From the NCBI RefSeq assembly GCF_030378205.1, contig NZ_CP127385.1, forward strand, positions 6,426,001-6,490,000: DNA of 64,000 nt, given 5' to 3'. The translations under genes and the position numbers were made by a program. Below the pieces are notes generated by a model that was not told the DNA's origin, did not search any database, and was given only the letters and a program-made list of their open reading frames with translations. The DNA is from Bradyrhizobium sp. NP1 (GTDB lineage: Bacteria; Pseudomonadota; Alphaproteobacteria; Rhizobiales; Xanthobacteraceae). Shown in pieces: positions 1 through 64,000 of the stretch. Every line of letters begins with the position of its first letter. Position 1 is the first letter of the stretch.

Positions 1-246
1 GTAGAAGCCGGAGAACGCTGGATAGGTGCGCACCGTTCGGTTCAAAAAGATACGGCCAAGGCGGGGGTCCTTGGCCGTGTCGATCATCTGGGGCTCGCCA
101 ATGGCAGCTAGGAGTCGTTCGGCCGCATTCGCATATCGCATCGGATCACTTCGACACGACTCCAGATATTCAGCCATCGACATATCGCTCTGGCTTCGCG
201 CCTCGAAGGATCGAGCGAAAGCGTTGAACAGAGAATCGTTGTACAT
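1..246 (-). CDS. prkA: PrkA family serine protein kinase, N-terminal part (runs off the window)
   Basis: The 82 residues visible from the ATG at 246 match the start of PrkA, an AAA+-like serine protein kinase linked to stress and stationary-phase physiology. The string YANAAERLLAAIGEP (about residues 38-52), followed by DPRLGRIFLN and YPAFSGFY, is the family's N-terminal PrkA AAA segment. The Walker A region lies beyond the window edge. A strong Shine-Dalgarno GGAGAGGG sits just upstream of the ATG, and a sigma-EcfG-type promoter lies 36 nt upstream. In relatives prkA heads a prkA-yeaH-ycgB operon; the downstream genes cannot be seen here. Identity is confident; function rests on the family. 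Confidence 0.93.
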   Translation of the reverse strand, partial: MYNDSLFNAFARSFEARSQSDMSMAEYLESCRSDPMRYANAAERLLAAIGEPQMIDTAKDPRLGRIFLNRTVRTYPAFSGFY

Positions 247-281
247 GATCCCTCTCCGCATATGTTCGGCCGCATTACTGA

Positions 282-307
282 AACGAGTCCGGCAGTCGAA
301 GCGTTCC
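282..307 (-). promoter_or_regulatory. sigma-EcfG (general stress) promoter of prkA
   Basis: On the minus strand GGAAC (303-307), exactly 17 nt, then CGTT (282-285). This is a perfect match to the alphaproteobacterial EcfG/RpoE2 consensus GGAAC-N16/17-CGTT. The -10 element lies about 36 nt upstream of the prkA ATG, a normal leader length. Confidence 0.75.
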
Positions 308-1288
308 GTGAATTCCGATCCCGAAGTTCCTTTTATTCTTCCGCTCTTCTTCTTCGATTTCGAAGTAGTGCTTCCTATTCCGATGTCGAATCAGCATCAG
401 CACAATGGGTCAATTGGACACTCGGTCGAGTTTGTTGCGCAACGCACCACGCAGGCACTCACTGAGTTACGAACAGGCAATTGCCCAGTTTTTATGCGAA
501 AGGCTCCCTGCCTGCTCCGATTATTAGACAATGTAGCGATGCCGCCACATCCGGACAGCTACGGGAACCTTCCAGTTCCGCTAGAATTGTAAATCCGTTA
601 CTTCGCGGCAGAAGCTGTGCGGTCTTTCCCGAACGCACTCTTCGATCGATGCCGGCACCATGATCAACAGATGAGATGAACGGGACCACAACACCATTGT
701 CCCGAGATATCGCGCGATCACACGCCGGTATAATCAAACTAGGCAGCAAGTCGTAGCCGCAACCGCCCGGGACGGAGCAGGCCGCGCAATCACAGCTCGC
801 ATAGCCGTGATGCCGGGAGGGCAAGCCGCGCGTCGCGATGCCGCATCGCGCGTGAGCGACGCCATGGCCGGCTACGCGCGCGACGCTCATGTCCGGGATC
901 GCGGTGACAGCGATAGCGACGCGGCCGCGTCGCGCACGCGCCTGCTTGGAACGCGTCTCGGCGTTACGCATGTCAGGCCCCCTCGTCGCGCTTGCGCGAC
1001 CCCTGCTCCAGGCCATCCTGCCAATCCAATGTGGAATCTACGTGATTCGTCGCCATTCCGAGATGCCTAGTTTTGGTGTCAATCGGTCTTATTTTCGGAC
1101 CCACAGGCTTGTTAGCCTATGCAAAATCCGGTCCGGACGGCGGCAGGATCGAACCTTCGCCATATGCGTTACCGCTCTGGGGCCGCATGTGTTTCTGCTG
1201 CCGGCCGTCTCGACCCCGATGGTTGACAAATCCGCGTCCCGCCGGATGCTGGAACCCGCCGACGCCCGCTTGAAGAGAAACAGGCATC
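308..1288. other. Intergenic region without a recognisable gene
   Basis: Nearly 1 kb between prkA and tal-pgi. Open frames exist on both strands but are Arg/Cys-rich, resemble no family I know, and compete with each other. The best candidate is a minus-strand frame starting at the ATG near 971 behind a GAGGGGG stretch; its composition argues against it. A short hairpin CGGGAC/GTCCCG (681-704) and a TTGACA hexamer (1223-1228) are present. The TTGACA has no convincing -10 at 16-18 nt, so I do not call a tal-pgi promoter. Confidence 0.5.
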
Positions 1289-4135
1289 ATGAATCCCGTC
1301 AAAGCACTCGAAAACCACGGCCAATCCGTCTGGCTGGACTTCCTCGCCCGCGGCTTCGTCGCCAACGGCGACCTGCAGCACCTGATCGACAGCGACGGGG
1401 TCAAAGGGGTGACATCCAACCCCTCGATCTTCGAGAAGGCGATCGCGAGCTCAGACGAGTATGACAGCGCGATCGGCAAGGCGCTCAAGGGCGGCGACCG
1501 CCCGGTGGCGGCCCTGTTCGAGCAGCTCGCGGTTGCGGACATCCAGCATGCGGCGGACGTGCTGCGGCCGGTCTACGACCGCCTCCACGGCAAGGACGGC
1601 TTCGTCAGCCTCGAAGTCTCGCCCTACCTCGCCACGGACACCAAGGGCACGATCGCGGAGGCAAGACACCTCTGGAAGGCGGTCAGGCGCAAGAACCTGA
1701 TGATCAAGGTGCCGGCCACACCCGAGGGCCTGCCGGCGATCGAGCAGCTGATCGGCGAAGGCATCAGCGTCAACATCACGCTTTTGTTCTCGCAGAAGGT
1801 CTACCTGCAGGTCGCGGAAGCCTACCTGGCCGGCCTGGAAAAATATGTCGCAGGCGGCGGCGACCCCTCCCACGTCGCGAGCGTGGCGAGCTTCTTCGTC
1901 AGCCGCATCGATACCGCTGCCGACAAGCAGCTCGACGACAAGATCGCCAAGGCCAATGACCCGAGCGAAAAGGAGCGTCTCGCCGCGCTCAAGGGCAAGG
2001 TCGCGATCGCCAACGCCAAGCTGGCCTATCAGGACTACAAGCGCCTGATCGCCGGGCCGCGCTGGGAGAAGCTGGCGGCCAGCGGCGCCAGGCCGCAGCG
2101 GCTGCTGTGGGCCTCGACCGGCACCAAGAACAAGGACTACAGCGACGTTCTCTATGTCGAGGAGCTGATCGGCCCCGACACCGTCAACACCATTCCGCCG
2201 GCGACGCTCGACGCCTTCCGCGATCACGGCAAGGTGCGCGACAGCCTGGAGGAGGACATCGACGGCGCCCGCCACGTGCTCGACGAGCTGGCGCGCTCCG
2301 GCATCTCGCTCGACGCCATCACCGCCGAACTGGTCAAGGACGGCGTCAAGCTGTTCGCCGACGCCGCGGACAAGCTCTACGGCGCGGTGGCGCACAAGCG
2401 GGCGACCGTGCTCGGCGCCGCGATCGACCGGCAACAGCTCGGGCTCGGCGCCACCATCGAAAAGGCGGTCGAGAGGAGCGAGGAGGAATGGCGCGCGGCC
2501 GCCAAGGTCCGAAGGCTCTGGCACAAGGACAAGACGGTCTGGACCGGCGACGACGAGAACAAGTGGCTCGGCTGGCTCGACAGTCCGGCCAAGGCCGACA
2601 TCGCCGACTACGAGGATTTCGCCAGCCGCGTGAAGGGCCAGAATTTCTCCGATGCCGTGGTGCTCGGCATGGGCGGATCGAGCCTTGGGCCCGAGGTGCT
2701 GGCCGAGACGTTCCCGAAGCAGGCCGGCTTCCCCAAACTGCATGTGCTCGACTCCACCGATCCGGCCCAGGTGCGGGCGATGGAGAAAGCCGTCAATCTC
2801 GCCAGGACGCTGTTCATCGTCTCGTCGAAGTCGGGCGGCACCACCGAGCCGAACGTGATGAAGGATTACTTCTTCGATCGCGTGGCCAGGACCATCGGCA
2901 AGGACAAGGCCGGCCACCGCTTCATCGCGGTCACCGATCCCGGCTCCTCGCTGGAGAAGGTCGCGGGCACGCAGGGCTTTGCCCGCGTCTTCCACGGCGA
3001 CCCCTCGATCGGCGGCCGCTACTCGGTGCTTTCCCCGTTCGGCCTGGTGCCGGCGGCAGCCGCCGGCATCGACGTGCGCACGCTGATCAGCCATGCCCTT
3101 GCCATGGTGCGTTCCTGCGGCGCCGATGTGCCGCCGCAGGAAAATCCGGGCGTGCAGCTCGGGCTTGCGCTTGGCGCGGCCGGCCTCGAGGGCCGCGACA
3201 AGGTGACGATCCTGTCCTCGCCGAAAGTCGCCGATTTCGGCGCCTGGGCCGAGCAGCTCATCGCAGAATCGACCGGCAAGGAAGGCAAGGGCCTGATCCC
3301 GGTCGACGGCGAGCCTTTGGGCGACCCTGCCGTTTACGGCAACGACCGCTTCTTCATCGACCTCAGGACCGAAGGGGAGCACGACGAGGCCCATGAGGAA
3401 AGGCTCGCAGCACTCGAGGCCGCCGGCCATCCCGTGGTGCGCATCGTGATGAAATCGATCGATCATCTCGGGCAGGAATTCTTCCGCTTCGAGATGGCGA
3501 CGGCGGTCGCAGGCAGCGTGCTTGGCCTCAACCCGTTCAACCAGCCCGACGTCGAGGCCGCCAAGGTCAAGACGCGCGAACTGACGGCGGCGTTCGAGAA
3601 GACCGGCGCGCTGCCCGAGGAGACGCCCGTCGTGACCTCGGCGGAAGCCGATCTCTACACCGACGAGCACAACGCGGCCGAGCTGCGCCGGGCCGGCGCC
3701 AACGGCGACCTCGGCTCCTGGCTGAAGGCCCATCTCGGCCGCTCCGGCGCGTCGGACTATGTGGCGCTGCTCGCCTATATCGACCGCAGCAAGGAGCATA
3801 TCGAGGCGCTGCAGGACATCCGGCTGAAGGTCCGCGACAGCCGGCATGTCGCGACCTGCGCCGAGTTCGGCCCGCGCTTCCTGCATTCGACCGGCCAGGC
3901 CTACAAGGGCGGGCCCGACTCGGGCGTGTTCCTGCAGATCACCGCCGACAACGCCAAGGATCTGCCCGTGCCCGGCCACAAGGCGAGCTTCGGCGTGATC
4001 GAGGCGGCGCAGGCGCGCGGCGATTTCGACGTGCTGACCGAGCGCGGCCGGCGCGCGCTGCGCGTGCATCTGAAGGGCGACCTCAGGGCAGCACTGAAGA
4101 CGCTGGATGCCGCGATCACCGAAGCGCTGAACTAG
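1289..4135 (+). CDS. tal-pgi: Bifunctional transaldolase / glucose-6-phosphate isomerase
   Basis: A 948-aa cytoplasmic fusion enzyme. Residues 1 to about 370 are transaldolase, moving a dihydroxyacetone unit between sugar phosphates in the non-oxidative pentose phosphate pathway. The [10 protein letters not shown] segment and MIKVPAT, with Schiff-base Lys140, are visible. From about residue 400 onward is phosphoglucose isomerase, with the phosphate-binding segments [10 protein letters not shown] (about 459) and [11 protein letters not shown] (about 512). Each half is near the length of its stand-alone family. The fusion is common in Bradyrhizobium and Rhodopseudomonas. The ATG at 1289 follows a GAAGAG purine stretch. 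It heads an operon with gnd, zwf, pgl and gntK, so it links F6P/G6P interconversion with both branches of the pentose phosphate pathway. Confidence 0.95.
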
Positions 4136-4146
4136 AGGAGGCCGCG

Positions 4147-5130
4147 ATGCAGCTCGGCATGATCGGCCTCGGGCGGATGGGCGGCAACATCGTCCGCCGG
4201 CTCTTGCGCGCGGGCCACTCGGCGGTGGTCTACGACAAGGACGAGAAGGCGGTTGCCAGCCTTGCCGCTGACGGCGCGGCCGGCACCACGGCGCTGGAAG
4301 ACTTCGTCGCCAAACTCGAAAGGCCGCGCACCGTCTGGGTAATGCTGCCCGCCGGCCGCATCACCGAAACCACCATCGAGGCGCTGGCAAAGCTGATGGG
4401 CGAAGGTGACGTCATCATCGACGGCGGCAACACCTTCTGGCAGGACGACGTTCGCCGCGGCAGGGCGCTCAAGCCCCGCGGCATCCACTATCTCGACGTC
4501 GGCACGTCCGGCGGCGTCTGGGGCATCGAGCGCGGCTATTGCATGATGATCGGCGGCGAAAAAGCCGTGGTCGACCGCCTCGATCCGATCTTCAAGGCGC
4601 TGGCGCCCGGGGTCGGCGATATCGAGCGCACGCCGCATCGCGAGGGCCGCGATCCCAGGATCGAACAGGGCTATATCCATGCCGGCCCGGTCGGCGCCGG
4701 GCATTTCGTCAAGATGGTGCATAACGGCATCGAATACGGCCTGATGCAGGCCTATGCGGAAGGGTTCGACATCCTGAAGAACGCCGCGATCGAGGCGCTG
4801 CCGCCAGAGCACCGCTTCAACTTCGACATTGCCGATATCGCGGAGGTGTGGCGGCGCGGCAGCGTGATCCCGTCCTGGCTGCTCGATCTCACGGCGTCCG
4901 CGCTGGCGCAAAGTCCAGCGCTCGACAACTACTCCGGCTTCGTCGAGGACTCCGGCGAGGGCCGCTGGACCATCAACGCGGCGATCGACGAGGCGGTGCC
5001 CGCCGAGGTTCTCACCGCCGCGCTGTTCGCGCGTTTCCGATCCCGCAAGGACCACACCTTCGCGGAAAAGATCCTGTCCGCGATGCGCGCGGGCTTCGGC
5101 GGTCACAAGGAACCGCCCAGGAAAGCTTAA
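4147..5130 (+). CDS. gnd: 6-phosphogluconate dehydrogenase, decarboxylating, short form
   Basis: Oxidatively decarboxylates 6-phosphogluconate to ribulose 5-phosphate. The N-terminal Rossmann motif [12 protein letters not shown] (residues 4-15), the [12 protein letters not shown] substrate loop and the helix [14 protein letters not shown] with the catalytic lysine are clear. At 327 aa it belongs to the short (GntZ/YqeC-like) class rather than the 470-aa E. coli type; many short-form members prefer NAD, but cofactor choice cannot be read here. Start ATG 4147 has an excellent GAGGAGG ribosome binding site only 11 nt after the tal-pgi stop, so the genes are co-transcribed. Confidence 0.93.
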
Positions 5131-5160
5131 CCGAGGCAAGCGCAACAGGACGCGAGAAGC

Positions 5161-6669
5161 ATGACGAACGGTCAAAAGCAAAAGAAGCCCGATCCCTGCT
5201 CCTTCGTCATCTTCGGCGTGACCGGCGACCTGACGCACCGGCTGATCATTCCCGCGCTCTACAATCTCGCGGCATCGGATCTTTTGCCGGACAAGTTCTG
5301 CGTCGTCGGCGTGGCGCGCAAGCGCATGACCAATGACGAACTGACCGACAGCCTCTTGAAGGGCCTGAAGCAATTTGCGACCCGGCGCGTCGACGATGCG
5401 ATCGCCAGACGACTGCTCGAATGCGTCACCGCCATCGAGGCCGACCCCAGCGATCCCGCCTCGTTCGACGCGATGCGCGAGCGGCTCGACAAGCTCGAGG
5501 CCAAGCGCGAAACCGGCGGCAACAGGCTGTTCTATCTCGCCACCCCGCCGAGCGGCTTCCTGCCGATCAGCCAGCAACTCGCCCGCACCGGCATGTTCAC
5601 GGAGAACGGCGCCTGGCGACGGCTCGTGATCGAGAAGCCGTTCGGCACCGACCTGAAATCAGCCAAGGCGCTGAATGCGGCGCTTCTGAAGCTGGTCGAC
5701 GAGCACCAGATCTACCGGATCGATCATTATCTCGGCAAGGAAACGGTGCAGAACATCCTGGTGCTGCGCTTCGCCAACGGCATGTTCGAGCCGATCTGGA
5801 ACCGCTATCACATCGACCATGTTCAGATCACCGTCGACGAGAAGCTTGGCGTCGGCCATCGCGGCAGCTTCTACGATTCGACCGGCGCGCTGCGCGACAT
5901 GGTGCCGAACCACCTGTTCCAGCTGCTGTCGCTGGTCGCGATGGAGCCGCCGGCGCGTTTCGACGCCCACGCGGTGCGTACCGAGAAGGGGGAAGTGCTG
6001 TCGGCGATCCAGATCCAGAGCGAAGAGGAAGCGCTGAGGAATTCCGTCCGCGGCCAATACGTCACCGGCCGGATCGGCGACGTCGAGATCGAGGACTACC
6101 GCAAGACGCCCGAGGTCAGGCTGGACAGCACCACCGAGACCTATGCCGCGCTGAGGCTTGTCATCGACAACTGGCGCTGGGCCGGCGTGCCGTTCTACCT
6201 GCGCACCGGCAAGGCGCTCGGCGTCAAGCGCACCGAGATCGCCATCAAGTTCAAGCAGGCGCCGTTTGCGATGTTCCGCGACATGGCGGTGGATCAGCTC
6301 TCGCAGAACTATCTGGTGATCTCGACCGAGCCGGCCGAAGGCATCGATCTGCAGTTCAACACCAAGGTGCCGGGGCCGGCGATCGACATCGAGGGCGTCG
6401 AGATGAAGTTCCGCTACAAGGATTACTTCAAGGCCGAGCCCTCCACCGGCTACGAGACGCTGATCTATGACTGCATGATCGGTGACAACATCCTGTTCCA
6501 GCGCGCCGACAGCGTCGAAGCCGGCTGGCAGGCGGTGCAGCCGTTCCTCGATGCCTGGAAGAAGGCCGGCGCCAGGGGGCTGAAGACCTACCGCGCCGGC
6601 AGCGAGGGCCCGGAGGAAGCCGAGGCGCTGCTCACCCGCGACGGCCGCAGCTGGCGCAAGCTCGCCTGA
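5161..6669 (+). CDS. zwf: Glucose-6-phosphate 1-dehydrogenase
   Basis: Oxidises glucose 6-phosphate to 6-phosphogluconolactone, the entry step of the oxidative pentose phosphate and Entner-Doudoroff routes. The 502-aa length is typical. The N-terminal dinucleotide site IFGVTGDLTHR (about residues 18-28) and the catalytic signature RIDHYLGKE (186-194) are intact, as is YLRTGKALG in the C-terminal domain. The ATG at 5161 follows an AGGA-containing stretch 30 nt after gnd. The next gene, pgl, begins 2 nt after its stop, so zwf and pgl catalyse consecutive steps from adjacent genes. Confidence 0.96.
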   Translation: MTNGQKQKKPDPCSFVIFGVTGDLTHRLIIPALYNLAASDLLPDKFCVVGVARKRMTNDELTDSLLKGLKQFATRRVDDAIARRLLECVTAIEADPSDPASFDAMRERLDKLEAKRETGGNRLFYLATPPSGFLPISQQLARTGMFTENGAWRRLVIEKPFGTDLKSAKALNAALLKLVDEHQIYRIDHYLGKETVQNILVLRFANGMFEPIWNRYHIDHVQITVDEKLGVGHRGSFYDSTGALRDMVPNHLFQLLSLVAMEPPARFDAHAVRTEKGEVLSAIQIQSEEEALRNSVRGQYVTGRIGDVEIEDYRKTPEVRLDSTTETYAALRLVIDNWRWAGVPFYLRTGKALGVKRTEIAIKFKQAPFAMFRDMAVDQLSQNYLVISTEPAEGIDLQFNTKVPGPAIDIEGVEMKFRYKDYFKAEPSTGYETLIYDCMIGDNILFQRADSVEAGWQAVQPFLDAWKKAGARGLKTYRAGSEGPEEAEALLTRDGRSWRKLA

Positions 6670-6671
6670 GC

Positions 6672-7415
6672 ATGGGATTTTTCGACCAGCGCACGCTGAT
6701 CACGGTCGCCGATCCCGAAGCACTCGCGGCCGCCGCCGCCGAACGCCTGCTGGCGCGGATCGCGGCCAACAGCGGCCGCATCGCGATCTGCCTCACCGGC
6801 GGATCGAGCCCGAAGAAGCTCTATGCGCTGCTGGCGAGCGATGCCTATCGCGGCCGGATTCCCTGGCAGCGCACGCATTGGTTCATCGGCGACGAGCGCT
6901 TCGTGCCGCCCGATGATCCCTTGCACAACATGGGCATGGCGCGCGCGCTGTTCCTGGATCGCCTGGCGCCGGCGGCCAACATCCACCCCATTCCGACCGA
7001 TGCGGCGAGCCCGGATGACGCCGCCGGACGCTATCAGCGCCTGCTGCAATCCTTCTACGGCGCGGATGCGCTGTCGCCGGCGCGCCCGCTGTTCGACCTG
7101 GTGCTGATGGGCGCCGGACCCGACGGCCATACCGCGTCGATCTTCCCGGGCTATCCGGCCGAGCGGGAGAGCGCGCGCTGGGTCGTCGGCGTGCCCGAGG
7201 CGAATGTCGCCCCGCTGGTGCCGCGGGTGACGCTGACCTTTCCGGCGCTGGCCTCCTGCCGCGAAATGCTGTTCGAGGCCGCAGGCTCCGACAAGCGGGC
7301 GATCTTGACGCGCCTGTTCGACGGCGAGAACCTGCCGGCTTCCCGCGCGCGCTCGGTCGACCAGACGGTCTGGCTGGTCGATCAGGCGGCGCTTCCGGAG
7401 AATTTTCGTGGCTGA
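6672..7415 (+). CDS. pgl: 6-phosphogluconolactonase
   Basis: Hydrolyses 6-phosphogluconolactone made by Zwf to 6-phosphogluconate. The 247-aa protein is of the DevB/NagB-fold type: LTGGSSPKKLY (about residues 39-49) is the phosphate-binding loop and GDERFVPPDDPLHN (about 75-88) is the family signature, followed by GAGPDGHTASIFPG. It starts 2 nt after zwf and its last 8 nt overlap gntK in another frame, a tight coupling that supports both starts. Confidence 0.94.
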   Translation: MGFFDQRTLITVADPEALAAAAAERLLARIAANSGRIAICLTGGSSPKKLYALLASDAYRGRIPWQRTHWFIGDERFVPPDDPLHNMGMARALFLDRLAPAANIHPIPTDAASPDDAAGRYQRLLQSFYGADALSPARPLFDLVLMGAGPDGHTASIFPGYPAERESARWVVGVPEANVAPLVPRVTLTFPALASCREMLFEAAGSDKRAILTRLFDGENLPASRARSVDQTVWLVDQAALPENFRG

Positions 7416-7956
7416 CCAACCCGAGCAAATTGCCTGCGCGCTCGTCGTCATGGGGGTGTCGGGCTCGGGCAAGAGCACGGTCGCGGAGGCGCTGGCGATG
7501 CGGCTCGGCTGGCGCTACGAGGACGGCGACAAGTTTCACCCGCCGGGCAACATCGCCAAGATGCACGCGGGTCAGCCCCTCACGGATGAAGACCGCTGGC
7601 CCTGGCTCAAGGCGATCGCCGACGAGATCGACCGCGCCTGCATCGCCCGCGAGCGCGCCGTGATCGCCTGCTCGGCCTTGAAGCGCGCCTATCGCGAGAT
7701 CCTGGTGCATGGCCGCGAGGACGTGGGCATCATTTTTCTCAGAGGCCCGCAAGCGCTGATCGCCGAACGCCTGTCGCACCGCAAGGACCATTTCATGCCG
7801 CCGGGCCTTCTCGACAGCCAATTCAGGACGCTGGAGCCGCCGGCGCCATCCGAACACGCCATAACGGTCTCGATCGACGCCCCGGTCGAGGCGATCGTCG
7901 CTGATATCGTGCTGCAGCTCGGCATCGGCGGGGCCGAACACGGGAAATCCTCATGA
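7408..7956 (+). CDS. gntK: Gluconokinase
   Basis: Phosphorylates gluconate to 6-phosphogluconate with ATP, feeding the same intermediate made by Zwf and Pgl. The 182-aa P-loop kinase has Walker A GVSGSGKST at residues 16-24, then the GntK-type segments WRYEDGDKFHPPGN and CSALKRAYRE. The start is GTG at 7408, 8 nt inside pgl; the next Met is inside the Walker A strand and would destroy the domain. Its stop overlaps the next gene by ATGA. Position in the sugar-phosphate operon supports the assignment over other small P-loop kinases. Confidence 0.92.
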   Translation: MADQPEQIACALVVMGVSGSGKSTVAEALAMRLGWRYEDGDKFHPPGNIAKMHAGQPLTDEDRWPWLKAIADEIDRACIARERAVIACSALKRAYREILVHGREDVGIIFLRGPQALIAERLSHRKDHFMPPGLLDSQFRTLEPPAPSEHAITVSIDAPVEAIVADIVLQLGIGGAEHGKSS

Positions 7957-8762
7957 GCCGCATTGCACTTGTCGTGTCCGACGTCGACGGCACGCTTCTG
8001 ACCAGGGACAAGACCCTGACCGAACCGGCCACGGCCGCGGTGCGGCGCCTGCACGCCGCCGGCATCGGCTTCACCATCGTATCGAGCCGGCCGACCATCG
8101 GCATGCAGTTCCTGGTCGCGCCGCTCGCGATCACCCTGCCGATCGGCGCTTTCAACGGCAGCTCGATCGTCGGTCCCGACATGCGCCCGATCGAGCAGCA
8201 CCTGATCCCGCCGGAGGTGGCACGACGCAGCATCGACGTCCTGATCGACTTCGATGTCGACGTCTGGCTGTTCACCAATGAAAGCTGGCTGACACGCAAC
8301 CCCGACGGCGAATATGTCGCGCATGAGAAGCGCGCGATCCGGCACGATCCGGTCATCGTCGCCGACTTCGCCCCGTATCTCGGCAGCGCCTGCAAGATCG
8401 TCGGCGCAAGCTCCGACCCCGACCTGCTCAGGCATTGCGAGGCGGCGATGCAGCAGGCGGTCGGCAGCGAGGCGACCGCGGTGCGCTCGCAGAGCTACTA
8501 TCTCGACGTCACCCCGCCGGGCCATGACAAAGGCACCTTCGTGCAGGCGATGGCGGCCCGGCTCGGCATTCCGACCGACGCGGTCGCGACCATCGGCGAC
8601 ATGCAGAACGACCTTCCGATGTTTCGCAACAGCGGTTTCTCGGTCGCGATGGGCAACGCCACCGACGACGTCAAGAAGCTGGCCTCCCGCGTCACGACTT
8701 CAAACGAGCAGGACGGCTTCGCCAAGGCGATCGACATCATCCTGCAGGCACAATCCGTCTAG
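7953..8762 (+). CDS. Cof-type HAD-IIB hydrolase, probable sugar-phosphate phosphatase
   Basis: A 269-aa HAD-superfamily phosphatase of the Cof/IIB class. Motif I SDVDGTLLTRD (about residues 9-19) gives the nucleophile and acid/base aspartates, and motif IV IGDMQNDLPMF gives the Mg-binding aspartates near the C-terminus. An intervening alpha/beta cap fits class IIB. It overlaps gntK by 4 nt and closes the sugar-phosphate operon, so a sugar-phosphate substrate is a fair inference, but the exact one cannot be read. Confidence 0.85.
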   Translation: MSRIALVVSDVDGTLLTRDKTLTEPATAAVRRLHAAGIGFTIVSSRPTIGMQFLVAPLAITLPIGAFNGSSIVGPDMRPIEQHLIPPEVARRSIDVLIDFDVDVWLFTNESWLTRNPDGEYVAHEKRAIRHDPVIVADFAPYLGSACKIVGASSDPDLLRHCEAAMQQAVGSEATAVRSQSYYLDVTPPGHDKGTFVQAMAARLGIPTDAVATIGDMQNDLPMFRNSGFSVAMGNATDDVKKLASRVTTSNEQDGFAKAIDIILQAQSV

Positions 8763-8813
8763 CCGGGCATGCCGGGCCGGCTGCCACAGCCTGACTTCCG
8801 TTGCGGCCCGCTC

Positions 8814-9806
8814 TCAGCTCCTGCCGTCCGCGACCTTGCCCTCGACGAAGTCGACCGGTGTCCCCTTCCTGACGCCTGCGGCGAGCAGGGCCACGTCCCA
8901 ATTGGTGAGCCGGACGCAGCCATGGGATTCGGACTTGCTGATCTTGGACGGCGTCGGCGTGCCGTGAATGCCATAACCCTCCGCTGACAGGCCGATCCAG
9001 TACAACCCCACCGGATTGTTCGGTCCGGGGTTGATGGTGAACGCGCTTTTCGACCGGACGCCCTTGAACCGGTACGCGGGATTGTAGCGATAGGTGGGGT
9101 TCGCATCGATCGAGACGACCTTGAGCGAGCCGGTCGGGGTCGGCTTTTCCTCGCTGCCGACGGTCGCCGGAAAATACGCGAGCAGTGCGCCGTCACGATC
9201 GAGCGCCTTGACCGTCTGCCGCGCCTTGTCGACCTCGATGCGGGCGATCGCGAGCTTCGGCCGCTGGACCGCGACGTTGGCGACGCTGATGACTTCGCCG
9301 GCGCGATCGAACCTGCTGCGCGGATTGAGCGCGGCGAGCAGCGCCTCGCTCATATGGAATTTCTCGGCGATCGCCTCGCGCGGGCTGGTATAGGCGAGCA
9401 CCTTGATGCCTTTCATATCGTCCATGCGCGCCGGCAGCTTCTTCAGGAAGGGGCCCTTCACGTCGCCCTCGGCGACCGTGTACTGGACGATGACCGGATC
9501 CTGGCTGGCGCCGGCGAGCCTGTCCCAGAGCTCCTGCGTCAGGGATTTCTGAAACGTCAAACCGTTGGCCTCGGCGAAGGCCGTCAGCGCCTTCTGCGTG
9601 TTCTCGGCGAGCTTGCCATCGATCTCGCCCGGCGAGAACCGGGCGCGGTCGAGCAGCACCTGGACCTTGACCACGCCGGCGTCGATTCCGTTCGAGGTCC
9701 TTGCGTGGAATTCGGCGCTGTTGATCGACGCGGGGTCGAGCGAGGCCGCAAAGGCGGCACAGACCATCAGGCCCAGCAAGGCGGCCGCAGTGAACAGGCG
9801 GACCAT
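8814..9806 (-). CDS. L,D-transpeptidase (YkuD) with peptidoglycan-binding region
   Basis: A 330-aa exported protein that likely forms 3-3 crosslinks in peptidoglycan or attaches proteins to it. Residues 1-21 form a signal peptide (hydrophobic core, AFA-A site). A peptidoglycan-binding-like segment follows (about 43-90: VQVLLDRARFSPGEIDGK). The YkuD domain occupies about 185-320, with HGTPTP at 281-286 and SHGCVRLTNWD at 294-304, where Cys297 is the catalytic nucleophile. The start ATG at 9806 has a strong GGAGGTGATC ribosome binding site. It is convergent with the HAD gene and appears to be a single-gene unit. Confidence 0.93.
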   Translation of the reverse strand: MVRLFTAAALLGLMVCAAFAASLDPASINSAEFHARTSNGIDAGVVKVQVLLDRARFSPGEIDGKLAENTQKALTAFAEANGLTFQKSLTQELWDRLAGASQDPVIVQYTVAEGDVKGPFLKKLPARMDDMKGIKVLAYTSPREAIAEKFHMSEALLAALNPRSRFDRAGEVISVANVAVQRPKLAIARIEVDKARQTVKALDRDGALLAYFPATVGSEEKPTPTGSLKVVSIDANPTYRYNPAYRFKGVRSKSAFTINPGPNNPVGLYWIGLSAEGYGIHGTPTPSKISKSESHGCVRLTNWDVALLAAGVRKGTPVDFVEGKVADGRS

Positions 9807-10065
9807 TCGATCACCTCCAACCTCTAGCCGACAATGACTGGAAAGGTCATAAGTTCCTGGCGCGCGCGCCGGCCGGCACTGCAGAGCGCGGCGCCCCGCC
9901 TTCCCCCGAAGCTCGTTCGCAACGCACAGATCGGGCCGCCCGGCGGCGCCCGCACAGCTCCCCTGTCCCCGGCTATTCGGCGATAGCCGGCACGATCCGT
10001 TGGCTAAACGGCCGAGATTCGGGCATTGTGGCGGCCGCCACCCGCCTCACCTCTCTAGCAGACCC

Positions 10066-11808
10066 ATGCACTGGATTATCCGTCCATCGATCCGAAGAAA
10101 GATCGTCGGCATCGCCGTCGGGCTGATCGTGCTGATGGTGCTGACCTCGCTCGTCTCGGTGTACATGGCGAGCACCGTCGGCCACCTGCTCGACGAGCTC
10201 AATGGCAAATACTTTCCCGCCTACAACCATCTGGCGCAGGCGAACATCAGATCGCTGGAGCGAGCGATCGCGCTGCGCCGGATGATGATCATGAAAATGC
10301 AGGCACCGCCCGACGAGGAGGGTTATGCCGCCCGCCTGAAAAACTACCAGGAGGCGGACGCCGAGGTCGAGCAGGAAGCGCAGGCGGCGCGCAAGCTCAT
10401 CAATTCCATCATCGACGATGTGACGACGCCGTCCGACAACGCCGCGCTGGCACGGATCGACGACCGGATCGAGAACGCCATCGAGGATACCCGCAAGCAG
10501 CTTGGCGAGGAAGCTGCGCGGCTGCTTCGCCTGCTGGACGCCAAGAATTTCGCCGAGGCGCGGCAGTCGATGGAGCATGTGGACGCGCTGCGCGACGACT
10601 TCACCCTGAAGATCGATGCGATCCGCGCCGACATGCTGAAGCAGGTCTATGCCTCCAGCGCCGTCGTCACCCGCAACCAGCGGCAGGCCATGATGATCTC
10701 CACGCTCGTGACCGCGCTTGCCGCGGCGATCGGGCTGGGCTTTGCGCTGATCGTCTCGAGCGGCATCACCCGCCCGGTCCGGCAGCTCCTCGAGGGCGCA
10801 CGCGAGATCGAGGCGGGACGCCTCGATAGATCGGTGAGCGTTTCCACCGCCGACGAGATCGGCCAGCTCACGGCGGCGTTCAACCGGATGGTCGACCGGC
10901 TGCGGCGCAACGAGCAGGTCCGCGCGACCTTCGGCCGATATTTCGATCCGAAGGTCATCGAAGGGATGATCGACGAGCCGGCGCAGGCCGCGAGCATGGG
11001 ACAGCGCCGCGTGATGACGGTCCTGTTTTGCGACATGAAGGGCTTTACGGCGATGAGCGAAGACGTGACGCCGCAGGGCCTCGTCAAGATCATCAACCAC
11101 TATCTGTCGACGATGTCGTCCCCGATCCGGAACCACAAGGGAATCCTCGACAAATATATCGGCGACGCGATCATGGCCTATTGGGGCCCGCCCTTCGTGG
11201 TCGAGGACGAGCAGGCCGACCTCGCATGTCTCGCCGCGATCGACATGATCGACAGCGTCGCAACCCTGCGCAAGGAGCTGCCGGAGCTTCTCGACGTCCG
11301 CTCGATCCCGATGGATTGCGACATCCGGCTGGGCATCGCCACCGGCGAGGTGCTCGCCGGCAGCATCGGCTCCGAATTCATGATGAGCTTCACCGTCATG
11401 GGCGACGCGGTGAACCTGGCATCGCGGCTGGAGGCCGCGAACAAGGAATACGGCACTCGCTCGCTGGTGTCGGAGGCGACCGTCGCAGCGCTCGATGCCG
11501 CGATCGAGCTGCGCGAGATCGACCGGCTGGTCGTGCTGGGCCAGAGCCGGCCGCAGGCGGTGTTCGAGATCCTGGGGAAGCAGGGAGCACTGGCGCCGCG
11601 GCTGATGACCCTGCGGGACCGCTACGCCGAAGGGCTTGCCGCCTACAGGGACCGACGCTGGGCCGACGCCCGCAAGGCTCTCCGTGCCGCGCTCGAGGCG
11701 GTCGACGATGACGGGCCGTCACTGACGCTTCTGAAGCGCATCGACGCGTTCGAAGCCAGCCCGCCCGCCCCCGGCTGGGATGGCGCCTGGTACATGGACC
11801 ACAAATAG
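10066..11808 (+). CDS. HAMP-containing class III adenylate/guanylate cyclase
   Basis: A membrane-anchored cyclase of 580 aa using the ATG at 10066. An upstream in-frame TTG is less likely because the first transmembrane helix starts right after this ATG. TM1 is about residues 14-34. A helical periplasmic sensor region follows, with TM2 about 207-228 and HAMP about 230-282. The class III cyclase domain is about 312-500, with metal-binding FCDMKGFT (about 320-327) and GDAIMAYWGPP further on. The C-terminal 80 residues are an uncharacterised helical tail. The periplasmic ligand cannot be inferred. It stands alone between the transpeptidase and the convergent GH15 gene. Confidence 0.88.
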   Translation: MHWIIRPSIRRKIVGIAVGLIVLMVLTSLVSVYMASTVGHLLDELNGKYFPAYNHLAQANIRSLERAIALRRMMIMKMQAPPDEEGYAARLKNYQEADAEVEQEAQAARKLINSIIDDVTTPSDNAALARIDDRIENAIEDTRKQLGEEAARLLRLLDAKNFAEARQSMEHVDALRDDFTLKIDAIRADMLKQVYASSAVVTRNQRQAMMISTLVTALAAAIGLGFALIVSSGITRPVRQLLEGAREIEAGRLDRSVSVSTADEIGQLTAAFNRMVDRLRRNEQVRATFGRYFDPKVIEGMIDEPAQAASMGQRRVMTVLFCDMKGFTAMSEDVTPQGLVKIINHYLSTMSSPIRNHKGILDKYIGDAIMAYWGPPFVVEDEQADLACLAAIDMIDSVATLRKELPELLDVRSIPMDCDIRLGIATGEVLAGSIGSEFMMSFTVMGDAVNLASRLEAANKEYGTRSLVSEATVAALDAAIELREIDRLVVLGQSRPQAVFEILGKQGALAPRLMTLRDRYAEGLAAYRDRRWADARKALRAALEAVDDDGPSLTLLKRIDAFEASPPAPGWDGAWYMDHK

Positions 11809-11839
11809 CGCAACGGAAGAGAGCTTCCGAACCGCCACA

Positions 11840-13684
11840 TCATGTCGACCTTTGCACCGCCGGCTTGTCGCAGGCCTTCCGCGCGTCGTCGAGATTGTGC
11901 ACGGTGTTGACCAGCGCGATATGGGTCAACGCCTGCGGGAAGTTGCCGGTCTGCCGCCGCGCGATCGGATCGTACTCCTCGGCGAGCAGGCCAAGATCAT
12001 TGGCAATTGCGGTCACGCGGTCGAGCAGCGCCTGCGCCTTTGCCAGATTGCCCGCCAGAACATGGGCGTCCGCAAGCCACAGCGTGCAGGCGAGAAAGGC
12101 CCCCTCGATCGGCTGGATTTCCTCGGAGATTTCGCGCGGATCGTGCCGCAGCACGAAGCCGCCACGCATCATGGATTTCTCGATTGCCGCGATCGTGCCC
12201 TGGATCCGCGGATCGGAAGCCGGCAGGAATCCCACCGCCGGCAGCAGCAGCAGGCTGGCATCGAGCAGGCCGGAGCCGTAGGATTCGACGAAGCTGTTCA
12301 GGGTGCGATCGAAACCCCGCTCGCAAACGTCGCGGCAAATTTCCTCGCGCAAGGTGCGCCACCGCTCGAGCGGCGCGCGGAAGCCGAATTTTTCCGCGCT
12401 CTTGATGCCGCGGTCGAACGCCACCCATGTCATCACCTTCGAGAAGACATAGTGCCTGGGCTCACCGCGGCGCTCCCAGATGCCGTGGTCCGGCTCGTGC
12501 CAGACTTCGGCGACGTGATCGAGCACGACGCATTCCAGCGCCCAGGACTCCTCGTCGAGCTTGAGCTCGGTCATGCGCGACTGGTGGAAGGCGTCGATCA
12601 ATTCGCCGTAGACGTCGAGCTGCAACTGGGCATGTGCTGCATTGCCGACCCGCACCGGCCGCGAACCCTCGTAGCCGGGCAGCCAGCCGGCCTCCCATTC
12701 CAGGAGCCGGCGCTGACCCATGATGCCGTACATGATCTGCATGTTGCCGGGCGCGCCTGCAACCGCGCGCAACAGCCAGCTGTGCCAGGCCGCCGCCTCC
12801 TCGGTATAGCCCGAATTGAGCAGCGCCAGCAGCGTGAAGGTCGCATCGCGCAGCCAGCAGAAGCGATAGTCCCAGTTCCTCGCCCCACCGAGCTTTTCAG
12901 GCAGCGACGTGGTCGGCGCCGCGACGATGCCGCCACTCGGCGCATAGGTCAGCGCCTTCAGCGTGATCAGCGATCGCGTCACGAGGCCACGATGCTCGCC
13001 CCGATAGGTCGAACGGCCGCACCATTCGCGCCAGAAATCCTCGGTGTCCTTCAGCGCCTGAACCGGGTCGATCGGCTTGGGCAGCGGCAGATGCGACGGG
13101 CCATAGGTGAGCACGAACGGGATGCTGTCGCCCTCGCTCACCTCGAACTCGGCGACCGTGGTCATGTTCTCGCCGCGCGTCTCGACCGGCGTGCGCAGCA
13201 CCGTCATGTCAGGGCCCGCGATCGCCAGCAGCGCCGAGCGATCCTCGGCGCGCCTGACCCAGGGGATGTCGATGCCGAAGCCGAAGCGGATCACGAGCTC
13301 CATTCTCAGCTTCACCGTGCCGGCGACGCCGCGCACCAGGCGCACGATGTCGGATGCCTGCCCGCGCGGCGGCATGAAATCGATCAGCGCCACCGTGCCG
13401 CTTTTCGTCTCGAACCGCGTTTCCAGGATCAGGCTGTCGTCCCAGTAGCGGCGCGAGCGGCGCTCGACGCGTTGCTCCGGCGCGATCAGCCAGCGGCCAT
13501 TCCCGGGCGTGCCGAGGATCGCCGCGAAACAGGCGTCGGAATCGAAGGCCGGCCAGCACAGCCAGTCGATCGATCCGTCGGGGCCGACGAGCGCTGCGGT
13601 CTCGCAGTCGCCGATCAGCGCGTAGTCTTCGATTCTGCAGGGCAATGGCTGCGACCCTGAAAAGGCCGCCTCAATCGACCGCAC
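11840..13684 (-). CDS. Glycoside hydrolase family 15 protein (glucoamylase/trehalase-like)
   Basis: A 614-aa cytoplasmic GH15 protein. The N-terminal beta-sandwich begins IEDYALIGDCETAALVGPDG, and the (alpha/alpha)6 barrel contains NWDYRFCWLRDATFTLLALL, a hallmark of bacterial GH15 enzymes. Members hydrolyse terminal alpha-glucosidic bonds of maltodextrins, and some act on trehalose, so the substrate is open. The start is GTG 13684, overlapping the end of malQ by 14 nt; the downstream Met lies inside the conserved N-terminus. Co-expression with malQ, opposite the glycogen/trehalose operon, fits maltodextrin or trehalose turnover. Confidence 0.88.
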   Translation of the reverse strand: MRSIEAAFSGSQPLPCRIEDYALIGDCETAALVGPDGSIDWLCWPAFDSDACFAAILGTPGNGRWLIAPEQRVERRSRRYWDDSLILETRFETKSGTVALIDFMPPRGQASDIVRLVRGVAGTVKLRMELVIRFGFGIDIPWVRRAEDRSALLAIAGPDMTVLRTPVETRGENMTTVAEFEVSEGDSIPFVLTYGPSHLPLPKPIDPVQALKDTEDFWREWCGRSTYRGEHRGLVTRSLITLKALTYAPSGGIVAAPTTSLPEKLGGARNWDYRFCWLRDATFTLLALLNSGYTEEAAAWHSWLLRAVAGAPGNMQIMYGIMGQRRLLEWEAGWLPGYEGSRPVRVGNAAHAQLQLDVYGELIDAFHQSRMTELKLDEESWALECVVLDHVAEVWHEPDHGIWERRGEPRHYVFSKVMTWVAFDRGIKSAEKFGFRAPLERWRTLREEICRDVCERGFDRTLNSFVESYGSGLLDASLLLLPAVGFLPASDPRIQGTIAAIEKSMMRGGFVLRHDPREISEEIQPIEGAFLACTLWLADAHVLAGNLAKAQALLDRVTAIANDLGLLAEEYDPIARRQTGNFPQALTHIALVNTVHNLDDARKACDKPAVQRST

Positions 13685-15629
13685 GCGCCCTTTCCGCGGT
13701 TGCGGCCTTGAAGGCGGCGATATCGATCGTCTCCGCGATCTCGTCGATCGCGACCGGCAGCCGCTGCCGCCAGTTCGGATGCTCGTTGATGGTGCCGGGA
13801 ATGTTGGGCTGGTCGATCACGCCGAGCAGATCCTCCAGCGAGATCGCGAGCAGGCGCGATCTGGTCCGCGCCAGGAAACGGATGACGGCATTGATGTCGT
13901 GGCGTTCGATGCCGTAGTGCCGCAACACCTCGCTCAGCATGGAAAGCGCATGCCAGCGCGCATCGTCGCTCTCGCCCGGATCGATGCCGAGCGAACGCTT
14001 CAATTTCAAATCGCTGAAGGAGCGCCAGCCGGCATAGGTCGACAGGTCGTGCGTGTTGAAGGTGACGAGCGCGTTCGCCATGTAGTGCTCGAGCTCGCGG
14101 AAACGGCCGCGATCGTCGCGCTCGAACATCATCACGAGATAGGACCAGATGCCCCAATCGGCCATCTGCTCGCGGAATCCTTCCGGCACCGTGCCGAGGT
14201 CCTCGCCGATGACGACGCAGCGGCTGGCGACGCTTTCGAGCGCGGTGACGGCGAGCAGCGCCTCGAACGGCATCTGCACATAGACGCCGTTGTCGGGCGT
14301 GAATCCCTGCGGCACGAGGTAGAGCCGTTTCAGCCCGAGCACGTGGTCGAGCCGGATCGCGCCGGCATGGCGCATCGCGGCCCTCAGCATCTGGCGGAAC
14401 GGCTCGAACGACTGCCGCTCGAGGCCCGCGGCATTGAAGCCGGCAAGGCCCCAGCTCTGGCCCGCGGTGTTCAGCGTGTCCGGCGGCGCTCCGACGCCGA
14501 GCTGGCGGGAGATCGCCTCCTGCTCGTTCCAGGCATCGAAGCCATCGGCCTGCACGCCCACGGCGACGTCCAGATAGAGCCCGACGCGCATGCCGCGCTG
14601 CTTCGCAAGCGCCTGGCAGGCGCGCACCTGCTCGTCCGCCACCCATTGCACGAACTCGATGAGCTCGATCTCGCGGCCGTCGGGTCCGGCGCGCAGTTCG
14701 GCGCATCTGGCGTCGTCCGGATGCCGCCATTCCAGCGGCCATTCCCACCACGGCCGGTCGAACCTGTGCCGCAGCACCTCGAAGCAGGCGAAGCGCGCGA
14801 GCAGCGGGGCGCGCTCGGCGCGGAATTTCTCGAACTCCTTCCGCCTCGCCGATTTCGGGTTGGCGGCGAACGCCTTGAACGCCGCGCGCAGCCCCCGCCA
14901 CTTCAGGCCCGCAATCGCGACATAATCGACAACCGGACTTTGCCGCAGCCGTGGCGTGAGATCGGCCGCTTCGGGGAAGGCGTCGGATGAAAACTCCGGC
15001 AGCTTCTCGACGTCGATATAGAGTGCGTTGAGGAACAGCCGGCTGTTCGGCGAATAGGGGCTGCAATCGGCGGGCCGGTCGTCGAACAGCGCATGCAGCG
15101 GATTGAGGCCGATGCCGTCGGCGCCGAGGTCGCTGGCCAGCTCGATCAGATCGGCGAGATCGGTGAAGTCGCCCATGCCCCAGTTGCGCACCGAGCGGAT
15201 GCCGTAGAGCTGGATCGCCAGCAGCCAGCCACGGTCGAACTCGCCGCCAAAGGCCCGCGGCGGCGATACGATCAGCGGCGCCTCCTCGGCCGCCCCGGAC
15301 GCATCGGTCAGATGCAGCCGATAGATGCCGTTCGGCAGCCCGTCGGGCCAGGCGATGCCATGCTCGCGGGCCTCGCCTTCCGCGACAAGCTCCTCGCCTG
15401 AAAGGATTTTCCAGCGCAGCGGCAGGCGCGCGCCCGAATTGACGGGGGTCTGCGACGGATGGCCGCAACGCAACACAATGGGGCCGCCGACCAAGCGGTA
15501 GGCCACCTTGGCCGGCAGTGCCTCCATAATGAGCTTCAGCGCGTCACCCCCGGTGACGCGGTGACGACCCTGGCCGTCAATGAATTCGGGTTGAATTCCA
15601 AGGTGCTTGGCTTGGGTCAGAAGGTCCAT
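13671..15629 (-). CDS. malQ: 4-alpha-glucanotransferase (amylomaltase)
   Basis: A GH77 amylomaltase that transfers maltosyl and larger glucan units between maltodextrins, releasing glucose. Visible signatures are SPYSPNSRLFLNALYIDVE near the N-terminal third, the nucleophile region AIRLDHVLGLKRLY, the acid/base region VVIGEDLGTVPEGF, and THDLSTYAGWRS with the third carboxylate. I chose the ATG at 15629 (652 aa), where conserved sequence begins (MDLLTQAKHLGIQPEF). A TTG at 15668 behind an AGAGAA stretch would add 13 residues and is possible. It is transcribed with GH15, divergently from treS. Confidence 0.92.
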   Translation of the reverse strand: MDLLTQAKHLGIQPEFIDGQGRHRVTGGDALKLIMEALPAKVAYRLVGGPIVLRCGHPSQTPVNSGARLPLRWKILSGEELVAEGEAREHGIAWPDGLPNGIYRLHLTDASGAAEEAPLIVSPPRAFGGEFDRGWLLAIQLYGIRSVRNWGMGDFTDLADLIELASDLGADGIGLNPLHALFDDRPADCSPYSPNSRLFLNALYIDVEKLPEFSSDAFPEAADLTPRLRQSPVVDYVAIAGLKWRGLRAAFKAFAANPKSARRKEFEKFRAERAPLLARFACFEVLRHRFDRPWWEWPLEWRHPDDARCAELRAGPDGREIELIEFVQWVADEQVRACQALAKQRGMRVGLYLDVAVGVQADGFDAWNEQEAISRQLGVGAPPDTLNTAGQSWGLAGFNAAGLERQSFEPFRQMLRAAMRHAGAIRLDHVLGLKRLYLVPQGFTPDNGVYVQMPFEALLAVTALESVASRCVVIGEDLGTVPEGFREQMADWGIWSYLVMMFERDDRGRFRELEHYMANALVTFNTHDLSTYAGWRSFSDLKLKRSLGIDPGESDDARWHALSMLSEVLRHYGIERHDINAVIRFLARTRSRLLAISLEDLLGVIDQPNIPGTINEHPNWRQRLPVAIDEIAETIDIAAFKAATAERARAVD

Positions 15630-15703
15630 TTCGGCACGCGGCTTGCAACGACGCGGGGAGCGCCGCAAAATTCTCTAGATAAGCGAAAAGGATAGCCCTG
15701 CAT

Positions 15704-15728
15704 AACTCATGGGCGGCTCAGGTGTTCC
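15704..15728 (-). promoter_or_regulatory. Possible sigma-EcfG-like promoter for malQ-GH15
   Basis: On the minus strand GGAAC (15724-15728), 16 nt, AGTT (15704-15707). The -35 is perfect and the -10 differs from CGTT by one base. It sits 75 nt before the chosen malQ start. GGAAC is also part of a perfect palindrome GTTCC-CGG-GGAAC (15724-15736), which may matter independently. Confidence 0.35.
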
Positions 15729-15830
15729 CGGGGAACCAAAGGCGAGGAAGCGGATTCTTGGTTAGAAGGGCCCGGCGTCTCCTTCCATCTCACGACAAGG
15801 GGACGTCATTTCCATGTCAATGGCATCACC

Positions 15831-15971
15831 GTGAACAACTCAATTCAAACTGTCGCGAGCGACGACATCAGCGCCCCTCTGCGCATTGAAGCCCGCGACA
15901 GACAGGTCTATGGCGGCCACTTTCCACCACGCCGCAATGAGCCCATCTTGCTCCTGTGCCGTGCAGGGTAG
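15831..15971 (+). CDS. Possible 46-aa leader ORF upstream of treS
   Basis: The malQ-treS intergenic region (15630-15983) holds an open frame from GTG 15831 to TAG 15971. It encodes 46 residues beginning MNNSIQTVASDD and ending ILLLCRAG. Its TAG stop is also the first part of TAGGAG, the treS ribosome binding site, an arrangement seen in translational coupling. There is no good ribosome binding site for the GTG, the frame is open upstream to 15696 without a better start, and I recognise no homologue. It may be a leader, a remnant of a deleted gene, or chance. Confidence 0.25.
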   Translation: MNNSIQTVASDDISAPLRIEARDRQVYGGHFPPRRNEPILLLCRAG

Positions 15972-15983
15972 GAGCGTGTCCGC

Positions 15984-18900
15984 ATGAATCTGATGTCATC
16001 CATCGATACCCAGGAACTGCCGGCCGCCGAAATCGCCGACGAACTCTGGTACAAGGATGCCGTCGTCTATCAGCTTCATGTCAAAGCATTTGCCGACAGC
16101 AACAATGACGGCATGGGCGATTTCGCCGGCCTGACCGAAAAGCTCGGCTATCTGCAGGATCTCGGCGTCACCGTCCTGTGGCTGTTGCCGTTCTACCCCT
16201 CCCCCGGCCGCGACGACGGCTACGACATTTCCGATTACGGCGACATCAATCCCGACTTCGGAACGATGAAGGATTTCAAGCGCTTCATCCAGGAGGCGAA
16301 GAAGCGCGGCTTGCGGGTCATCACCGAGCTCGTCATCAACCACACCTCCGACCAGCACGACTGGTTCAAGCGCGCCCGCCGCAGCGACCCGAAGTCCAGC
16401 GCCCGCAACTGGTATGTCTGGAGCGACACCGACCAGAAATACCTGGGCACGCGCATCATCTTCACCGATACCGAGAAGTCGAACTGGACCTGGGATCCGG
16501 AGGCCGGCGCGTTCTACTGGCACCGCTTCTTCTCGCACCAGCCGGACCTCAACTTCGACAATCCGCGCGTGGTCAGCGCGCTGATCCAGGTGATGAAGCG
16601 CTGGCTGGACGCCGGCGTCGACGGCTTCCGGCTCGACGCCATCCCCTATCTGTGCGAGCGCGAGGGCACCAGCAACGAGAACCTGCCCGAGACCCACGCC
16701 ATCATCAAGAAGCTGCGCGGCGAGCTCGACCACTATGCCAAGGGCAAGGTGCTGCTCGCGGAGGCCAACCAGTGGCCGGAGGACGTCCAGGAATATTTCG
16801 GCCAGGGCGACGAATGCCACATGGCCTATCACTTCCCGCTGATGCCGCGCATCTACATGGCGATCGCGCAGGAAGACCGCTTTCCGATCACCGACATCCT
16901 GCGCCAGACGCCCGACATTCCCGCCAACTGCCAGTGGGCGCTGTTCCTGCGCAACCATGACGAGCTGACGCTGGAAATGGTTACCGACGTCGAGCGCGAT
17001 TATCTGTGGTCGACCTACGCCAATGATCCGCGCGCGCGCATCAATCTCGGCATTCGCCGCCGCCTGGCGCCGCTGATGGACAACGACCGGCGCAAGATCG
17101 AACTGATGAACTCGCTCCTGATGTCGTTCCCGGGCACGCCGATCATCTACTATGGCGACGAGATCGGGATGGGCGACAACATCTATCTCGGCGACCGCAA
17201 CGGCGTGCGCACGCCGATGCAGTGGACGCCGGACCGCAATGGCGGCTTCTCGCGCGCCGATCCCGCGCGGCTCTATGCGCCGCCGATCATGGACCCGGTC
17301 TACGGCTACGAGGCGGTCAACGTCGAGGCGCAGTCGCGGAGCCTGTCCTCGCTCTTGAATGCGATGCGGCGGCTGATCTCGGTGCGCAAGTCGACGCTCG
17401 CCTTCGGCCGCGGCACCATGAGCTTCATCCGCCCGGCCAATCGCGCCGTGCTCGCCTATGTCCGGCAGTACAAGGACGAGATCATCCTGTGCGTCGCCAA
17501 CCTGTCGCGTTCGGCGCAGGCGGCCCAGCTCGACCTCTCGGCGTTCAAGGAACGGATTCCGCTGGAGATGCTCGGCCGCACCTTCTTCCCGCCGATCGGC
17601 GAGCTGCCCTACATGATCACGCTCGGCCCCTACGGCTTCTACTGGTTCCAGCTCAAGGAACGCGACAAGTCCGAAACCTCGACACCCGCCATGGTGCCGG
17701 AATTCGAGACACTTGTCGTGCCGCTCAATTCGACCTGGGTTTCGCTGGCGCGCACCCGCGGCGTGTTCGAGCGCGACGTGCTGCCCGGCCACCTGGCGCG
17801 CACCCGCTGGTATCCCGAGCGTTCGCCCGAGGCGATCCGACCGACGCTGACTGCGGCGATCCCGTTCTGCGACATCGGCGACAACCGGCCCTGGCTTGCC
17901 TTTTTCGACACCGAACAGAGCGGCGTCGCCGCGCGCTACGTGCTGCCGATGCAGATCGAATGGGTGCGCTTCGACCGCGAGCACTATAATCCACGCGCGC
18001 TGGCCGCGGTGCGCCAGGGCGCGCGCGAGGGAACGCTGCTCGACGTGGCGAGCGATCACATCTTCATCGCGCTGTTGATGCGAAACCTGCGCGAGCACCT
18101 GACGGTCGAGGAAAACGGCCTGCGGCTCGCATTCACGCCGACCAGCAAGTTCTCCGAAAGGCTGGTCCGGCATCCCGACCGGATTCGCCTGGTCGAAAGC
18201 GAGCAGCCAAACAGCACCGCGCTGGTGGACAACGACTATGTCGTCAAGATCTATCGCAAGATCGAGCCGGGCATCAATCCGGAGATCGAAATTGGCCGCT
18301 ACCTCACCGACGTCGCCGGCTATGTCAATGCGCCGGCGCTGCTCGGCAGCGTCGAGCTGGAGCTGCTCGGAAGCGGCAAGCGCTTTGCGATCGGCTCGGT
18401 CCATGCCTTCGTCGAGAACCAGGGCGACGGCTCGGCCGTGACCGCGGCCTATCTCGACCGCTTCGTCGACGAGCAGCGGCTGCTGCCGGGCTCGGCGCCG
18501 CACGTCGACGGCGAAGAGCATGGGCTCTATCTGCGCTTCATGGCGCAGGCCGGACGCCGGCTCGCCGAACTGCACCTGGCGCTCGCCGCGGGAAAAGAGC
18601 CCGATTTCATGCCCGAGCCGATCCAGCGCGACCATGCTGGCAGCCTCGTCGACGAGGTCGTGGCGAGCGCGGAGCGGGCCTGCGACGCGCTGAAGGAACG
18701 CCGCAGCATGCTCAAGGACAGCGAGCGCACGCTTGCCGATCACCTGCTGCAACAGCGCGCCAGCCTGTGTCAGCGCCTGAGCGCGCTGCTGCCCGCCGCC
18801 TTCGACGAGCTTGCCATCCGTCAGCACGGGGATTTCCGCCTCGAACATTGCCTGATCGTGAAGGACGACATCTTCATCATCGATTTCGAGGGCGATCCGT

Positions 18901-19286
18901 CGCGGCCGCTGGCGGAGCGGCGGCGCAAGGCGCTGGCAGCGCGCGATGTGGCCGGCCTGATCCGCTCGATCGACGATGCGGTTACTGCGGCGCTCGATCG
19001 CGCGCTGAAGGTCGCATCCGACGATCACGGCCGGCTTGCGGTTGCGCTTGCGCGCTGGCGCGAGCGCGCAAGCGACGCGTTCCTCGCGGCCTATCGCGAG
19101 GTCATGACCCTGCCGCAGATATGGCCGGCCGATCCGCACGCCAGCGCCGACCTCATCAGATTCTTCGTGCTGGAGAAGGCGTTCCGTCAGCTCGAGCACG
19201 AGCTGGCCCATCGGCCCGAATGGCTGCGCGCGCCGCTCGGCGCCATCCTGCGCCTGTTATCGGGTCCTGCGAGCGAGGCGTCATGA
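15984..19286 (+). CDS. treS: Trehalose synthase fused to maltokinase (TreS-Mak)
   Basis: An 1100-aa fusion. Residues 1 to about 550 are a GH13_16 trehalose synthase that interconverts maltose and trehalose: [22 protein letters not shown] (nucleophile Asp), LLAEANQWP (acid/base Glu) and [10 protein letters not shown] are intact. The C-terminal half (about 570-1100) is a maltokinase (Pep2-like) that makes maltose 1-phosphate, shown by [11 protein letters not shown] and [11 protein letters not shown] in its catalytic core. ATG 15984 has TAGGAG 10 nt upstream. Its stop overlaps glgB by ATGA. The product normally feeds GlgE, which is not in this window. Confidence 0.94.
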
Positions 19287-21430
19287 CCAAGCTGCCTGCG
19301 GAAGCCTACGCCATCATCGAAGGCCGCCATTCCGATCCGTTCCACTATCTCGGCCCGCATGAGGAAGGCGGCAAGAAGGTGGTGCGCGCGTTCCTGCCCG
19401 AAGCCACCAATGTCGAAGCGGTCGGCGAGCACGGCGCGACGGCCAAGCTCCAGCGCATCCACGCCGCCGGCCTGTTCGCGGGCGCTGCACCGAACGGCTC
19501 GCCGCGCTATCAGCTCCGCGCCAGGTTCGGCGACAACGTCGTCGAGCTCGACGATCCCTACCGCTTTCCGCCGGTGCTGACCGATTTCGACCTCTATCTG
19601 CTCGGCGAAGGCAACCACCAGCGCCTCTATGACAAGCTCGGCGCCCACCCCATGACCCTCGACGGCGTCGAGGGCGTGGCCTTCGTCGTGCTGGCGCCGA
19701 ATGCGCGCCGCGTCAGCGTGGTCGGCGACTTCAACTTCTGGAACGCGCGACGGCACCCGATGCGGGTGCGCGGGCTCGGCTATTGGGAATTGTTCGTGCC
19801 GCATGCCAGCGCGGGCGATCACTACAAGTTCGACATCATCGGTCCGCGCGGCGAGCACCTGCCGCTGAAATCCGACCCGCTGGCGTTTGCGGCGGAGGTG
19901 CGGCCGAAGAGCGCATCCATCGTCATCGACGAGCGGGCCATACCGCATCCGCAGCCGGCCTCGGCGGACATCAACGCGCGCCACGCACCGATCTCGATCT
20001 ACGAGGTCCATCTCGGCTCCTGGCGGCGCAAGGGCCACAATGAATGGCTCAGCTATCGCGACCTTGCCGCTGAGCTTCCGGCCTATGCGCGCGACATGGG
20101 CTTTACCCATGTCGAATTCCTGCCCGTGAGCGAGCACCCGTTCGACGGCTCCTGGGGCTACCAGCCGACCGGCCTGTTCGCCCCGACCAGCCGGTTCGGG
20201 CCGCCGGCCGATTTCGCCGCGCTGGTCGATGCCTGTCATGCGCAGGGCCTCGGCGTGCTGCTCGACTGGGTGCCCGGGCATTTTCCCGACGATCCGCACG
20301 GGCTCGCCCATTTCGACGGCACCGCGCTCTATGAGCACGCCAATCCGCTGCAGGGCCGCCACCTCGACTGGGGCACGCTGATCTACAACTACGGCCGCAC
20401 CGAGGTGGTGAACTTCCTCGTCTCCAACGCGCTGTTCTGGCTCGAACGCTATGGCGTCGACGGCCTGCGCGTCGATGCGGTCGCCTCCATGCTCTATCTC
20501 GACTACAGCCGCCCCGCTGGCGGCTGGATTCCGAACCGCTATGGCGGACGCGAGAACATCGAGGCGATCGAATTCCTGCGCCGCTTCAACCGCGAGGTCT
20601 TCGACAAATTTCCCCATGCCACCACCGCCGCGGAAGAATCCACCGCCTGGCCGCAGGTGTCACGCCCGATCGAATGGGGCGGGCTCGGCTTCGGCTACAA
20701 GTGGAACATGGGCTGGATGCACGACACACTGAAATATATCGGCAAGGATCCGATCCATCGCCAATATCACCACGGCGACATCCTGTTCGGCTTGCACTAC
20801 GCCTTTTCCGAGAACTTCATCCTGCCGCTCTCGCATGACGAGGTCGTGCACGGCAAGCGCTCGATCCTCGGACGGATGCCGGGCGATCAGTGGCAGCGCT
20901 TTGCGAACCTGCGTGCCTATTACAGCTTCATGTTCGGCCATCCCGGCAAGAAGCTGCTGTTCATGGGCTGCGAGTTCGGCCAGGAGCGCGAATGGAACCA
21001 CGATCATTCGCTGGACTGGGACCTGCTCGGGCAGCCGCGGCATGCCGGCATCCAGGCGCTGGTGCGCGACCTCAACCGCCTTTACCGCACGACGCCCGCG
21101 CTCCACGAGCTCGACTGCGAAGCCGAGGGTTTCGAATGGCTGGTCGACCACGACGCCGGCAACAACGTATTCGCCTGGCTGCGCAAGGGCCGCGACGCCA
21201 AGGCGCGCTGCGTCGTCGTCGTGAATTTTTCACCGAACGTGTACTACAACTACCGCGTCCCCGTGCCCTTCGCCGGCACCTGGCGCGAGGTCTTGAACTC
21301 CGATTCCGCGCATTATGGCGGCAGCAATGCCGGAAATGTCGGCGCGGTGCACACGCTGGACGATGCCGCGCCCGCGCTTTCCCTGACTATCCCGCCGCTC
21401 GCCGCCATCTTCCTCGTACCGGATCGCTAG
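19283..21430 (+). CDS. glgB: 1,4-alpha-glucan branching enzyme
   Basis: Introduces alpha-1,6 branches into glycogen or GlgE-type glucan. The 715-aa protein has the GlgB layout: an N-terminal module ([11 protein letters not shown]), a CBM48 (about residues 115-210, with [15 protein letters not shown]), then a GH13_9 barrel. The barrel carries [16 protein letters not shown] (nucleophile), AEESTAWP (acid/base) and [11 protein letters not shown] (third carboxylate). The start ATG overlaps the treS stop (ATGA). Its TAG stop codon is also the first three bases of a 165-bp two-hairpin element that separates it from glgX. Confidence 0.95.
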
Positions 21431-21592
21431 TGCCGCCGATTTGAAGTTCCTTCACATTTGCCGCGAGTCCGAATCAGGAACTTCAACATCGAAAGCGGCA
21501 CCATTTTCTTTTGGTTGCCAGTGCTCCCTTGTTTCCGAAGTTCGTGCAGGGGGCGCCGCGATAGATCACGAACTTCGGAAACGGAGCACTGG
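21428..21592. repeat. 165-bp two-hairpin composite element, copy 1 (glgB-glgX)
   Basis: Hairpin 1 pairs 21428-21450 with 21477-21503, with an unpaired AAA (21492-21494) in the right arm. Hairpin 2 pairs 21518-21546 with 21567-21592 (25-26 bp), with an unpaired CTT in the left arm after 10 bp. A 14-nt spacer (21504-21517) separates them. The first three bases are the glgB TAG; the element ends 4 nt before the glgX ATG. The same architecture with other stem sequences recurs at 60155-60319. I recognise no named family. Confidence 0.8.
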
Positions 21593-21596
21593 TTGC

Positions 21597-23672
21597 ATGC
21601 GACTGACTGCCGGAAGCCCTGCGCGGCTCGGCGCAAGCTGGGACGGCCGAGGCACGAACTTCGCGCTGTTCTCAGCCAATGCCGAGAAGGTCGAGCTCTG
21701 CCTGTTCGACGGCCAGGGCCGCCGCGAGCTTGAACGGGTCGAGCTGCCGGAGCGCACGGAGGATGTCTGGCACGGCTATCTCAACGACGTCTCGCCGGGC
21801 CAGCTCTACGGCTATCGCGTGCACGGCCCTTACGCGCCGGAACGCGGCCACCGCTTCAACTGCAACAAGCTGCTGCTCGACCCCTATGCCAAGCGGCTCG
21901 CAGGCCGGCTGGTCTGGAGCGACGCGCATTTTGCCTTCCGCATCGGCAGCCCGCGCGAGGATCTTTCATTCGACCGCCGCGACAATGCCCGCGGCATGCT
22001 GAAGGCCGTCGTGGTCGACGAGACCTTCAACTGGGGCCGCCGCGAGATGCGGCCCACCATCCCCTGGGAAGACACCATCATCTATGAAGCCCACGTCAAG
22101 GGACTGACCCAGAAGCGGGGCGATGTTCCGCCGGGCCTGCGCGGCACCTATGGCGGGCTGTCGTCGCCGGCCATGATCGCGCATCTGAAGCGGCTCGGGG
22201 TCACGACCATTGAGCTGTTGCCGATCCACGCCTTCATCGACGACCGCCTGTTGGTGGAGAAGAAGCTCGGGAATTACTGGGGTTACAACACGCTGTCCTA
22301 TTTCGCGCCGGAGCCGCGCTATGCGCAGGACAACGCGCTCGATTCCTTCCGTACCACGGTGGCCCGCCTGCACGACGCCGGCATCGAGGTGATGCTCGAC
22401 GTCGTCTACAACCACACCTGCGAAGGCAATCACCTCGGCCCCACGCTGTCGCTGCGCGGCATCGACAACGCATCGTATTACTGGCTGAAACCAGACAACC
22501 CCCGCTTTTACGACGACTTCACGGGCTGCGGCTCGTCCGTCAACCTCGCCCATCCGCGCGTGCTGCAGATGGTGATGGACTCGCTGCGCTACTGGGTCGA
22601 GGTCTGTCACGTCGACGGCTTCCGCCTGGATCTGGCGACGACGCTGGCGCGCGGGCCGAACGGATTCGACCGCAACGCGCCATTCCTCACCGCGGTGCGT
22701 CAGGACCCGGTGCTGGCGTCGGTGAAACTCGTCGCCGAACCCTGGGATCTCGGACTTGGCGGCTACCAGGTCGGCGGCTTTCCCTCGCAATGGTCGGAGT
22801 GGAACGACCGCTATCGCTCGGCGATGCGGCGCTACTGGAGCGGCGAAGGCAGCCTGATCGGCGAAATCTCGAGCCGGATGACCGCCTCCTCCGACCTGTT
22901 CCACCATGACGGCCGCTCGCCGCGCGCCAGCGTCAACCACATCACCGTGCATGACGGTTTCACGCTCGCCGACCTCTTCAGCTACAACGAAAAACACAAC
23001 GAAGCCAACGGCGAGGACAACCGTGACGGCTCCAACGACAATCACAGCAACAATTGCGGCCACGAGGGGCCGACCGACGACCCCGAGATAACGACGCTGC
23101 GACGCCAGCTTCGCAAGAACCAGCTCGCCTGCCTGCTGCTCGCGCAGGGTACGCCGCTCATCCTCGCCGGCGACGAGGTCGGCAACTCGCAGGGCGGCAA
23201 CAACAACGCCTATTGCCAGGACAACGAGATCGGCTGGGTCGGCTGGGACAATCTCGGCAGCGAGGGCGAGGATCTCATCGATTTCGTCGCCCAGATGACC
23301 GAGCTGCGGCGGCGCTTTCCGCAGATCCGCTCGCAACGCTGGCTCGACGGCCGCCGGCCCGACGGCTCCTACGGCGCGGTCTGGCTGACGCCCACGGCGG
23401 AAGAAATGAAGGAATCCGACTGGCAGTTTCCGGAAGGCAGGTTCCTGTCCTATGTGCTGGGCCCGGTGGAACCCGAGGGGGCGCCGATCTTTATCGTGTT
23501 GAATGCCGCGCCGCAGGAGATCGCCTTCACCTTGCCGAAGCTCACCGAATACAAAAGCTGGCAGCAGGTGCTCAACACCGCCGACGCCTCGCGCGCGAGT
23601 GGCGGCTTTGCCGCGGGCGCCGAGACCCAAGCGCCGCCCCGTTCGGTGCTTGCCTTTGCAGGCTCGCGATGA
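21597..23672 (+). CDS. glgX: Glycogen debranching enzyme GlgX
   Basis: A 691-aa isoamylase-type enzyme that removes short alpha-1,6 branches from limit dextrins, releasing maltotetraose-size chains. An N-terminal CBM48 begins RLGASWDGRGTNFALFS. The GH13_11 barrel shows DVVYNHTCEGNH, VDGFRLDLATTLAR (nucleophile), LVAEPWDLG (acid/base) and ITVHDGFTLADL. ATG 21597 is chosen because family similarity begins at MRLTAGSP; the longer upstream frame only translates the hairpin element. A GGAG 11 nt upstream lies inside the right arm of hairpin 2, so folding could mask the ribosome binding site. It overlaps treZ by ATGA. Confidence 0.94.
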   Translation: MRLTAGSPARLGASWDGRGTNFALFSANAEKVELCLFDGQGRRELERVELPERTEDVWHGYLNDVSPGQLYGYRVHGPYAPERGHRFNCNKLLLDPYAKRLAGRLVWSDAHFAFRIGSPREDLSFDRRDNARGMLKAVVVDETFNWGRREMRPTIPWEDTIIYEAHVKGLTQKRGDVPPGLRGTYGGLSSPAMIAHLKRLGVTTIELLPIHAFIDDRLLVEKKLGNYWGYNTLSYFAPEPRYAQDNALDSFRTTVARLHDAGIEVMLDVVYNHTCEGNHLGPTLSLRGIDNASYYWLKPDNPRFYDDFTGCGSSVNLAHPRVLQMVMDSLRYWVEVCHVDGFRLDLATTLARGPNGFDRNAPFLTAVRQDPVLASVKLVAEPWDLGLGGYQVGGFPSQWSEWNDRYRSAMRRYWSGEGSLIGEISSRMTASSDLFHHDGRSPRASVNHITVHDGFTLADLFSYNEKHNEANGEDNRDGSNDNHSNNCGHEGPTDDPEITTLRRQLRKNQLACLLLAQGTPLILAGDEVGNSQGGNNNAYCQDNEIGWVGWDNLGSEGEDLIDFVAQMTELRRRFPQIRSQRWLDGRRPDGSYGAVWLTPTAEEMKESDWQFPEGRFLSYVLGPVEPEGAPIFIVLNAAPQEIAFTLPKLTEYKSWQQVLNTADASRASGGFAAGAETQAPPRSVLAFAGSR

Positions 23673-25429
23673 GCGCGCGCCAGTTCGGCCCACGTTTGAT
23701 CAGGGATGGCATCTCGTTCCGGCTGTGGGCGCCGGCGGCAAAGCGCGTCGACCTGATCATGGAACGGCCTCATGCCATGCAGCGCGGCGAAGGCGGCTGG
23801 TTCACCGCCGACGTGGCCGGCGCGGCCGCCGGTGCGCGCTACAAATTCCGCATCGACGGCGAGATCGACGTGCCCGATCCGGCTTCCGCCTTCCAGCCCG
23901 ACGATGTGTTCGGGGAAAGCGAGGCGATCGATCACGCAGGCTATGCGTGGAAGGCGCGGGATTGGCGCGGCCGCCCGTGGGAAGAGACCGTGCTGATCGA
24001 AGCCCATGTCGGCACCTTCACGCCTGAAGGCACCTATCGCGCCATGATCGATAAGCTCGATCATCTCGTCGCGACCGGGATCACCGCGCTCGAGCTGATG
24101 CCGCTCGCGGACTTCGCCGGCAAACGCAACTGGGGCTATGACGGCGTCTTGTGGTACGCGCCCGACAGCGCCTATGGCCGGCCGGAAGACCTGAAAGCCC
24201 TGATCGACGCGGCGCATCAGCGCGGACTGATGATGTTCCTCGACGTGGTCTACAATCACTTCGGGCCCGAAGGAAACTATCTCGGCCGCTATGCGCCGGG
24301 CTTCTTCACCGAGGCGCACACCCCCTGGGGCAGCGCGATCGATTATCGTGTACCGGAAGTGCGCGCGTTCGCGATCGAGAACGCGCTGACCTGGCTTTCC
24401 GATTATCGCTTCGACGGCCTGCGCTTCGATGCGGTCAACACCATCATCGAGACCGGCGCGCCGCCGATCCTGCACGACATCAGCCGCGCCATGGGCCGGC
24501 TCGCGGCCGAGACCGGACGGCACATTCATCTCGTGCTTGAAAACGGCGACAACCGCGCCAGCCTGCTCGACCCGACGCAGGAGCCGCCGGCCGGAAAATA
24601 TCGCGGCCAGTGGAACGACGACTATCACCATGTCTGGCATGTGATGCTGACCGGCGAGGCGCAGGGATACTACGGCGACTATCAGCGCTTGCCTCGCGGC
24701 AGCCTCGCACGCGCATTGTCGTCGGGCTATGTCTATCAGGGCGAGCCGGCGCCGTTCTGGGGCAACAAGCTGCGCGGCGAGCCGAGCGGCGACCTCGCGC
24801 CAACCGCTTTCGTCAACTTCCTGCAGAACCACGATCAGATCGGCAACCGGGCCTTTGGCGACCGCCTGGAAAGCCTCGCGACGGCTGACGGGATCGAGGC
24901 CGCGCTTGCGGTGACGCTGCTCGCACCGACGACGCCGATGTTGTTCATGGGCGAGGAATGGGGCTCGAAGGCTCCGTTCCCCTTCTTCTGCGACTTCAAG
25001 GGCGGCCTTGCGGAGGCCGTGCGGAAGGGCCGCAAGCACGAATATGCCTGGGCCTATGCCAGATATGGCGACGAGGTGCCCGACCCGCTCGATGCCGCGA
25101 CGTTTCAGTCCGCCGTTCTCGACTGGGAGAGGCGCGATGCGCCTGACGGCGCGAAACGGTTGAGGCTGGTGCGCGAACTGCTCGCCATCCGGCGGCGCGA
25201 GATCGCGCCGAGGCTCAAGGGCGCCCGTTTCGGCGAAGCCAGCGCCGAAGAGAGTGGGCTTCTCACCGCGAGCTGGCAGATGGGCGATGGCACGACGCTG
25301 CTTCTGGCCGCAAACCTGTCAGGCGCCAAGATCGCCTATGAGACCGACCGCGCCGGTGTGCCGATCTGGGGCGTAAATGCCGGCAACAGCTTGCCGCCCT
25401 GGTCGGTGTCCTGGCGCCTCGGAGGCTAA
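23669..25429 (+). CDS. treZ: Malto-oligosyltrehalose trehalohydrolase
   Basis: Cleaves maltooligosyl-trehalose made by TreY to release trehalose. The 586-aa protein has an N-terminal beta-sandwich (FRLWAPAAKRVDLIM) and a GH13_10 barrel with EAHVGTFTPEGTY, NWGYDGVLWYAP, YRFDGLRFDAVNTI (nucleophile), LVLENGDNRAS (acid/base) and FLQNHDQIGNRAFGDRL. ATG 23669 overlaps the glgX stop. GGAGG in its last codons is the ribosome binding site of treY, so treZ and treY are translationally linked. Confidence 0.94.
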   Translation: MSARQFGPRLIRDGISFRLWAPAAKRVDLIMERPHAMQRGEGGWFTADVAGAAAGARYKFRIDGEIDVPDPASAFQPDDVFGESEAIDHAGYAWKARDWRGRPWEETVLIEAHVGTFTPEGTYRAMIDKLDHLVATGITALELMPLADFAGKRNWGYDGVLWYAPDSAYGRPEDLKALIDAAHQRGLMMFLDVVYNHFGPEGNYLGRYAPGFFTEAHTPWGSAIDYRVPEVRAFAIENALTWLSDYRFDGLRFDAVNTIIETGAPPILHDISRAMGRLAAETGRHIHLVLENGDNRASLLDPTQEPPAGKYRGQWNDDYHHVWHVMLTGEAQGYYGDYQRLPRGSLARALSSGYVYQGEPAPFWGNKLRGEPSGDLAPTAFVNFLQNHDQIGNRAFGDRLESLATADGIEAALAVTLLAPTTPMLFMGEEWGSKAPFPFFCDFKGGLAEAVRKGRKHEYAWAYARYGDEVPDPLDAATFQSAVLDWERRDAPDGAKRLRLVRELLAIRRREIAPRLKGARFGEASAEESGLLTASWQMGDGTTLLLAANLSGAKIAYETDRAGVPIWGVNAGNSLPPWSVSWRLGG

Positions 25430-25430
25430 A

Positions 25431-28217
25431 ATGCCCCCGGACATTCCGCTTGCGACCTATCGCGTGCAACTCACGGCCGATTTCGACTTCGACAAGGCCG
25501 CCGAGATCATTCCCTACCTGAAGGCGTTGGGGATCACGCATCTCTATGCCTCGCCCTTCATGAAGGCGCGCAAGGGCTCGATGCATGGCTACGACATTGT
25601 CGATCACACCCGCATCAGTCCCGAGCTCGGTGACGAAGCCGGCTTCGAGCGCCTGAGCGAGGCCTTGCGGCGGCATGATCTCGGCCTGATCCTCGATTTC
25701 GTGCCCAACCATGTCGGCGTGCACTATGCCGACAATCCCTATTGGCTCGACGTGCTGGAATGGGGCGAGGCATCCCCGCATGCGATTTCCTTCGACATCG
25801 ACTGGGATCAACTGCCCTATCGCGCGCGTGGCGGCGTGCTGCTGCCGATCCTGGGCGTCCCCTATGGCGAGGCGCTCGAGGGCGGGGAGATCACGCTGCG
25901 CTACGATGCGGACGAAGCCAGCTTCTCCGCCTGGTATTACGACCACCGGCTGCCGGTCGCGCCGGAGCGCTATGGCGAGATCCTGCGCGTGATCGTCAAG
26001 GAAGCCGGCGCCGAGGACAGCGAGCCTGGCCGGCGTATTCTCGCGCTCGCCTCGCGCTACCTCGGCTTGCGCCACCCGAACCGCAAGGAAGCTCCGACGT
26101 TCAAGACGGCGCTGAAGGAGATCGCCGGAAGCGCCGAACTCATCGTGCGGGGGCTCGAGGCCTATCGTGCCGGCCGCGATCGCCCCGCGCAGACGCTGGC
26201 ACTGCATCACCTGCTGGAGCGCCAGCACTACAAGCTCGGCCACTGGCGGCTCGCCTCGAGCGACATCAACTATCGCCGCTTCTTCGACGTCAACACGCTC
26301 GCGGGCTGGCGGGTCGAGGACCCCGGCACCTTCGCGATCACCCACCGCCTGGTCAAGAAGCTGATCGCGGACGGTCGGCTGCAGGGGCTGCGGCTCGACC
26401 ATGTCGACGGCCTGCGCGACCCCGCGCAATATTTCCAGCGCCTGCGCCGCCTGGTGCGCGACGCCCAGGGGCGCCGACCGTTCTATGTCGCGATCGAAAA
26501 GATCCTCTGCGAGGAGGAGAAGATGCCGGCCTTTGCCGGCGTCCACGGCACGACCGGCTATGAATGGATGAACGTGCTCACCCACATGCTGATCGACGAA
26601 AAGGGGCTTGATCCGCTCGACGAGATATGGCGGCAGATCAGCAACCGCAGCCCAAGGCTCGCGCCCATGCTGATCGAGGCCAAGCGCCGCGTGCTGGAAA
26701 CCCTGCTGACCAGCGAATTCATCGTGCTGGTGCGCCTCCTCACCCGCATCGCCAACGGGCACTATTCCACCCGCGACTATTCGGCCGACAGCTTGCGGCA
26801 GGCGCTCGAGCTCTACGTGCTGCATTTCCCGGTGTATCGCACCTACATCACGCCAGCCGGGCCGACCGACCACGATCGCGCACTGATCGCGCGGACCATC
26901 GCGCGGGCGCGCGCCGAATGGTTCGCGGCCGACGACGGCATCTTCGACTTCCTGCAGGACGCGTTGACCATGGACATGGTCAAGCCGGGCCGGCCGCCGC
27001 ACAGCAAGCCGCGCGTGCGCCGCTTCGCGCTCAAGGTGCAGCAGTTCACCGGACCCTTGATGGCGAAATCGCTCGAGGACACCGCGTTCTACCGCTACCA
27101 TCGCCTGCTCGCGCTGAACGAGGTCGGCGGCGATCCGGCCGCGCGGGCGCCCTCGATCCAACGCTTTCACGGCCTGATGCAGCAGCGCGGCCGCGAATGG
27201 CCGCACGGCCTCACCGCGACCGCGACCCACGACACCAAGCGCGGCGAGGATGCGCGGGCGCGTCTGGCGGCCCTTTCCGAACTGCCCGGCGAATGGACCA
27301 GCGCGGTGGCGCGCTGGAAGGTTTTCAATGCGCCGCATCTCGTCACCAGCGGAAGCACGCGTGCGCCATCGGCGACCGCCGAATACATGCTGTACCAGTC
27401 GCTGCTCGGTGCATGGCCTGCTGGCGAGATCGATGCAGCCTTCGTCGACCGGATCCAGGCCTACGCCCTGAAGGCCGCGCGCGAGGGCAAGGAGGAGACG
27501 AGCTGGCTCAATCCGAGCCAGGCCTACGAAGAAGGGCTGAAGACCTTCATCGCGCGCATCCTGGATCGCTCGCGCGCCGGCGAATTCCTGGATGGGCTTG
27601 AAGTCTTCGCCCGCCGCCTCGCGCTGCTCGGCGCGCTGAATTCGCTGAGCCAGATCACGCTGAAGGCGACGCTGCCCGGCGTGCCCGATTTCTACCAGGG
27701 AACGGAATTGTGGGACCTGTCGCTGGTCGACCCCGACAACCGCAGGCCGGTTGATTTCGCGGAGCGCGTGGGCCTGCTTGCGGCGCTGGAAACGCCGGAC
27801 TGGCAGGCGCTCGCACGGGACTGGCCGGATGGCCGACTCAAATTCGCCTGGACCCGCCATCTCCTCAGACTGCGCGCCGAACGTGCCGAGGTCTTCATCC
27901 ATGGCGACTATCAGCCGCTCGACGTCACCGGCCCGCACCGCGACCATGTGATCGCGTTCGCCCGGCGGCGCGGCCGCGACGCCATGATCACCGTGGTGGC
28001 GCGAAAGTTTGCGCCCTTCACCGAAGGCGGCCGCGCCTGGCCGAAGCCCGCCGCCTTCGAAGGCGCAGTGCAGTTGCAAGGATATTCGCTGGAGGCGGCG
28101 GCAGCCAACAGCGCTGAGCTGCCGCTCGCGGTTGCGTTTGCGCAGCTACCCGTCGCAGTGCTGAAAGCGACGGTTCGGGCCGCCGCCACGCCTGCCCGAA
28201 AGCGCGTTCCCGCCTGA
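25431..28217 (+). CDS. treY: Malto-oligosyltrehalose synthase
   Basis: Isomerises the reducing-end linkage of maltodextrins from alpha-1,4 to alpha,alpha-1,1, giving the substrate of TreZ. The 928-aa length is typical for TreY (GH13_26). Visible motifs are ATYRVQLTADFDF at the start, YASPFMKARKGSMHGYDIVD, LQGLRLDHVDGL (nucleophile), VAIEKILCEEE (acid/base) and TATHDTKRGEDARARL. I chose ATG 25431, 1 nt after the treZ stop with GGAGG 5 nt upstream; an earlier in-frame ATG adds only a Cys/Pro-rich stretch read from treZ. It is the last gene of the plus-strand operon. Confidence 0.95.
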   Translation: MPPDIPLATYRVQLTADFDFDKAAEIIPYLKALGITHLYASPFMKARKGSMHGYDIVDHTRISPELGDEAGFERLSEALRRHDLGLILDFVPNHVGVHYADNPYWLDVLEWGEASPHAISFDIDWDQLPYRARGGVLLPILGVPYGEALEGGEITLRYDADEASFSAWYYDHRLPVAPERYGEILRVIVKEAGAEDSEPGRRILALASRYLGLRHPNRKEAPTFKTALKEIAGSAELIVRGLEAYRAGRDRPAQTLALHHLLERQHYKLGHWRLASSDINYRRFFDVNTLAGWRVEDPGTFAITHRLVKKLIADGRLQGLRLDHVDGLRDPAQYFQRLRRLVRDAQGRRPFYVAIEKILCEEEKMPAFAGVHGTTGYEWMNVLTHMLIDEKGLDPLDEIWRQISNRSPRLAPMLIEAKRRVLETLLTSEFIVLVRLLTRIANGHYSTRDYSADSLRQALELYVLHFPVYRTYITPAGPTDHDRALIARTIARARAEWFAADDGIFDFLQDALTMDMVKPGRPPHSKPRVRRFALKVQQFTGPLMAKSLEDTAFYRYHRLLALNEVGGDPAARAPSIQRFHGLMQQRGREWPHGLTATATHDTKRGEDARARLAALSELPGEWTSAVARWKVFNAPHLVTSGSTRAPSATAEYMLYQSLLGAWPAGEIDAAFVDRIQAYALKAAREGKEETSWLNPSQAYEEGLKTFIARILDRSRAGEFLDGLEVFARRLALLGALNSLSQITLKATLPGVPDFYQGTELWDLSLVDPDNRRPVDFAERVGLLAALETPDWQALARDWPDGRLKFAWTRHLLRLRAERAEVFIHGDYQPLDVTGPHRDHVIAFARRRGRDAMITVVARKFAPFTEGGRAWPKPAAFEGAVQLQGYSLEAAAANSAELPLAVAFAQLPVAVLKATVRAAATPARKRVPA

Positions 28218-28234
28218 GGCCCGGAAAATGCGAA

Positions 28235-28262
28235 GGCCGTCCGGGATCTTGGCCGGACGGCC
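28235..28262 (+). terminator. Strong GC hairpin after treY
   Basis: GGCCGTCCGG (28235-28244) pairs perfectly with CCGGACGGCC (28253-28262) around an 8-nt loop, 17 nt after the treY stop. No T-run follows, so it could be a terminator of the weak-U type or an mRNA-stabilising 3' hairpin. Confidence 0.5.
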
Positions 28263-28404
28263 CCGGCGGATTCGTGCCGATTCGAAGATCGGTTCCCTCC
28301 CCGCACGCCCGTACATAGTCGGCAAACTGACCCGACAGCAAGCTGACGGAATCCTGCCACGCGGCTTTTTCACAATTTTGTCGTGAGCGCGCTAGAGATC
28401 GCGA

Positions 28405-28716
28405 TCAACTGCGCTTGGTGAGCAACAGCGCGCCGCGGCTGCGAATCGCCGCCTGGGCTGCTTCCGCAAACCGCTGCAACAGCCACGGCAGCACGACTTC
28501 GAGACGGACGTGATCGTCCGCGACATCGATACGGCCACTCGCGATTTGTCCGAGCGCGCGCACGCGGAAATCCATGCGGTTGTCCTCCCAGCGCTCCTGC
28601 TCGATGGCGAGCACCGGAATGCTTGCGGCCGCGCGCGTCAGCCCGTCCTTGAGACGGCGAATCGCTTCCTCGCGGCCGAGCCTGTGCGGAATGGAAACAA
28701 CGAGCGGCGCGGGCAT
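28405..28716 (-). CDS. Polyhydroxyalkanoic acid system family protein
   Basis: A 103-aa protein resembling the PHA granule-region family (PHA_gran_rgn type), small proteins found near polyhydroxyalkanoate genes in proteobacteria. The N-terminal segment VSIPHRLGREEAIRRLKDGL and the C-terminal LEVVLPWLLQRFAEAAQAAIR fit the family pattern. No phaC or phaZ gene is next to it here; its neighbours are treY and a DUF3309 gene. A link to carbon-storage granules is plausible beside the glycogen cluster but rests on the family name, since the biochemical role is unknown. Confidence 0.72.
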   Translation of the reverse strand: MPAPLVVSIPHRLGREEAIRRLKDGLTRAAASIPVLAIEQERWEDNRMDFRVRALGQIASGRIDVADDHVRLEVVLPWLLQRFAEAAQAAIRSRGALLLTKRS

Positions 28717-28802
28717 CGCAAATCCTCTCTGGCTTCAACGCATGTAGTCGATCCGCGTTGCAAGGGAAGGCCAAGTGCACGAATTATCGCGTCGCAAAAT
28801 CG

Positions 28803-28828
28803 GGAACTTTTCGATGCACCCGCAAGTT
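28803..28828 (+). promoter_or_regulatory. Sigma-EcfG-like promoter before the DUF3309 gene
   Basis: GGAAC (28803-28807), 17 nt, AGTT (28825-28828). The -35 is perfect, the -10 has one mismatch to CGTT, and the spacing is ideal. It lies 55 nt before the ATG at 28884. Confidence 0.45.
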
Positions 28829-28883
28829 GCTCTGCCGGTCGCAGGGTTCACGAGCGCCCACAGGGACGGGCTGAGGAGGTTAA

Positions 28884-29048
28884 ATGTCGATTGGCACAAT
28901 CATCCTGATCATTCTGATCATCGCCTTGCTGGGCGGATTCAGCGGCATCGGTGGTGGCCCGTTCTACGGCACCGGTTACTATGGCGGCGGCGGCCTCGGC
29001 CTCATCATCATCATTATTCTGATCCTCGTGCTGCTCGGGAGGATCTGA
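28884..29048 (+). CDS. DUF3309-family small membrane protein
   Basis: A 54-residue protein with ATG at 28884 behind a strong GAGGAGG ribosome binding site. Two very hydrophobic segments (residues about 3-16, rich in Ile/Leu, and about 36-52) flank a Gly/Tyr-rich loop with GGGPFYGTGYYGGGG. This is the layout of DUF3309 proteins, common in Rhizobiales and of unknown role. It is preceded by a sigma-EcfG-like promoter, which would place it in the general stress response. It is convergent with ligD. Confidence 0.82.
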   Translation: MSIGTIILIILIIALLGGFSGIGGGPFYGTGYYGGGGLGLIIIIILILVLLGRI

Positions 29049-29124
29049 ACCCGTCGCTGCGAGCTGTCATTTGCGGGTCCGCGCCTGGCGCGGCCCGCAT
29101 CTGTTTGATCGGGCCCTTTGACAC

Positions 29125-31773
29125 TCAGAGCTCCTTGGCAAGACGGGTGATCGCGGGCTTGATGGAAGTTGCCGCGTCGTCATAGCCCGCCCACGCCTTG
29201 GTCTTCGAAAGCAAAGCCGGCACGGAGCGGATGGTGTATCGCTTCGGATCGAGATCGCTTTTGAGCTGCGTCCAGGTCAGCGGCATCGAGACCGTCGCGC
29301 CGGGCCGCGCACGCGGCGAGAGCACCGCGACCGCCGTCGACATCCGGTCGTTGCGCAGATAGTCGAGGAAAATCTTCCCCTTGCGCTTCTGCTTCGACAT
29401 GTTGAGCAGGTAGTCCTCGGGCTTGTCGTTGGCCATCCACTGGCAGATGCCTTGCGCGAAGGCCTTCGCTTCCTTCCACGTCACCTTCTCGCGGGCCCCA
29501 TGCAGCAGCGGCGTCACGACGTGCAGGCCCTTGCCGCCCGTGGTCTTGCAGAAGCTTTCGAGGCCGACCGCCGCAAGCCGCTGGCGCATCTCCCTCGCGG
29601 CCTCGATCACCTCGGTGAACGCGACATCCGGCGCGGGATCGAGATCGAACACCAGCCGGCCCGGCGTATCATAGGCATAAGGCGCGCAATTCCACGGATG
29701 CAGCTCGAGCCCGCCGATCTGCGCCACTGCGGCGAGCCCCTCGACCCGGTCGATCTGCAAATACGGCTTGCGGTCGCCGGAGACCTTGGCGAGCTCCAGA
29801 TATTTCGACGTGCCCTGCATCGCGTGGCGCTGGAAGAACGTTTCGCCGTCGATGCCGTCGGGACCGCGGACGATCGAGCAGGGCCGGCCCTTGAGATGGC
29901 CGATCATCCATTCGCCGACCGCCTCGAAATAGCGCGCGAGGTCGAGCTTGGTGACGCCTTCGCCGTCGCCCCCGTCAGGCCACAGCTCCTTGTCGGGCTT
30001 CGAGATCACGACCCCCATCACCTCGGCGGATTTTCCCTTGGCGGGCGACGATTTGACGAAGGCCGATTTCTTCGCCTCGGCGGCCAGCGCGGGCACCGGG
30101 TCGGCGAGCTCGCCCGCGCTCGGCATCTCCGCCTTCACCTCACGGGCCGGCTTGTCCTGGCGCAATCCCTTGAAGGCGGCCTGCCTGATGTTTCCACCCT
30201 CGGTCCAGCCGGCGAATTCGATCTCCGCCACGAGCTCGGGCTTCAGCCAATGCATATCGCGGGTCTTGCGCGGCGCATTCTCGCCGCCGAACGGGCTCTG
30301 GTCGGAGGCTGCCTTCTTCAGCGCCGGCATCAGCCGCCGTACCGTGTCCTGGCCAAAGCCGGTGCCGATCACGCCGACATAGGCGAGATGGTCGTCGCGA
30401 TAGACGCCGGCGAGCAGCGAACGGAATTTGCCGTTCGTCGTCTTCCAGCCGCCGAGCACCACCTCATGCCCGGCGCGGCACTTCGCCTTGGTCCAGCTCT
30501 CGCTGCGGCCGGAGCGGTAGGGCGCGCTGAGCTTTTTCGAGATGATGCCTTCGAGCGACAGCTTGCGCACCGATTCCAGCATGGCTTCGCCATCGACCTC
30601 GAAATGCTCGACGTAACGAATCTGCTCGGAGCGATGCGCCTCGAGCAGCGCCTTCAGCCGCGCCTTGCGCTCGCGCAGCGGCAGGCGGCGCAGGTCCTCG
30701 CCCTCGGCAAACAGCAGGTCGAACGCGAAAAAGATCAGCGCATTGGTCTTGCCGTCGGAGATCGCTGCCTGCAGCGCCGAAAAGTTCGGCGCTCCCTTGT
30801 CGTCGAGCGCGACGATCTCGCCATCGATCAGCGCATCCGGCAGCTTGAGCGCCTGCTTCGCGATGCTCTTGAACTTGTCGGTCCAGTCGAGCCCCTTGCG
30901 GGTCTTCAGCGTCGCCTCGCCGTCTTCGACGCGCAACTGCACGCGGTAGCCGTCGAACTTGATTTCGTGGCCCCAGGCCTCGCCGCTCGGCGGGAGATCG
31001 ACCAGCGTGCAGAGCTCGGGCGCGACGAAATCCGGCATCGCCGCGACTTTTTTCGGCGCGACCGCCTTTGGCGCTGCAGCGCCCGCCCTGGTTTTCGCAC
31101 GCGCCTCGGCCGCCTCACCACGGTTGGACTGCCACACCGCGTCGGCCCGGGCGCGGCCGTTCTTGGCCAGCATGAAGGGCTTTGGTGCGCGCCCCTTGCC
31201 CGCGGCGATCTCTTCCATGGTGCGGCCGGAAGCGACGGAACGATCCTCGTCGAGGATGTCGTTGGCCTTGCCCTCGCGGGCGAACTCGTCGCGATGCTTG
31301 ATCAGGAGCCAGTTCGTTCGCTTGCCGCCGTCGCGATCGCGGCGCATCCGCACCAGCACCCAGCTGCCGTGCAGCTTCTCGCCATCAAGCGTGAATTTGA
31401 GGTCACCCTTCTTGTAGCCGCGCTCGGGATCGTCCGATTCCCAGTAGCCGCGGTCCCAGAGCTGCACCGTGCCGCCGCCATACTGGCCCTTCGGGATCGT
31501 GCCTTCGAAATCGCCGTAGTCGAGCGGATGGTCCTCGACCTCGACCGCGAGCCGCTTGTCGCGCGGATCGAGCGAGGGCCCGCGCGTCACCGCCCAGGAC
31601 TTGAAGACGCCGTCGAATTCGAGCCGGAAATCGTAGTGCAGCCGGGTCGCTGCATGTTTCTGGATGACAAAGCGTCGATGCTTCGCGGACGCGACGCGGA
31701 CCTCGCCGGTCGGCTCGTCGGTCTTCTCGAAATCGCGCTTCTTCCGGTAGGTGGAAAGATTCCTCAGCGACAC
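29125..31773 (-). CDS. ligD: ATP-dependent DNA ligase D (NHEJ)
   Basis: The multifunctional end-joining enzyme of bacterial non-homologous end joining. Starting at GTG 31773 it is 882 aa. The 3'-phosphoesterase domain comes first (about 1-170: [27 protein letters not shown]). The ligase domain is in the middle, with adenylated Lys272 in HEIKFDGYR. The polymerase/primase domain is C-terminal, with [10 protein letters not shown] carrying its metal-binding aspartates. I chose GTG 31773 because family similarity begins at [14 protein letters not shown]; upstream codons would run through the shared promoter with ku. It works with Ku, encoded divergently 138 nt away. Confidence 0.95.
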
Positions 31774-31848
31774 AATCGATCCCGCCAATCCTTGCGATCC
31801 CGCCAATTCTTGCCTCGGGCCGCAGCCTAACAGCAGAAATGCCCACCC

Positions 31849-31873
31849 GGAACCAAAACCCGTCACACCGGTT
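31849..31873 (+). promoter_or_regulatory. Sigma-EcfG-like promoter of ku
   Basis: GGAAC (31849-31853), 16 nt, GGTT (31870-31873), about 38 nt before the ku ATG. The -10 has one mismatch to CGTT. It interdigitates with the equivalent promoter on the other strand. Confidence 0.5.
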
Positions 31874-31881
31874 GGGGTTCC
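31857..31881 (-). promoter_or_regulatory. Sigma-EcfG-like promoter of ligD
   Basis: On the minus strand GGAAC (31877-31881), 16 nt, GGTT (31857-31860). It uses the same -35, spacing and -10 as the ku promoter and overlaps it almost completely. The ligD GTG lies 83 nt downstream. Confidence 0.5.
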
Positions 31882-31910
31882 GAAACTATCTGATAATGCT
31901 GGAGATTGGC

Positions 31911-32798
31911 ATGGCTCCCCGCGCCTATTGGAAGGGTACGCTCAAGCTGTCGCTCGTGAGCTGCCCGGTGCGACTTTACCCTGCGTCCACCTCGGTCGAG
32001 AAAACCCGCTTCCACATGATCAACAGGGAGACCGGCAACCGGCTCAAGCAGCAGATGATCGATTCGGAGACGGGCGATGTGGTGGAAGGCGATCACAAGG
32101 CGCGCGGCTACGAACTGACCAAAGGCAAATATGTCGAGATCGACAAGGACGAGCTGGAAGCCGTCCAGATCGAGAGCACCCATACGATCGAGATCGACAG
32201 CTTCGTGCCAAAGGATGAGATCGACAAGCGCTACCTCGATCATCCCTATTACATCGTTCCCGACGGCAAGGCGGGCGCCGATGCCTTCGCCGTCATTCGC
32301 GACGCCATGAAGAAGAGTGATCGGGTGGCGCTGGCGCGCATCGTGCTGACGAACCGCGAGCACGTGATGGCGATCGAGCCGCTCGGCAAGGGCCTTGTCG
32401 GCACCACGCTGCGCTACCCTTACGAGCTGCGCGACGAAAGCGAGTATTTCGACGACATCAGGACCGCGAAGATCACAAAGGACATGGTCGAGCTTGCCGG
32501 CCATATCCTCCAGAGCAAGGCCGCGCATTTCGATCCGTCGAAATTCAGGGACGAATATGAGGACGCGTTGAAGGCGCTGGTCCGGCGCAAGGCCGCGGGC
32601 AAGCCGATCAAGATGCCTGCGCGCGAAGAGCGGCCGGACAACGTGGTCAGCCTGATGGACGCGTTGAAGCAGAGCCTGAAGCATCGGCGCGGCGCCGCGC
32701 GACGGCCGGGCGCCTCGCACGGGCGGCGCCGGACCGCGCAACGCCGTTCGGCGCGGCGGCCGCATCGCGGGGCGGCACGGCATCGCAAGGCGGGCTGA
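31911..32798 (+). CDS. ku: Non-homologous end joining protein Ku
   Basis: The bacterial Ku homodimer subunit that encircles broken DNA ends and recruits LigD. At 295 aa it begins at ATG 31911 with GGAG 7 nt upstream; family similarity starts exactly there ([20 protein letters not shown]). The core beta-barrel region includes RARGYE-type [20 protein letters not shown] and [13 protein letters not shown]. The last 35 residues form an Arg/His-rich basic tail, typical of Ku proteins that thread or bind DNA. It is divergent from ligD and convergent with kdpE, only 12 nt apart. Confidence 0.95.
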
Positions 32799-32810
32799 AG
32801 TTCGGTCCGA

Positions 32811-33497
32811 TCAATCCGCGCGCAGGCGATAGCCGATCCCGGTCTCGGTCAGCACGAAATGCGGGCGTTCCGGATCGGCCTCGATCTTCTGGCGGAGCTG
32901 GCGCACATAGACCCGCAAATATTGCGCGTCGGTCAATTCGTCCCACAGCTCCTTCAGGAGAAAGCGGTGGGTGAGCACCTTGCCGGCATGCTGCACCAGA
33001 ACGCGCAGCAGGTCGTATTCCTTCGGCGACAGCCTGACCTCGCGCTCGCCGACCTTGACGATGCGGCGCACCAGGTCGACGGAAAGATCTCCTGAACGGA
33101 ACACCGGGCGTTCGCCATGGGCCTGCAACTGGTGCCGCAGCGCGGCGCGCATGCGCGCAAGCAGCTCGTCCATGCCGAACGGCTTGGTCAGATAATCGTC
33201 GGCGCCGAGGTCGAGCGCCTCGACCTTGCCGGCCTCGTCGCCGCGGCTCGACAGCACCACGATCGGCACGGCATCGTTGCGGCCGCGGATCATGCGCAAC
33301 AGCTCGAGCCCCTGGATGTCGGGCAGGCCGAGGTCGAGAATGATCAGCGCCGGGCTCTCGGCCAGCAGCTCCAGCGCGGTGCGGCCGTTGGCGGCTTCCA
33401 GGATTTCATAGCCCTGCGTGCTCAGGCCCATCCGCAACAATTTTCGGATCGGCGGCTCGTCATCGATGACCAGAACCTTGATCGACGGAGAGTTCAT
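32811..33497 (-). CDS. kdpE: KDP operon response regulator KdpE
   Basis: An OmpR/PhoB-family transcription factor of 228 aa. The receiver domain (1 to about 120) has the acidic pocket IDDE (11-14) and phospho-acceptor Asp55 in IILDLGLPD. The winged-helix DNA-binding domain follows (KEYDLLRVLVQHAGKV). It is phosphorylated by KdpD and activates the kdp operon under K+ limitation or osmotic stress. It overlaps kdpD by 4 nt. A candidate operator for it occurs before kdp and before several small genes nearby. Confidence 0.95.
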   Translation of the reverse strand: MNSPSIKVLVIDDEPPIRKLLRMGLSTQGYEILEAANGRTALELLAESPALIILDLGLPDIQGLELLRMIRGRNDAVPIVVLSSRGDEAGKVEALDLGADDYLTKPFGMDELLARMRAALRHQLQAHGERPVFRSGDLSVDLVRRIVKVGEREVRLSPKEYDLLRVLVQHAGKVLTHRFLLKELWDELTDAQYLRVYVRQLRQKIEADPERPHFVLTETGIGYRLRAD

Positions 33498-36211
33498 GCG
33501 GCGGTATCCAGCGTTTGCGTTTCGGCCGGCACCGGCAGGCGGATCATGATCACGGCACCGCTGCGGTCCGTGCGGTTGGCGGCGACGATCGTGCCATGCA
33601 TGGCCTCGACGAAGCCGCGCGAGATGGCAAGTCCGAGCCCGGTGCCGGGCCGGACGTGGTCGCCCTTCTGTACACGATAGAACTTGTCGAACACGCTCTC
33701 CAGCTCGCCTTTCGGGATGCCCTCACCCTCATCGGCGATCTGCAGCGTCACCTGCCCGTCGTCGCGCCCGCTGCGGATCGCGATCGTGGTGTCGGGCGGC
33801 GAATATTTCGCCGCATTGTCGAGCAGGTTGAACACCACCTGCTCGAACAGCACCGCGTCCAGCCTGAGCATCGGCAGCTCCGCGGCCAACTCCAGCGACA
33901 CCCTGTGGCGCGCCAGTATCTTGCCGGCCCGGCGCAACGCGCTGCCGACGATCTCGCCGATGTCGTGCAGCGCCAGATTCGGCGCGATCGCGCCGGATTC
34001 GATCCTCGTCATGTCGAGCAGATTGGCGATGAAGCGGTTGAGCCGCTCGGATTCGTCGATCACGGTCGCCAGCAGATCACGCTTCTCGGCATCGGACAGG
34101 CCGCTGGCGAGGTCGCGCATGGTCGAGGCTGCGCCCAGCACCGAGGCGAGCGGCGTCTTCAGGTCGTGCGAGATCGAGGTCAGGAGCGCCGAGCGCAGCC
34201 GCTCGGATTCCACGGTGCGCTTGACCCGGTCCATGTCCTCGACCAGCAGCACACGCTCGATCGCGAGAGCGCCCTGGTCGACCAGGGCGTCCAGCAGCCG
34301 GCGCTGGTCGGGCGTCAGCAGCGGGCCGGTACGGTCATTGTCGATGCCGATGACGCCGATCGGCCCGCGCCCGGTACGCATCGGCTGGAACAGCCGTTTT
34401 GCCCCCGGCAGCGTGTCGGAGCCGCGTCCGGCCGGACGGTCGTTGCCCCAGGCCCAGTTCGCCGCGGCGAGATCGGCCTGGTCGAGCTGGTCTTCCGGCG
34501 GATAGCCCGCCTTCACCGTCAGCACGCCGTTCTCCGGCAACAGCAGCACCACGCGCACCTTGAGCATCAGCGCGGTCTGGTAGGCGGTCGCCCACAGCAC
34601 GTCGTCGAGCGTCGCGGTGCCGGCGAGCTTGCGGCTGAAGGCGTAAAGCTGCTCGGTGGTCCGCACCCGCCCGATTGCGGTATCAGCCTGTGTGCGCACG
34701 CGCGCGGCGACGTTTGACACCAGCACGGCAATCAGCATGAAGAAGAAGAATGCCGCGATATTGGTCGGATCGGTGATGGTGAAGGTATAGATCGGCGGCA
34801 GGAAGAAGAAATTGTAGCACAGCGAGGCGGCGACGCTGGCAAGCAGCGACGGCCACAGGCCGTAGCGCACGGCGACGACGACGACGGCGGTGAGAAACAC
34901 CAGATCGACGTTCTCGATGCGGAACCACGGCTGGATCAGCTCGGCGGCGGCAAGGCCGACCGCCGCGATCACCAGCGCCATCAGATAGGGCCGCGGGTTG
35001 AACGGCTCCACGCCCGCCGCGGTCTGCACCTTGCCGGCCGGTCCGGGCGGCAAATCATCGCCGGCAATCACGTTGACGCTGATATTGCCGGCCCGCCGCA
35101 CCAGATCGTGCACCACCGAGCCCTGCACGATCTCGAACCAGCGCGAGCGCGTCGACTTGCCGATGATGATCTGGGTGACGTTGTTGGCCTGCGCGAACTT
35201 GATGATGTCGTCGGCGATGCGGCGCCCGACCCCGGGGATGGTGAGGGCCTCGCCGCCGAGGGTCTCGGCAAGCCGCATGGTGTCGGCGAGCCGATCGCGC
35301 TGCTCGTCGGTGAGTTGCAGGCTGCGCCGGGTCTCGATCGAGATCGCAGTCCATGGCGCATGCACGCGATCGGCGATGCGCTTGGTGTAGCGCACGAGCC
35401 CGGCCGCACGCGGATCCTCGCTGACGCAGACCAGGATGCGTTCGCCGGCGGCCCAGGGCCCGGCGATTGCATTGGCCTGCATGTGGGTCAGGAGCTGCTC
35501 GTCGACCCGGTCGGCGGTCCGCCGCAGCGCCAGCTCACGCAGCGCCGTGAGGTTGCCGGGCGAAAAATAATGCTCGAGCGCGCGCTCGGCCTGCTTGGGA
35601 ACGTAGACCTTTCCCTCTTTCAGCCGCTGGATCAGGTCGTCGGGGGTAAGATCGATCAGCTCGATGCCGTCGGCACGGTCGAAGATCGAATCCGGCACCG
35701 TTTCGCGCACCCTCACATGCGTGATCTGCGCGACCACGTCGTTCAGGCTTTCGATATGCTGGACGTTGACCGCGGTATAGACGTCGATGCCGCGGGTCAG
35801 CAGCTCCTCGACGTCGAGATAGCGCTTCGGATGCCGGCAGCCGGGCGCGTTGGTGTGGGCGAGCTCGTCGACCAGCACGAGCTGCGGCCGCCGCGCGATC
35901 ACGGCATCGAGATCCATCTCCTCCAGGATCTGGTCGCGGTATTCGAGGCGCTTGCGCGGGATGATTTCGAGGCCGCGCAGCAGCGCTTCCGTCTCCGCCC
36001 GGCCGTGCGTTTCGACGACGCCCACCACGACGTCGACGCCGGACTTCGCCCGGGCATGCGCGCTCTGCAGCATCTCGTAGGTCTTGCCGACGCCGGGGGC
36101 GGCACCGATGAAGATCTTCAGCCGCCCGACGCCGTTTTCCTCGCGCCGGGCGGCTTCCAACAGGGCTTCGGGCGACGGACGCTGTTCAGGATCTCGGCGT
36201 TGACTGGCCAT
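33494..36211 (-). CDS. kdpD: Osmosensitive K+ channel histidine kinase KdpD
   Basis: A 905-aa sensor kinase with the full KdpD layout. The N-terminal KdpD domain has Walker A GAAPGVGKT (36-44). A UspA-like domain lies around 250-370, then four closely spaced membrane helices (about 400-500), a GAF domain, and HisKA/HATPase at the C-terminus, with phospho-acceptor His682 in SISHDLKTPL. It senses K+ availability and turgor and phosphorylates KdpE. Its gene follows kdpC with a 41-nt gap, so the order is kdpFABCDE in one direction. Confidence 0.95.
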   Translation of the reverse strand: MASQRRDPEQRPSPEALLEAARREENGVGRLKIFIGAAPGVGKTYEMLQSAHARAKSGVDVVVGVVETHGRAETEALLRGLEIIPRKRLEYRDQILEEMDLDAVIARRPQLVLVDELAHTNAPGCRHPKRYLDVEELLTRGIDVYTAVNVQHIESLNDVVAQITHVRVRETVPDSIFDRADGIELIDLTPDDLIQRLKEGKVYVPKQAERALEHYFSPGNLTALRELALRRTADRVDEQLLTHMQANAIAGPWAAGERILVCVSEDPRAAGLVRYTKRIADRVHAPWTAISIETRRSLQLTDEQRDRLADTMRLAETLGGEALTIPGVGRRIADDIIKFAQANNVTQIIIGKSTRSRWFEIVQGSVVHDLVRRAGNISVNVIAGDDLPPGPAGKVQTAAGVEPFNPRPYLMALVIAAVGLAAAELIQPWFRIENVDLVFLTAVVVVAVRYGLWPSLLASVAASLCYNFFFLPPIYTFTITDPTNIAAFFFFMLIAVLVSNVAARVRTQADTAIGRVRTTEQLYAFSRKLAGTATLDDVLWATAYQTALMLKVRVVLLLPENGVLTVKAGYPPEDQLDQADLAAANWAWGNDRPAGRGSDTLPGAKRLFQPMRTGRGPIGVIGIDNDRTGPLLTPDQRRLLDALVDQGALAIERVLLVEDMDRVKRTVESERLRSALLTSISHDLKTPLASVLGAASTMRDLASGLSDAEKRDLLATVIDESERLNRFIANLLDMTRIESGAIAPNLALHDIGEIVGSALRRAGKILARHRVSLELAAELPMLRLDAVLFEQVVFNLLDNAAKYSPPDTTIAIRSGRDDGQVTLQIADEGEGIPKGELESVFDKFYRVQKGDHVRPGTGLGLAISRGFVEAMHGTIVAANRTDRSGAVIMIRLPVPAETQTLDTAA

Positions 36212-36252
36212 ACCGCATTATAGTCGCAGCACCGCGCATTCGCCTAGCGCGG

Positions 36253-36855
36253 CTATTTCGCCGCCGCATCCAGCGCCAAATTGAGCGCCAGCACGTTGAC
36301 GCGGCGCTCGCCGAGCAGGCCGGCAAAGCGGGCCTGCGTGTTCTGCGCTACCAGCTCGCGGACACGCTCTTCGGGCATGTTGCGCGCCTTCGCCACCCGC
36401 CGCACCTGGAAGAGCGCGCCTTCCGGCGAGATATCGGGGTCGAGGCCGCTCGCCGAGGTGGTGACGAGGTCGGCGGGCACCGGCGTCGACGGATTTTCCG
36501 TCTTCAGCTTGTCGACGTCCTCCTTCAGACGGTCGGCCAGCGCCTTGCTGGTCGGCCCGAGATTGGAGCCGCCGGAATTGGCCGCGTTATAGGGCGCCGG
36601 CACGGTCTTGGTGGAATCGGCGGGATCGGGCGCCGTGGTCGCCGAGAGCCGGCCGTGGAAATACTTCTCGTCCTTGAATTCCTGGCCGATCAGCGCCGAG
36701 CCGACCACCTTGCCGTCCTTCTCGATCAGGCTGCCTTGCGCCTGCGTCGGGAAAAGCACGCCGGCAATGCCGGTCATGGCGAGGGGATAGGCCAGGCCCG
36801 TGATCAGCGTAAGCGCGACCAGGAGCACGATGGCGGGACGGATTTCTCTGATCAT
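36253..36855 (-). CDS. kdpC: K+-transporting ATPase KdpC subunit
   Basis: The 200-aa accessory subunit that stabilises the KdpFABC complex and assists ATP binding. One N-terminal membrane helix (about 8-32, [23 protein letters not shown]) precedes a periplasmic domain. The domain holds the family strings [28 protein letters not shown] and [19 protein letters not shown]. Length is typical. Separated from kdpB by a 73-nt gap containing a shortened dispersed repeat. Confidence 0.95.
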
Positions 36856-36869
36856 GGTGTGTCTCCTTT

Positions 36870-36921
36870 GTCATTGCGAGGAGCGAAGCGACGAAGCAAT
36901 CGCTGCGCTCGCAGTGACGAC
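36870..36921. repeat. Dispersed palindromic repeat within kdpB-kdpC gap (short version)
   Basis: GTCATTGCGAG (36870-36880) is complementary to CTCGCAGTGAC (36909-36919 or so), with the familiar GAGCGAAGCGACGAAGCAATC between. It is a shortened member of the same family as 56514-56597, which has the complete second GATTGCTTCGC half. Confidence 0.75.
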
Positions 36922-36928
36922 ATGCTGT

Positions 36929-39046
<2,118 letters not shown>

Positions 39047-39068
39047 GGATGTAACTCCGAAAGATCGA

Positions 39069-40769
39069 TCAGAACAGGTTGCCGGCATTGTCAGCGAGAT
39101 GCTCGACGATCGGCCCCAGCGCGAGCGCGGGGAAGAAGGTCAGACCGCCGATGATCAGGATGACGCCGACGACGAGGCCGACGAACAGGCTGCCCGTGGT
39201 CGGGAAGGTGCCGGCCGAGGGCGGAATCGATTTCTTGCTCGCGAGCGAGCCGGCGATCGCCATCGCCGGCACGATCATGAAGAAGCGGCCGACGAACATC
39301 GCGCTGGCAAGCGTCAGGTTATAGAAGAAGGTGTTGCCGGAGAGCCCAGCGAAGGCCGAGCCGTTGTTGCCGGTCGAGGACGTATAGGCATACAGCACCT
39401 CGGTGAAGCCGTGCGGACCCGCATTGGCCATCGACGCCACCGCCGACGGCAGCACGACCGCGACCGACGTCCAGCCGAGATACATCAGCGGCAGCACCAG
39501 GATCGCGAGCATCGCCATCTTGACCTCGCGCGCCTCGATCTTCTTGCCGACATACTCCGGCGTGCGGCCGACCATCAGGCCCGCCACGAAGATCGACAGG
39601 ATGACGAACAGCAGCATGCCGTAGAGCCCGGCGCCGACGCCGCCGACGATGATCTCGCCGAGCTGCATGTTGATCAGCGGGATCATGCCGCCGAGCGCGG
39701 TGAAGCTGTCATGCATGGCGTTGACGGCGCCGCACGAGGCCGCGGTGGTGACGACGGCAAACAACGCGGACCCGACGATGCCGAAGCGGACCTCCTTGCC
39801 TTCCATGTTGCCGGAAAGCCCCAGCGCCTGCATGGTGCTGGTGCCATTTGCTTCCGCCCAGTAGGCAACCGCGACGCCGGCCACGAACAGCACGCCCATC
39901 ACGGCGAGGATCGCCCAGCCCTGGCGCTGGTTGCCGACCATGCGGCCGAACACATTGGTCAGCGCCGCCCCGATCGCAAAGATCGAGATCATCTGCACGA
40001 AGTTCGACAGCGCGGTCGGGTTCTCGAAGGGATGCGCGGCATTGGCGTTGAAGAAGCCGCCGCCATTGGTGCCGAGCATCTTGATCGCGACCTGCGAGGC
40101 GACCGGGCCGACCGCGATGGTCTGCTTGGCGCCCTCCAGTGTCGTCGCGTCGACATAGGGACCGAGCGTCTGCGGCATGCCTTGCCAGACCAGGAACAGC
40201 GTGTAGACGACGCAGATCGGCAGCAGCACATAGAGCGTGCAGCGGGTGATATCGACCCAGAAGTTGCCGACGGTACGCGCCGAGGCCCGGGCAAAGCCGC
40301 GAATCAGCGCGACCGCGAGCACGATGCCGGTCGCCGCCGACAGGAAGTTCTGATGCGTGAGACCGACCATCTGGACGAGATAGGACAGCGTGCTTTCGCC
40401 ACCGTAGTTCTGCCAGTTGGTATTGGTGATGAAGCTGATCGCGGTGTTGAAGGAAAGATCTTCCGCGACCGCCGACTGTTCGGCCGGATTGAACGGAAGA
40501 TGGGCCTGCAGCCGCATCAGGAGGTAAATGACCAGGAAGCCGCCGACGTGGAACAGCAGCATCGCGACCGTGTAAGTCAGCCAATGCTGCTCGCGCCGCT
40601 CGTCGACGCCGCCGATCCAGTAGAGGCCGGCTTCGACCGGACGCAGCACCGGCGAGAGAAACGTGCGCTCGCCGCTGAACACGCGCGTCATGTACCAGCC
40701 GAGCGGCTTGGTGAGTGCGACGATGATCGCGCAATAAAGGATGATTTGAAGCCAGCCGATGACGGTCAT
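39069..40769 (-). CDS. kdpA: K+-transporting ATPase KdpA subunit
   Basis: The K+-binding, channel-like membrane subunit of KdpFABC (566 aa, about ten membrane helices). Selectivity-filter-type sequences are visible: [33 protein letters not shown] and [16 protein letters not shown] 40769 begins [17 protein letters not shown], the family's first helix. It follows kdpF with a 36-nt gap. Confidence 0.96.
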
Positions 40770-40805
40770 GGGAAACCCTTGGAGATGGCGGAGTTTGCGA
40801 GACGG

Positions 40806-40895
40806 TCAGAACCGCTCGGGCCGCAGCAGCGCGTAGGTCAGGTAGAACAGCAGGCCGAGTGAAACGAGGCCGGCGAGCGAATAGTCGAAGATCAT
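40806..40895 (-). CDS. kdpF: K+-transporting ATPase KdpF subunit
   Basis: A 29-residue single-span peptide, MIFDYSLAGLVSLGLLFYL then TYALLRPERF. The Y-LLRPERF ending is a KdpF hallmark. It stabilises the KdpABC complex in the membrane. It lies between kdpA and another tiny membrane ORF, all in the same direction, and has a GAG-rich ribosome binding site. Confidence 0.92.
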   Translation of the reverse strand: MIFDYSLAGLVSLGLLFYLTYALLRPERF

Positions 40896-40909
40896 GGGTT
40901 TCGCTCCTC

Positions 40910-40993
40910 TCAGAGCCGTTCGCAGGCATAGGTGTAGCCAATCGCAAGAGCGAAAAGGCCGAATGCGAGTGCGAGCATGACAAGATCGAGCAT
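40910..40993 (-). CDS. 27-aa membrane peptide at the head of the kdp operon
   Basis: ATG 40993 to TGA 40910 encodes 27 residues: one hydrophobic helix (VMLALAFGLFALAIGYTYA) ending CERL. It sits 14 nt before kdpF in the same direction, downstream of the kdp operator, so it is the first gene of the kdp transcript. The pattern resembles small peptides seen ahead of kdpF in related genera, often listed as KdpF-like or hypothetical. A role as a second small Kdp subunit is an inference from position and topology. Confidence 0.7.
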   Translation of the reverse strand: MLDLVMLALAFGLFALAIGYTYACERL

Positions 40994-41061
40994 GAGGTGT
41001 TCCCGTGCGTTCTCGAAAGGCCTTACGGCCTCTTGATCGCGGGAACAGGTGCCACCCGAAG

Positions 41062-41109
41062 CATAGGTTTTCGAGATAACCGAGCGGCCAACGTTATAGG
41101 AATCTTATA
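41062..41109 (-). promoter_or_regulatory. Kdp operon control region: KdpE-like direct repeat and -10-like element
   Basis: On the minus strand, in steps of 11 nt: TATAAGATTCC, TATAACGTTGG, CCGCTCGGTTA, TCTCGAAAACC, TATG. The paired half-sites TTTATA-N5-CCTATA resemble the E. coli KdpE site TTTATA-N5-TTTACA. The final TATG is at 41062-41065, 69 nt before the 27-aa ORF. Five further copies with the same spacing occur up to 45906. Confidence 0.65.
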
Positions 41110-41245
41110 AAGACGATCCTCTTCCGCCTCCTCCTGCAGGCGCCAGCGCCGCGATCGCGTTGACGCGCCACATCGCGGCGGCGCGGGCCTCGCGCGTTTC
41201 GCAGGATCACATATAGGCGGATGGCGGCACCCGGTCGCCGGCCCC
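41110..41245. other. Remainder of the kdp / 41360 divergent intergenic region
   Basis: The 366-bp gap 40994-41359 separates the kdp operon (minus) from the 41360 gene (plus). It contains the two regulatory motifs listed separately at 41062-41109 and 41246-41293, and a small hairpin GGCC-TTAC-GGCC (41019-41030) in the kdp leader. The part given here is GC-rich and I see no gene or further signal in it. Confidence 0.5.
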
Positions 41246-41293
41246 TATGAAATCCCTATATCTTGGCCTGCCGATCCCTCTCGTTTTCCAACA
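41246..41293 (+). promoter_or_regulatory. KdpE-like direct-repeat motif before the 41360 gene
   Basis: TATGAAATCCC, TATATCTTGGC, CTGCCGATCCC, TCTCGTTTTCC at 11-nt steps. The half-sites are CCTATG-N5-CCTATA. The fifth unit is AACA instead of TATG, so this copy is the weakest of the six. It lies 67 nt before the ATG. Confidence 0.45.
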
Positions 41294-41359
41294 GCGTTCC
41301 GACCATCTTGCCGGCAACGGCCGCATCGATCGCGGCCTTTCCGTCATTGGAACGCCGTC

Positions 41360-41827
41360 ATGTCAGCCTTCTCCGAACACCATGAGCCCGCCACCGTTGC
41401 CGATCGCCTGGGCGAGGCAGCGGGCGCGAGCGAAAGCCTCTTGCGCGACGTCATCGACAAGGCATGCCGCCGATTCCCGTCACTTGGTCAGCGCGAGAAG
41501 AGTGCGCAGGTCGAACGCTTCATCGCATCGCGCGCCTGGACGGACGCGGCGCTGGCGCTGATCGAGCTGGAACTGCCGCTGTGGCAGCTGCGCCGCATCG
41601 CCTATGATGGCGGCGAATGGTACTGCGCCCTGTCCCGAACCTGCGGCCTTCCCGACTGGCTCGATCAATCGGTCGAGGCGCGGCACACCGATCTGGCGCT
41701 GGCATTGCTCGCCGCGCTTGTCGAGGTCCAGCGCATAGCGGCGCCGGAAAGCCGGCCGAGCGTCCCGACGGTCGCGTGCGACGCGCGGCCGCTCGATGAG
41801 CCGCTCTGCTGCGACAATTTCGGCTGA
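41360..41827 (+). CDS. Hypothetical protein, 155 aa
   Basis: I do not recognise a family. The protein is soluble and mostly helical by composition, with segments such as RRFPSLGQREKSAQVERFIASR and WTDAALALIELELPLWQLRRIAYDGGEWYCALS. The pairing of WQLRRI with GEWYCALS suggests a small globular fold. The ATG at 41360 is divergent from the kdp operon and preceded by a variant of the shared direct-repeat motif. The next gene begins 3 nt after its stop, so the two are co-transcribed. Confidence 0.7.
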   Translation: MSAFSEHHEPATVADRLGEAAGASESLLRDVIDKACRRFPSLGQREKSAQVERFIASRAWTDAALALIELELPLWQLRRIAYDGGEWYCALSRTCGLPDWLDQSVEARHTDLALALLAALVEVQRIAAPESRPSVPTVACDARPLDEPLCCDNFG

Positions 41828-41830
41828 GCG

Positions 41831-42145
41831 ATGAAGAACCGCATGCCGGAGCAGCGAAGCCTGGTGCAGCCGCCGAGCCGGTCGAGACGGCTGAATTCGA
41901 AGCAGGCACTCGTTCGTTTCGGCTTCCGCATTCTCATCCTCGGCGGATTTGCGGCCTTCAGCAGCATCGGATTCGAACGGGGTCTTGCGACGCTGCTGTG
42001 GATGTCGATCGTGCTGTGCGCCGTCATCGGCACCATCAGGCGCGAACCGGTCTTTGGCCCGATCCTCAACCATTGGGACGAGGCCGCTGCCTATGCCGCG
42101 CTCTACGCGCTGGTCGGCGCGCTCGGCCTCCACGCGCCGGCCTGA
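41831..42145 (+). CDS. Small membrane protein, 104 aa
   Basis: A basic N-terminus (about 30 residues with many Arg/Lys) is followed by hydrophobic segments at about 30-48 (ILILGGFAAFSSIGF), 50-66 (LATLLWMSIVLCAVIGT) and 86-102 (AAAYAALYALVGALGLHA), so two or three membrane spans. No family recognised. It starts 3 nt after the preceding gene and both may be controlled by the motif upstream of 41360. Positive-inside logic puts the N-terminus in the cytoplasm. Confidence 0.68.
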   Translation: MKNRMPEQRSLVQPPSRSRRLNSKQALVRFGFRILILGGFAAFSSIGFERGLATLLWMSIVLCAVIGTIRREPVFGPILNHWDEAAAYAALYALVGALGLHAPA

Positions 42146-42152
42146 CGGCCGC

Positions 42153-42200
42153 TATGCCGCGCCTATAAGATCGATTTCGCGTTGCCCTCGAATTCATATC
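42153..42200 (+). promoter_or_regulatory. KdpE-like direct-repeat motif before the 42331 gene
   Basis: TATGCCGCGCC, TATAAGATCGA, TTTCGCGTTGC, CCTCGAATTCA, TATC at exact 11-nt steps. It has the same half-site spacing and the same CTCG position as the kdp copy. The last unit is 131 nt before the GTG at 42331. Confidence 0.6.
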
Positions 42201-42330
42201 TGCCCGGGACGATATTGGCGCCGTGAGCAACAAGCCTGCCTCAGCCGCCCATCGTCGGCGCATTCCTCCGAAAACGCAGTCCGCTGGTCCGGTGCGCAGG
42301 CCCTGCTCCATCTTTGAAAGGAACAGCAAC

Positions 42331-42603
42331 GTGAAGCTCGTCGAACCTCCATCGTGCAGTTTGCCTTCCAGCGTCGTCTTCATCGGCCGCGACAGCCACG
42401 GCCATTGGGTCGCGCAAGAACAGAATGGCCGCTTCGGCGGCCTGTTCGTCAACCGCGCGCAAGCTGTCAAATACGCATTGTTCGAGAACGGCCAGCACCC
42501 CGAAATGATCGTCGAGCTCTCGGGTGCGATCGAGCTCGATACCGACGGCGGACTGCTTTCACCCCGGCGCGGCAGGGCGCGCAAGACCCAGGCTACCGCC
42601 TGA
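42331..42603 (+). CDS. Hypothetical protein, 90 aa
   Basis: Starting at GTG 42331 (AAGGA 8 nt upstream) the protein begins MKLVEPPSCSLPSSVVFIGRD and contains HGHWVAQEQNGRFGGLFVNRAQAVKYALFENG, a compact beta-alpha pattern ending in a basic tail. A GTG at 42223 in the same frame would add 36 Arg/Pro-rich residues with no ribosome binding site, so I prefer the shorter form. No family recognised with confidence. The direct-repeat motif at 42153-42200 is its likely control region. Confidence 0.65.
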   Translation: MKLVEPPSCSLPSSVVFIGRDSHGHWVAQEQNGRFGGLFVNRAQAVKYALFENGQHPEMIVELSGAIELDTDGGLLSPRRGRARKTQATA

Positions 42604-42629
42604 CGCCGTCGTTCACGCGGGAGGACCAG

Positions 42630-43073
42630 ATGATCGAACCTCGTTCGGATTCAGATCGGGAGCAGCTCGTCGATACCCTGATCGCGCTGACGCACATGTC
42701 CAATCATCATCGCACCATCGTCGGCGGCGAAGATGGCGTGGAGCTGCTTCCGGCGCTTCGGCGCCGCGGACTGGTTCGCATCACGCTTGCCGCGGCGAGC
42801 CGTATCGGGAAGGGACAGTATCCGGTCGGCCTGATTGCGGGCGCTAGCACGCCGGCGGCGATCGAAACCGCGCTCGCCCGGATCTCGCCTTACCTCGGCG
42901 CCAGCGCTGCTGTCGCCGTCGTCATCGCATCGCGCGATGCGGAGTGCTGCCTGACCATCCGCAACAAGCTGGAACGGATGGGCTTCCGGATCGAAGCCGG
43001 TGTGCGGTGCCAGCTCGGCCTGGTGCTCTCGGCCCGGCGTCTGGGTTTCAACCACATGAAAGAGGCGGCCTAG
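42630..43073 (+). CDS. Hypothetical protein, 147 aa
   Basis: ATG 42630 has a GGGAGGA ribosome binding site 6 nt upstream and follows the previous gene by 26 nt. The sequence shows an alternating strand/helix pattern: LVRITLAAASRIGKGQYPVGLIAG, then AAVAVVIASRDAECCLTIRNKLERMGFRIEAG. This could be a small alpha/beta fold. I do not recognise a family. It is probably co-transcribed with the 42331 gene and possibly with the DapA-like gene 16 nt downstream. Confidence 0.65.
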   Translation: MIEPRSDSDREQLVDTLIALTHMSNHHRTIVGGEDGVELLPALRRRGLVRITLAAASRIGKGQYPVGLIAGASTPAAIETALARISPYLGASAAVAVVIASRDAECCLTIRNKLERMGFRIEAGVRCQLGLVLSARRLGFNHMKEAA

Positions 43074-43089
43074 CCGTTACAAGCCCGCC

Positions 43090-44013
43090 ATGACGACCGC
43101 CGTCGACTCCGCTTCCTGGCTCACGGGCTACATCCCCGATCTCCCGACCCCTTTCGATGCGGCCGGCGGGCTCGATCTCGAGGCTTTCGCGCGGCTTTGC
43201 GCGCGCCAGATCGAGGCAGGCGTGCCTGCGGTCGTGGTCTGCGAAACTGCCGGCGAGGCATCGACACTGACGCTTGCCGAGCGCAAAGCCATCATTCGCA
43301 CCGCGGCCGGGATCGCGCGCGGGCGCGCCCGGATCATCGCCGGCGCCGGCTCGAACGCCACCGCACGTGCCATCGAGCTGGCGCACTGCGCGGAAGCGGC
43401 AGGCGCCGACGCCGTCCTTTCGGTCGTGCCCTATTACAACAAGCCGATGCAGGCGGGCATCTACCAGCACTTCCGGGCCATCGCCGATGATAGTCGCCTG
43501 CCGATCATCATCCACGATGCGCCCGCGCGAACGGTTCGCGAGCTCGCCGACGACACGCTCGCAAAGCTGGCGCAATCGAGCCGGTTCGTGGCCTTGCGCG
43601 ACGGAGCCGGCGATGTCGGCCGACCGCTGCGTCTGGCGGGCCTGCTCCGCCCGGGATTCCGGCTGCTATCCGGCCATGATGCAACCGCGCTCGGCTATAT
43701 CGCGGGCGGCGGTGATGGCTGCATCTCGGCGGTTTCCAACGTCATGCCTGACCTCTGCCAGGCGATCTTCACCAATCTGAAGCAAGGCCGACCGCAGGCG
43801 GCGCGGCACCTGTTCAGGCGACTGATACCGCTGCAAGCCTGCCTTGCCGACGCCGATCCCGCCGCGCTCAAATATGCGTTGAGCCTTCTTGGTCTGTTGC
43901 GACCGGATTCGCGGCTGCCCATCGTTGAACCGGACGACGCTGCGAAAGCCGTAATCGCAAGAGCCGTCGCCGGGGTGGCCGACGAGGATTTGGCCTGGGC
44001 AGCCGAGGCATAG
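43090..44013 (+). CDS. DapA/NAL-family protein lacking the Schiff-base lysine
   Basis: A 307-aa protein with the dihydrodipicolinate synthase/N-acetylneuraminate lyase TIM-barrel layout: CETAGEASTLTLAER (51-65, the GTTGES loop) and VVPYYNKP (112-119). Residues normally catalytic are changed. The tyrosine of the YNVPxRT loop is His142 in IIHDAPART, and the Schiff-base lysine of the IKEATG strand is Arg170 in VALRDGAGD. It therefore cannot work as a standard class I aldolase through that lysine. It lies among small genes of unknown function, not near lysine-biosynthesis genes, so I do not call it dapA. Confidence 0.82.
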   Translation: MTTAVDSASWLTGYIPDLPTPFDAAGGLDLEAFARLCARQIEAGVPAVVVCETAGEASTLTLAERKAIIRTAAGIARGRARIIAGAGSNATARAIELAHCAEAAGADAVLSVVPYYNKPMQAGIYQHFRAIADDSRLPIIIHDAPARTVRELADDTLAKLAQSSRFVALRDGAGDVGRPLRLAGLLRPGFRLLSGHDATALGYIAGGGDGCISAVSNVMPDLCQAIFTNLKQGRPQAARHLFRRLIPLQACLADADPAALKYALSLLGLLRPDSRLPIVEPDDAAKAVIARAVAGVADEDLAWAAEA

Positions 44014-44043
44014 ATCTGAACGACGCGCCTGGGAGGCGCCGTC

Positions 44044-44445
44044 ATGAATGCACCACCCTCGATTCAACCGCATGCGAAGATGCTGCGCGCGTGGCAGCTG
44101 GCGATCCTGCGCTTCGCGGTGACCCACGACAATGCCGACCGGCTGAACGTGATCACCATCGCGGGCGAGCTCGACGCGCTCGGACGGACGGGGCACAGCA
44201 AGGCGACGTTCAGCTATTTCCGCAGGGCAAGCGCCGAGCTTTGCGCCGCCATCCTGCGGCCGGACGAGCCTGACAATGCGGTCCTGCGCGAATTTATCGC
44301 GCGCACCGACGATATCAGGCTCAGGCGCGCCTTCACCGCGGTCGTCAGCGTCGAACCGCAGGAAGCGCGCCAGCCGCGAAGGACGGCCCGACGCGATATC
44401 GGATTGTGGCGGGGATTGCCGGCACGGCGCAACAGCTCGCCGTAA
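44044..44445 (+). CDS. Hypothetical protein, 133 aa
   Basis: ATG 44044 has GGGAGG within 10 nt upstream and follows the DapA-like gene by 30 nt. The protein is largely helical (MLRAWQLAILRFAVTHDNADRLNVITIAGELDAL) with a basic C-terminal tail. I do not recognise the family. A GCGCC-TGGGA-GGCGC hairpin (44025-44039) covers its ribosome binding site and could modulate translation. Confidence 0.62.
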   Translation: MNAPPSIQPHAKMLRAWQLAILRFAVTHDNADRLNVITIAGELDALGRTGHSKATFSYFRRASAELCAAILRPDEPDNAVLREFIARTDDIRLRRAFTAVVSVEPQEARQPRRTARRDIGLWRGLPARRNSSP

Positions 44446-44461
44446 GACGGGTCGCTGCAGG

Positions 44462-44659
44462 CTAGGTGCCGGAGGCCGGGAATCGTTCGCCGGGATGCTT
44501 CTCGCGCCACTTGGGTCCAGGACCGCGCATGTAGTGGTTTTCCGGCCGGTACTTCCGGCGGGGACCGTGCCAGGTCGGAAAGAGGAACGCCAGCAGAGAG
44601 CCGACGGCGCCGCTGGTCAGCCAGCGCAATTCCGATGCGACGGACGGAAGCGGTTTCAT
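44462..44659 (-). CDS. Small hypothetical protein, 65 aa
   Basis: ATG 44659 is preceded by a near-perfect AGGAGGT ribosome binding site that overlaps the end region of the gene upstream. The peptide has a short hydrophobic stretch (GAVGSLLAFLFPTW) and then a Pro/Arg/His-rich tail with GPRRKYRPENHYMRGPGPKWREKHPGE. A membrane-associated or peripheral protein is possible. No family recognised. It forms a two-gene unit with 44665-44907. Confidence 0.65.
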   Translation of the reverse strand: MKPLPSVASELRWLTSGAVGSLLAFLFPTWHGPRRKYRPENHYMRGPGPKWREKHPGERFPASGT

Positions 44660-44664
44660 GTCGG

Positions 44665-44907
44665 CTACCTCCTGCCGATGCCGTGATATCCAGGATCGCG
44701 CTGCGCGCGCCGCAGTCTCGCATCGGCCATCGCCTCGATCGCGAAGCGCAGATAGAAGTTGACGCGATTGAGCGCGGCGCGACCGCGCCCCCATTTGCGC
44801 TGCGGCGTGCTGCCGAACCGGTAGCCGCGCCACGACGGATCCACACCCCCTGCGCTGCCGGGCGGCAACGCGCGTTCGTCACGATTGCTGCCAGGAAAAT
44901 GCACCAT
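44665..44907 (-). CDS. Small hypothetical protein, 80 aa
   Basis: ATG 44907 has GAGGAG 8 nt upstream. The protein is basic (VDPSWRGYRFGSTPQRKWGRG) and ends with a helix-like RVNFYLRFAIEAMADARLRRA. No family recognised. It is 5 nt upstream of the 65-aa gene, so the pair is an operon. Its promoter region carries the shared direct-repeat motif (44958-45005). Confidence 0.62.
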   Translation of the reverse strand: MVHFPGSNRDERALPPGSAGGVDPSWRGYRFGSTPQRKWGRGRAALNRVNFYLRFAIEAMADARLRRAQRDPGYHGIGRR

Positions 44908-44957
44908 CGCCGGACTCCTCGCTTACATCGACTTCGAAGCGAACATGAGCGCAGGCG

Positions 44958-45005
44958 CATAGGAAATCGAGACGACATTCCGCTCGAACCCATAGCGGCG
45001 GCATA
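44958..45005 (-). promoter_or_regulatory. KdpE-like direct-repeat motif before the 44907 gene
   Basis: On the minus strand TATGCCGCCGC, TATGGGTTCGA, GCGGAATGTCG, TCTCGATTTCC, TATG, at exact 11-nt steps. The last unit is 51 nt before the ATG at 44907. Confidence 0.62.
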
Positions 45006-45042
45006 AGAACCGATTGCGAAAAAGCCGCGCGGCGGCGGCGCT

Positions 45043-45090
45043 TACATTCCTCCTATGACGCGGCGCACCAGGTCCTCTCGCATTCCTATG
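45043..45090 (+). promoter_or_regulatory. KdpE-like direct-repeat motif before the 45190 gene
   Basis: TACATTCCTCC, TATGACGCGGC, GCACCAGGTCC, TCTCGCATTCC, TATG at exact 11-nt steps. The half-sites CTTACA-N5-CCTATG include a TTACA element like the second E. coli KdpE half-site. It is divergent from the 44958-45005 copy. Confidence 0.62.
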
Positions 45091-45189
45091 CCGGCATCGA
45101 CACATTGCGCGCATCAAACGCGCAAGCGAACGATCATCGGCTGCCGACCTGGCTGCCGATGATCGCAGCCAGATCCGGGAATTTCTTCC

Positions 45190-45378
45190 ATGACAATGCT
45201 GACGCAGGGCTTCGAACGGAACACCTACCCGCAGGCGACGACGAAAACCGCGCCAAGGGCGTTGCTTGCCGCCGTGAGACGATTCTGCAAGGGCGCCGCT
45301 ATCGTGCTGGCGGCAGGCACCCTGCTTGCAGGCGTCATCGCGCTGAAGGCGGCAATCTACATGCCGCATCTGCAGTGA
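45190..45378 (+). CDS. Small membrane protein, 62 aa
   Basis: ATG 45190. The N-terminal 30 residues are polar and basic. One membrane span follows (about 34-55, KGAAIVLAAGTLLAGVIALKAA) with a short external tail IYMPHLQ. This is N-in, C-out by positive-inside reasoning. No family recognised. It is 99 nt downstream of the shared direct-repeat motif and just before a dispersed palindromic repeat that may act as its terminator. Confidence 0.6.
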   Translation: MTMLTQGFERNTYPQATTKTAPRALLAAVRRFCKGAAIVLAAGTLLAGVIALKAAIYMPHLQ

Positions 45379-45386
45379 TGCGCCCC

Positions 45387-45517
45387 TAGAGCGTGATCCG
45401 GAAAAGTGTGTAGCGGTTTTCCCTCGCGACAAACGCGAAACGCGTTTGCGCGGAGATCATGCTCAATTAGGAATCTAAAGCGCGATGACGATTCAACCTG
45501 ATCTCATCGTGCTCTAG
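45387..45517. repeat. Dispersed Rhizobiales-type palindromic repeat (TAGAGC...GCTCTA)
   Basis: A 131-bp element with inverted ends TAGAGC / GCTCTA. It contains two fold-back parts: AGAGCGTGATCCGGAAAAG with GGAGATCATGCTC, and AAAGCGCGATGA with TCTCATCGTGCTCT. I recognise this as a common intergenic repeat in Bradyrhizobium and relatives. It sits between two convergent genes. Confidence 0.8.
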
Positions 45518-45540
45518 CCGCGATCGCAGCGGCCGGACCG

Positions 45541-45801
45541 TCAGAAGTCCCATTTGTCGCCGAGAATGAGCGGCTGCTGCGGATATTTCTTCAGCGCCTG
45601 CGGGCCGGCTTCCCCGTCGCCATAGTGCGGGCGAAACATCAGCTCGCTCTGCAGGCGTCGCACCTTGGCGGCGACGATCGCGCGATGCAGCGTGCGGAGC
45701 GTCACGCGAACCCATTTGCGCGCACGCGTCAGCGTGAAGCGGCTCTGGCCGGCAACACCGTGCCGGTCTTCGTTGTAAAGGTGTAGCAAGGTCATGCCCA
45801 T
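45541..45801 (-). CDS. Small hypothetical protein, 86 aa
   Basis: ATG 45801, or 45795 two codons later. The protein is basic and soluble: RFTLTRARKWVRVTLRTLHRAIVAAKVRRLQSELMFRPHYG looks like an amphipathic helical core, ending LILGDKWDF. No family recognised. The direct-repeat motif 45859-45906 lies 58 nt upstream. It is not FdsD, the small subunit sometimes found next to formate dehydrogenase, as judged from its lack of resemblance. Confidence 0.65.
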   Translation of the reverse strand: MGMTLLHLYNEDRHGVAGQSRFTLTRARKWVRVTLRTLHRAIVAAKVRRLQSELMFRPHYGDGEAGPQALKKYPQQPLILGDKWDF

Positions 45802-45858
45802 CGTCCCAATGCCGGCGCGGGCGAACCGCGCCGGAAGTCAGGAAGATGCGAAGGCCGG

Positions 45859-45906
45859 CATAGGAAATCGAGAGGGCGGGCGGCCGCGCCGCATAGGCGC
45901 GGCATA
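45859..45906 (-). promoter_or_regulatory. KdpE-like direct-repeat motif before the 45801 gene
   Basis: On the minus strand TATGCCGCGCC, TATGCGGCGCG, GCCGCCCGCCC, TCTCGATTTCC, TATG at exact 11-nt steps. It shares TCTCGATTTCCTATGC with the 44958 copy although the middle unit differs completely. It lies between the fdhA stop and the small gene. Confidence 0.62.
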
Positions 45907-45916
45907 AAGGCGGCCG

Positions 45917-48682
45917 CTATTCGGCCGCCGAACGGAGTTCCGCCTTCTCGGCGCGCACCGCGCAGAACTTGAACTCCGGAATCTTGCCGAACGGATCGAG
46001 CGCCGGGTTGGTGAGCAGGTTCGCGGCCGCCTCCGCATAGCAGAACGGCATGAACACCATATTCTCCGGCACGTCGCGATCGGAGCGCACCTTGATCTCG
46101 ACCGCGCCGCGGCGAGTCTCGAGGCGGACGAAATCGCCAGGCTTCAGGTTCATGCGCCGCATGTCCTTCGGCGTCATGAACGCCACCGCCTCCGGCTCGA
46201 TCTCGTCGAGCACTTGGGAGCGGCGCGTCATCGAGCCGGTGTGCCAGTGCTCGAGCACGCGGCCGGTGGAGAGCACCATCGGATATTCGTCGTCGGGCAG
46301 TTCGTCCGGCGGAATGACTTTCGCCGGCACGATCTTGCCGCGGCCGCTTTCGGTCGGGAATCCCGTGGTGAAGATGATCTCGTTGCCGGGCTTGCCGGGA
46401 TCGTCGGCCGGATAGGTCACGGCGCCCTCGCGCACCAGCCGCTCCCAGCTGATGTTGGCGAGCGACGGCATCAGCTGCGCCATTTCGGTGTAGACGTCGG
46501 CGGGCCCGGCGTAATTCCAGGGCAGGCCCATGCGCTTGCCGATCTCCTGGATGATCCAGAGATCCTGCCGCGCGTCGCCGGGCGGCTTGATCACCTCGCG
46601 CGCGAGCTGCACGCGGCGATCGGTGTTGGTGAAGGTGCCGGATTTCTCCGCAAAGGCCGATGCCGGCAGGATCACGTCGGCGTGGAACGCCGTCTCGGTG
46701 ACGAACAGGTCCTGCACCACGAGATGCTCGAGCTTGGCGAGCGCCTCGCGCGCGTGTTGCAGGTCGGGATCGGACATCGCCGGGTTCTCACCCTCGATAT
46801 ACATGCCGCGGATCTCGCCGGCATGGATCGCGTTCATGATCTCGACCACGGTCAGCCCGCGGACCGGATCAAGATCCTTCTGCCACAGCTTCTCGAAGGC
46901 ACCGCGCATGTCGTCGCGCCCGACCGGCTGGTAGTCGGGCAGGAACATCGGGATCAGGCCGGCGTCGGAAGCGCCCTGCACGTTGTTCTGGCCGCGCAGC
47001 GGATGCAGGCCGGTGCCGGGCCGGCCGACCTGGCCGGTGATCAGCGCGAGCGCGATCAGGCAGCGCGCATTGTCGGTGCCATGGACGTGCTGGCTGATGC
47101 CCATGCCCCAGAAGATGATCGAGGACTTGGCGCGCGCATACATGCGTGCCACCTCGCGCAGGGTCTCGGCCGGGATGCCGCAGATCGGCGCCATCTTCTC
47201 CGGCGTGAACTCCTTGATCTTGGTCTTCAGCTCGTCATAGCCCTCGGTGTAGCCGGCGATGTATTGCTCGTCCGTCAGGCCTTCGGTGATGATGGTGTTG
47301 ATCATTGCGTTGAGCAGCGCGACGTCCGAGCCCGGCTTGAACGCGAGATGCTTGTAGGCATGGCGCGACAGCGTCTGCCGGCGCGGATCGATCACGATCA
47401 GCTTGGCGCCGTTCTTGGCGGCGTTCTTGATGAAGGTCGCCGCGACCGGATGGTTCACGGTCGGGTTGGCGCCGATCACGATGATGACCTCGGCGTCGAG
47501 CGCGGCGGCAAATGGCGCCGACACCGCGCCCGAGCTCAGGCCTTCGAACAGCGCTGCGACCGAGGACGCATGGCACAGCCGCGTGCAGTGATCGACGTTG
47601 TTGGAGCCGAAGCCGGTGCGCACCAGCTTCTGGAACAGATAGGCTTCCTCGTTGGACCCCTTGGCCGAGCCGAAGCCGGCCAGCGCCTTGACGCCGTGCG
47701 TGTCGCGGATCCTGACGAGACCACCCGCGGCAAGGTCAAGCGCCTCCTCCCAGGAGGCCTCGCGGAAATGCGTGAACGGGTTGGCCGGGTCGACCTGGTC
47801 GTTGGCGTCCTTCTTCGCATTGGGCAGCCGCACCAGCGGCTTGGTGATGCGATGCGGATGATGGATGTAGTCGAAGCCGAAGCGGCCCTTGACGCAGAGG
47901 CGGTTGTGGTTGGCCGGGCCGTCGCGGCCCTCGGCATAGATCACCTTCTCGTCCTTGACCTGATAGGTGACCTGGCAGCCGACGCCGCAGAACGGGCAGA
48001 GCGAGTCGACCTTCCGGTCCGCATAGGTGACGCGGGTCTGCCTGTCGTCGAGCATGACGGCCGGCATCAGCGCGCCGGTCGGACAGGCCTGCACGCACTC
48101 GCCGCAGGCCACGCAGGTGGACTCGCCCATCGGATCGTCGAAGTCGAACACGATCTTGGAGTCGTGGTTGCGGTAGGCCATGCCGATGACGTCGTTGACC
48201 TGCACTTCGCGGCAGGCGCGCACGCATAGCCCGCACTGGATGCAGGCATCGAGGTTGACACGCATCGCCGGATGGCTGGCATCGCTCGCCCAGCGCTCGG
48301 CGGCCGGGAAACGGCTCTCGGTGACGCCGGACTTTTCAGCCCAGTGCCAGAACTTCGAATCCGGATCGTGCGAGGTCTCGCGCGCCGGCTGGTCGGCAAC
48401 GAGCAGCTCCATCACCATCTTCTGCGCCGCGACGGCGCGGTCGCTCGCGGTCTTCACCTTCATGCCGACGGTCGGCGTCCGCTTGCAGGATGCCGCCAGC
48501 ACGCGCTCGCCCTCGATCTCGACCATGCAGGCGCGGCAATTGCCGTCCGGCCGGTAGTCCGGCTCCGGCGAGTAGCACAGATGCGGGATTTCGTTACCCT
48601 GGCGCTTGGCGACCTGCCAGATGGTCTCGCCGGGCTTGGCCTGCACCTGCTTGCCGTCGAGCTCGAACGTGATCTTGGTCAT
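45917..48682 (-). CDS. fdsA: NAD-dependent formate dehydrogenase, alpha (molybdenum) subunit
   Basis: The catalytic subunit, oxidising formate to CO2 in the cytoplasm. The 921-aa protein has an N-terminal [2Fe-2S] domain (CYSPEPDYRPDGNCRAC...ASC), a His/Cys region, and two [4Fe-4S] clusters (CIQCGLCVRAC, CVACGECVQACP). The Mo-bisMGD domain opens with CPFCGVGCQVTY. Cys370 in HCTRLCHASS is the expected Mo ligand (Cys rather than selenocysteine). It overlaps the diaphorase subunit gene by 4 nt. Electrons pass to NAD+ via that subunit. It needs FdhD and the MGD pathway encoded about 8 kb away. Confidence 0.94.
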   Translation of the reverse strand: MTKITFELDGKQVQAKPGETIWQVAKRQGNEIPHLCYSPEPDYRPDGNCRACMVEIEGERVLAASCKRTPTVGMKVKTASDRAVAAQKMVMELLVADQPARETSHDPDSKFWHWAEKSGVTESRFPAAERWASDASHPAMRVNLDACIQCGLCVRACREVQVNDVIGMAYRNHDSKIVFDFDDPMGESTCVACGECVQACPTGALMPAVMLDDRQTRVTYADRKVDSLCPFCGVGCQVTYQVKDEKVIYAEGRDGPANHNRLCVKGRFGFDYIHHPHRITKPLVRLPNAKKDANDQVDPANPFTHFREASWEEALDLAAGGLVRIRDTHGVKALAGFGSAKGSNEEAYLFQKLVRTGFGSNNVDHCTRLCHASSVAALFEGLSSGAVSAPFAAALDAEVIIVIGANPTVNHPVAATFIKNAAKNGAKLIVIDPRRQTLSRHAYKHLAFKPGSDVALLNAMINTIITEGLTDEQYIAGYTEGYDELKTKIKEFTPEKMAPICGIPAETLREVARMYARAKSSIIFWGMGISQHVHGTDNARCLIALALITGQVGRPGTGLHPLRGQNNVQGASDAGLIPMFLPDYQPVGRDDMRGAFEKLWQKDLDPVRGLTVVEIMNAIHAGEIRGMYIEGENPAMSDPDLQHAREALAKLEHLVVQDLFVTETAFHADVILPASAFAEKSGTFTNTDRRVQLAREVIKPPGDARQDLWIIQEIGKRMGLPWNYAGPADVYTEMAQLMPSLANISWERLVREGAVTYPADDPGKPGNEIIFTTGFPTESGRGKIVPAKVIPPDELPDDEYPMVLSTGRVLEHWHTGSMTRRSQVLDEIEPEAVAFMTPKDMRRMNLKPGDFVRLETRRGAVEIKVRSDRDVPENMVFMPFCYAEAAANLLTNPALDPFGKIPEFKFCAVRAEKAELRSAAE

Positions 48683-50382
48683 TCGGCAGCTTCCTTGAAC
48701 TCGTCGGGGAAGTATTTGATGACGGAGGTAAGCGGATTGGCCGCGGCCTGGCCAAGACCGCAGATCGACGCATCCCGCATCGCCTGACTGAGCTCATCCA
48801 GCAATCGCCGGTCCCACACCGGGCGCTCCATCAAGATCGCGGCCTTCTGCGTGCCGACCCGGCAGGGCGTGCACTGGCCGCAGCTCTCGTCCTCGAAGAA
48901 GCGCATCAAATTGAGCGCGGCCGCCTTGACGCTGTCGGCCTGCGACAGGATCACGATCGCGGCGGAGCCGATGAAGCAGCCGTATTTCTCCAGCGTGCCG
49001 AAATCGAGCGGGATGTCGGCCATCGAGGCCGGCAGGATGCCGCCGGAGGCGCCGCCCGGCAAATAAGCATGGAAGCTGTGGCCGTCGGCCATGCCGCCGC
49101 AATATTCGTCGATCAGCTCGCGCACGGTGATGCCCGCGGGCGCGAGCTTCACGCCGGGATCCTTGACCCGTCCGGACACCGAATAGCTGCGCAAGCCAAA
49201 ACGGCCGTTCCGGCCATGGCTCTTCCACCATTCCGCGCCCTTCTCGACGATGTCGCGCACCCAGAAGAGCGTTTCGAGATTGTTGATCAGCGTCGGCAAC
49301 CCGAACAGCCCGACCTGGAACGGATAAGGCGGCTTGTGCCGCGGCAGGCCACGCTTGCCCTCGATGCTTTCGAGCAGCGAGGATTCCTCGCCGCAGATAT
49401 AGGCCCCGGCCCCGCGCCGCAGATGCAGCCGCGGTCCGCCCGGCGGCAGTTTCTCGATCTCGACCGGCAACAGCTTGTGCGCGGCGGGATATTCATCACG
49501 CAAATAGATGTAGACGTCAGACGCCTCGACGATGTGGGCAGCGATCAACGTGCCTTCGAGAAAGCGGTGCACGTCGCGAAGCAGATAGAAGCGATCCTTG
49601 AACGTGCCGGGCTCGCCCTCGTCGGCATTGACGGCCATCAACCGGGGGCCGGGCTCACCGAGCACCGCGCGCCATTTGCGGCCCGTGGGAAAACCCGCGC
49701 CGCCAAGGCCGCGCAGGCTGGAATCGTCAAGCACCTTGAGGATGTCCTCCTTGCCGATCCGCCCGGCGCGCAAATCGCCAAGCAGCTTGTAGCCGCCGTC
49801 CTTCACGTAAGCGTCGTAGTCGACATAGGCCGGAATGATCGGATCGGTCTCGCCGCGCGAAACGGTCGCGAGAACCTCGGATTGGGTGGCGTTGAGAACG
49901 TAGCGGTGACCGACCTCGGCGACGGGCGCACTGTCACAGAACCCGACGCAGGGTGCCCGCACGACGCGGATGCCGGGACCTGCGCTGTCCTGCAAATCCG
50001 CCAGCAGCCTCTCGCCGCCGAGCATCGCGCAGGTCAGCGAGTCGCAGACGCGGATGGTGAGCGGGGCGATGTCCGGCTCGCCTTCCTTCACGATATCGAA
50101 ATGCGCGTAGAAGGTCGCGGTCTCGAACACCTCCGCAAACGACAACTTCATCTCGTCGGCGAGTGCAGCGAGATGGCGCGCCGATATCTGGTGGTATTGG
50201 TCCTGGATGAGATGGAGATGCTCGATCAGGAGATCCCGCCGCCGCGGACGGTCGCCAAGCAACAGCTCGATCTCGTGGGCTGCGGTCGGGTCGACTTGGC
50301 GTCCCTTGGGCGTGGCCTTGGCGCGCTTGCGCCCGCCGCCCGGGTGCTCGAAGGGGCGAACCTGGTGGACATCGTGACTCAT
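48679..50382 (-). CDS. fdsB: Formate dehydrogenase NAD-reducing subunit, fused 24-kDa/51-kDa type
   Basis: A 567-aa fusion. Residues about 30-170 are NuoE-like (thioredoxin-fold [2Fe-2S], with CDSLTCAMLGG and CVGFCDSAP). The remainder is NuoF-like, with the FMN/NADH site (LRGLGGAGFPTGRKW, NADEGEPGTFKDR, GAGAYICGEESSLLES) and a C-terminal [4Fe-4S] ESCGQCTPCRVG. In Rhodobacter or Cupriavidus the two parts are separate genes, fdsG and fdsB; here they are one chain. It is co-transcribed with fdsA (4-nt overlap). Confidence 0.93.
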   Translation of the reverse strand: MSHDVHQVRPFEHPGGGRKRAKATPKGRQVDPTAAHEIELLLGDRPRRRDLLIEHLHLIQDQYHQISARHLAALADEMKLSFAEVFETATFYAHFDIVKEGEPDIAPLTIRVCDSLTCAMLGGERLLADLQDSAGPGIRVVRAPCVGFCDSAPVAEVGHRYVLNATQSEVLATVSRGETDPIIPAYVDYDAYVKDGGYKLLGDLRAGRIGKEDILKVLDDSSLRGLGGAGFPTGRKWRAVLGEPGPRLMAVNADEGEPGTFKDRFYLLRDVHRFLEGTLIAAHIVEASDVYIYLRDEYPAAHKLLPVEIEKLPPGGPRLHLRRGAGAYICGEESSLLESIEGKRGLPRHKPPYPFQVGLFGLPTLINNLETLFWVRDIVEKGAEWWKSHGRNGRFGLRSYSVSGRVKDPGVKLAPAGITVRELIDEYCGGMADGHSFHAYLPGGASGGILPASMADIPLDFGTLEKYGCFIGSAAIVILSQADSVKAAALNLMRFFEDESCGQCTPCRVGTQKAAILMERPVWDRRLLDELSQAMRDASICGLGQAAANPLTSVIKYFPDEFKEAAE

Positions 50383-50536
50383 GGGTTAGGCCTCGCAGGA
50401 CTCGGATCGGAAGCACCGAATTCTAGCCACTGGCATGCCAGATGCCAAGACAAATCGGATGGCTTCATAAGGATTTAGGGGGCATGCGGCGGTACCGCGA
50501 TGCCCTCCTTGCGCCCTTCAGATGCGCGGGCCGGCC

Positions 50537-50791
50537 TCAGCTCTTGCCCATGCAATCTTCGATGTAGAACCAGCGGTCGTCGCCCGCGAGCCCCTTGGCC
50601 TTCACCTCTGCGCGACATGCCTTCAGCTTGGGCCTGTTGGCGCTCCATCTGGCCTTCATTTCCTTGAGCTTCTGCGTGGTCAGCTTGATCTTCGACGGCT
50701 TGGCGTCGCTGCTCGTGCTCTGGGCCGAGGCCGTCTGCAGCGCGCTTGCGACGACCAGCATGGCGGCAAGGCAAACAGTTTTGCGGAACAT
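50537..50791 (-). CDS. Secreted small protein with PsiF-like repeat
   Basis: An 84-aa protein with a signal peptide (residues 1-23, ending ASA-Q). It also has one PsiF-type segment, LKACRAEVKAKGLAGDDRWFYIEDCMGKS shortened here to its key pattern: KACxxxxxxKGLxGDxR...C, with two cysteines 20 or so residues apart. PsiF in E. coli is a phosphate-starvation-inducible periplasmic protein of unknown function. A GGGGGA ribosome binding site precedes ATG 50791. Situated between formate dehydrogenase and the MFS carrier, probably independent. Confidence 0.62.
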   Translation of the reverse strand: MFRKTVCLAAMLVVASALQTASAQSTSSDAKPSKIKLTTQKLKEMKARWSANRPKLKACRAEVKAKGLAGDDRWFYIEDCMGKS

Positions 50792-50882
50792 GGAAATCCC
50801 CCTAAGGCTCGTTCTTCAATATTGGGAAAGTACGCAAGCCCGCGGGACGCGCGAAGCGTACCCGCGGGCTGCACGCGAAGGA

Positions 50883-52535
50883 TCAGAAGATCTTGGCAGC
50901 GCTTACCAGCGTCTTCCACACGCCCCAGGCGAGCGGAATGCCGACAAAGGCCCAGAACAGCAGGGCCTTGGCGTCCAAACCGCCCTTGCCGATGCCGAAC
51001 GAGCCGGTCTGGGCGGCACCTGCGCTCGCAGTCGCCGCCTGCAGTTTCGCGACTTGCGCTTCGCTCATGTACCACTTCGGATTGACCGGCTTGATCAGGT
51101 AGTTGCAGATCAGGCCGGCAACCAGCATCGCACACAGGATGTACATCGTGCTGTTGTAGAGCTGGTCGCGGGGGACGCCGGCGGCGAGCTGGAACTCGCG
51201 CAGGTAATTGACCACGACCGGGCCGATGATGCCGGCGGTCGACCACGCCGTCAGCAGACGCCCGTGAATGGCGCCGACGAACTGCGTGCCGAACATGTCG
51301 GCGAGATAGGCCGGCACGGTGGCGAAGCCGCCGCCATACATCGACAGGATAATGCCGAAGCCGAGCACGAAGAGGAGCTTCGAGCCCATCGCGGCGAAGG
51401 TCGGCGCCGCTGCGTAGAGCACGATGCCGAGGATGAAGAACGTATAATAGGTGTTCTTGCGCCCGATATAGTCGGACAGCGACGCCCAGAAGAACCGACC
51501 GCCGATGTTGAACAGCGACAGCAGGCCGGCGAAACCGGCCGCGATCGCGGCGATCTGCGCCTTCTGCGCCGCGTTGAGCGCGTTGAAACCGACGTCAGGC
51601 AGGCCGATCAGCTTGCCGGCGAAGATTTCCTGCAGCATCGGCGAGGCCATGCCGATCACGCCGATGCCGGCCGACACGTTGAGACAGAGGACCCACCAGA
51701 TCAGCCAGAACTGCGGCGTCTTGTGCGCGTTGTCGAGATGGACGTGATGCTCCGAGATCATCGTCTTCTTCTCGCTCGGCGGCGTCCAGCCTTCCGGGCG
51801 CCAGCCGGCCGGCGGCAGCCGGTAGCGGAACGCGCCGATCATCATGAATACGAAATAGATCGCGCCCATGGTGAGGAAGGTTTCCCACACGCCGACGGAC
51901 GTCGGGGTCTTGAAATAGTTCATCAGGAGATCGGCGAGCGGCGCGCCGATCATGGCGCCGCCACCGAAGCCCATGATGGCCATGCCGGTCGCCATGCCGC
52001 GGCGGTCCGGAAACCATTTCACGAGCGTCGACACCGGCGAGATGTAGCCCAGGCCAAGACCGACACCACCGATCACGCCGGAGCCGAGCCACATGATCCA
52101 GAGCTGGTGGACGTGGATTCCGATCGCGCCGAGCACGAGACCACCGCACCAGCACAGCGCGGCGACGAAGCCTGCCTTGCGCGGCCCGACCCGCTCGAGC
52201 CAGCCGCCCCACAGCGCCGCGGAAACGCCGAGCACGACGAAGAAAAGCGTGTACATCCAGCCCAGGCTCGCGACCTTCCAGTCGCAGGTCGTCGTGAACA
52301 GCTCCTGGACCAGCGAGATGTCAGGGCAGGCCTTCGGCGCGGTCAGGCCGATCGCGCGCGACAGCGGCAGCCAGAACACCGAGAAGCCGTAGGCCATGCC
52401 GATGCAGAGATGGATGCAGAGCGCGGCCGGCGGCACCAACCAGCGGTTGAAGCCAGCGGCCGCAATGGTCCGCTCCTTGTCGAGGAAGCCAGCCCCGGCG
52501 CCGGTCATCGTGCCGGCGCTGCTAATCGTTGTCAT
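50883..52535 (-). CDS. oxlT: OFA-family MFS transporter (oxalate/formate antiporter type)
   Basis: A 550-aa, 12-span major facilitator of the oxalate:formate antiporter (OFA) family. Motifs include the N-terminal GMAYGFSVFWLPLSRAIG, the MFS loop GGWLERVGPRKAG between TM2 and TM3, VKWFPDRRGMATGMAIMGFGGGA, and SDYIGRKNTYY in the second half. I chose ATG 52535, with GGAGGGA upstream; the longer frame adds a Cys/Arg-rich stretch without signals. Its place beside formate dehydrogenase fits uptake or exchange of formate or oxalate, but OFA carriers vary in substrate and no oxalate-degradation genes are present. Confidence 0.85.
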   Translation of the reverse strand: MTTISSAGTMTGAGAGFLDKERTIAAAGFNRWLVPPAALCIHLCIGMAYGFSVFWLPLSRAIGLTAPKACPDISLVQELFTTTCDWKVASLGWMYTLFFVVLGVSAALWGGWLERVGPRKAGFVAALCWCGGLVLGAIGIHVHQLWIMWLGSGVIGGVGLGLGYISPVSTLVKWFPDRRGMATGMAIMGFGGGAMIGAPLADLLMNYFKTPTSVGVWETFLTMGAIYFVFMMIGAFRYRLPPAGWRPEGWTPPSEKKTMISEHHVHLDNAHKTPQFWLIWWVLCLNVSAGIGVIGMASPMLQEIFAGKLIGLPDVGFNALNAAQKAQIAAIAAGFAGLLSLFNIGGRFFWASLSDYIGRKNTYYTFFILGIVLYAAAPTFAAMGSKLLFVLGFGIILSMYGGGFATVPAYLADMFGTQFVGAIHGRLLTAWSTAGIIGPVVVNYLREFQLAAGVPRDQLYNSTMYILCAMLVAGLICNYLIKPVNPKWYMSEAQVAKLQAATASAGAAQTGSFGIGKGGLDAKALLFWAFVGIPLAWGVWKTLVSAAKIF

Positions 52536-52971
52536 TCGTCCCTCCATGCAGCGCGCACCGTCCCGGGCGCGGCTGCCATCGCCCATCCTGTTGTCGCAGC
52601 AGGAGGCAAATCGGCTGCCGCATGCTGCTTTGCACAATTTTCGGACGCGCCAGGATCGCTTCGCGCACTCCGAAAACGCCAACACCTGTCATGTCAGGAT
52701 ATGCCGCTACCAGCGCCGGCCAGACTCGAAAACGCCCGCCCCCAGATTGCGTGCCCTGCCACAGGCCGCGACGTAGCCTCCGCGCGTCCTTTTACGGAGA
52801 ACGTAATTTGGGACAGAAGGCGGCGGCAGTGTCGATAGGCAAATGGTAGAAATCAGAACCTAAGCGATAATGTGGCTGTCGATCGAACTATGTGGCCGCC
52901 AATGGCGGCGATTTGGCTTTTCTATGGCCCGATCGATTTCTCCTATGGAGCAGCGGTCCGCGGCGCCGCGA
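52536..52971. other. Intergenic region upstream of the OFA transporter
   Basis: 436 bp with no credible gene. An inverted repeat TTACG-GAGAA-CGTAA (52792-52806) could be an operator. Three TATG tetramers (52889, 52923, 52944) do not have the 11/33 spacing of the motif found near kdp. I identify no clear sigma-70 promoter. Confidence 0.45.
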
Positions 52972-53313
52972 TCAGGCTGGAGCCTTGGTCCCATATTGCA
53001 GGACCTGCACCTTTTCGAGCGTGACGAGCCCGCTCGACATCATCCCATCCAGAGCAGGGAGGAAGGCCTTGATCTTGTCCTCGGCATCGACGATCTCGAT
53101 CACCAGCGGCAAATCCTCCGACAGCCGCAGGATCTTCGTCGTGTGCAGCCGGCTCGATGCGCCGAAGCCCATCGGTCCGCGCAGCACCGTGGCGCCCGCC
53201 AGGGGCATCTCGCGCGCCTTCAGCACGATCGCTTCATAGAGCGGCGAGCCACCGAATTTGTCGTCCTCACCGATGAAAATGCGCAGCAACAACGCCTGCT
53301 TCGGGATTTGCAT
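52972..53313 (-). CDS. DUF190 family protein (fluoride module)
   Basis: A 113-aa PII-like protein of the DUF190 family. The start MQIPKQALLLRIFIGEDDKFGGSPLYEAIV and the later RGPMGFGASSRLHTTKILRLSEDLPLVIEIVD are characteristic. Such genes repeatedly accompany crcB, and a role in tuning fluoride export is suspected but not shown. ATG 53313 has an AGGGAG ribosome binding site and lies 2 nt after the crcB stop. Confidence 0.9.
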   Translation of the reverse strand: MQIPKQALLLRIFIGEDDKFGGSPLYEAIVLKAREMPLAGATVLRGPMGFGASSRLHTTKILRLSEDLPLVIEIVDAEDKIKAFLPALDGMMSSGLVTLEKVQVLQYGTKAPA

Positions 53314-53315
53314 GG

Positions 53316-53744
53316 TCAGCTCCCTTTCAAACGATTGAGGCGGCTTGCCACCCGATGGCCGAGCCACACGGCCACGAGCCAAGTTACGACCGAGACGGCA
53401 ATATATGACAGCGCTGTTTTCGTCGTACCGCCGTGCAGCAGGCGGAACGTCTCCAGGCTGAACGCCGAGAAGGTGGTGTAGCCGCCGCAGAACCCGGTCA
53501 TCACGAACTGCCGCTGCCGCGTGCTCGCAAACAGTCTGCCATCGGGGCCGCTCAGCGTGCTGTAGAATCCGATGATGAAGGAGCCCGTGATGTTGACGAA
53601 CAGTGTCGCCCACGGGAAGCCTGCCGCCGCGGGGATCAGCAGCGACGCCAGGTAGCGCGCCAGGCTGCCCAGCATGCCGCCGGCGGCGACGCAGACGTAG
53701 AGGATCGCCGTGTTCCAGGTGCTCGATTTCGCTGCGGAGGTCAT
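53316..53744 (-). CDS. crcB: Fluoride channel subunit CrcB/Fluc (second copy)
   Basis: A 142-aa four-helix membrane protein. NITGSFIIGF, MTGFCGGYTTFSAFSLET and the N-terminal GGMLGSLARYLASL are the Fluc signature. These proteins form dual-topology dimers that passively export F-. This copy follows another crcB by 10 nt, so a heterodimer of two fixed-topology subunits is possible, as known for paired Fluc genes. Confidence 0.92.
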   Translation of the reverse strand: MTSAAKSSTWNTAILYVCVAAGGMLGSLARYLASLLIPAAAGFPWATLFVNITGSFIIGFYSTLSGPDGRLFASTRQRQFVMTGFCGGYTTFSAFSLETFRLLHGGTTKTALSYIAVSVVTWLVAVWLGHRVASRLNRLKGS

Positions 53745-53754
53745 CGCGTCCCGC

Positions 53755-54141
53755 TCACTTCAAGATATCGGCGAGCGTGAAGCCCGACGCGACGGCGCCG
53801 AGGCAGAGCACCACGGACAGCGCCACATAGCCCGCCGCACGGCTGCTCTCGCCGTCGCGCGCGAGCGTCAGCGTCTGCAGGCTGAACGAGGAGACGGTGG
53901 TGTAGCAGCCGAGAAATCCGGTCACCGCGAACAGCCACGGATCGGGCGACGCAAGGACCGAGGCCTTGTCCTCGGCGAGCGCGCCGAAGATGCCGATCAG
54001 GAAAGCGCCGGTGACATTGATCAGCAATGTCCCCCACGGAAACGTCTCGCCCACGCGCCGCGCCACGAAGCCGGAGACGAAGTAGCGCGCCATGGCTCCA
54101 AGCACGCTTCCGAGCGCCACGCTGATCATTCCGCTTAGCAC
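53755..54141 (-). CDS. crcB: Fluoride channel subunit CrcB/Fluc (first copy)
   Basis: About 128 aa, with GSVLGAMARYFVSGF, INVTGAFLIGIFG and VTGFLGCYTTVSSFSLQT. The start is uncertain. GTG 54141 has GGAGGT 4 nt upstream; ATG 54129 is the first Met, but 16 nt from that ribosome binding site; a TTG at 54168 would translate a 15-bp tandem duplication. The first gene downstream of the fluoride riboswitch, followed by the second crcB and DUF190. Confidence 0.9.
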   Translation of the reverse strand: MLSGMISVALGSVLGAMARYFVSGFVARRVGETFPWGTLLINVTGAFLIGIFGALAEDKASVLASPDPWLFAVTGFLGCYTTVSSFSLQTLTLARDGESSRAAGYVALSVVLCLGAVASGFTLADILK

Positions 54142-54148
54142 GCCCACC

Positions 54149-54178
54149 TCCAATTGCGTCTTGTCCAATTGCGTCTTG
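54149..54178. repeat. Perfect 15-bp tandem duplication at the crcB start
   Basis: TCCAATTGCGTCTTG occurs twice without spacing (54149-54163 and 54164-54178). The duplication carries a copy of the GGA part of the Shine-Dalgarno sequence and shifts the distance between the riboswitch and the start codon by 15 bp, keeping frame. Confidence 0.85.
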
Positions 54179-54265
54179 CGTCCACCCTTTCAGGCAGCCG
54201 CGGCCGATCGGACCCGTTGCTTCCAGTGGAGGAGTTTGGACAAGCTCCTACCGACGCGAAAGCGC

Positions 54266-54320
54266 CCGGCAGGAGTCATCAGCCTTGCGGCGGTTGTCGG
54301 GGGACCCCATCCCCATCGGC
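54266..54320 (-). ncRNA. Fluoride riboswitch (crcB motif)
   Basis: On the minus strand the RNA reads GGGGAUGGGGUCCCCC, then AACCGCC, then GGCUGAUGACUCCUGC. These are the conserved blocks of the crcB-motif fluoride aptamer (GGNGAUGG..UCC.CC..AACCGCC..GGCUGAUGRCUCCURC). It lies about 125 nt upstream of the first crcB. A downstream hairpin, UAGGAG pairing with CUCCUC (about 54228-54252), may be part of the expression platform. Binding of F- would switch on the crcB-crcB-DUF190 operon. Confidence 0.9.
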
Positions 54321-54385
54321 TTTGAAGAATAATGGACGGAACGCGTCTGGCGCAACAGCTTTCGATGGCGTGCTGAAAGCCTGTC

Positions 54386-54631
54386 TCATGACAGTGCTTG
54401 TGAGCCGGCCTTTTCGATCAGGAACACGATGCGCGCCTCGCTGCGCTCGCGGATTTCAACCGCATCCCCGGTCTCGCGGATCAGGTTCGGGATGTCGATC
54501 ACCGACAAGGGATCGGTGCAATGCACCTCCAGGAAGTCGCCCGGTGCGACCGCCTTCAGCGCCTTCCGCGTCTTCAGGGCCGGCAGCGGACATTTAAGGC
54601 CGGTGAGGTCGAGTTTTGTTGTCGTCGTCAT
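54386..54631 (-). CDS. TusA-family sulfurtransferase
   Basis: An 81-aa sulfur-carrier protein of the SirA/TusA/YedF family. LDLTGLKCPLPALKTRKAL at the N-terminus contains the CPxP motif with persulfide-accepting Cys14. The small beta-alpha-beta fold ends with EIRERSEARIVFLIEKA. In E. coli TusA delivers sulfur to tRNA modification and Mo-cofactor pathways. Its position upstream of the fluoride operon and beside MoeA/MobB and FdhD suggests a role in Mo-cofactor sulfuration, but that is inference. MobB and MoeA lie upstream on the same strand. Confidence 0.88.
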   Translation of the reverse strand: MTTTTKLDLTGLKCPLPALKTRKALKAVAPGDFLEVHCTDPLSVIDIPNLIRETGDAVEIRERSEARIVFLIEKAGSQALS

Positions 54632-54677
54632 CGGCGCAAGATGGCGAAGCGGTGCCGCGAGGTCAACGGCGAGAAAC

Positions 54678-55931
54678 CTAGATCAGATTTGCGTAGGCCA
54701 GAAAGCCGACGCTCGCGCCGGGCTCGACGAGGGTGACCTGCTCGCCGAGTTCGACCAGCCCGTCGGTATCGACCAGCGATGACAACAGCCCCGCCCCCTC
54801 GCGCGGAAACTTCACCGCTTCCAGCGCGCCATCAGGCGCCTTTCGCAGGCTGACGCGGACATATTCGCGCCGGCCGACCTTCTTGCGATAGGTGAAGGCC
54901 GCGCGAACCGGCATCGGCAGGAGCGGCGCCTGGCGGGCACCCGAGAGCGCCAGCACGGTCGGCCGTACCACGTGGACGAAGGTGACGAAGCTCGCCACCG
55001 GATTGCCCGGCAGGCCGATCAACGGCGTGCCGCCGATCACGCCCATGGCGACCGGCCGCCCCGGCTTGATCGCCATCCGCCACAGCACGAGCGAGCCTGC
55101 GGCTTCGACCGCCGCCTTGACGTGATCCTCTTCGCCGGTGGAAACGCCGCCTGAGGTCAGGATGAGATCGTAGCCGCCTGCGGCCTGCTTCAGCGCATCC
55201 GCGAGCGCGGCGCGCTCATCGCGCAGGATTCCGAGATCGCCGACCGCGCAGCCGAGCCGCCGCAACATCGTCATCAGCATGAAGCGGTTGGAATCGAAGA
55301 GCTGCGCCGGTCCGCGCGCCTCGCCGGGCGAGACGATCTCGTTGCCGGTCGAAAACACCGCGACGCGCAGGCGCCGCCTGACCTCAAGATGAGTGAGCCC
55401 GAAAGCCGCGGCAAGCGCAACATCCTGCGGTCGTAGCCGCTGCCCCGCCGGCAACGCGGCGTGTCCCAGCGGAATATCCTCTCCCGCCGGGCGGACATTG
55501 GCGCCGGCCTTGAGCCCTGCGGGCAGCACGACGCGGTCGCCTTCGATGCGAACATCCTCCTGCATGAACACGGTGTCGGCGCCTTCGGGCATCGGCGCGC
55601 CCGTGAAGATGCGCATCGCATGGCCGGGTTCGACCGGCGCCCGCGCGACGCCGCCGGCCGGCACGCGCCCCGTCACCGGAAATGTCCGCTCGGCCTGAAG
55701 CGGAAGGTCGCGGCTTGCGATCGCATAGCCGTCGACGGCGGCATTGGTGAAGGGCGGGATCGGCAGCGGTGCCGCGATATCGTGCGCCAACACGCGGCCG
55801 TCGGCGTCGGCCAGCGCGACGGTCTCGACCTCCTTGACGGCGGCGACCTTTGCAGCGATCAGGTCGACCGCTTCATCGACCGACATCATCGGGCCGCCGA
55901 AAGCAAAGCAATCGTCCGAGAGCTGCGCCAT
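54678..55931 (-). CDS. moeA: Molybdopterin molybdenumtransferase MoeA
   Basis: The 417-aa MoeA of normal length inserts molybdate into adenylylated molybdopterin. Domain III holds the MPT-binding strings VAVFSTGNEIVSPGE and TSGGVSTGEEDHVKAAVE; the N-terminal part shows PFTNAAVDGYAI and RIFTGAPMPEGADTV. ATG 55931 is 9 nt after the mobB stop, so mobB-moeA form an operon, with tusA 46 nt downstream. Of the three MoeA-type proteins in the window this is the most canonical. Confidence 0.93.
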   Translation of the reverse strand: MAQLSDDCFAFGGPMMSVDEAVDLIAAKVAAVKEVETVALADADGRVLAHDIAAPLPIPPFTNAAVDGYAIASRDLPLQAERTFPVTGRVPAGGVARAPVEPGHAMRIFTGAPMPEGADTVFMQEDVRIEGDRVVLPAGLKAGANVRPAGEDIPLGHAALPAGQRLRPQDVALAAAFGLTHLEVRRRLRVAVFSTGNEIVSPGEARGPAQLFDSNRFMLMTMLRRLGCAVGDLGILRDERAALADALKQAAGGYDLILTSGGVSTGEEDHVKAAVEAAGSLVLWRMAIKPGRPVAMGVIGGTPLIGLPGNPVASFVTFVHVVRPTVLALSGARQAPLLPMPVRAAFTYRKKVGRREYVRVSLRKAPDGALEAVKFPREGAGLLSSLVDTDGLVELGEQVTLVEPGASVGFLAYANLI

Positions 55932-55940
55932 GACGCGACC

Positions 55941-56462
55941 TTAAACCTCGCTTTTCGCCAGGACATCCTCGACCGATATCGCCGAGCGCCGCAGCAGCAC
56001 GGCGACCGCCTCGATATCGTCGAGATGAGCGACCGGCAGCGTCGTTTCAACCGCGGTGTCGGTCGCGAGCCCGACGATGCCGGGATCGTCGGGATACAGC
56101 CACGGCTTTCCGTTGGCGGCGCGATGGACCTCGATCTTGCGATGCGGCTCGCGTTTGAAACCCTCGACGATGACGAGATCGACCGGCGTCATCCTGGCGA
56201 GCAACTCCGGCAGGCGCGGCTCGTTGGCCCCGCGCAGTTCATGCATCAAGGCCCAGCGCCGGCTCGAGGACACCAGCACCTCGGTCGCGCCGGCCTGGCG
56301 GTGCACCCAGGAATCCTTACCCGGAACGTCGACGTCGAAGGCGTGGTGGGCGTGCTTGATCACGGATACATGCAGACCCTCGCCGAGCAGATGCGGGAGC
56401 ACGCGCTTCAACAGTGTGGTCTTGCCGGCGCCGCTCCAGCCCGAGAGCCCGATCACTTTCAT
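55941..56462 (-). CDS. mobB: Molybdopterin-guanine dinucleotide biosynthesis protein MobB
   Basis: A 173-aa P-loop GTPase that assists MobA in making the guanylated cofactor. ATG 56462 begins MKVIGLSGWSGAGKTTLLKR, with Walker A at residues 8-16; HAHHAFDVDVPGKDS and VIVEGFKREPHRKIEV are family motifs. The longer frame upstream translates the dispersed repeat at 56514-56597 and is discarded. Required together with MobA and FdhD for the Mo-bisMGD formate dehydrogenase in this window. Confidence 0.92.
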   Translation of the reverse strand: MKVIGLSGWSGAGKTTLLKRVLPHLLGEGLHVSVIKHAHHAFDVDVPGKDSWVHRQAGATEVLVSSSRRWALMHELRGANEPRLPELLARMTPVDLVIVEGFKREPHRKIEVHRAANGKPWLYPDDPGIVGLATDTAVETTLPVAHLDDIEAVAVLLRRSAISVEDVLAKSEV

Positions 56463-56513
56463 CTCACTCTTACTCCGCAAACGACGTCTCCCGCGGAACC
56501 AACGCCTGTTCCC

Positions 56514-56597
56514 GTCATTGCGAGGAGCAAAGCGGCGAAGCAATCCAGACGGTCGCCACGGTCAGATTCTGGATTGCTTCGCTGCGCTCGCAAGGAC
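56514..56597. repeat. Dispersed palindromic repeat (CATTGCGAGGAGC / GATTGCTTCGCTGCGCTCGCAA)
   Basis: GTCATTGCGAGGAGCAAAGCGGCGAAGCAATCCAGA folds back on TCTGGATTGCTTCGCTGCGCTCGCAAGGAC. This family is abundant in Rhizobiales intergenic regions. It sits between divergent mobB and fdhD, in the position where both promoters should be. Confidence 0.85.
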
Positions 56598-56664
56598 GGC
56601 CGTAGATAGCCCGGTCTGGAAGCATTATATCGGTCTGCAGGGCTTGTCATGCTATGCTGCGAAT

Positions 56665-57555
56665 ATGATGAAGATCGAGAAAGCGCCCGTCCCCCTGATC
56701 GTTCCCAACCCGGACGACCCGCGCCTGACCGAGCGCGTCAGCGGGGTGGACCAGACGGGCAACCCGGTCGAGATCAAGGTGCCGGTGGAGCGGCCGCTGA
56801 CGCTGTACCTCAACGCCCAGGAGATCGTCACCATGATGACGATCGGCGACTATCCGGAATATCTTGCGCTCGGCTACCTGCTCAACCAGAACATGCTGAA
56901 ATACGACGACATCGTCACCGAGGTCGAATATGACGACGATCTCCAGGTCGTGGTCGTGCGCACCGAGCATCACACCAATTTCGAAGCAAAGTTGAAGAAG
57001 CGGACGCAGACCTCCGGCTGCGCCCAGGGCACCGCGTTCGGCGACCTCATGGAAGCGGTCGAGAGCGTGGCGCTGCCGATGGCGGAATTGCGCACCTCGT
57101 GGCTGTACCAGATGACGCACGCCATCAACACCATGCCGTCGCTCTATCTGGAGGCCGGCGCGATCCATGGCTGCGTGCTGTGCAAGCAGGGCACGCCCGT
57201 CTGCTACACCGAGGATGTCGGCCGCCACAACGCGGTCGACAAGATCGCGGGCTGGATGTTTCGTCACGGCGTCGATCCCGCCGACAAGATCATGTACACC
57301 ACGGGACGGCTGACCTCGGAGATGGTGATCAAGACGGTGCGGATGGGGATCCCGATCCTGGTCTCACGCTCCGGCTTCACCGCCTGGGGCGTGGATCTGG
57401 CGCGGCAGGTTGGGCTGACGCTGGTCGGCCGCGCGCGGGGCAAGCGCTTCATCGCGCTGTCGGGCGCCGAGCGCATCGTCTACGACCAAGACCTCGACTA
57501 TGTCGAGGAGGAGTCGGCCCGGCACAAGCGCAAGGGCGAAGCGCGTGACGAGTGA
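56665..57555 (+). CDS. fdhD: Formate dehydrogenase accessory sulfurtransferase FdhD
   Basis: Transfers sulfur from a cysteine desulfurase to the Mo-bisMGD cofactor, needed for active formate dehydrogenase. The 296-aa protein has the family strings [35 protein letters not shown] and [14 protein letters not shown]. The usual CxxC loop is SGCAQG here with one cysteine (Cys119), while HGCVLCKQG (Cys170, Cys173) carries two cysteines where many homologues have HAAA. ATG 56665 (or 56668) lacks a clear ribosome binding site. MobA follows with an 11-nt overlap. Confidence 0.92.
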
Positions 57556-58192
57556 GGAAATGGCAGAGGATGCGAAGCCGCCGATTCCCGGCGTGCTGCT
57601 CGCCGGCGGGCTGGCGCGGCGGATGGGCGGCGGCGACAAGCCGATGCGCACGATCGGCGGCCGCACCATCCTCGAGCGCGTGATCGCGCGCCTAAAGCCG
57701 CAATGCGACGGGCTGATCCTCAACGCCAATGGCGATCCGGCGCGCTTTGCCGCGTTCGACGTGCCCGTCATCGCCGACAACGTCGCCAACTTTCCGGGGC
57801 CGCTGGCGGGCGTGCTGGCCGCGCTCGACTGGGCCGCGGCGAACCGGCCGGATGCCTCGCTGGTGCTGAGCGCGGCCGCCGACTGCCCGTTCCTGCCGCG
57901 CGACCTGGTGGCGCGGCTTTACCGCGCGCTGCGAGAGCAGGATGCCACGCTTGCGGTCGCGTCATCAGGGGGACAGACCCACCCGGTGATCGGGCTGTGG
58001 AGCGTGCGGCTGCGCGACGAGCTGCGCCACGCGCTCGTGGTCGAAGACGTCAGGAAGATCGACCGCTGGACCGCGCGCTATCGGCTGGCGACCGTGAGCT
58101 GGCCAGCGGGCCCGCTCGATCCGTTCTTCAACGCCAATACTATCGATGACATCGCCGAAGCCGAACGGCTCGCCGCACTCGACGGTAGCTAA
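57545..58192 (+). CDS. mobA: Molybdenum cofactor guanylyltransferase MobA
   Basis: Links GMP to Mo-molybdopterin, giving the MGD cofactor used by formate dehydrogenase. The 215-aa protein begins, after a short polar leader, with [19 protein letters not shown], the nucleotide-binding signature; [18 protein letters not shown] and [16 protein letters not shown] follow. The start is GTG 57545, inside fdhD, or ATG 57560. It is convergent with, and overlaps by 4 nt, the MoeA-PBP fusion gene. Confidence 0.92.
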
Positions 58193-60150
58193 GCGGGCCG
58201 GAAGCCGGCCTCGGTCAGTGCGGTGCGGCTCTCATCCGACGCAAGCGATTGCAAAAATGCCTGCACCGCGGGACGATCCCGGCGCGCCGTCACCAGCGCA
58301 AAATCATAATGCTCCTCGGCGAAGGGGATGAAGCCGAGGCCGGCCGCCTGCGCGACCGGCGCAATGGTCATGCCCCAATCCGCGCGATGCTGCGCGACGG
58401 CGGCCGCCACCGCATTGTGCGAACGCGGCTGGTTGAAATAGCCGTCGGGCCGCGCGCCGCCAAGCAGCCGGTCGATCAGGATGCGCGTGCCGGCGCCCTG
58501 GTTGCGGTTGACCATGATGCAGGCGGGGTCGGCGAGTGCCGCGCGCACCGCTTCCTCCGCGCTCAGCCCCTCGAAGCGGGCATCACCCTTGCGGAACACG
58601 ATGCCCTGCATCCGGCGGTAGCCCGGCACGAGTTCGAGGCCTCCGCTGAGGAAAGGCGTGTTGTAGGTCTCGGTCTTGTCGTCGAACAGATGGATCGGCG
58701 CGAGGTCGCATTCGCCGCGCTTGGCGGCCGCGAGCCCGCCGAGGCTGCCGACCGCGATCGAGCGCACGGAAAGACCGGCGCGCGCCAGCGGCGCCGTCAC
58801 GAGATCAAGCCCGGTGCAGTGGCTGCCGACGATGACGAGGTCGGGCACGCGCACATGCGGCGTGAACAGCGTCACCTCGGCGTGCGTGCCCGCCGGCATC
58901 TGGTCGGCCAGCGCGTCGATGCGCAGGAAACCGTCGGCCTGGGCGAACGAGGTGATGGCGCCCGAGCCCTTGGATGTCGGATAGGCGATCAGGCCGTCGG
59001 CGCCCCCGACCAGCGACACCATGACGAATTCGGTGCGGCCAAGCTCGGAGGCAATACGCACCGGCACCGTCGCCGAGACTTTCGCATCCGTGCGCGGCGG
59101 CAGGCCAGCCATGCGCCGCAGCACCGGCACGATCATGTCGTGGAAGGTGAACATCGCCGAGGTCGGAAAACCGGGGAGAATGACCACCGGCTTGCCGTCG
59201 CACACCGCAAGGCAGAGCGGCTTGCCCGGCTTGAGCGCCACGCCATGGGCGACGATGCCGGGCTTGCCGAGCCGGTTCACGATGCGATGGGAGACATCGC
59301 CCGCGCCCTTCGACGTGCCTCCCGAGAGCGCCAGCATGTCGCTCTCGGCAAGCGCCTTGCGCATCGCGGCCTCCAGCGCCCGCTCGTCATCGGCCACCGC
59401 GCCGTAGAAGACCGCCTCGCCGCCATTCTCGTTGATCGCGGCGGCGACAATCGCGCCATTTGAATCGTAAATCGCGGCGGGCCGCAGAGATGCGCCCGGC
59501 TGGACCAGCTCGTCGCCGGTCGAGATCACCGCGACACGCGGCCGGCGCGCGACGGGCACGCGTGCGATCCCGCACGCCGCGAGCATGCCGATCTCGCGCG
59601 AGCCGATGGTGCTGCCGGCGCGCAGCACGGCCTCGCCGCGCGCGATGTCGGAGCCGGCATAGGAAACGAATTGTCCGGGCGACGCGGCGCGGCGCACCTC
59701 GATGGCGCGCGCGCCGGCCGGCTGGGTATGTTCAACCATGACGACCGCGTCAGCGCCACGCGGCAGCGGGCCGCCGGTCGCGATCGTGGTTGCGGTCCCG
59801 GACAGCACCGGGCGCGCCGGCGCCACGCCGCAGGCGATCACCTCGTCGTTCAGCTTCAAGCGCACCGGTGCTGCTTCGCTCGCGCCAGCCAGATCGGCGG
59901 CACGCACGGCAAAGCCGTCGACATTGGATCGGTCGAACGGCGGCACGTCGATCGGCGCCGTTGCATCCTCAGTGAGCGCACGGCCGAGCGCATCGGCAAG
60001 CGGCCGATGCTCGTGCGCGACCGGACGCGGGAACAAAGCGGACTCGAAGCGCGCCAGCGCCTCCTCACGCGACAGGATGGTCAAAAACTGTTCCTGCTCG
60101 ATCCCGTCACGGTTTCGCGGCGCCGAATTCTGGTTCATCTCGCGGCTCAT
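58189..60150 (-). CDS. MoeA-like protein fused to a periplasmic-binding-protein-like domain
   Basis: A 653-aa fusion. Residues 1 to about 410 are a MoeA-type molybdopterin enzyme: [48 protein letters not shown] and [17 protein letters not shown]. Residues about 430-653 resemble a PBP-like substrate-binding domain ([58 protein letters not shown]). Such fusions are thought to link cofactor assembly to ligand (perhaps molybdate or tungstate) sensing, which is inference. There is no signal peptide. The ATG at 60150 has no Shine-Dalgarno and starts 4 nt after a 165-bp hairpin element. Confidence 0.88.
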
Positions 60151-60154
60151 CTAC

Positions 60155-60319
60155 TAGTGGAGCGGATTTGACGTTCGCTGCCTACTTGCCGCGATTCCCT
60201 CATGCGAACGTCAAATCCAAAGCTCCACTAGCATCAATAAGTTGTTAGTGGTCCTTTAATTCTAACATTCGCAAACGTGCCTCCCAAGTGGCGAGCGAAT
60301 GTTAGAATTGGACCACTAT
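60155..60319. repeat. 165-bp two-hairpin composite element, copy 2 (between MoeA-type genes)
   Basis: Hairpin one pairs 60155-60178 with 60204-60230, perfect except for an unpaired AAA in the right arm. Hairpin two pairs 60246-60272 with 60295-60318, perfect except for an unpaired TTT (60255-60257) in the left arm. A 14-nt spacer (60231-60244) separates them. Read on the minus strand, it begins with the TAG stop of the upstream MoeA-like gene and ends 4 nt before the ATG of the downstream one. This matches copy 1 at 21428-21592. Confidence 0.82.
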
Positions 60320-61428
60320 TCCCGCAACATATAGGCATCGGCCGCGGCGCCCACAGCAAATCCCTCGCTGCCAGCGGAAATGGCCAGCCAGGCATCAGCG
60401 CGGGCGATCATCCGCAGCGGCAGCTCGCCTGTGGCGAGCGGCAGCCAGGCGTCGTCCCGCCGTTGCAGCAGCGCGATCTCGGTGATGCCGACGGTTGAGG
60501 CGATCTTGCGTGCCAGCGGCAGGCGAAAGGTCGGTCGCGGCTGCCGTCCGCTCAGCCGGTCGAGCGCTGGAACAACAAGCGTCCACCAGGCGGCAAAGGC
60601 CTGGTCCGGTGCGCCGGGCAAAGCGACGACCGGTTTGCCTGCGATCAGGCCGACCGCCGAGGTGCGACCCGGCTGCAGCGCGATGCCATGGGCGATGATT
60701 TCACCGCATTGCCCGATCGCCGCGATGGTCGCGTCACCACGGCCAACGCCGGTGCCGCCGACCGTGGCGATGAGATCGCAGGAGCTCGCATCGAGCGCCG
60801 CGGCGATCGCGGCCGCATCGCGCGCGGACGGCTCAATCACGCTCACCTCCGCGCCTGCATCACGGGCCTGGTCCGCCGCAAAAGCAGCGGTCGCCGCTCC
60901 GCCGGGAAGATTGACGATACGAAGGCGCGGGCGGCGCGCAGTAATCGTCGGCCGCCCAGCCGCACGCGCCAGCAGGAGATGGCAGGCAAGGATGCGCTGC
61001 CCGGCGTCCACGAGACGATCGCCGGCCGCGATATCGCTGCCGGCACGGCGCAACCCCTGCCCCGGCGCGGCTTCCGCCAGGGCCTGGACGATCGGGCCGG
61101 TCGCATCGACGGCGTCGGCATCGAGCACGCAGTCGCAGGCATCGGGCATTCGATCGCCCGCCTCGACCCAGGCCGGCCTCGCCGGCAGTGGCACGGGCGA
61201 GTAGGCGGAGGCGCCGATCAGGTCATGGGCGCGCAGCGCCCAGCCATCGACGGAGGCGACATCATGCCGGGGATGGCCGGGCATTGCCGGCATGTCGGCT
61301 GCGATACAGCGCAGCGCATCCGCTGGCCGCAATTCGCCCGGCGCCACGGGCACGAGTCTGCTGAGCCACGCATCGCGTGCGGCAGGAAGCGGCGTCAGCT
61401 TGTCCGGCAGGCGCTGGGTCGAGTTCAT
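60316..61428 (-). CDS. Divergent MoeA-like molybdopterin-binding protein
   Basis: A 370-aa protein with a MoeA-type framework: ASVDGWALRAHDLIG near the N-terminus, LRRAGSDIAAGDRLVDAG, and a MoCF-type domain with VGGTGVGRGDATIAAI and GIALQPGRTSAVGLIAGKPVVALPG. It is shorter than MoeA and lacks the full TSGG..GxxD string, having TVGGTGVGRGD instead. It probably binds molybdopterin or relates to molybdenum insertion, but may not be a complete MoeA. It lies directly upstream of the MoeA-PBP fusion, on the same strand, across the hairpin element. Confidence 0.82.
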   Translation of the reverse strand: MNSTQRLPDKLTPLPAARDAWLSRLVPVAPGELRPADALRCIAADMPAMPGHPRHDVASVDGWALRAHDLIGASAYSPVPLPARPAWVEAGDRMPDACDCVLDADAVDATGPIVQALAEAAPGQGLRRAGSDIAAGDRLVDAGQRILACHLLLARAAGRPTITARRPRLRIVNLPGGAATAAFAADQARDAGAEVSVIEPSARDAAAIAAALDASSCDLIATVGGTGVGRGDATIAAIGQCGEIIAHGIALQPGRTSAVGLIAGKPVVALPGAPDQAFAAWWTLVVPALDRLSGRQPRPTFRLPLARKIASTVGITEIALLQRRDDAWLPLATGELPLRMIARADAWLAISAGSEGFAVGAAADAYMLRE

Positions 61429-61647
61429 GTCTGTCTATCTAGTTGAATTGGCGCAGAAATAAACCGTCCAGCGAGGGCCGGCCGGCCCTCTTGGCCTAAC
61501 GGCGCGTTGACGGCAGGGCGAAAACTGTTACAAAAGAAGCAAACTATCCCGGATTTTTGAAACACTTCCGGTTAAGCGCTTCGGCGAAACAATAGCCCTT
61601 GGGCGAAACAATAACGGCCAATGTGCCGACACAACGGAGGAGACAGG

Positions 61648-62859
61648 ATGCTCGCGAGACAATTGTCGATGCTCGGGGCCATTATGGCCGTGCTGACGGC
61701 ATCGACCACAGCGCATGCCCAGATATCGGACGACGTCGTCAAGATCGGCGTCCTGACCGACATGAACGGCCCCGCCTCGACGCCGACCGGCCAGGGCTCG
61801 GTGACCGCGGCCCAGATGGCGGTCGATGACTTCGGCGGCAAGGTGCTCGGCAAGCCGATCAGCGTCATCGTCGGCGATCATCAGCTCAAGGCCGATATCG
61901 GCGCGAGCCTTGCGCGGCGCTGGTACGACGTCGAGCAGGTGGACCTGATCGTCGACGTGCCGGTCTCGGCCGTCGGCCTCGCCGTGCAGAACATCGCCAA
62001 TGAAAAGAAGAAGCTGTTCATCACGCATTCGACGGGTGCGGCCGACTTCCACGGCAAGTTCTGCTCGCCCTATGCGATCCAGTGGGTGTTCGACACCCGC
62101 GCGCTCGCGGTCGGCACCGCGCAGGAAGTGGTGAAGCGCGGCGGCGACAGCTGGTTCTTCATCACCGACGATTACGCCTTCGGCCATTCGCTGGAGCGCG
62201 ACGCCTCCGCCGTGATCACCAAGAACGGCGGCAAGGTGCTTGGCTCGGTGCGGCCGCCGTTTGCGACGCCGGATCTTTCCTCGTTCATCCTGCAGGCGCA
62301 GGCGTCCAAGGCCAAGATCATCGGCATTGCGGCGGGCCCGCCCAACAACACCAACGAGATCAAGACCGCCGGCGAATTCGGCCTGTTCAAGGGCGGCCAG
62401 CAGATGGCCGGTCTTCTGGTGCTGATCACCGACATTCACGGGCTCGGGTTGCAGGCGGCGCAGGGGCTGCTGCTCACCACGTCGTTCTACTGGGATATGG
62501 ACGACAAGACTCGCGAATGGTCGAAGCGCTACTACGCCAAGATGAACCGGATGCCGACGATGTGGCAGGCTGGCGTCTATTCCTCCGTCATGCACTATCT
62601 CGACGCCATCAAGGAGAGCGGCACCGACGACCCGCTGAAGGTCGCGGCCAAGATGCGCGAGAAGCCGATCGAGGACTTCTTCGCCCGCAACGGCAAACTA
62701 CGTGAAGACAATCTGATGGTGCATGACCTGATGCTGGTTCAGGTCAAATCGCCGCAGGAAAGCAAATATCCGTGGGACTATTACAAGATCCTGACCAAGA
62801 TTTCCGGCGAGGACGCGTTCGGGCCGCCCGATCCGGCCTGCCCGCTGGTGAAGAAGTAA
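61648..62859 (+). CDS. ABC transporter substrate-binding protein, LIVBP type
   Basis: A 403-aa periplasmic binding protein of the type I (leucine/isoleucine/valine) fold. A signal peptide covers residues 1-24 (AHA-Q). The mature start VVKIGVLTDMNGPASTPTGQGSVTAAQMAVDDFGG is characteristic, as are FFITDDYAFGHSLERDA and AGVYSSVMHYLDAIKESGTDD. ATG 61648 follows GGAGGAGACAGG. No permease or ATPase gene is adjacent, so it is either an orphan receptor or the operon is elsewhere. The ligand (amino acid, amide, aromatic acid) cannot be read from the sequence. Confidence 0.9.
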   Translation: MLARQLSMLGAIMAVLTASTTAHAQISDDVVKIGVLTDMNGPASTPTGQGSVTAAQMAVDDFGGKVLGKPISVIVGDHQLKADIGASLARRWYDVEQVDLIVDVPVSAVGLAVQNIANEKKKLFITHSTGAADFHGKFCSPYAIQWVFDTRALAVGTAQEVVKRGGDSWFFITDDYAFGHSLERDASAVITKNGGKVLGSVRPPFATPDLSSFILQAQASKAKIIGIAAGPPNNTNEIKTAGEFGLFKGGQQMAGLLVLITDIHGLGLQAAQGLLLTTSFYWDMDDKTREWSKRYYAKMNRMPTMWQAGVYSSVMHYLDAIKESGTDDPLKVAAKMREKPIEDFFARNGKLREDNLMVHDLMLVQVKSPQESKYPWDYYKILTKISGEDAFGPPDPACPLVKK

Positions 62860-62869
62860 CTGCGTAGCA

Positions 62870-62908
62870 GTCATTCCGGGTTCGCCTCTACGGGCGCCCC
62901 GGAATGAC
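62870..62908. terminator. Bidirectional hairpin between convergent genes
   Basis: GTCATTCCGGG (62870-62880) pairs with CCCGGAATGAC (62898-62908), 11 bp, with a GC-rich loop. The sequence resembles a dispersed repeat (GTCATTCCGGGGCGC type) common in Rhizobiales. It separates the convergent LIVBP and TAXI genes and may terminate both. Confidence 0.6.
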
Positions 62909-62924
62909 CGTCTCAGTTGACCGA

Positions 62925-63890
62925 CTATTTAACCACGCCGATCTCGCGAAAATACTTCAGCACGCCGGGATGGATCAGCCCCTCGCTTGGCGCGGCGGCA
63001 ACCGTGTTGGCCGCCGTCGTCTCGCAGGCCTGCGCCAGCTTCTGGCAGAACGTGGCTTCCGCGCCATGCAGCGTGCGCGCCAGTCGATAGGCGACATCGT
63101 CGGGCAGCGTCTCGCGAGCGAGGATGAAGCTCCAGGAGCCGACCGAATTGATCGGCGCGGTCTGGTTCGGATAGCTGCCGGCCGGAACGGTCAGCGGTTT
63201 CAGGAAGGAATGCTTGGCGCGGATGCGGACAATCTCATCGGCGTCAGGCGCGATGAAGCGCGCGCCGGACGGACTCGACGCCGTCGTCGAGAAACCCGGC
63301 CAGCCGATACCCGCTCCCCACAATGCCGCAGCGCGGCCGTCCTGCACCATCGCGGGGCCGTCGCCGGCACGGTCGAGATAGATCGACTTGAAATCCTCGT
63401 CCTGCTTCAGCCCCAGCCCATCAAGGACATAGCGCGACAGGATCGGCAGGCCCGAGCCCTTGGCGCCGAATGCGACCGGCTGGCCGACCAGGTCCCGGAT
63501 CGTCTTGTAGGGGCTGTCGGCCCGCACCACGAACATGCCGGGACTGGAATACATCGCGGTGAGAATCTTGAGCCGCGTTGCGGTGCGCCCGATGCCCTTG
63601 AAGGCCTCGTAGGCCGGCTCGCCGGCGACCAGCGCGATATCGAGGGAGCCCGCTTCGAGCAGCGGAATGTTCTCGTTGCTGCCCTTGGTGTTGCGCGGCT
63701 CGACCGCAAGCAAGGAATCGGCCGCGTTCATCACCTCGGCGAAGTTGTTGCCATAGAGCGGAAAGCCGCCGCCGGGGGTCGCCGTGCCCAGGCTGATCAC
63801 TGTTTTCGGAATGGCCTTGCCTCCATCTTGCGCCGCAGCGATGCCTGTGAACAGCAGCACGCCGACACAGACGACCGGGATGAGCCTCAT
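62925..63890 (-). CDS. TAXI-family TRAP transporter solute receptor
   Basis: A 321-aa periplasmic receptor of the TAXI class. ATG 63890 is chosen: GAGG is 6 nt upstream and the following residues form a signal peptide (MRLIPVVCVGVLLFTGIAAAQ). Conserved features include ISLGTATPGGGFPLYGNNF, TKGSNENIPLLEAGSLDIALVAG, YSSPGMFVVRADSPYKTIRDLVGQPVAFGAKGSG and the late HPGVLKYFREIG. No TRAP membrane subunits are visible before the window ends. The ligand is unknown. Confidence 0.9.
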   Translation of the reverse strand: MRLIPVVCVGVLLFTGIAAAQDGGKAIPKTVISLGTATPGGGFPLYGNNFAEVMNAADSLLAVEPRNTKGSNENIPLLEAGSLDIALVAGEPAYEAFKGIGRTATRLKILTAMYSSPGMFVVRADSPYKTIRDLVGQPVAFGAKGSGLPILSRYVLDGLGLKQDEDFKSIYLDRAGDGPAMVQDGRAAALWGAGIGWPGFSTTASSPSGARFIAPDADEIVRIRAKHSFLKPLTVPAGSYPNQTAPINSVGSWSFILARETLPDDVAYRLARTLHGAEATFCQKLAQACETTAANTVAAAPSEGLIHPGVLKYFREIGVVK

Positions 63891-64000
63891 GTTCGACCTC
63901 AAACGCATCGCGCCCTGCCCGTCAACATCACCGGTTGCGGCGAGGGTTATAGGCAGCTGCAAAGTTTTATGGGAGCATGGCGCCGACGGCAACGACAAGA

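Follow-up and report, generated by a model that had tools for sequence, protein, structure and literature searches.

Introduction

In Escherichia coli, the sensor kinase KdpD phosphorylates the response regulator KdpE at low K+. More generally, at promoters of the PhoB/OmpR type a regulator of the OmpR family acts from direct repeats with an 11-bp step, placed upstream of a weak core promoter. According to the part of the E. coli work covered here, the KdpE half-sites have the sequence TTTATA-N5-TTTACA with a footprint from -72 to -50 (PMC3264566), and KdpE is described as having one target locus, though 31 binding peaks have been seen (PMC7657598, in the sections covered). In the sections covered of a study on Sinorhizobium fredii, EMSA shows KdpE bound to the kdpFABC promoter, low K+ strongly induces kdp, and the kup and trkA promoters are not bound (PMC9239096). 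A wider KdpE regulon in the Bradyrhizobium family was not found described in our literature search, which covered few subscription papers.

Here we analyse a 64-kb stretch of Bradyrhizobium DNA (the window), in which KdpD and KdpE are encoded adjacent to a cluster of rigidly spaced motifs. The kdp locus comprises:

32811..33497, - strand: KdpE, a 228-aa response regulator proposed to read the sites (among its PDB matches the best-named are KdpE; 4kny, 2.4e-60)
33494..36211, - strand: KdpD sensor kinase, 905 aa (KdpD family match)
36253-36855, downstream of kdpA: kdpC, named by reading of the ORF
36929-39088, downstream of kdpA: kdpB, named by reading of the ORF
39069..40769, - strand: kdpA (PF03814, 1.2e-244)
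40806..40895, - strand: kdpF, 29 aa (PF09604, 1.3e-10)
40910..40993, - strand: hydrophobic 27-aa ORF with the sequence MLDLVMLALAFGLFALAIGYTYACERL (no Pfam match), which separates kdpF from the promoter

Results

Motif copies in the window and the genome

The pattern TATR-N7-TATR-N19-CTCG-N6-TATR occurs six times in the window against 0.09 expected, the chance level being taken from 100 dinucleotide shuffles of the 64 kb at up to 3 mismatches (largest shuffle count 1, none at 6). The fit is exact at 41062 (-), 44958 (-) and 45859 (-), with one mismatch at 42153 (+) and 45043 (+) and two at 41246 (+), and we could verify every coordinate, strand and mismatch that a preliminary description of this DNA had given. 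In the whole genome (7,712,921 bases, up to 2 mismatches) there are 7 matches, compared with 2 for the reversed pattern. Six of the seven are the window copies; the other lies 1.2 Mb from the cluster, upstream of an orphan kdpF, and has no -10 hexamer. An orphan kdpF at locus L109 likewise carries the motif, and this genome and that of L109 each have a single KdpA, encoded elsewhere. All six window sites fall within 5 kb. An Rfam scan of the 36-50 kb region gave no RNA family at gathering score, and a riboswitch reading of the region was rejected on this ground.

Identity between the six copies reaches 83% in the fixed columns but only 43% in the rest of the core and 31% in the 60-nt flanks. 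One could argue that the sites arose by copying of a small repeat or duplicated segment and have no regulatory role, given their crowding and the 72% identity over 50 nt between the 44958 and 45859 sites. However, because flank and other core identity are low relative to the fixed columns, the six are not copies of one repeat, and a repeat origin was rejected; moreover, the fixed columns persist across genera and across the order while the spacers diverge, and unlinked sites track gene families rather than location. We give this explanation a negligible chance. The 44958 and 45859 sites may nonetheless be a duplicated pair, and since they are so alike the six sites are not fully independent. 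The earlier characterization of the units as otherwise unrelated is too strong for the units behind these two, whose promoters are 72% identical.

Proposed promoter anatomy

A logo of 163 distinct sites shows the half-sites YTTATG-N5-CCTATR (motif offsets -2..3 and 9..14), a direct repeat with an 11-bp step, that step being built into the search pattern. A conserved CATNTT hexamer follows ten bases downstream of the last TATR (offset +58..63), and the CTCG-AWW block, which is -35-like, stands 17 bp from it. The last TATR had been tentatively proposed as the -10 of an activator-dependent promoter; this was not borne out and the assignment was rejected, as the element sits inside the -35/-10 spacer, and CATNTT fits a -10, with CTCG-AWW as the -35. 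In form, the conserved spacer TATR matches a KdpE half-site, and its distance from the second one is three 11-bp turns; it may be a third KdpE contact. The six putative KdpE-type promoters of the window are:

41046..41111, - strand: of the 27-aa ORF and kdpFABC; exact match, spacer TATG, -10-like CACCTG at 41046-41051
41244..41309, + strand: of the 155-aa/104-aa unit; AACA as the third element, -10-like CATCTT at 41304-41309
42151..42216, + strand: of the 90-aa/147-aa/DapA-like/133-aa unit; -10-like GATATT at 42211-42216
44942..45007, - strand: of the 80-aa/65-aa unit; -10-like CATGTT at 44942-44947
45041..45106, + strand: of the 62-aa membrane protein; -10-like CACATT at 45101-45106
45843..45908, - strand: of the 86-aa basic protein; -10-like CATCTT at 45843-45848

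The likeness to E. coli kdpFABC lies in two 6-bp direct-repeat half-sites, the 11-bp step and kdpF as a target, in line with the resemblance to the E. coli KdpE site noted in the preliminary description. Residues aligned with the E. coli DNA-contact positions R193, R200 and T215 are retained in KdpE, and if the start lies 7 nt past CATNTT, as we infer, the half-sites would be at about -72 to -56. E. coli differs in having GCAG and no TATR at the equivalent spacer offset. The repeat layout is shared with PhoB/OmpR-type promoters, from which the sites differ in the sequence of their half-sites and in having a third element placed in phase within the spacer.

Heat-shock type promoters have CTTGAA and CATNT, which the CTCGAW and CATNTT seen here resemble. 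The motif could thus be a promoter for an alternative sigma factor, with the two upstream TATR repeats as its sole activator part or with none, and both the -35 and the -10 blocks are unusually fixed and off the housekeeping consensus. Yet the upstream direct repeat is conserved to the same degree as the core, the genome holds just the 7 sites, and the hexamers of other families (e.g. CATATT, TATCTT or TACCCT, often shifted by one base) look like housekeeping -10 elements. We therefore judge an alternative sigma factor improbable. Against the KdpE reading, the kdp promoter's own -10-like hexamer, CACCTG, is poor, and the orphan kdpF site has none.

Co-occurrence of the motif with kdp

Across 117 congeneric genomes the motif has 390 matches, compared with 24 for the reversed pattern, so matches are not scattered at random. 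Its presence equals that of kdpA in 116 of the 117, 107 of which bear KdpA; the sole discordant genome (G035) probably reflects an assembly gap, because its contig ends inside the cluster. When kdp loci were chosen by KdpA position from these 107 genomes, mostly on long contigs, an exact site preceded kdpF in 40 of 40. In nine other families of the order the site stands upstream of kdpF in 20/20 hand-picked loci, which is not an unbiased rate because they were picked by eye for consensus-like sequence; the remaining matches listed outside the family, AT-rich or random in appearance, were left aside.

Scoring KdpD as the marker in 248 genomes of the family, we found it in 109 of 112 with the motif versus 70 of 136 without (Fisher 7e-18); for the control pattern KdpD was present in 27/31 (p 0.054). 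Some genomes weigh against the KdpE reading. The three motif genomes without detected KdpD are G133, G311 and G316, the first of which has a 1-mismatch site before a 155-aa-type ORF and, close to the end of a contig, a 2-mismatch site before kdpF. G308 and G179 bear the motif, but their kdp promoters (loci L088 and L091) are 2-mismatch variants only. In the kdp-less genome G009 a diverged 155-aa homologue retains a 2-mismatch site upstream. In favour of the reading, the three 90-aa homologues that remain in kdp-less congeners are without a site upstream even when 4 mismatches are allowed. One of the 47 kdp loci entering the counts is a duplicate, since L040 and L070 are the same contig.

A regulator other than KdpE could read the motif at all these promoters, with kdp merely among its targets. 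This would suit the 70 of 179 KdpD-bearing family genomes in which no sequence comes within 1 mismatch of the motif, and the window, where small-gene sites outnumber kdp sites. On the other hand, the hand-picked sites in the nine other families precede kdpF, kdp and the motif are missing together within the genus, and half-sites, step and position equal those of the E. coli KdpE box. We rate another regulator as unlikely as an alternative sigma factor.

Small-protein units and unlinked sites

The genes behind the remaining five sites are:

41360..41827, + strand: 155-aa protein, 3604 homologues at E <= 0.001
41831..42145, + strand: 104-aa hydrophobic protein, behind the 155-aa gene in 26/26 loci with both
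42331..42603, + strand: 90-aa protein, GTG start, 2536 homologues at E <= 0.001
42630..43073, + strand: 147-aa protein, unlinked homologues likewise behind sites
43090..44013, + strand: DapA-like (DHDPS-family) protein (TIGR00674, 245.6 bits)
44044..44445, + strand: 133-aa protein, one unlinked homologue immediately behind a site (L122)
44462..44659, - strand: 65-aa protein with RPENHYMRGPGPKWREKH motif, behind sites in 19/19 kdp-linked and 4 unlinked homologues, the unlinked loci having been retrieved because a site was present
44665..44907, - strand: 80-aa basic protein, 5/5 homologues behind sites
45190..45378, + strand: 62-aa membrane protein, 13/18 homologues behind sites
45541..45801, - strand: 86-aa basic protein, 13/13 homologues behind sites

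When the small proteins of the window were scanned against Pfam and NCBIfam, DHDPS and KdpF were the only matches to pass the cut-off. For the 90-aa and 155-aa proteins, AlphaFold gave models with a mean pLDDT of about 62, too weak for a fold search; homologues of the 90-aa protein share the start KLVEPPS. In kdp-linked placements the site is upstream of 54 of 54 homologues of the 27-aa ORF and of 45 of 46 of the 155-aa protein.

Homologues of the small genes seen in the window also stand behind sites unlinked to kdp, as does, in one genome (G121), a Kup K+ transporter; some of the distal matches resemble chance hits. Distal loci were chosen for holding a site, a bias from which only the KdpA-chosen loci and a gene-first test are free. 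In the latter, the site stands before 25 of the 30 homologues of the 90-aa protein and is missing before the other 5, while the reversed pattern and seven of eight altered spacings gave 0/30 and the eighth (9-17-6) 6/30. The expectation that sites should recur before orthologues was thus confirmed at linked and unlinked genes alike.

The same test bears on whether kdpFABC is the sole real target, with the sites of the small genes as hitch-hikers of a kdp island. In the Bradyrhizobium loci retrieved these genes are mostly beside kdp, as hitch-hiking would have it. Against this, 19 of the 30 homologues were not placed within 20 kb of the KdpD gene (5 share its contig; 14 are on different contigs, in some cases perhaps through splits in the assembly), and the site is there for 15 of the 19. 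We consider hitch-hiking the less probable even when set beside the two unlikely alternatives above.

The DapA-like gene follows the 90-aa gene closely on the same strand in 34/35 loci with both, and its inclusion in the KdpE-controlled set, which had been suggested as possible, is probable. In DHDPS, catalysis depends on a Schiff-base lysine at the active site. In our alignment the Lys of solved DHDPS chains falls on Arg170 of the DapA-like protein (43090-44013), which argues against an active DHDPS; the lysine is kept in 3 of the 34 DapA-like ORFs examined.

Discussion

Taken together, the excess of sites, their co-occurrence with kdp, their recurrence at unlinked orthologues, the E. coli-like geometry and the conserved contact residues of KdpE make it highly probable, in our view, that the motif marks the promoters of a potassium-limitation regulon under KdpD/KdpE. 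Its members very probably are kdp, about ten small-protein families without known function and the DapA-like gene, and the proposal that KdpE controls kdp and the small genes is supported by the first three of these lines. At low K+, KdpD would phosphorylate KdpE, whose dimers would bind YTTATG-N5-CCTATR about 72 to 56 bases before the presumed start and bring RNA polymerase to a weak promoter whose -35 is TCGAWW (from the CTCG block) and whose -10 is CATNTT, 17 bp apart, the spacer TATR possibly giving a third contact. In the genus, such a promoter would drive kdpFABC with the extra 27-aa ORF and five small-protein units, one of them including the DapA-like protein without the usual active-site lysine.

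In comparison with the known systems, KdpE of E. coli has a single target locus according to the text covered, whereas here there are six sites in one cluster and unlinked ones besides. KdpE of S. fredii leaves kup unbound while the kup gene of G121 bears the motif, and the covered text on its PTSNtr-KdpDE-KdpFABC system names no small-protein targets (PMC9239096). More tentatively, and with somewhat less than even confidence, we suggest that a KdpE promoter with three half-sites, the third in the -35/-10 spacer, exists in the order, and was recruited in the Bradyrhizobium family to a K+-starvation regulon of these small-protein families, the lysine-less DHDPS-like protein, and the Kdp-linked 27-aa membrane peptide, joined in individual genomes by Kup, a transporter of the CitMHS family and a membrane protein with DUF4118.

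The rigid geometry, spacer element included, opens the activation mechanism to base-by-base testing in laboratory strains. Low K+ offers a first testable condition for small-protein families without assigned function, two of which have more than 2,500 homologues. In Bradyrhizobium and its relatives, the textbook KdpD/KdpE switch for an emergency potassium pump appears to control a set of small, unstudied genes besides, as opposed to the single target described in E. coli, and if such a conserved KdpE regulon of small proteins is true, low potassium would set off a broader response in bacteria of soils and nodules.

Distribution of the motif in the NP1 genome

With up to three mismatches allowed, the window holds six copies of the motif TATR-N7-TATR-N19-CTCG-N6-TATR, each of them where the preliminary description had placed it, and window shuffles (n = 100) gave a mean of 0.09 matches and a maximum of 1. 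Since no further site was found in the window at this threshold, none lies upstream of the genes that adjoin the cluster at 45917-52685 (-), which we take to be formate dehydrogenase-like genes and a transporter of the oxalate/formate type. Scanned as that description had proposed, the complete genome, a single contig of 7.71 Mb, yielded seven matches at up to two mismatches vs two for the reversed pattern, that is, the motif read backwards. The seventh, at 5,254,008, lies upstream of an isolated kdpF-like ORF (MIFDYSLAALVAAGLLFYLIYALLRPERF); the single KdpA of this genome is located within the window.

Features in the window and at the seventh match
Fetched locus L008, about 5780-5870 (genome about 5.2538 Mb), (-): orphan kdpF, with a site upstream that lacks a good -10 hexamer
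Window 40910-40993 (-): unannotated hydrophobic ORF of 27 aa, between the kdp promoter and kdpF
Window 43090-44013 (+): DapA-like gene
Window about 45390-45525: what looks, by eye, like a dispersed intergenic repeat (agcgtgatccggaaaagtg...)

Conservation in the genus and membership of the proposed regulon

Among 117 congeneric genomes the motif (up to one mismatch) is present in 108, with 390 matches vs 24 for the reversed control, and KdpA is present in 107; the two lists agree for 116. The sole discordant congener, G035 (80% complete), carries the motif without KdpA, and because contig C255 of this genome breaks off within the small-gene cluster, its kdp probably falls into a gap of the assembly. 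None of the ten congeners lacking kdpA gave a KdpD match. We selected 40 kdp loci from the 107 KdpA-bearing genomes by KdpA position, and an exact site precedes kdpF in all 40. Together with seven loci of named relatives (Bradyrhizobium and Afipia) reached via the 155-aa protein, one of which shares its contig with a selected locus (L040 = L070), they contain 162 sites with no more than two mismatches; in the stretches fetched, the part from the kdp promoter towards kdpABCDE is free of them. With the window proteins as queries, a site was then sought in kdp-linked loci.

Homologues in kdp-linked loci with a site (up to two mismatches) within 450 nt upstream
27-aa ORF and kdpF: 54/54
155-aa: 45/46
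90-aa: 50/51
147-aa: 6/7
65-aa: 19/19
86-aa: 13/13
80-aa: 5/5
62-aa: 13/18

The 104-aa gene never has a site of its own (0/26) and follows the 155-aa gene in all 26 loci with both. Likewise, the 133-aa gene has none in 17 kdp-linked loci; one unlinked homologue (L122) does. The 27-aa ORF is kept in all 54 kdp-linked placements and turned up in 14 of the 20 loci that represent other families.

In 34 of the 35 loci with both, the DapA-like gene comes after the 90-aa gene and is read in the same direction. Its start is 267-345 nt past the 90-aa start in 25 loci and 619-928 nt in nine; the window belongs to the latter group, the 147-aa gene sitting in between. The window protein scores 245.6 bits against NCBIfam dapA (cut-off 206), and in the alignment it has Arg170 where solved DHDPS chains carry their active-site lysine. 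At this position 34 DapA-like ORFs (leaving aside a 35th row that repeats the window) have Arg in 23, Lys in three and another residue in six, two being truncated.

Searching the gene before the motif

The family was also searched for the 90-aa protein irrespective of the motif, and it was found in 76 of 248 genomes. In the best 30 of the 96 matches listed, a site lies within 450 nt upstream in 25, vs 0/30 for the reversed pattern, which bears out the recurrence before orthologues that had been put forward for checking. Seven altered spacings gave 0/30 each, and the altered spacing 9-17-6 matched in 6/30. For 19 of these loci, KdpD is on another contig or more than 20 kb away, and 15 of the 19 have a site.

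Nine kdp-less congeners were compared (G035 excluded; four of the nine below 97% complete). Three have a 90-aa homologue, none of these preceded by a site even when four mismatches are allowed, and two have a 155-aa homologue: in G052 the match is in two reading frames, and in G009 it has a two-mismatch site. Of 20 kdp-bearing genomes, 19 have the 155-aa and 18 the 90-aa protein. The 147-aa protein is sparser (3/20 kdp-bearing, 0/9 kdp-less, plus G035).

Family, order and unlinked sites

Across the 248 family genomes the motif (up to one mismatch) occurs in 112 and KdpD in 179; KdpD is found in 109 of the 112 motif genomes vs 70 of 136 motif-less ones (Fisher 7e-18), while for the reversed control the figures are 27/31 and p 0.054. 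A motif match is present in 63 of 297 genomes of the order. Among the matches listed outside the family, 20 from nine families were picked for their consensus-like look, a biased selection, and kdpF lies 64-240 nt downstream of the site in all 20, with kdpA within 246-388 nt in 17. One locus (L174) has a remote kdpA match (42% identity) at 2.4 kb; two from another family (L169, L170) have kdpF behind the motif, and the 4 kb fetched contain no kdpA. Despite the biased selection, the picked loci show one and the same layout, spacer TATR included, marking kdp promoters across several of the order's families.

Regions unlinked to kdp (20 in one set, plus others) were fetched for holding a site, so that only the identity of the downstream gene is informative. 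Sites there precede homologues of the 90-aa, 147-aa, 65-aa, 133-aa and 155-aa proteins, as well as a 27-aa/kdpF pair. Single cases lie upstream of a Kup transporter (L105; PF02705, 1.4e-175), a CitMHS-family transporter (L119), a DUF4118 protein (L120) and an EF-hand protein (L114). Some distal matches score poorly outside the pattern (e.g. L107, L110, L114) and may be due to chance. L119 (G109, C46) is a second cation locus in a relative, in which a 50-aa ORF stands with the CitMHS-family gene behind the site; it also holds a second site on the opposite strand, an OmpR-type response regulator and an ORF that reads as Kup-like.

Proposed promoter anatomy and regulator

Alignment of 163 distinct sites revealed fixed bases in addition to those of the pattern: the first TATR is preceded by YT, the second by CC and the third by C and C/A, and the four bases that follow CTCG are mostly A/T. 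Further downstream, at +58..63, is a hexamer CATNTT (A59 94%, T62 84%); 16 promoters that serve different genes have A59 in 14 cases and T62 in 13. The last TATR had been proposed as the -10, a reading we reject: CATNTT stands 17 bp from TCGAWW (+35..40) and fits a -10, so that we favour CTCG as the -35 and assign the last TATR to the spacer. In other families the hexamer varies (e.g. CATATT, TATCTT, TACCCT) and its position often differs by one base, as expected of a -10; a few loci, L172 and L173 among them, have no clear hexamer. If transcription starts near +70, the half-site pair would lie at about -72 to -56.

For E. coli KdpE, a footprint from -72 to -50 over half-sites TTTATA-N5-TTTACA is described (PMC3264566). 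Overlaid on our motif, the K-12 kdp promoter has its half-sites at the same offset and TACCCT, which we read as its probable -10, at +57; it differs in having GCAG at the spacer position, where the motif has the third TATR. The window KdpE aligns with E. coli KdpE over residues 7-225 (4kny, 2.4e-60) and keeps the residues aligned, by hand count, with R193, R200 and T215, which are described as important for DNA binding (PMC3264566).

E. coli KdpE has been termed a single-locus regulator, yet 31 binding peaks are reported (PMC7657598), and in S. fredii, KdpE bound the kdp promoter and not those of kup or trkA (PMC9239096). Our literature search, of incomplete coverage, found no account of a wider KdpE regulon for the Bradyrhizobium family. 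The proposal that KdpE controls kdp together with a set of small genes is well supported by comparison between genomes, and KdpE would bind at these sites and induce the genes behind them.
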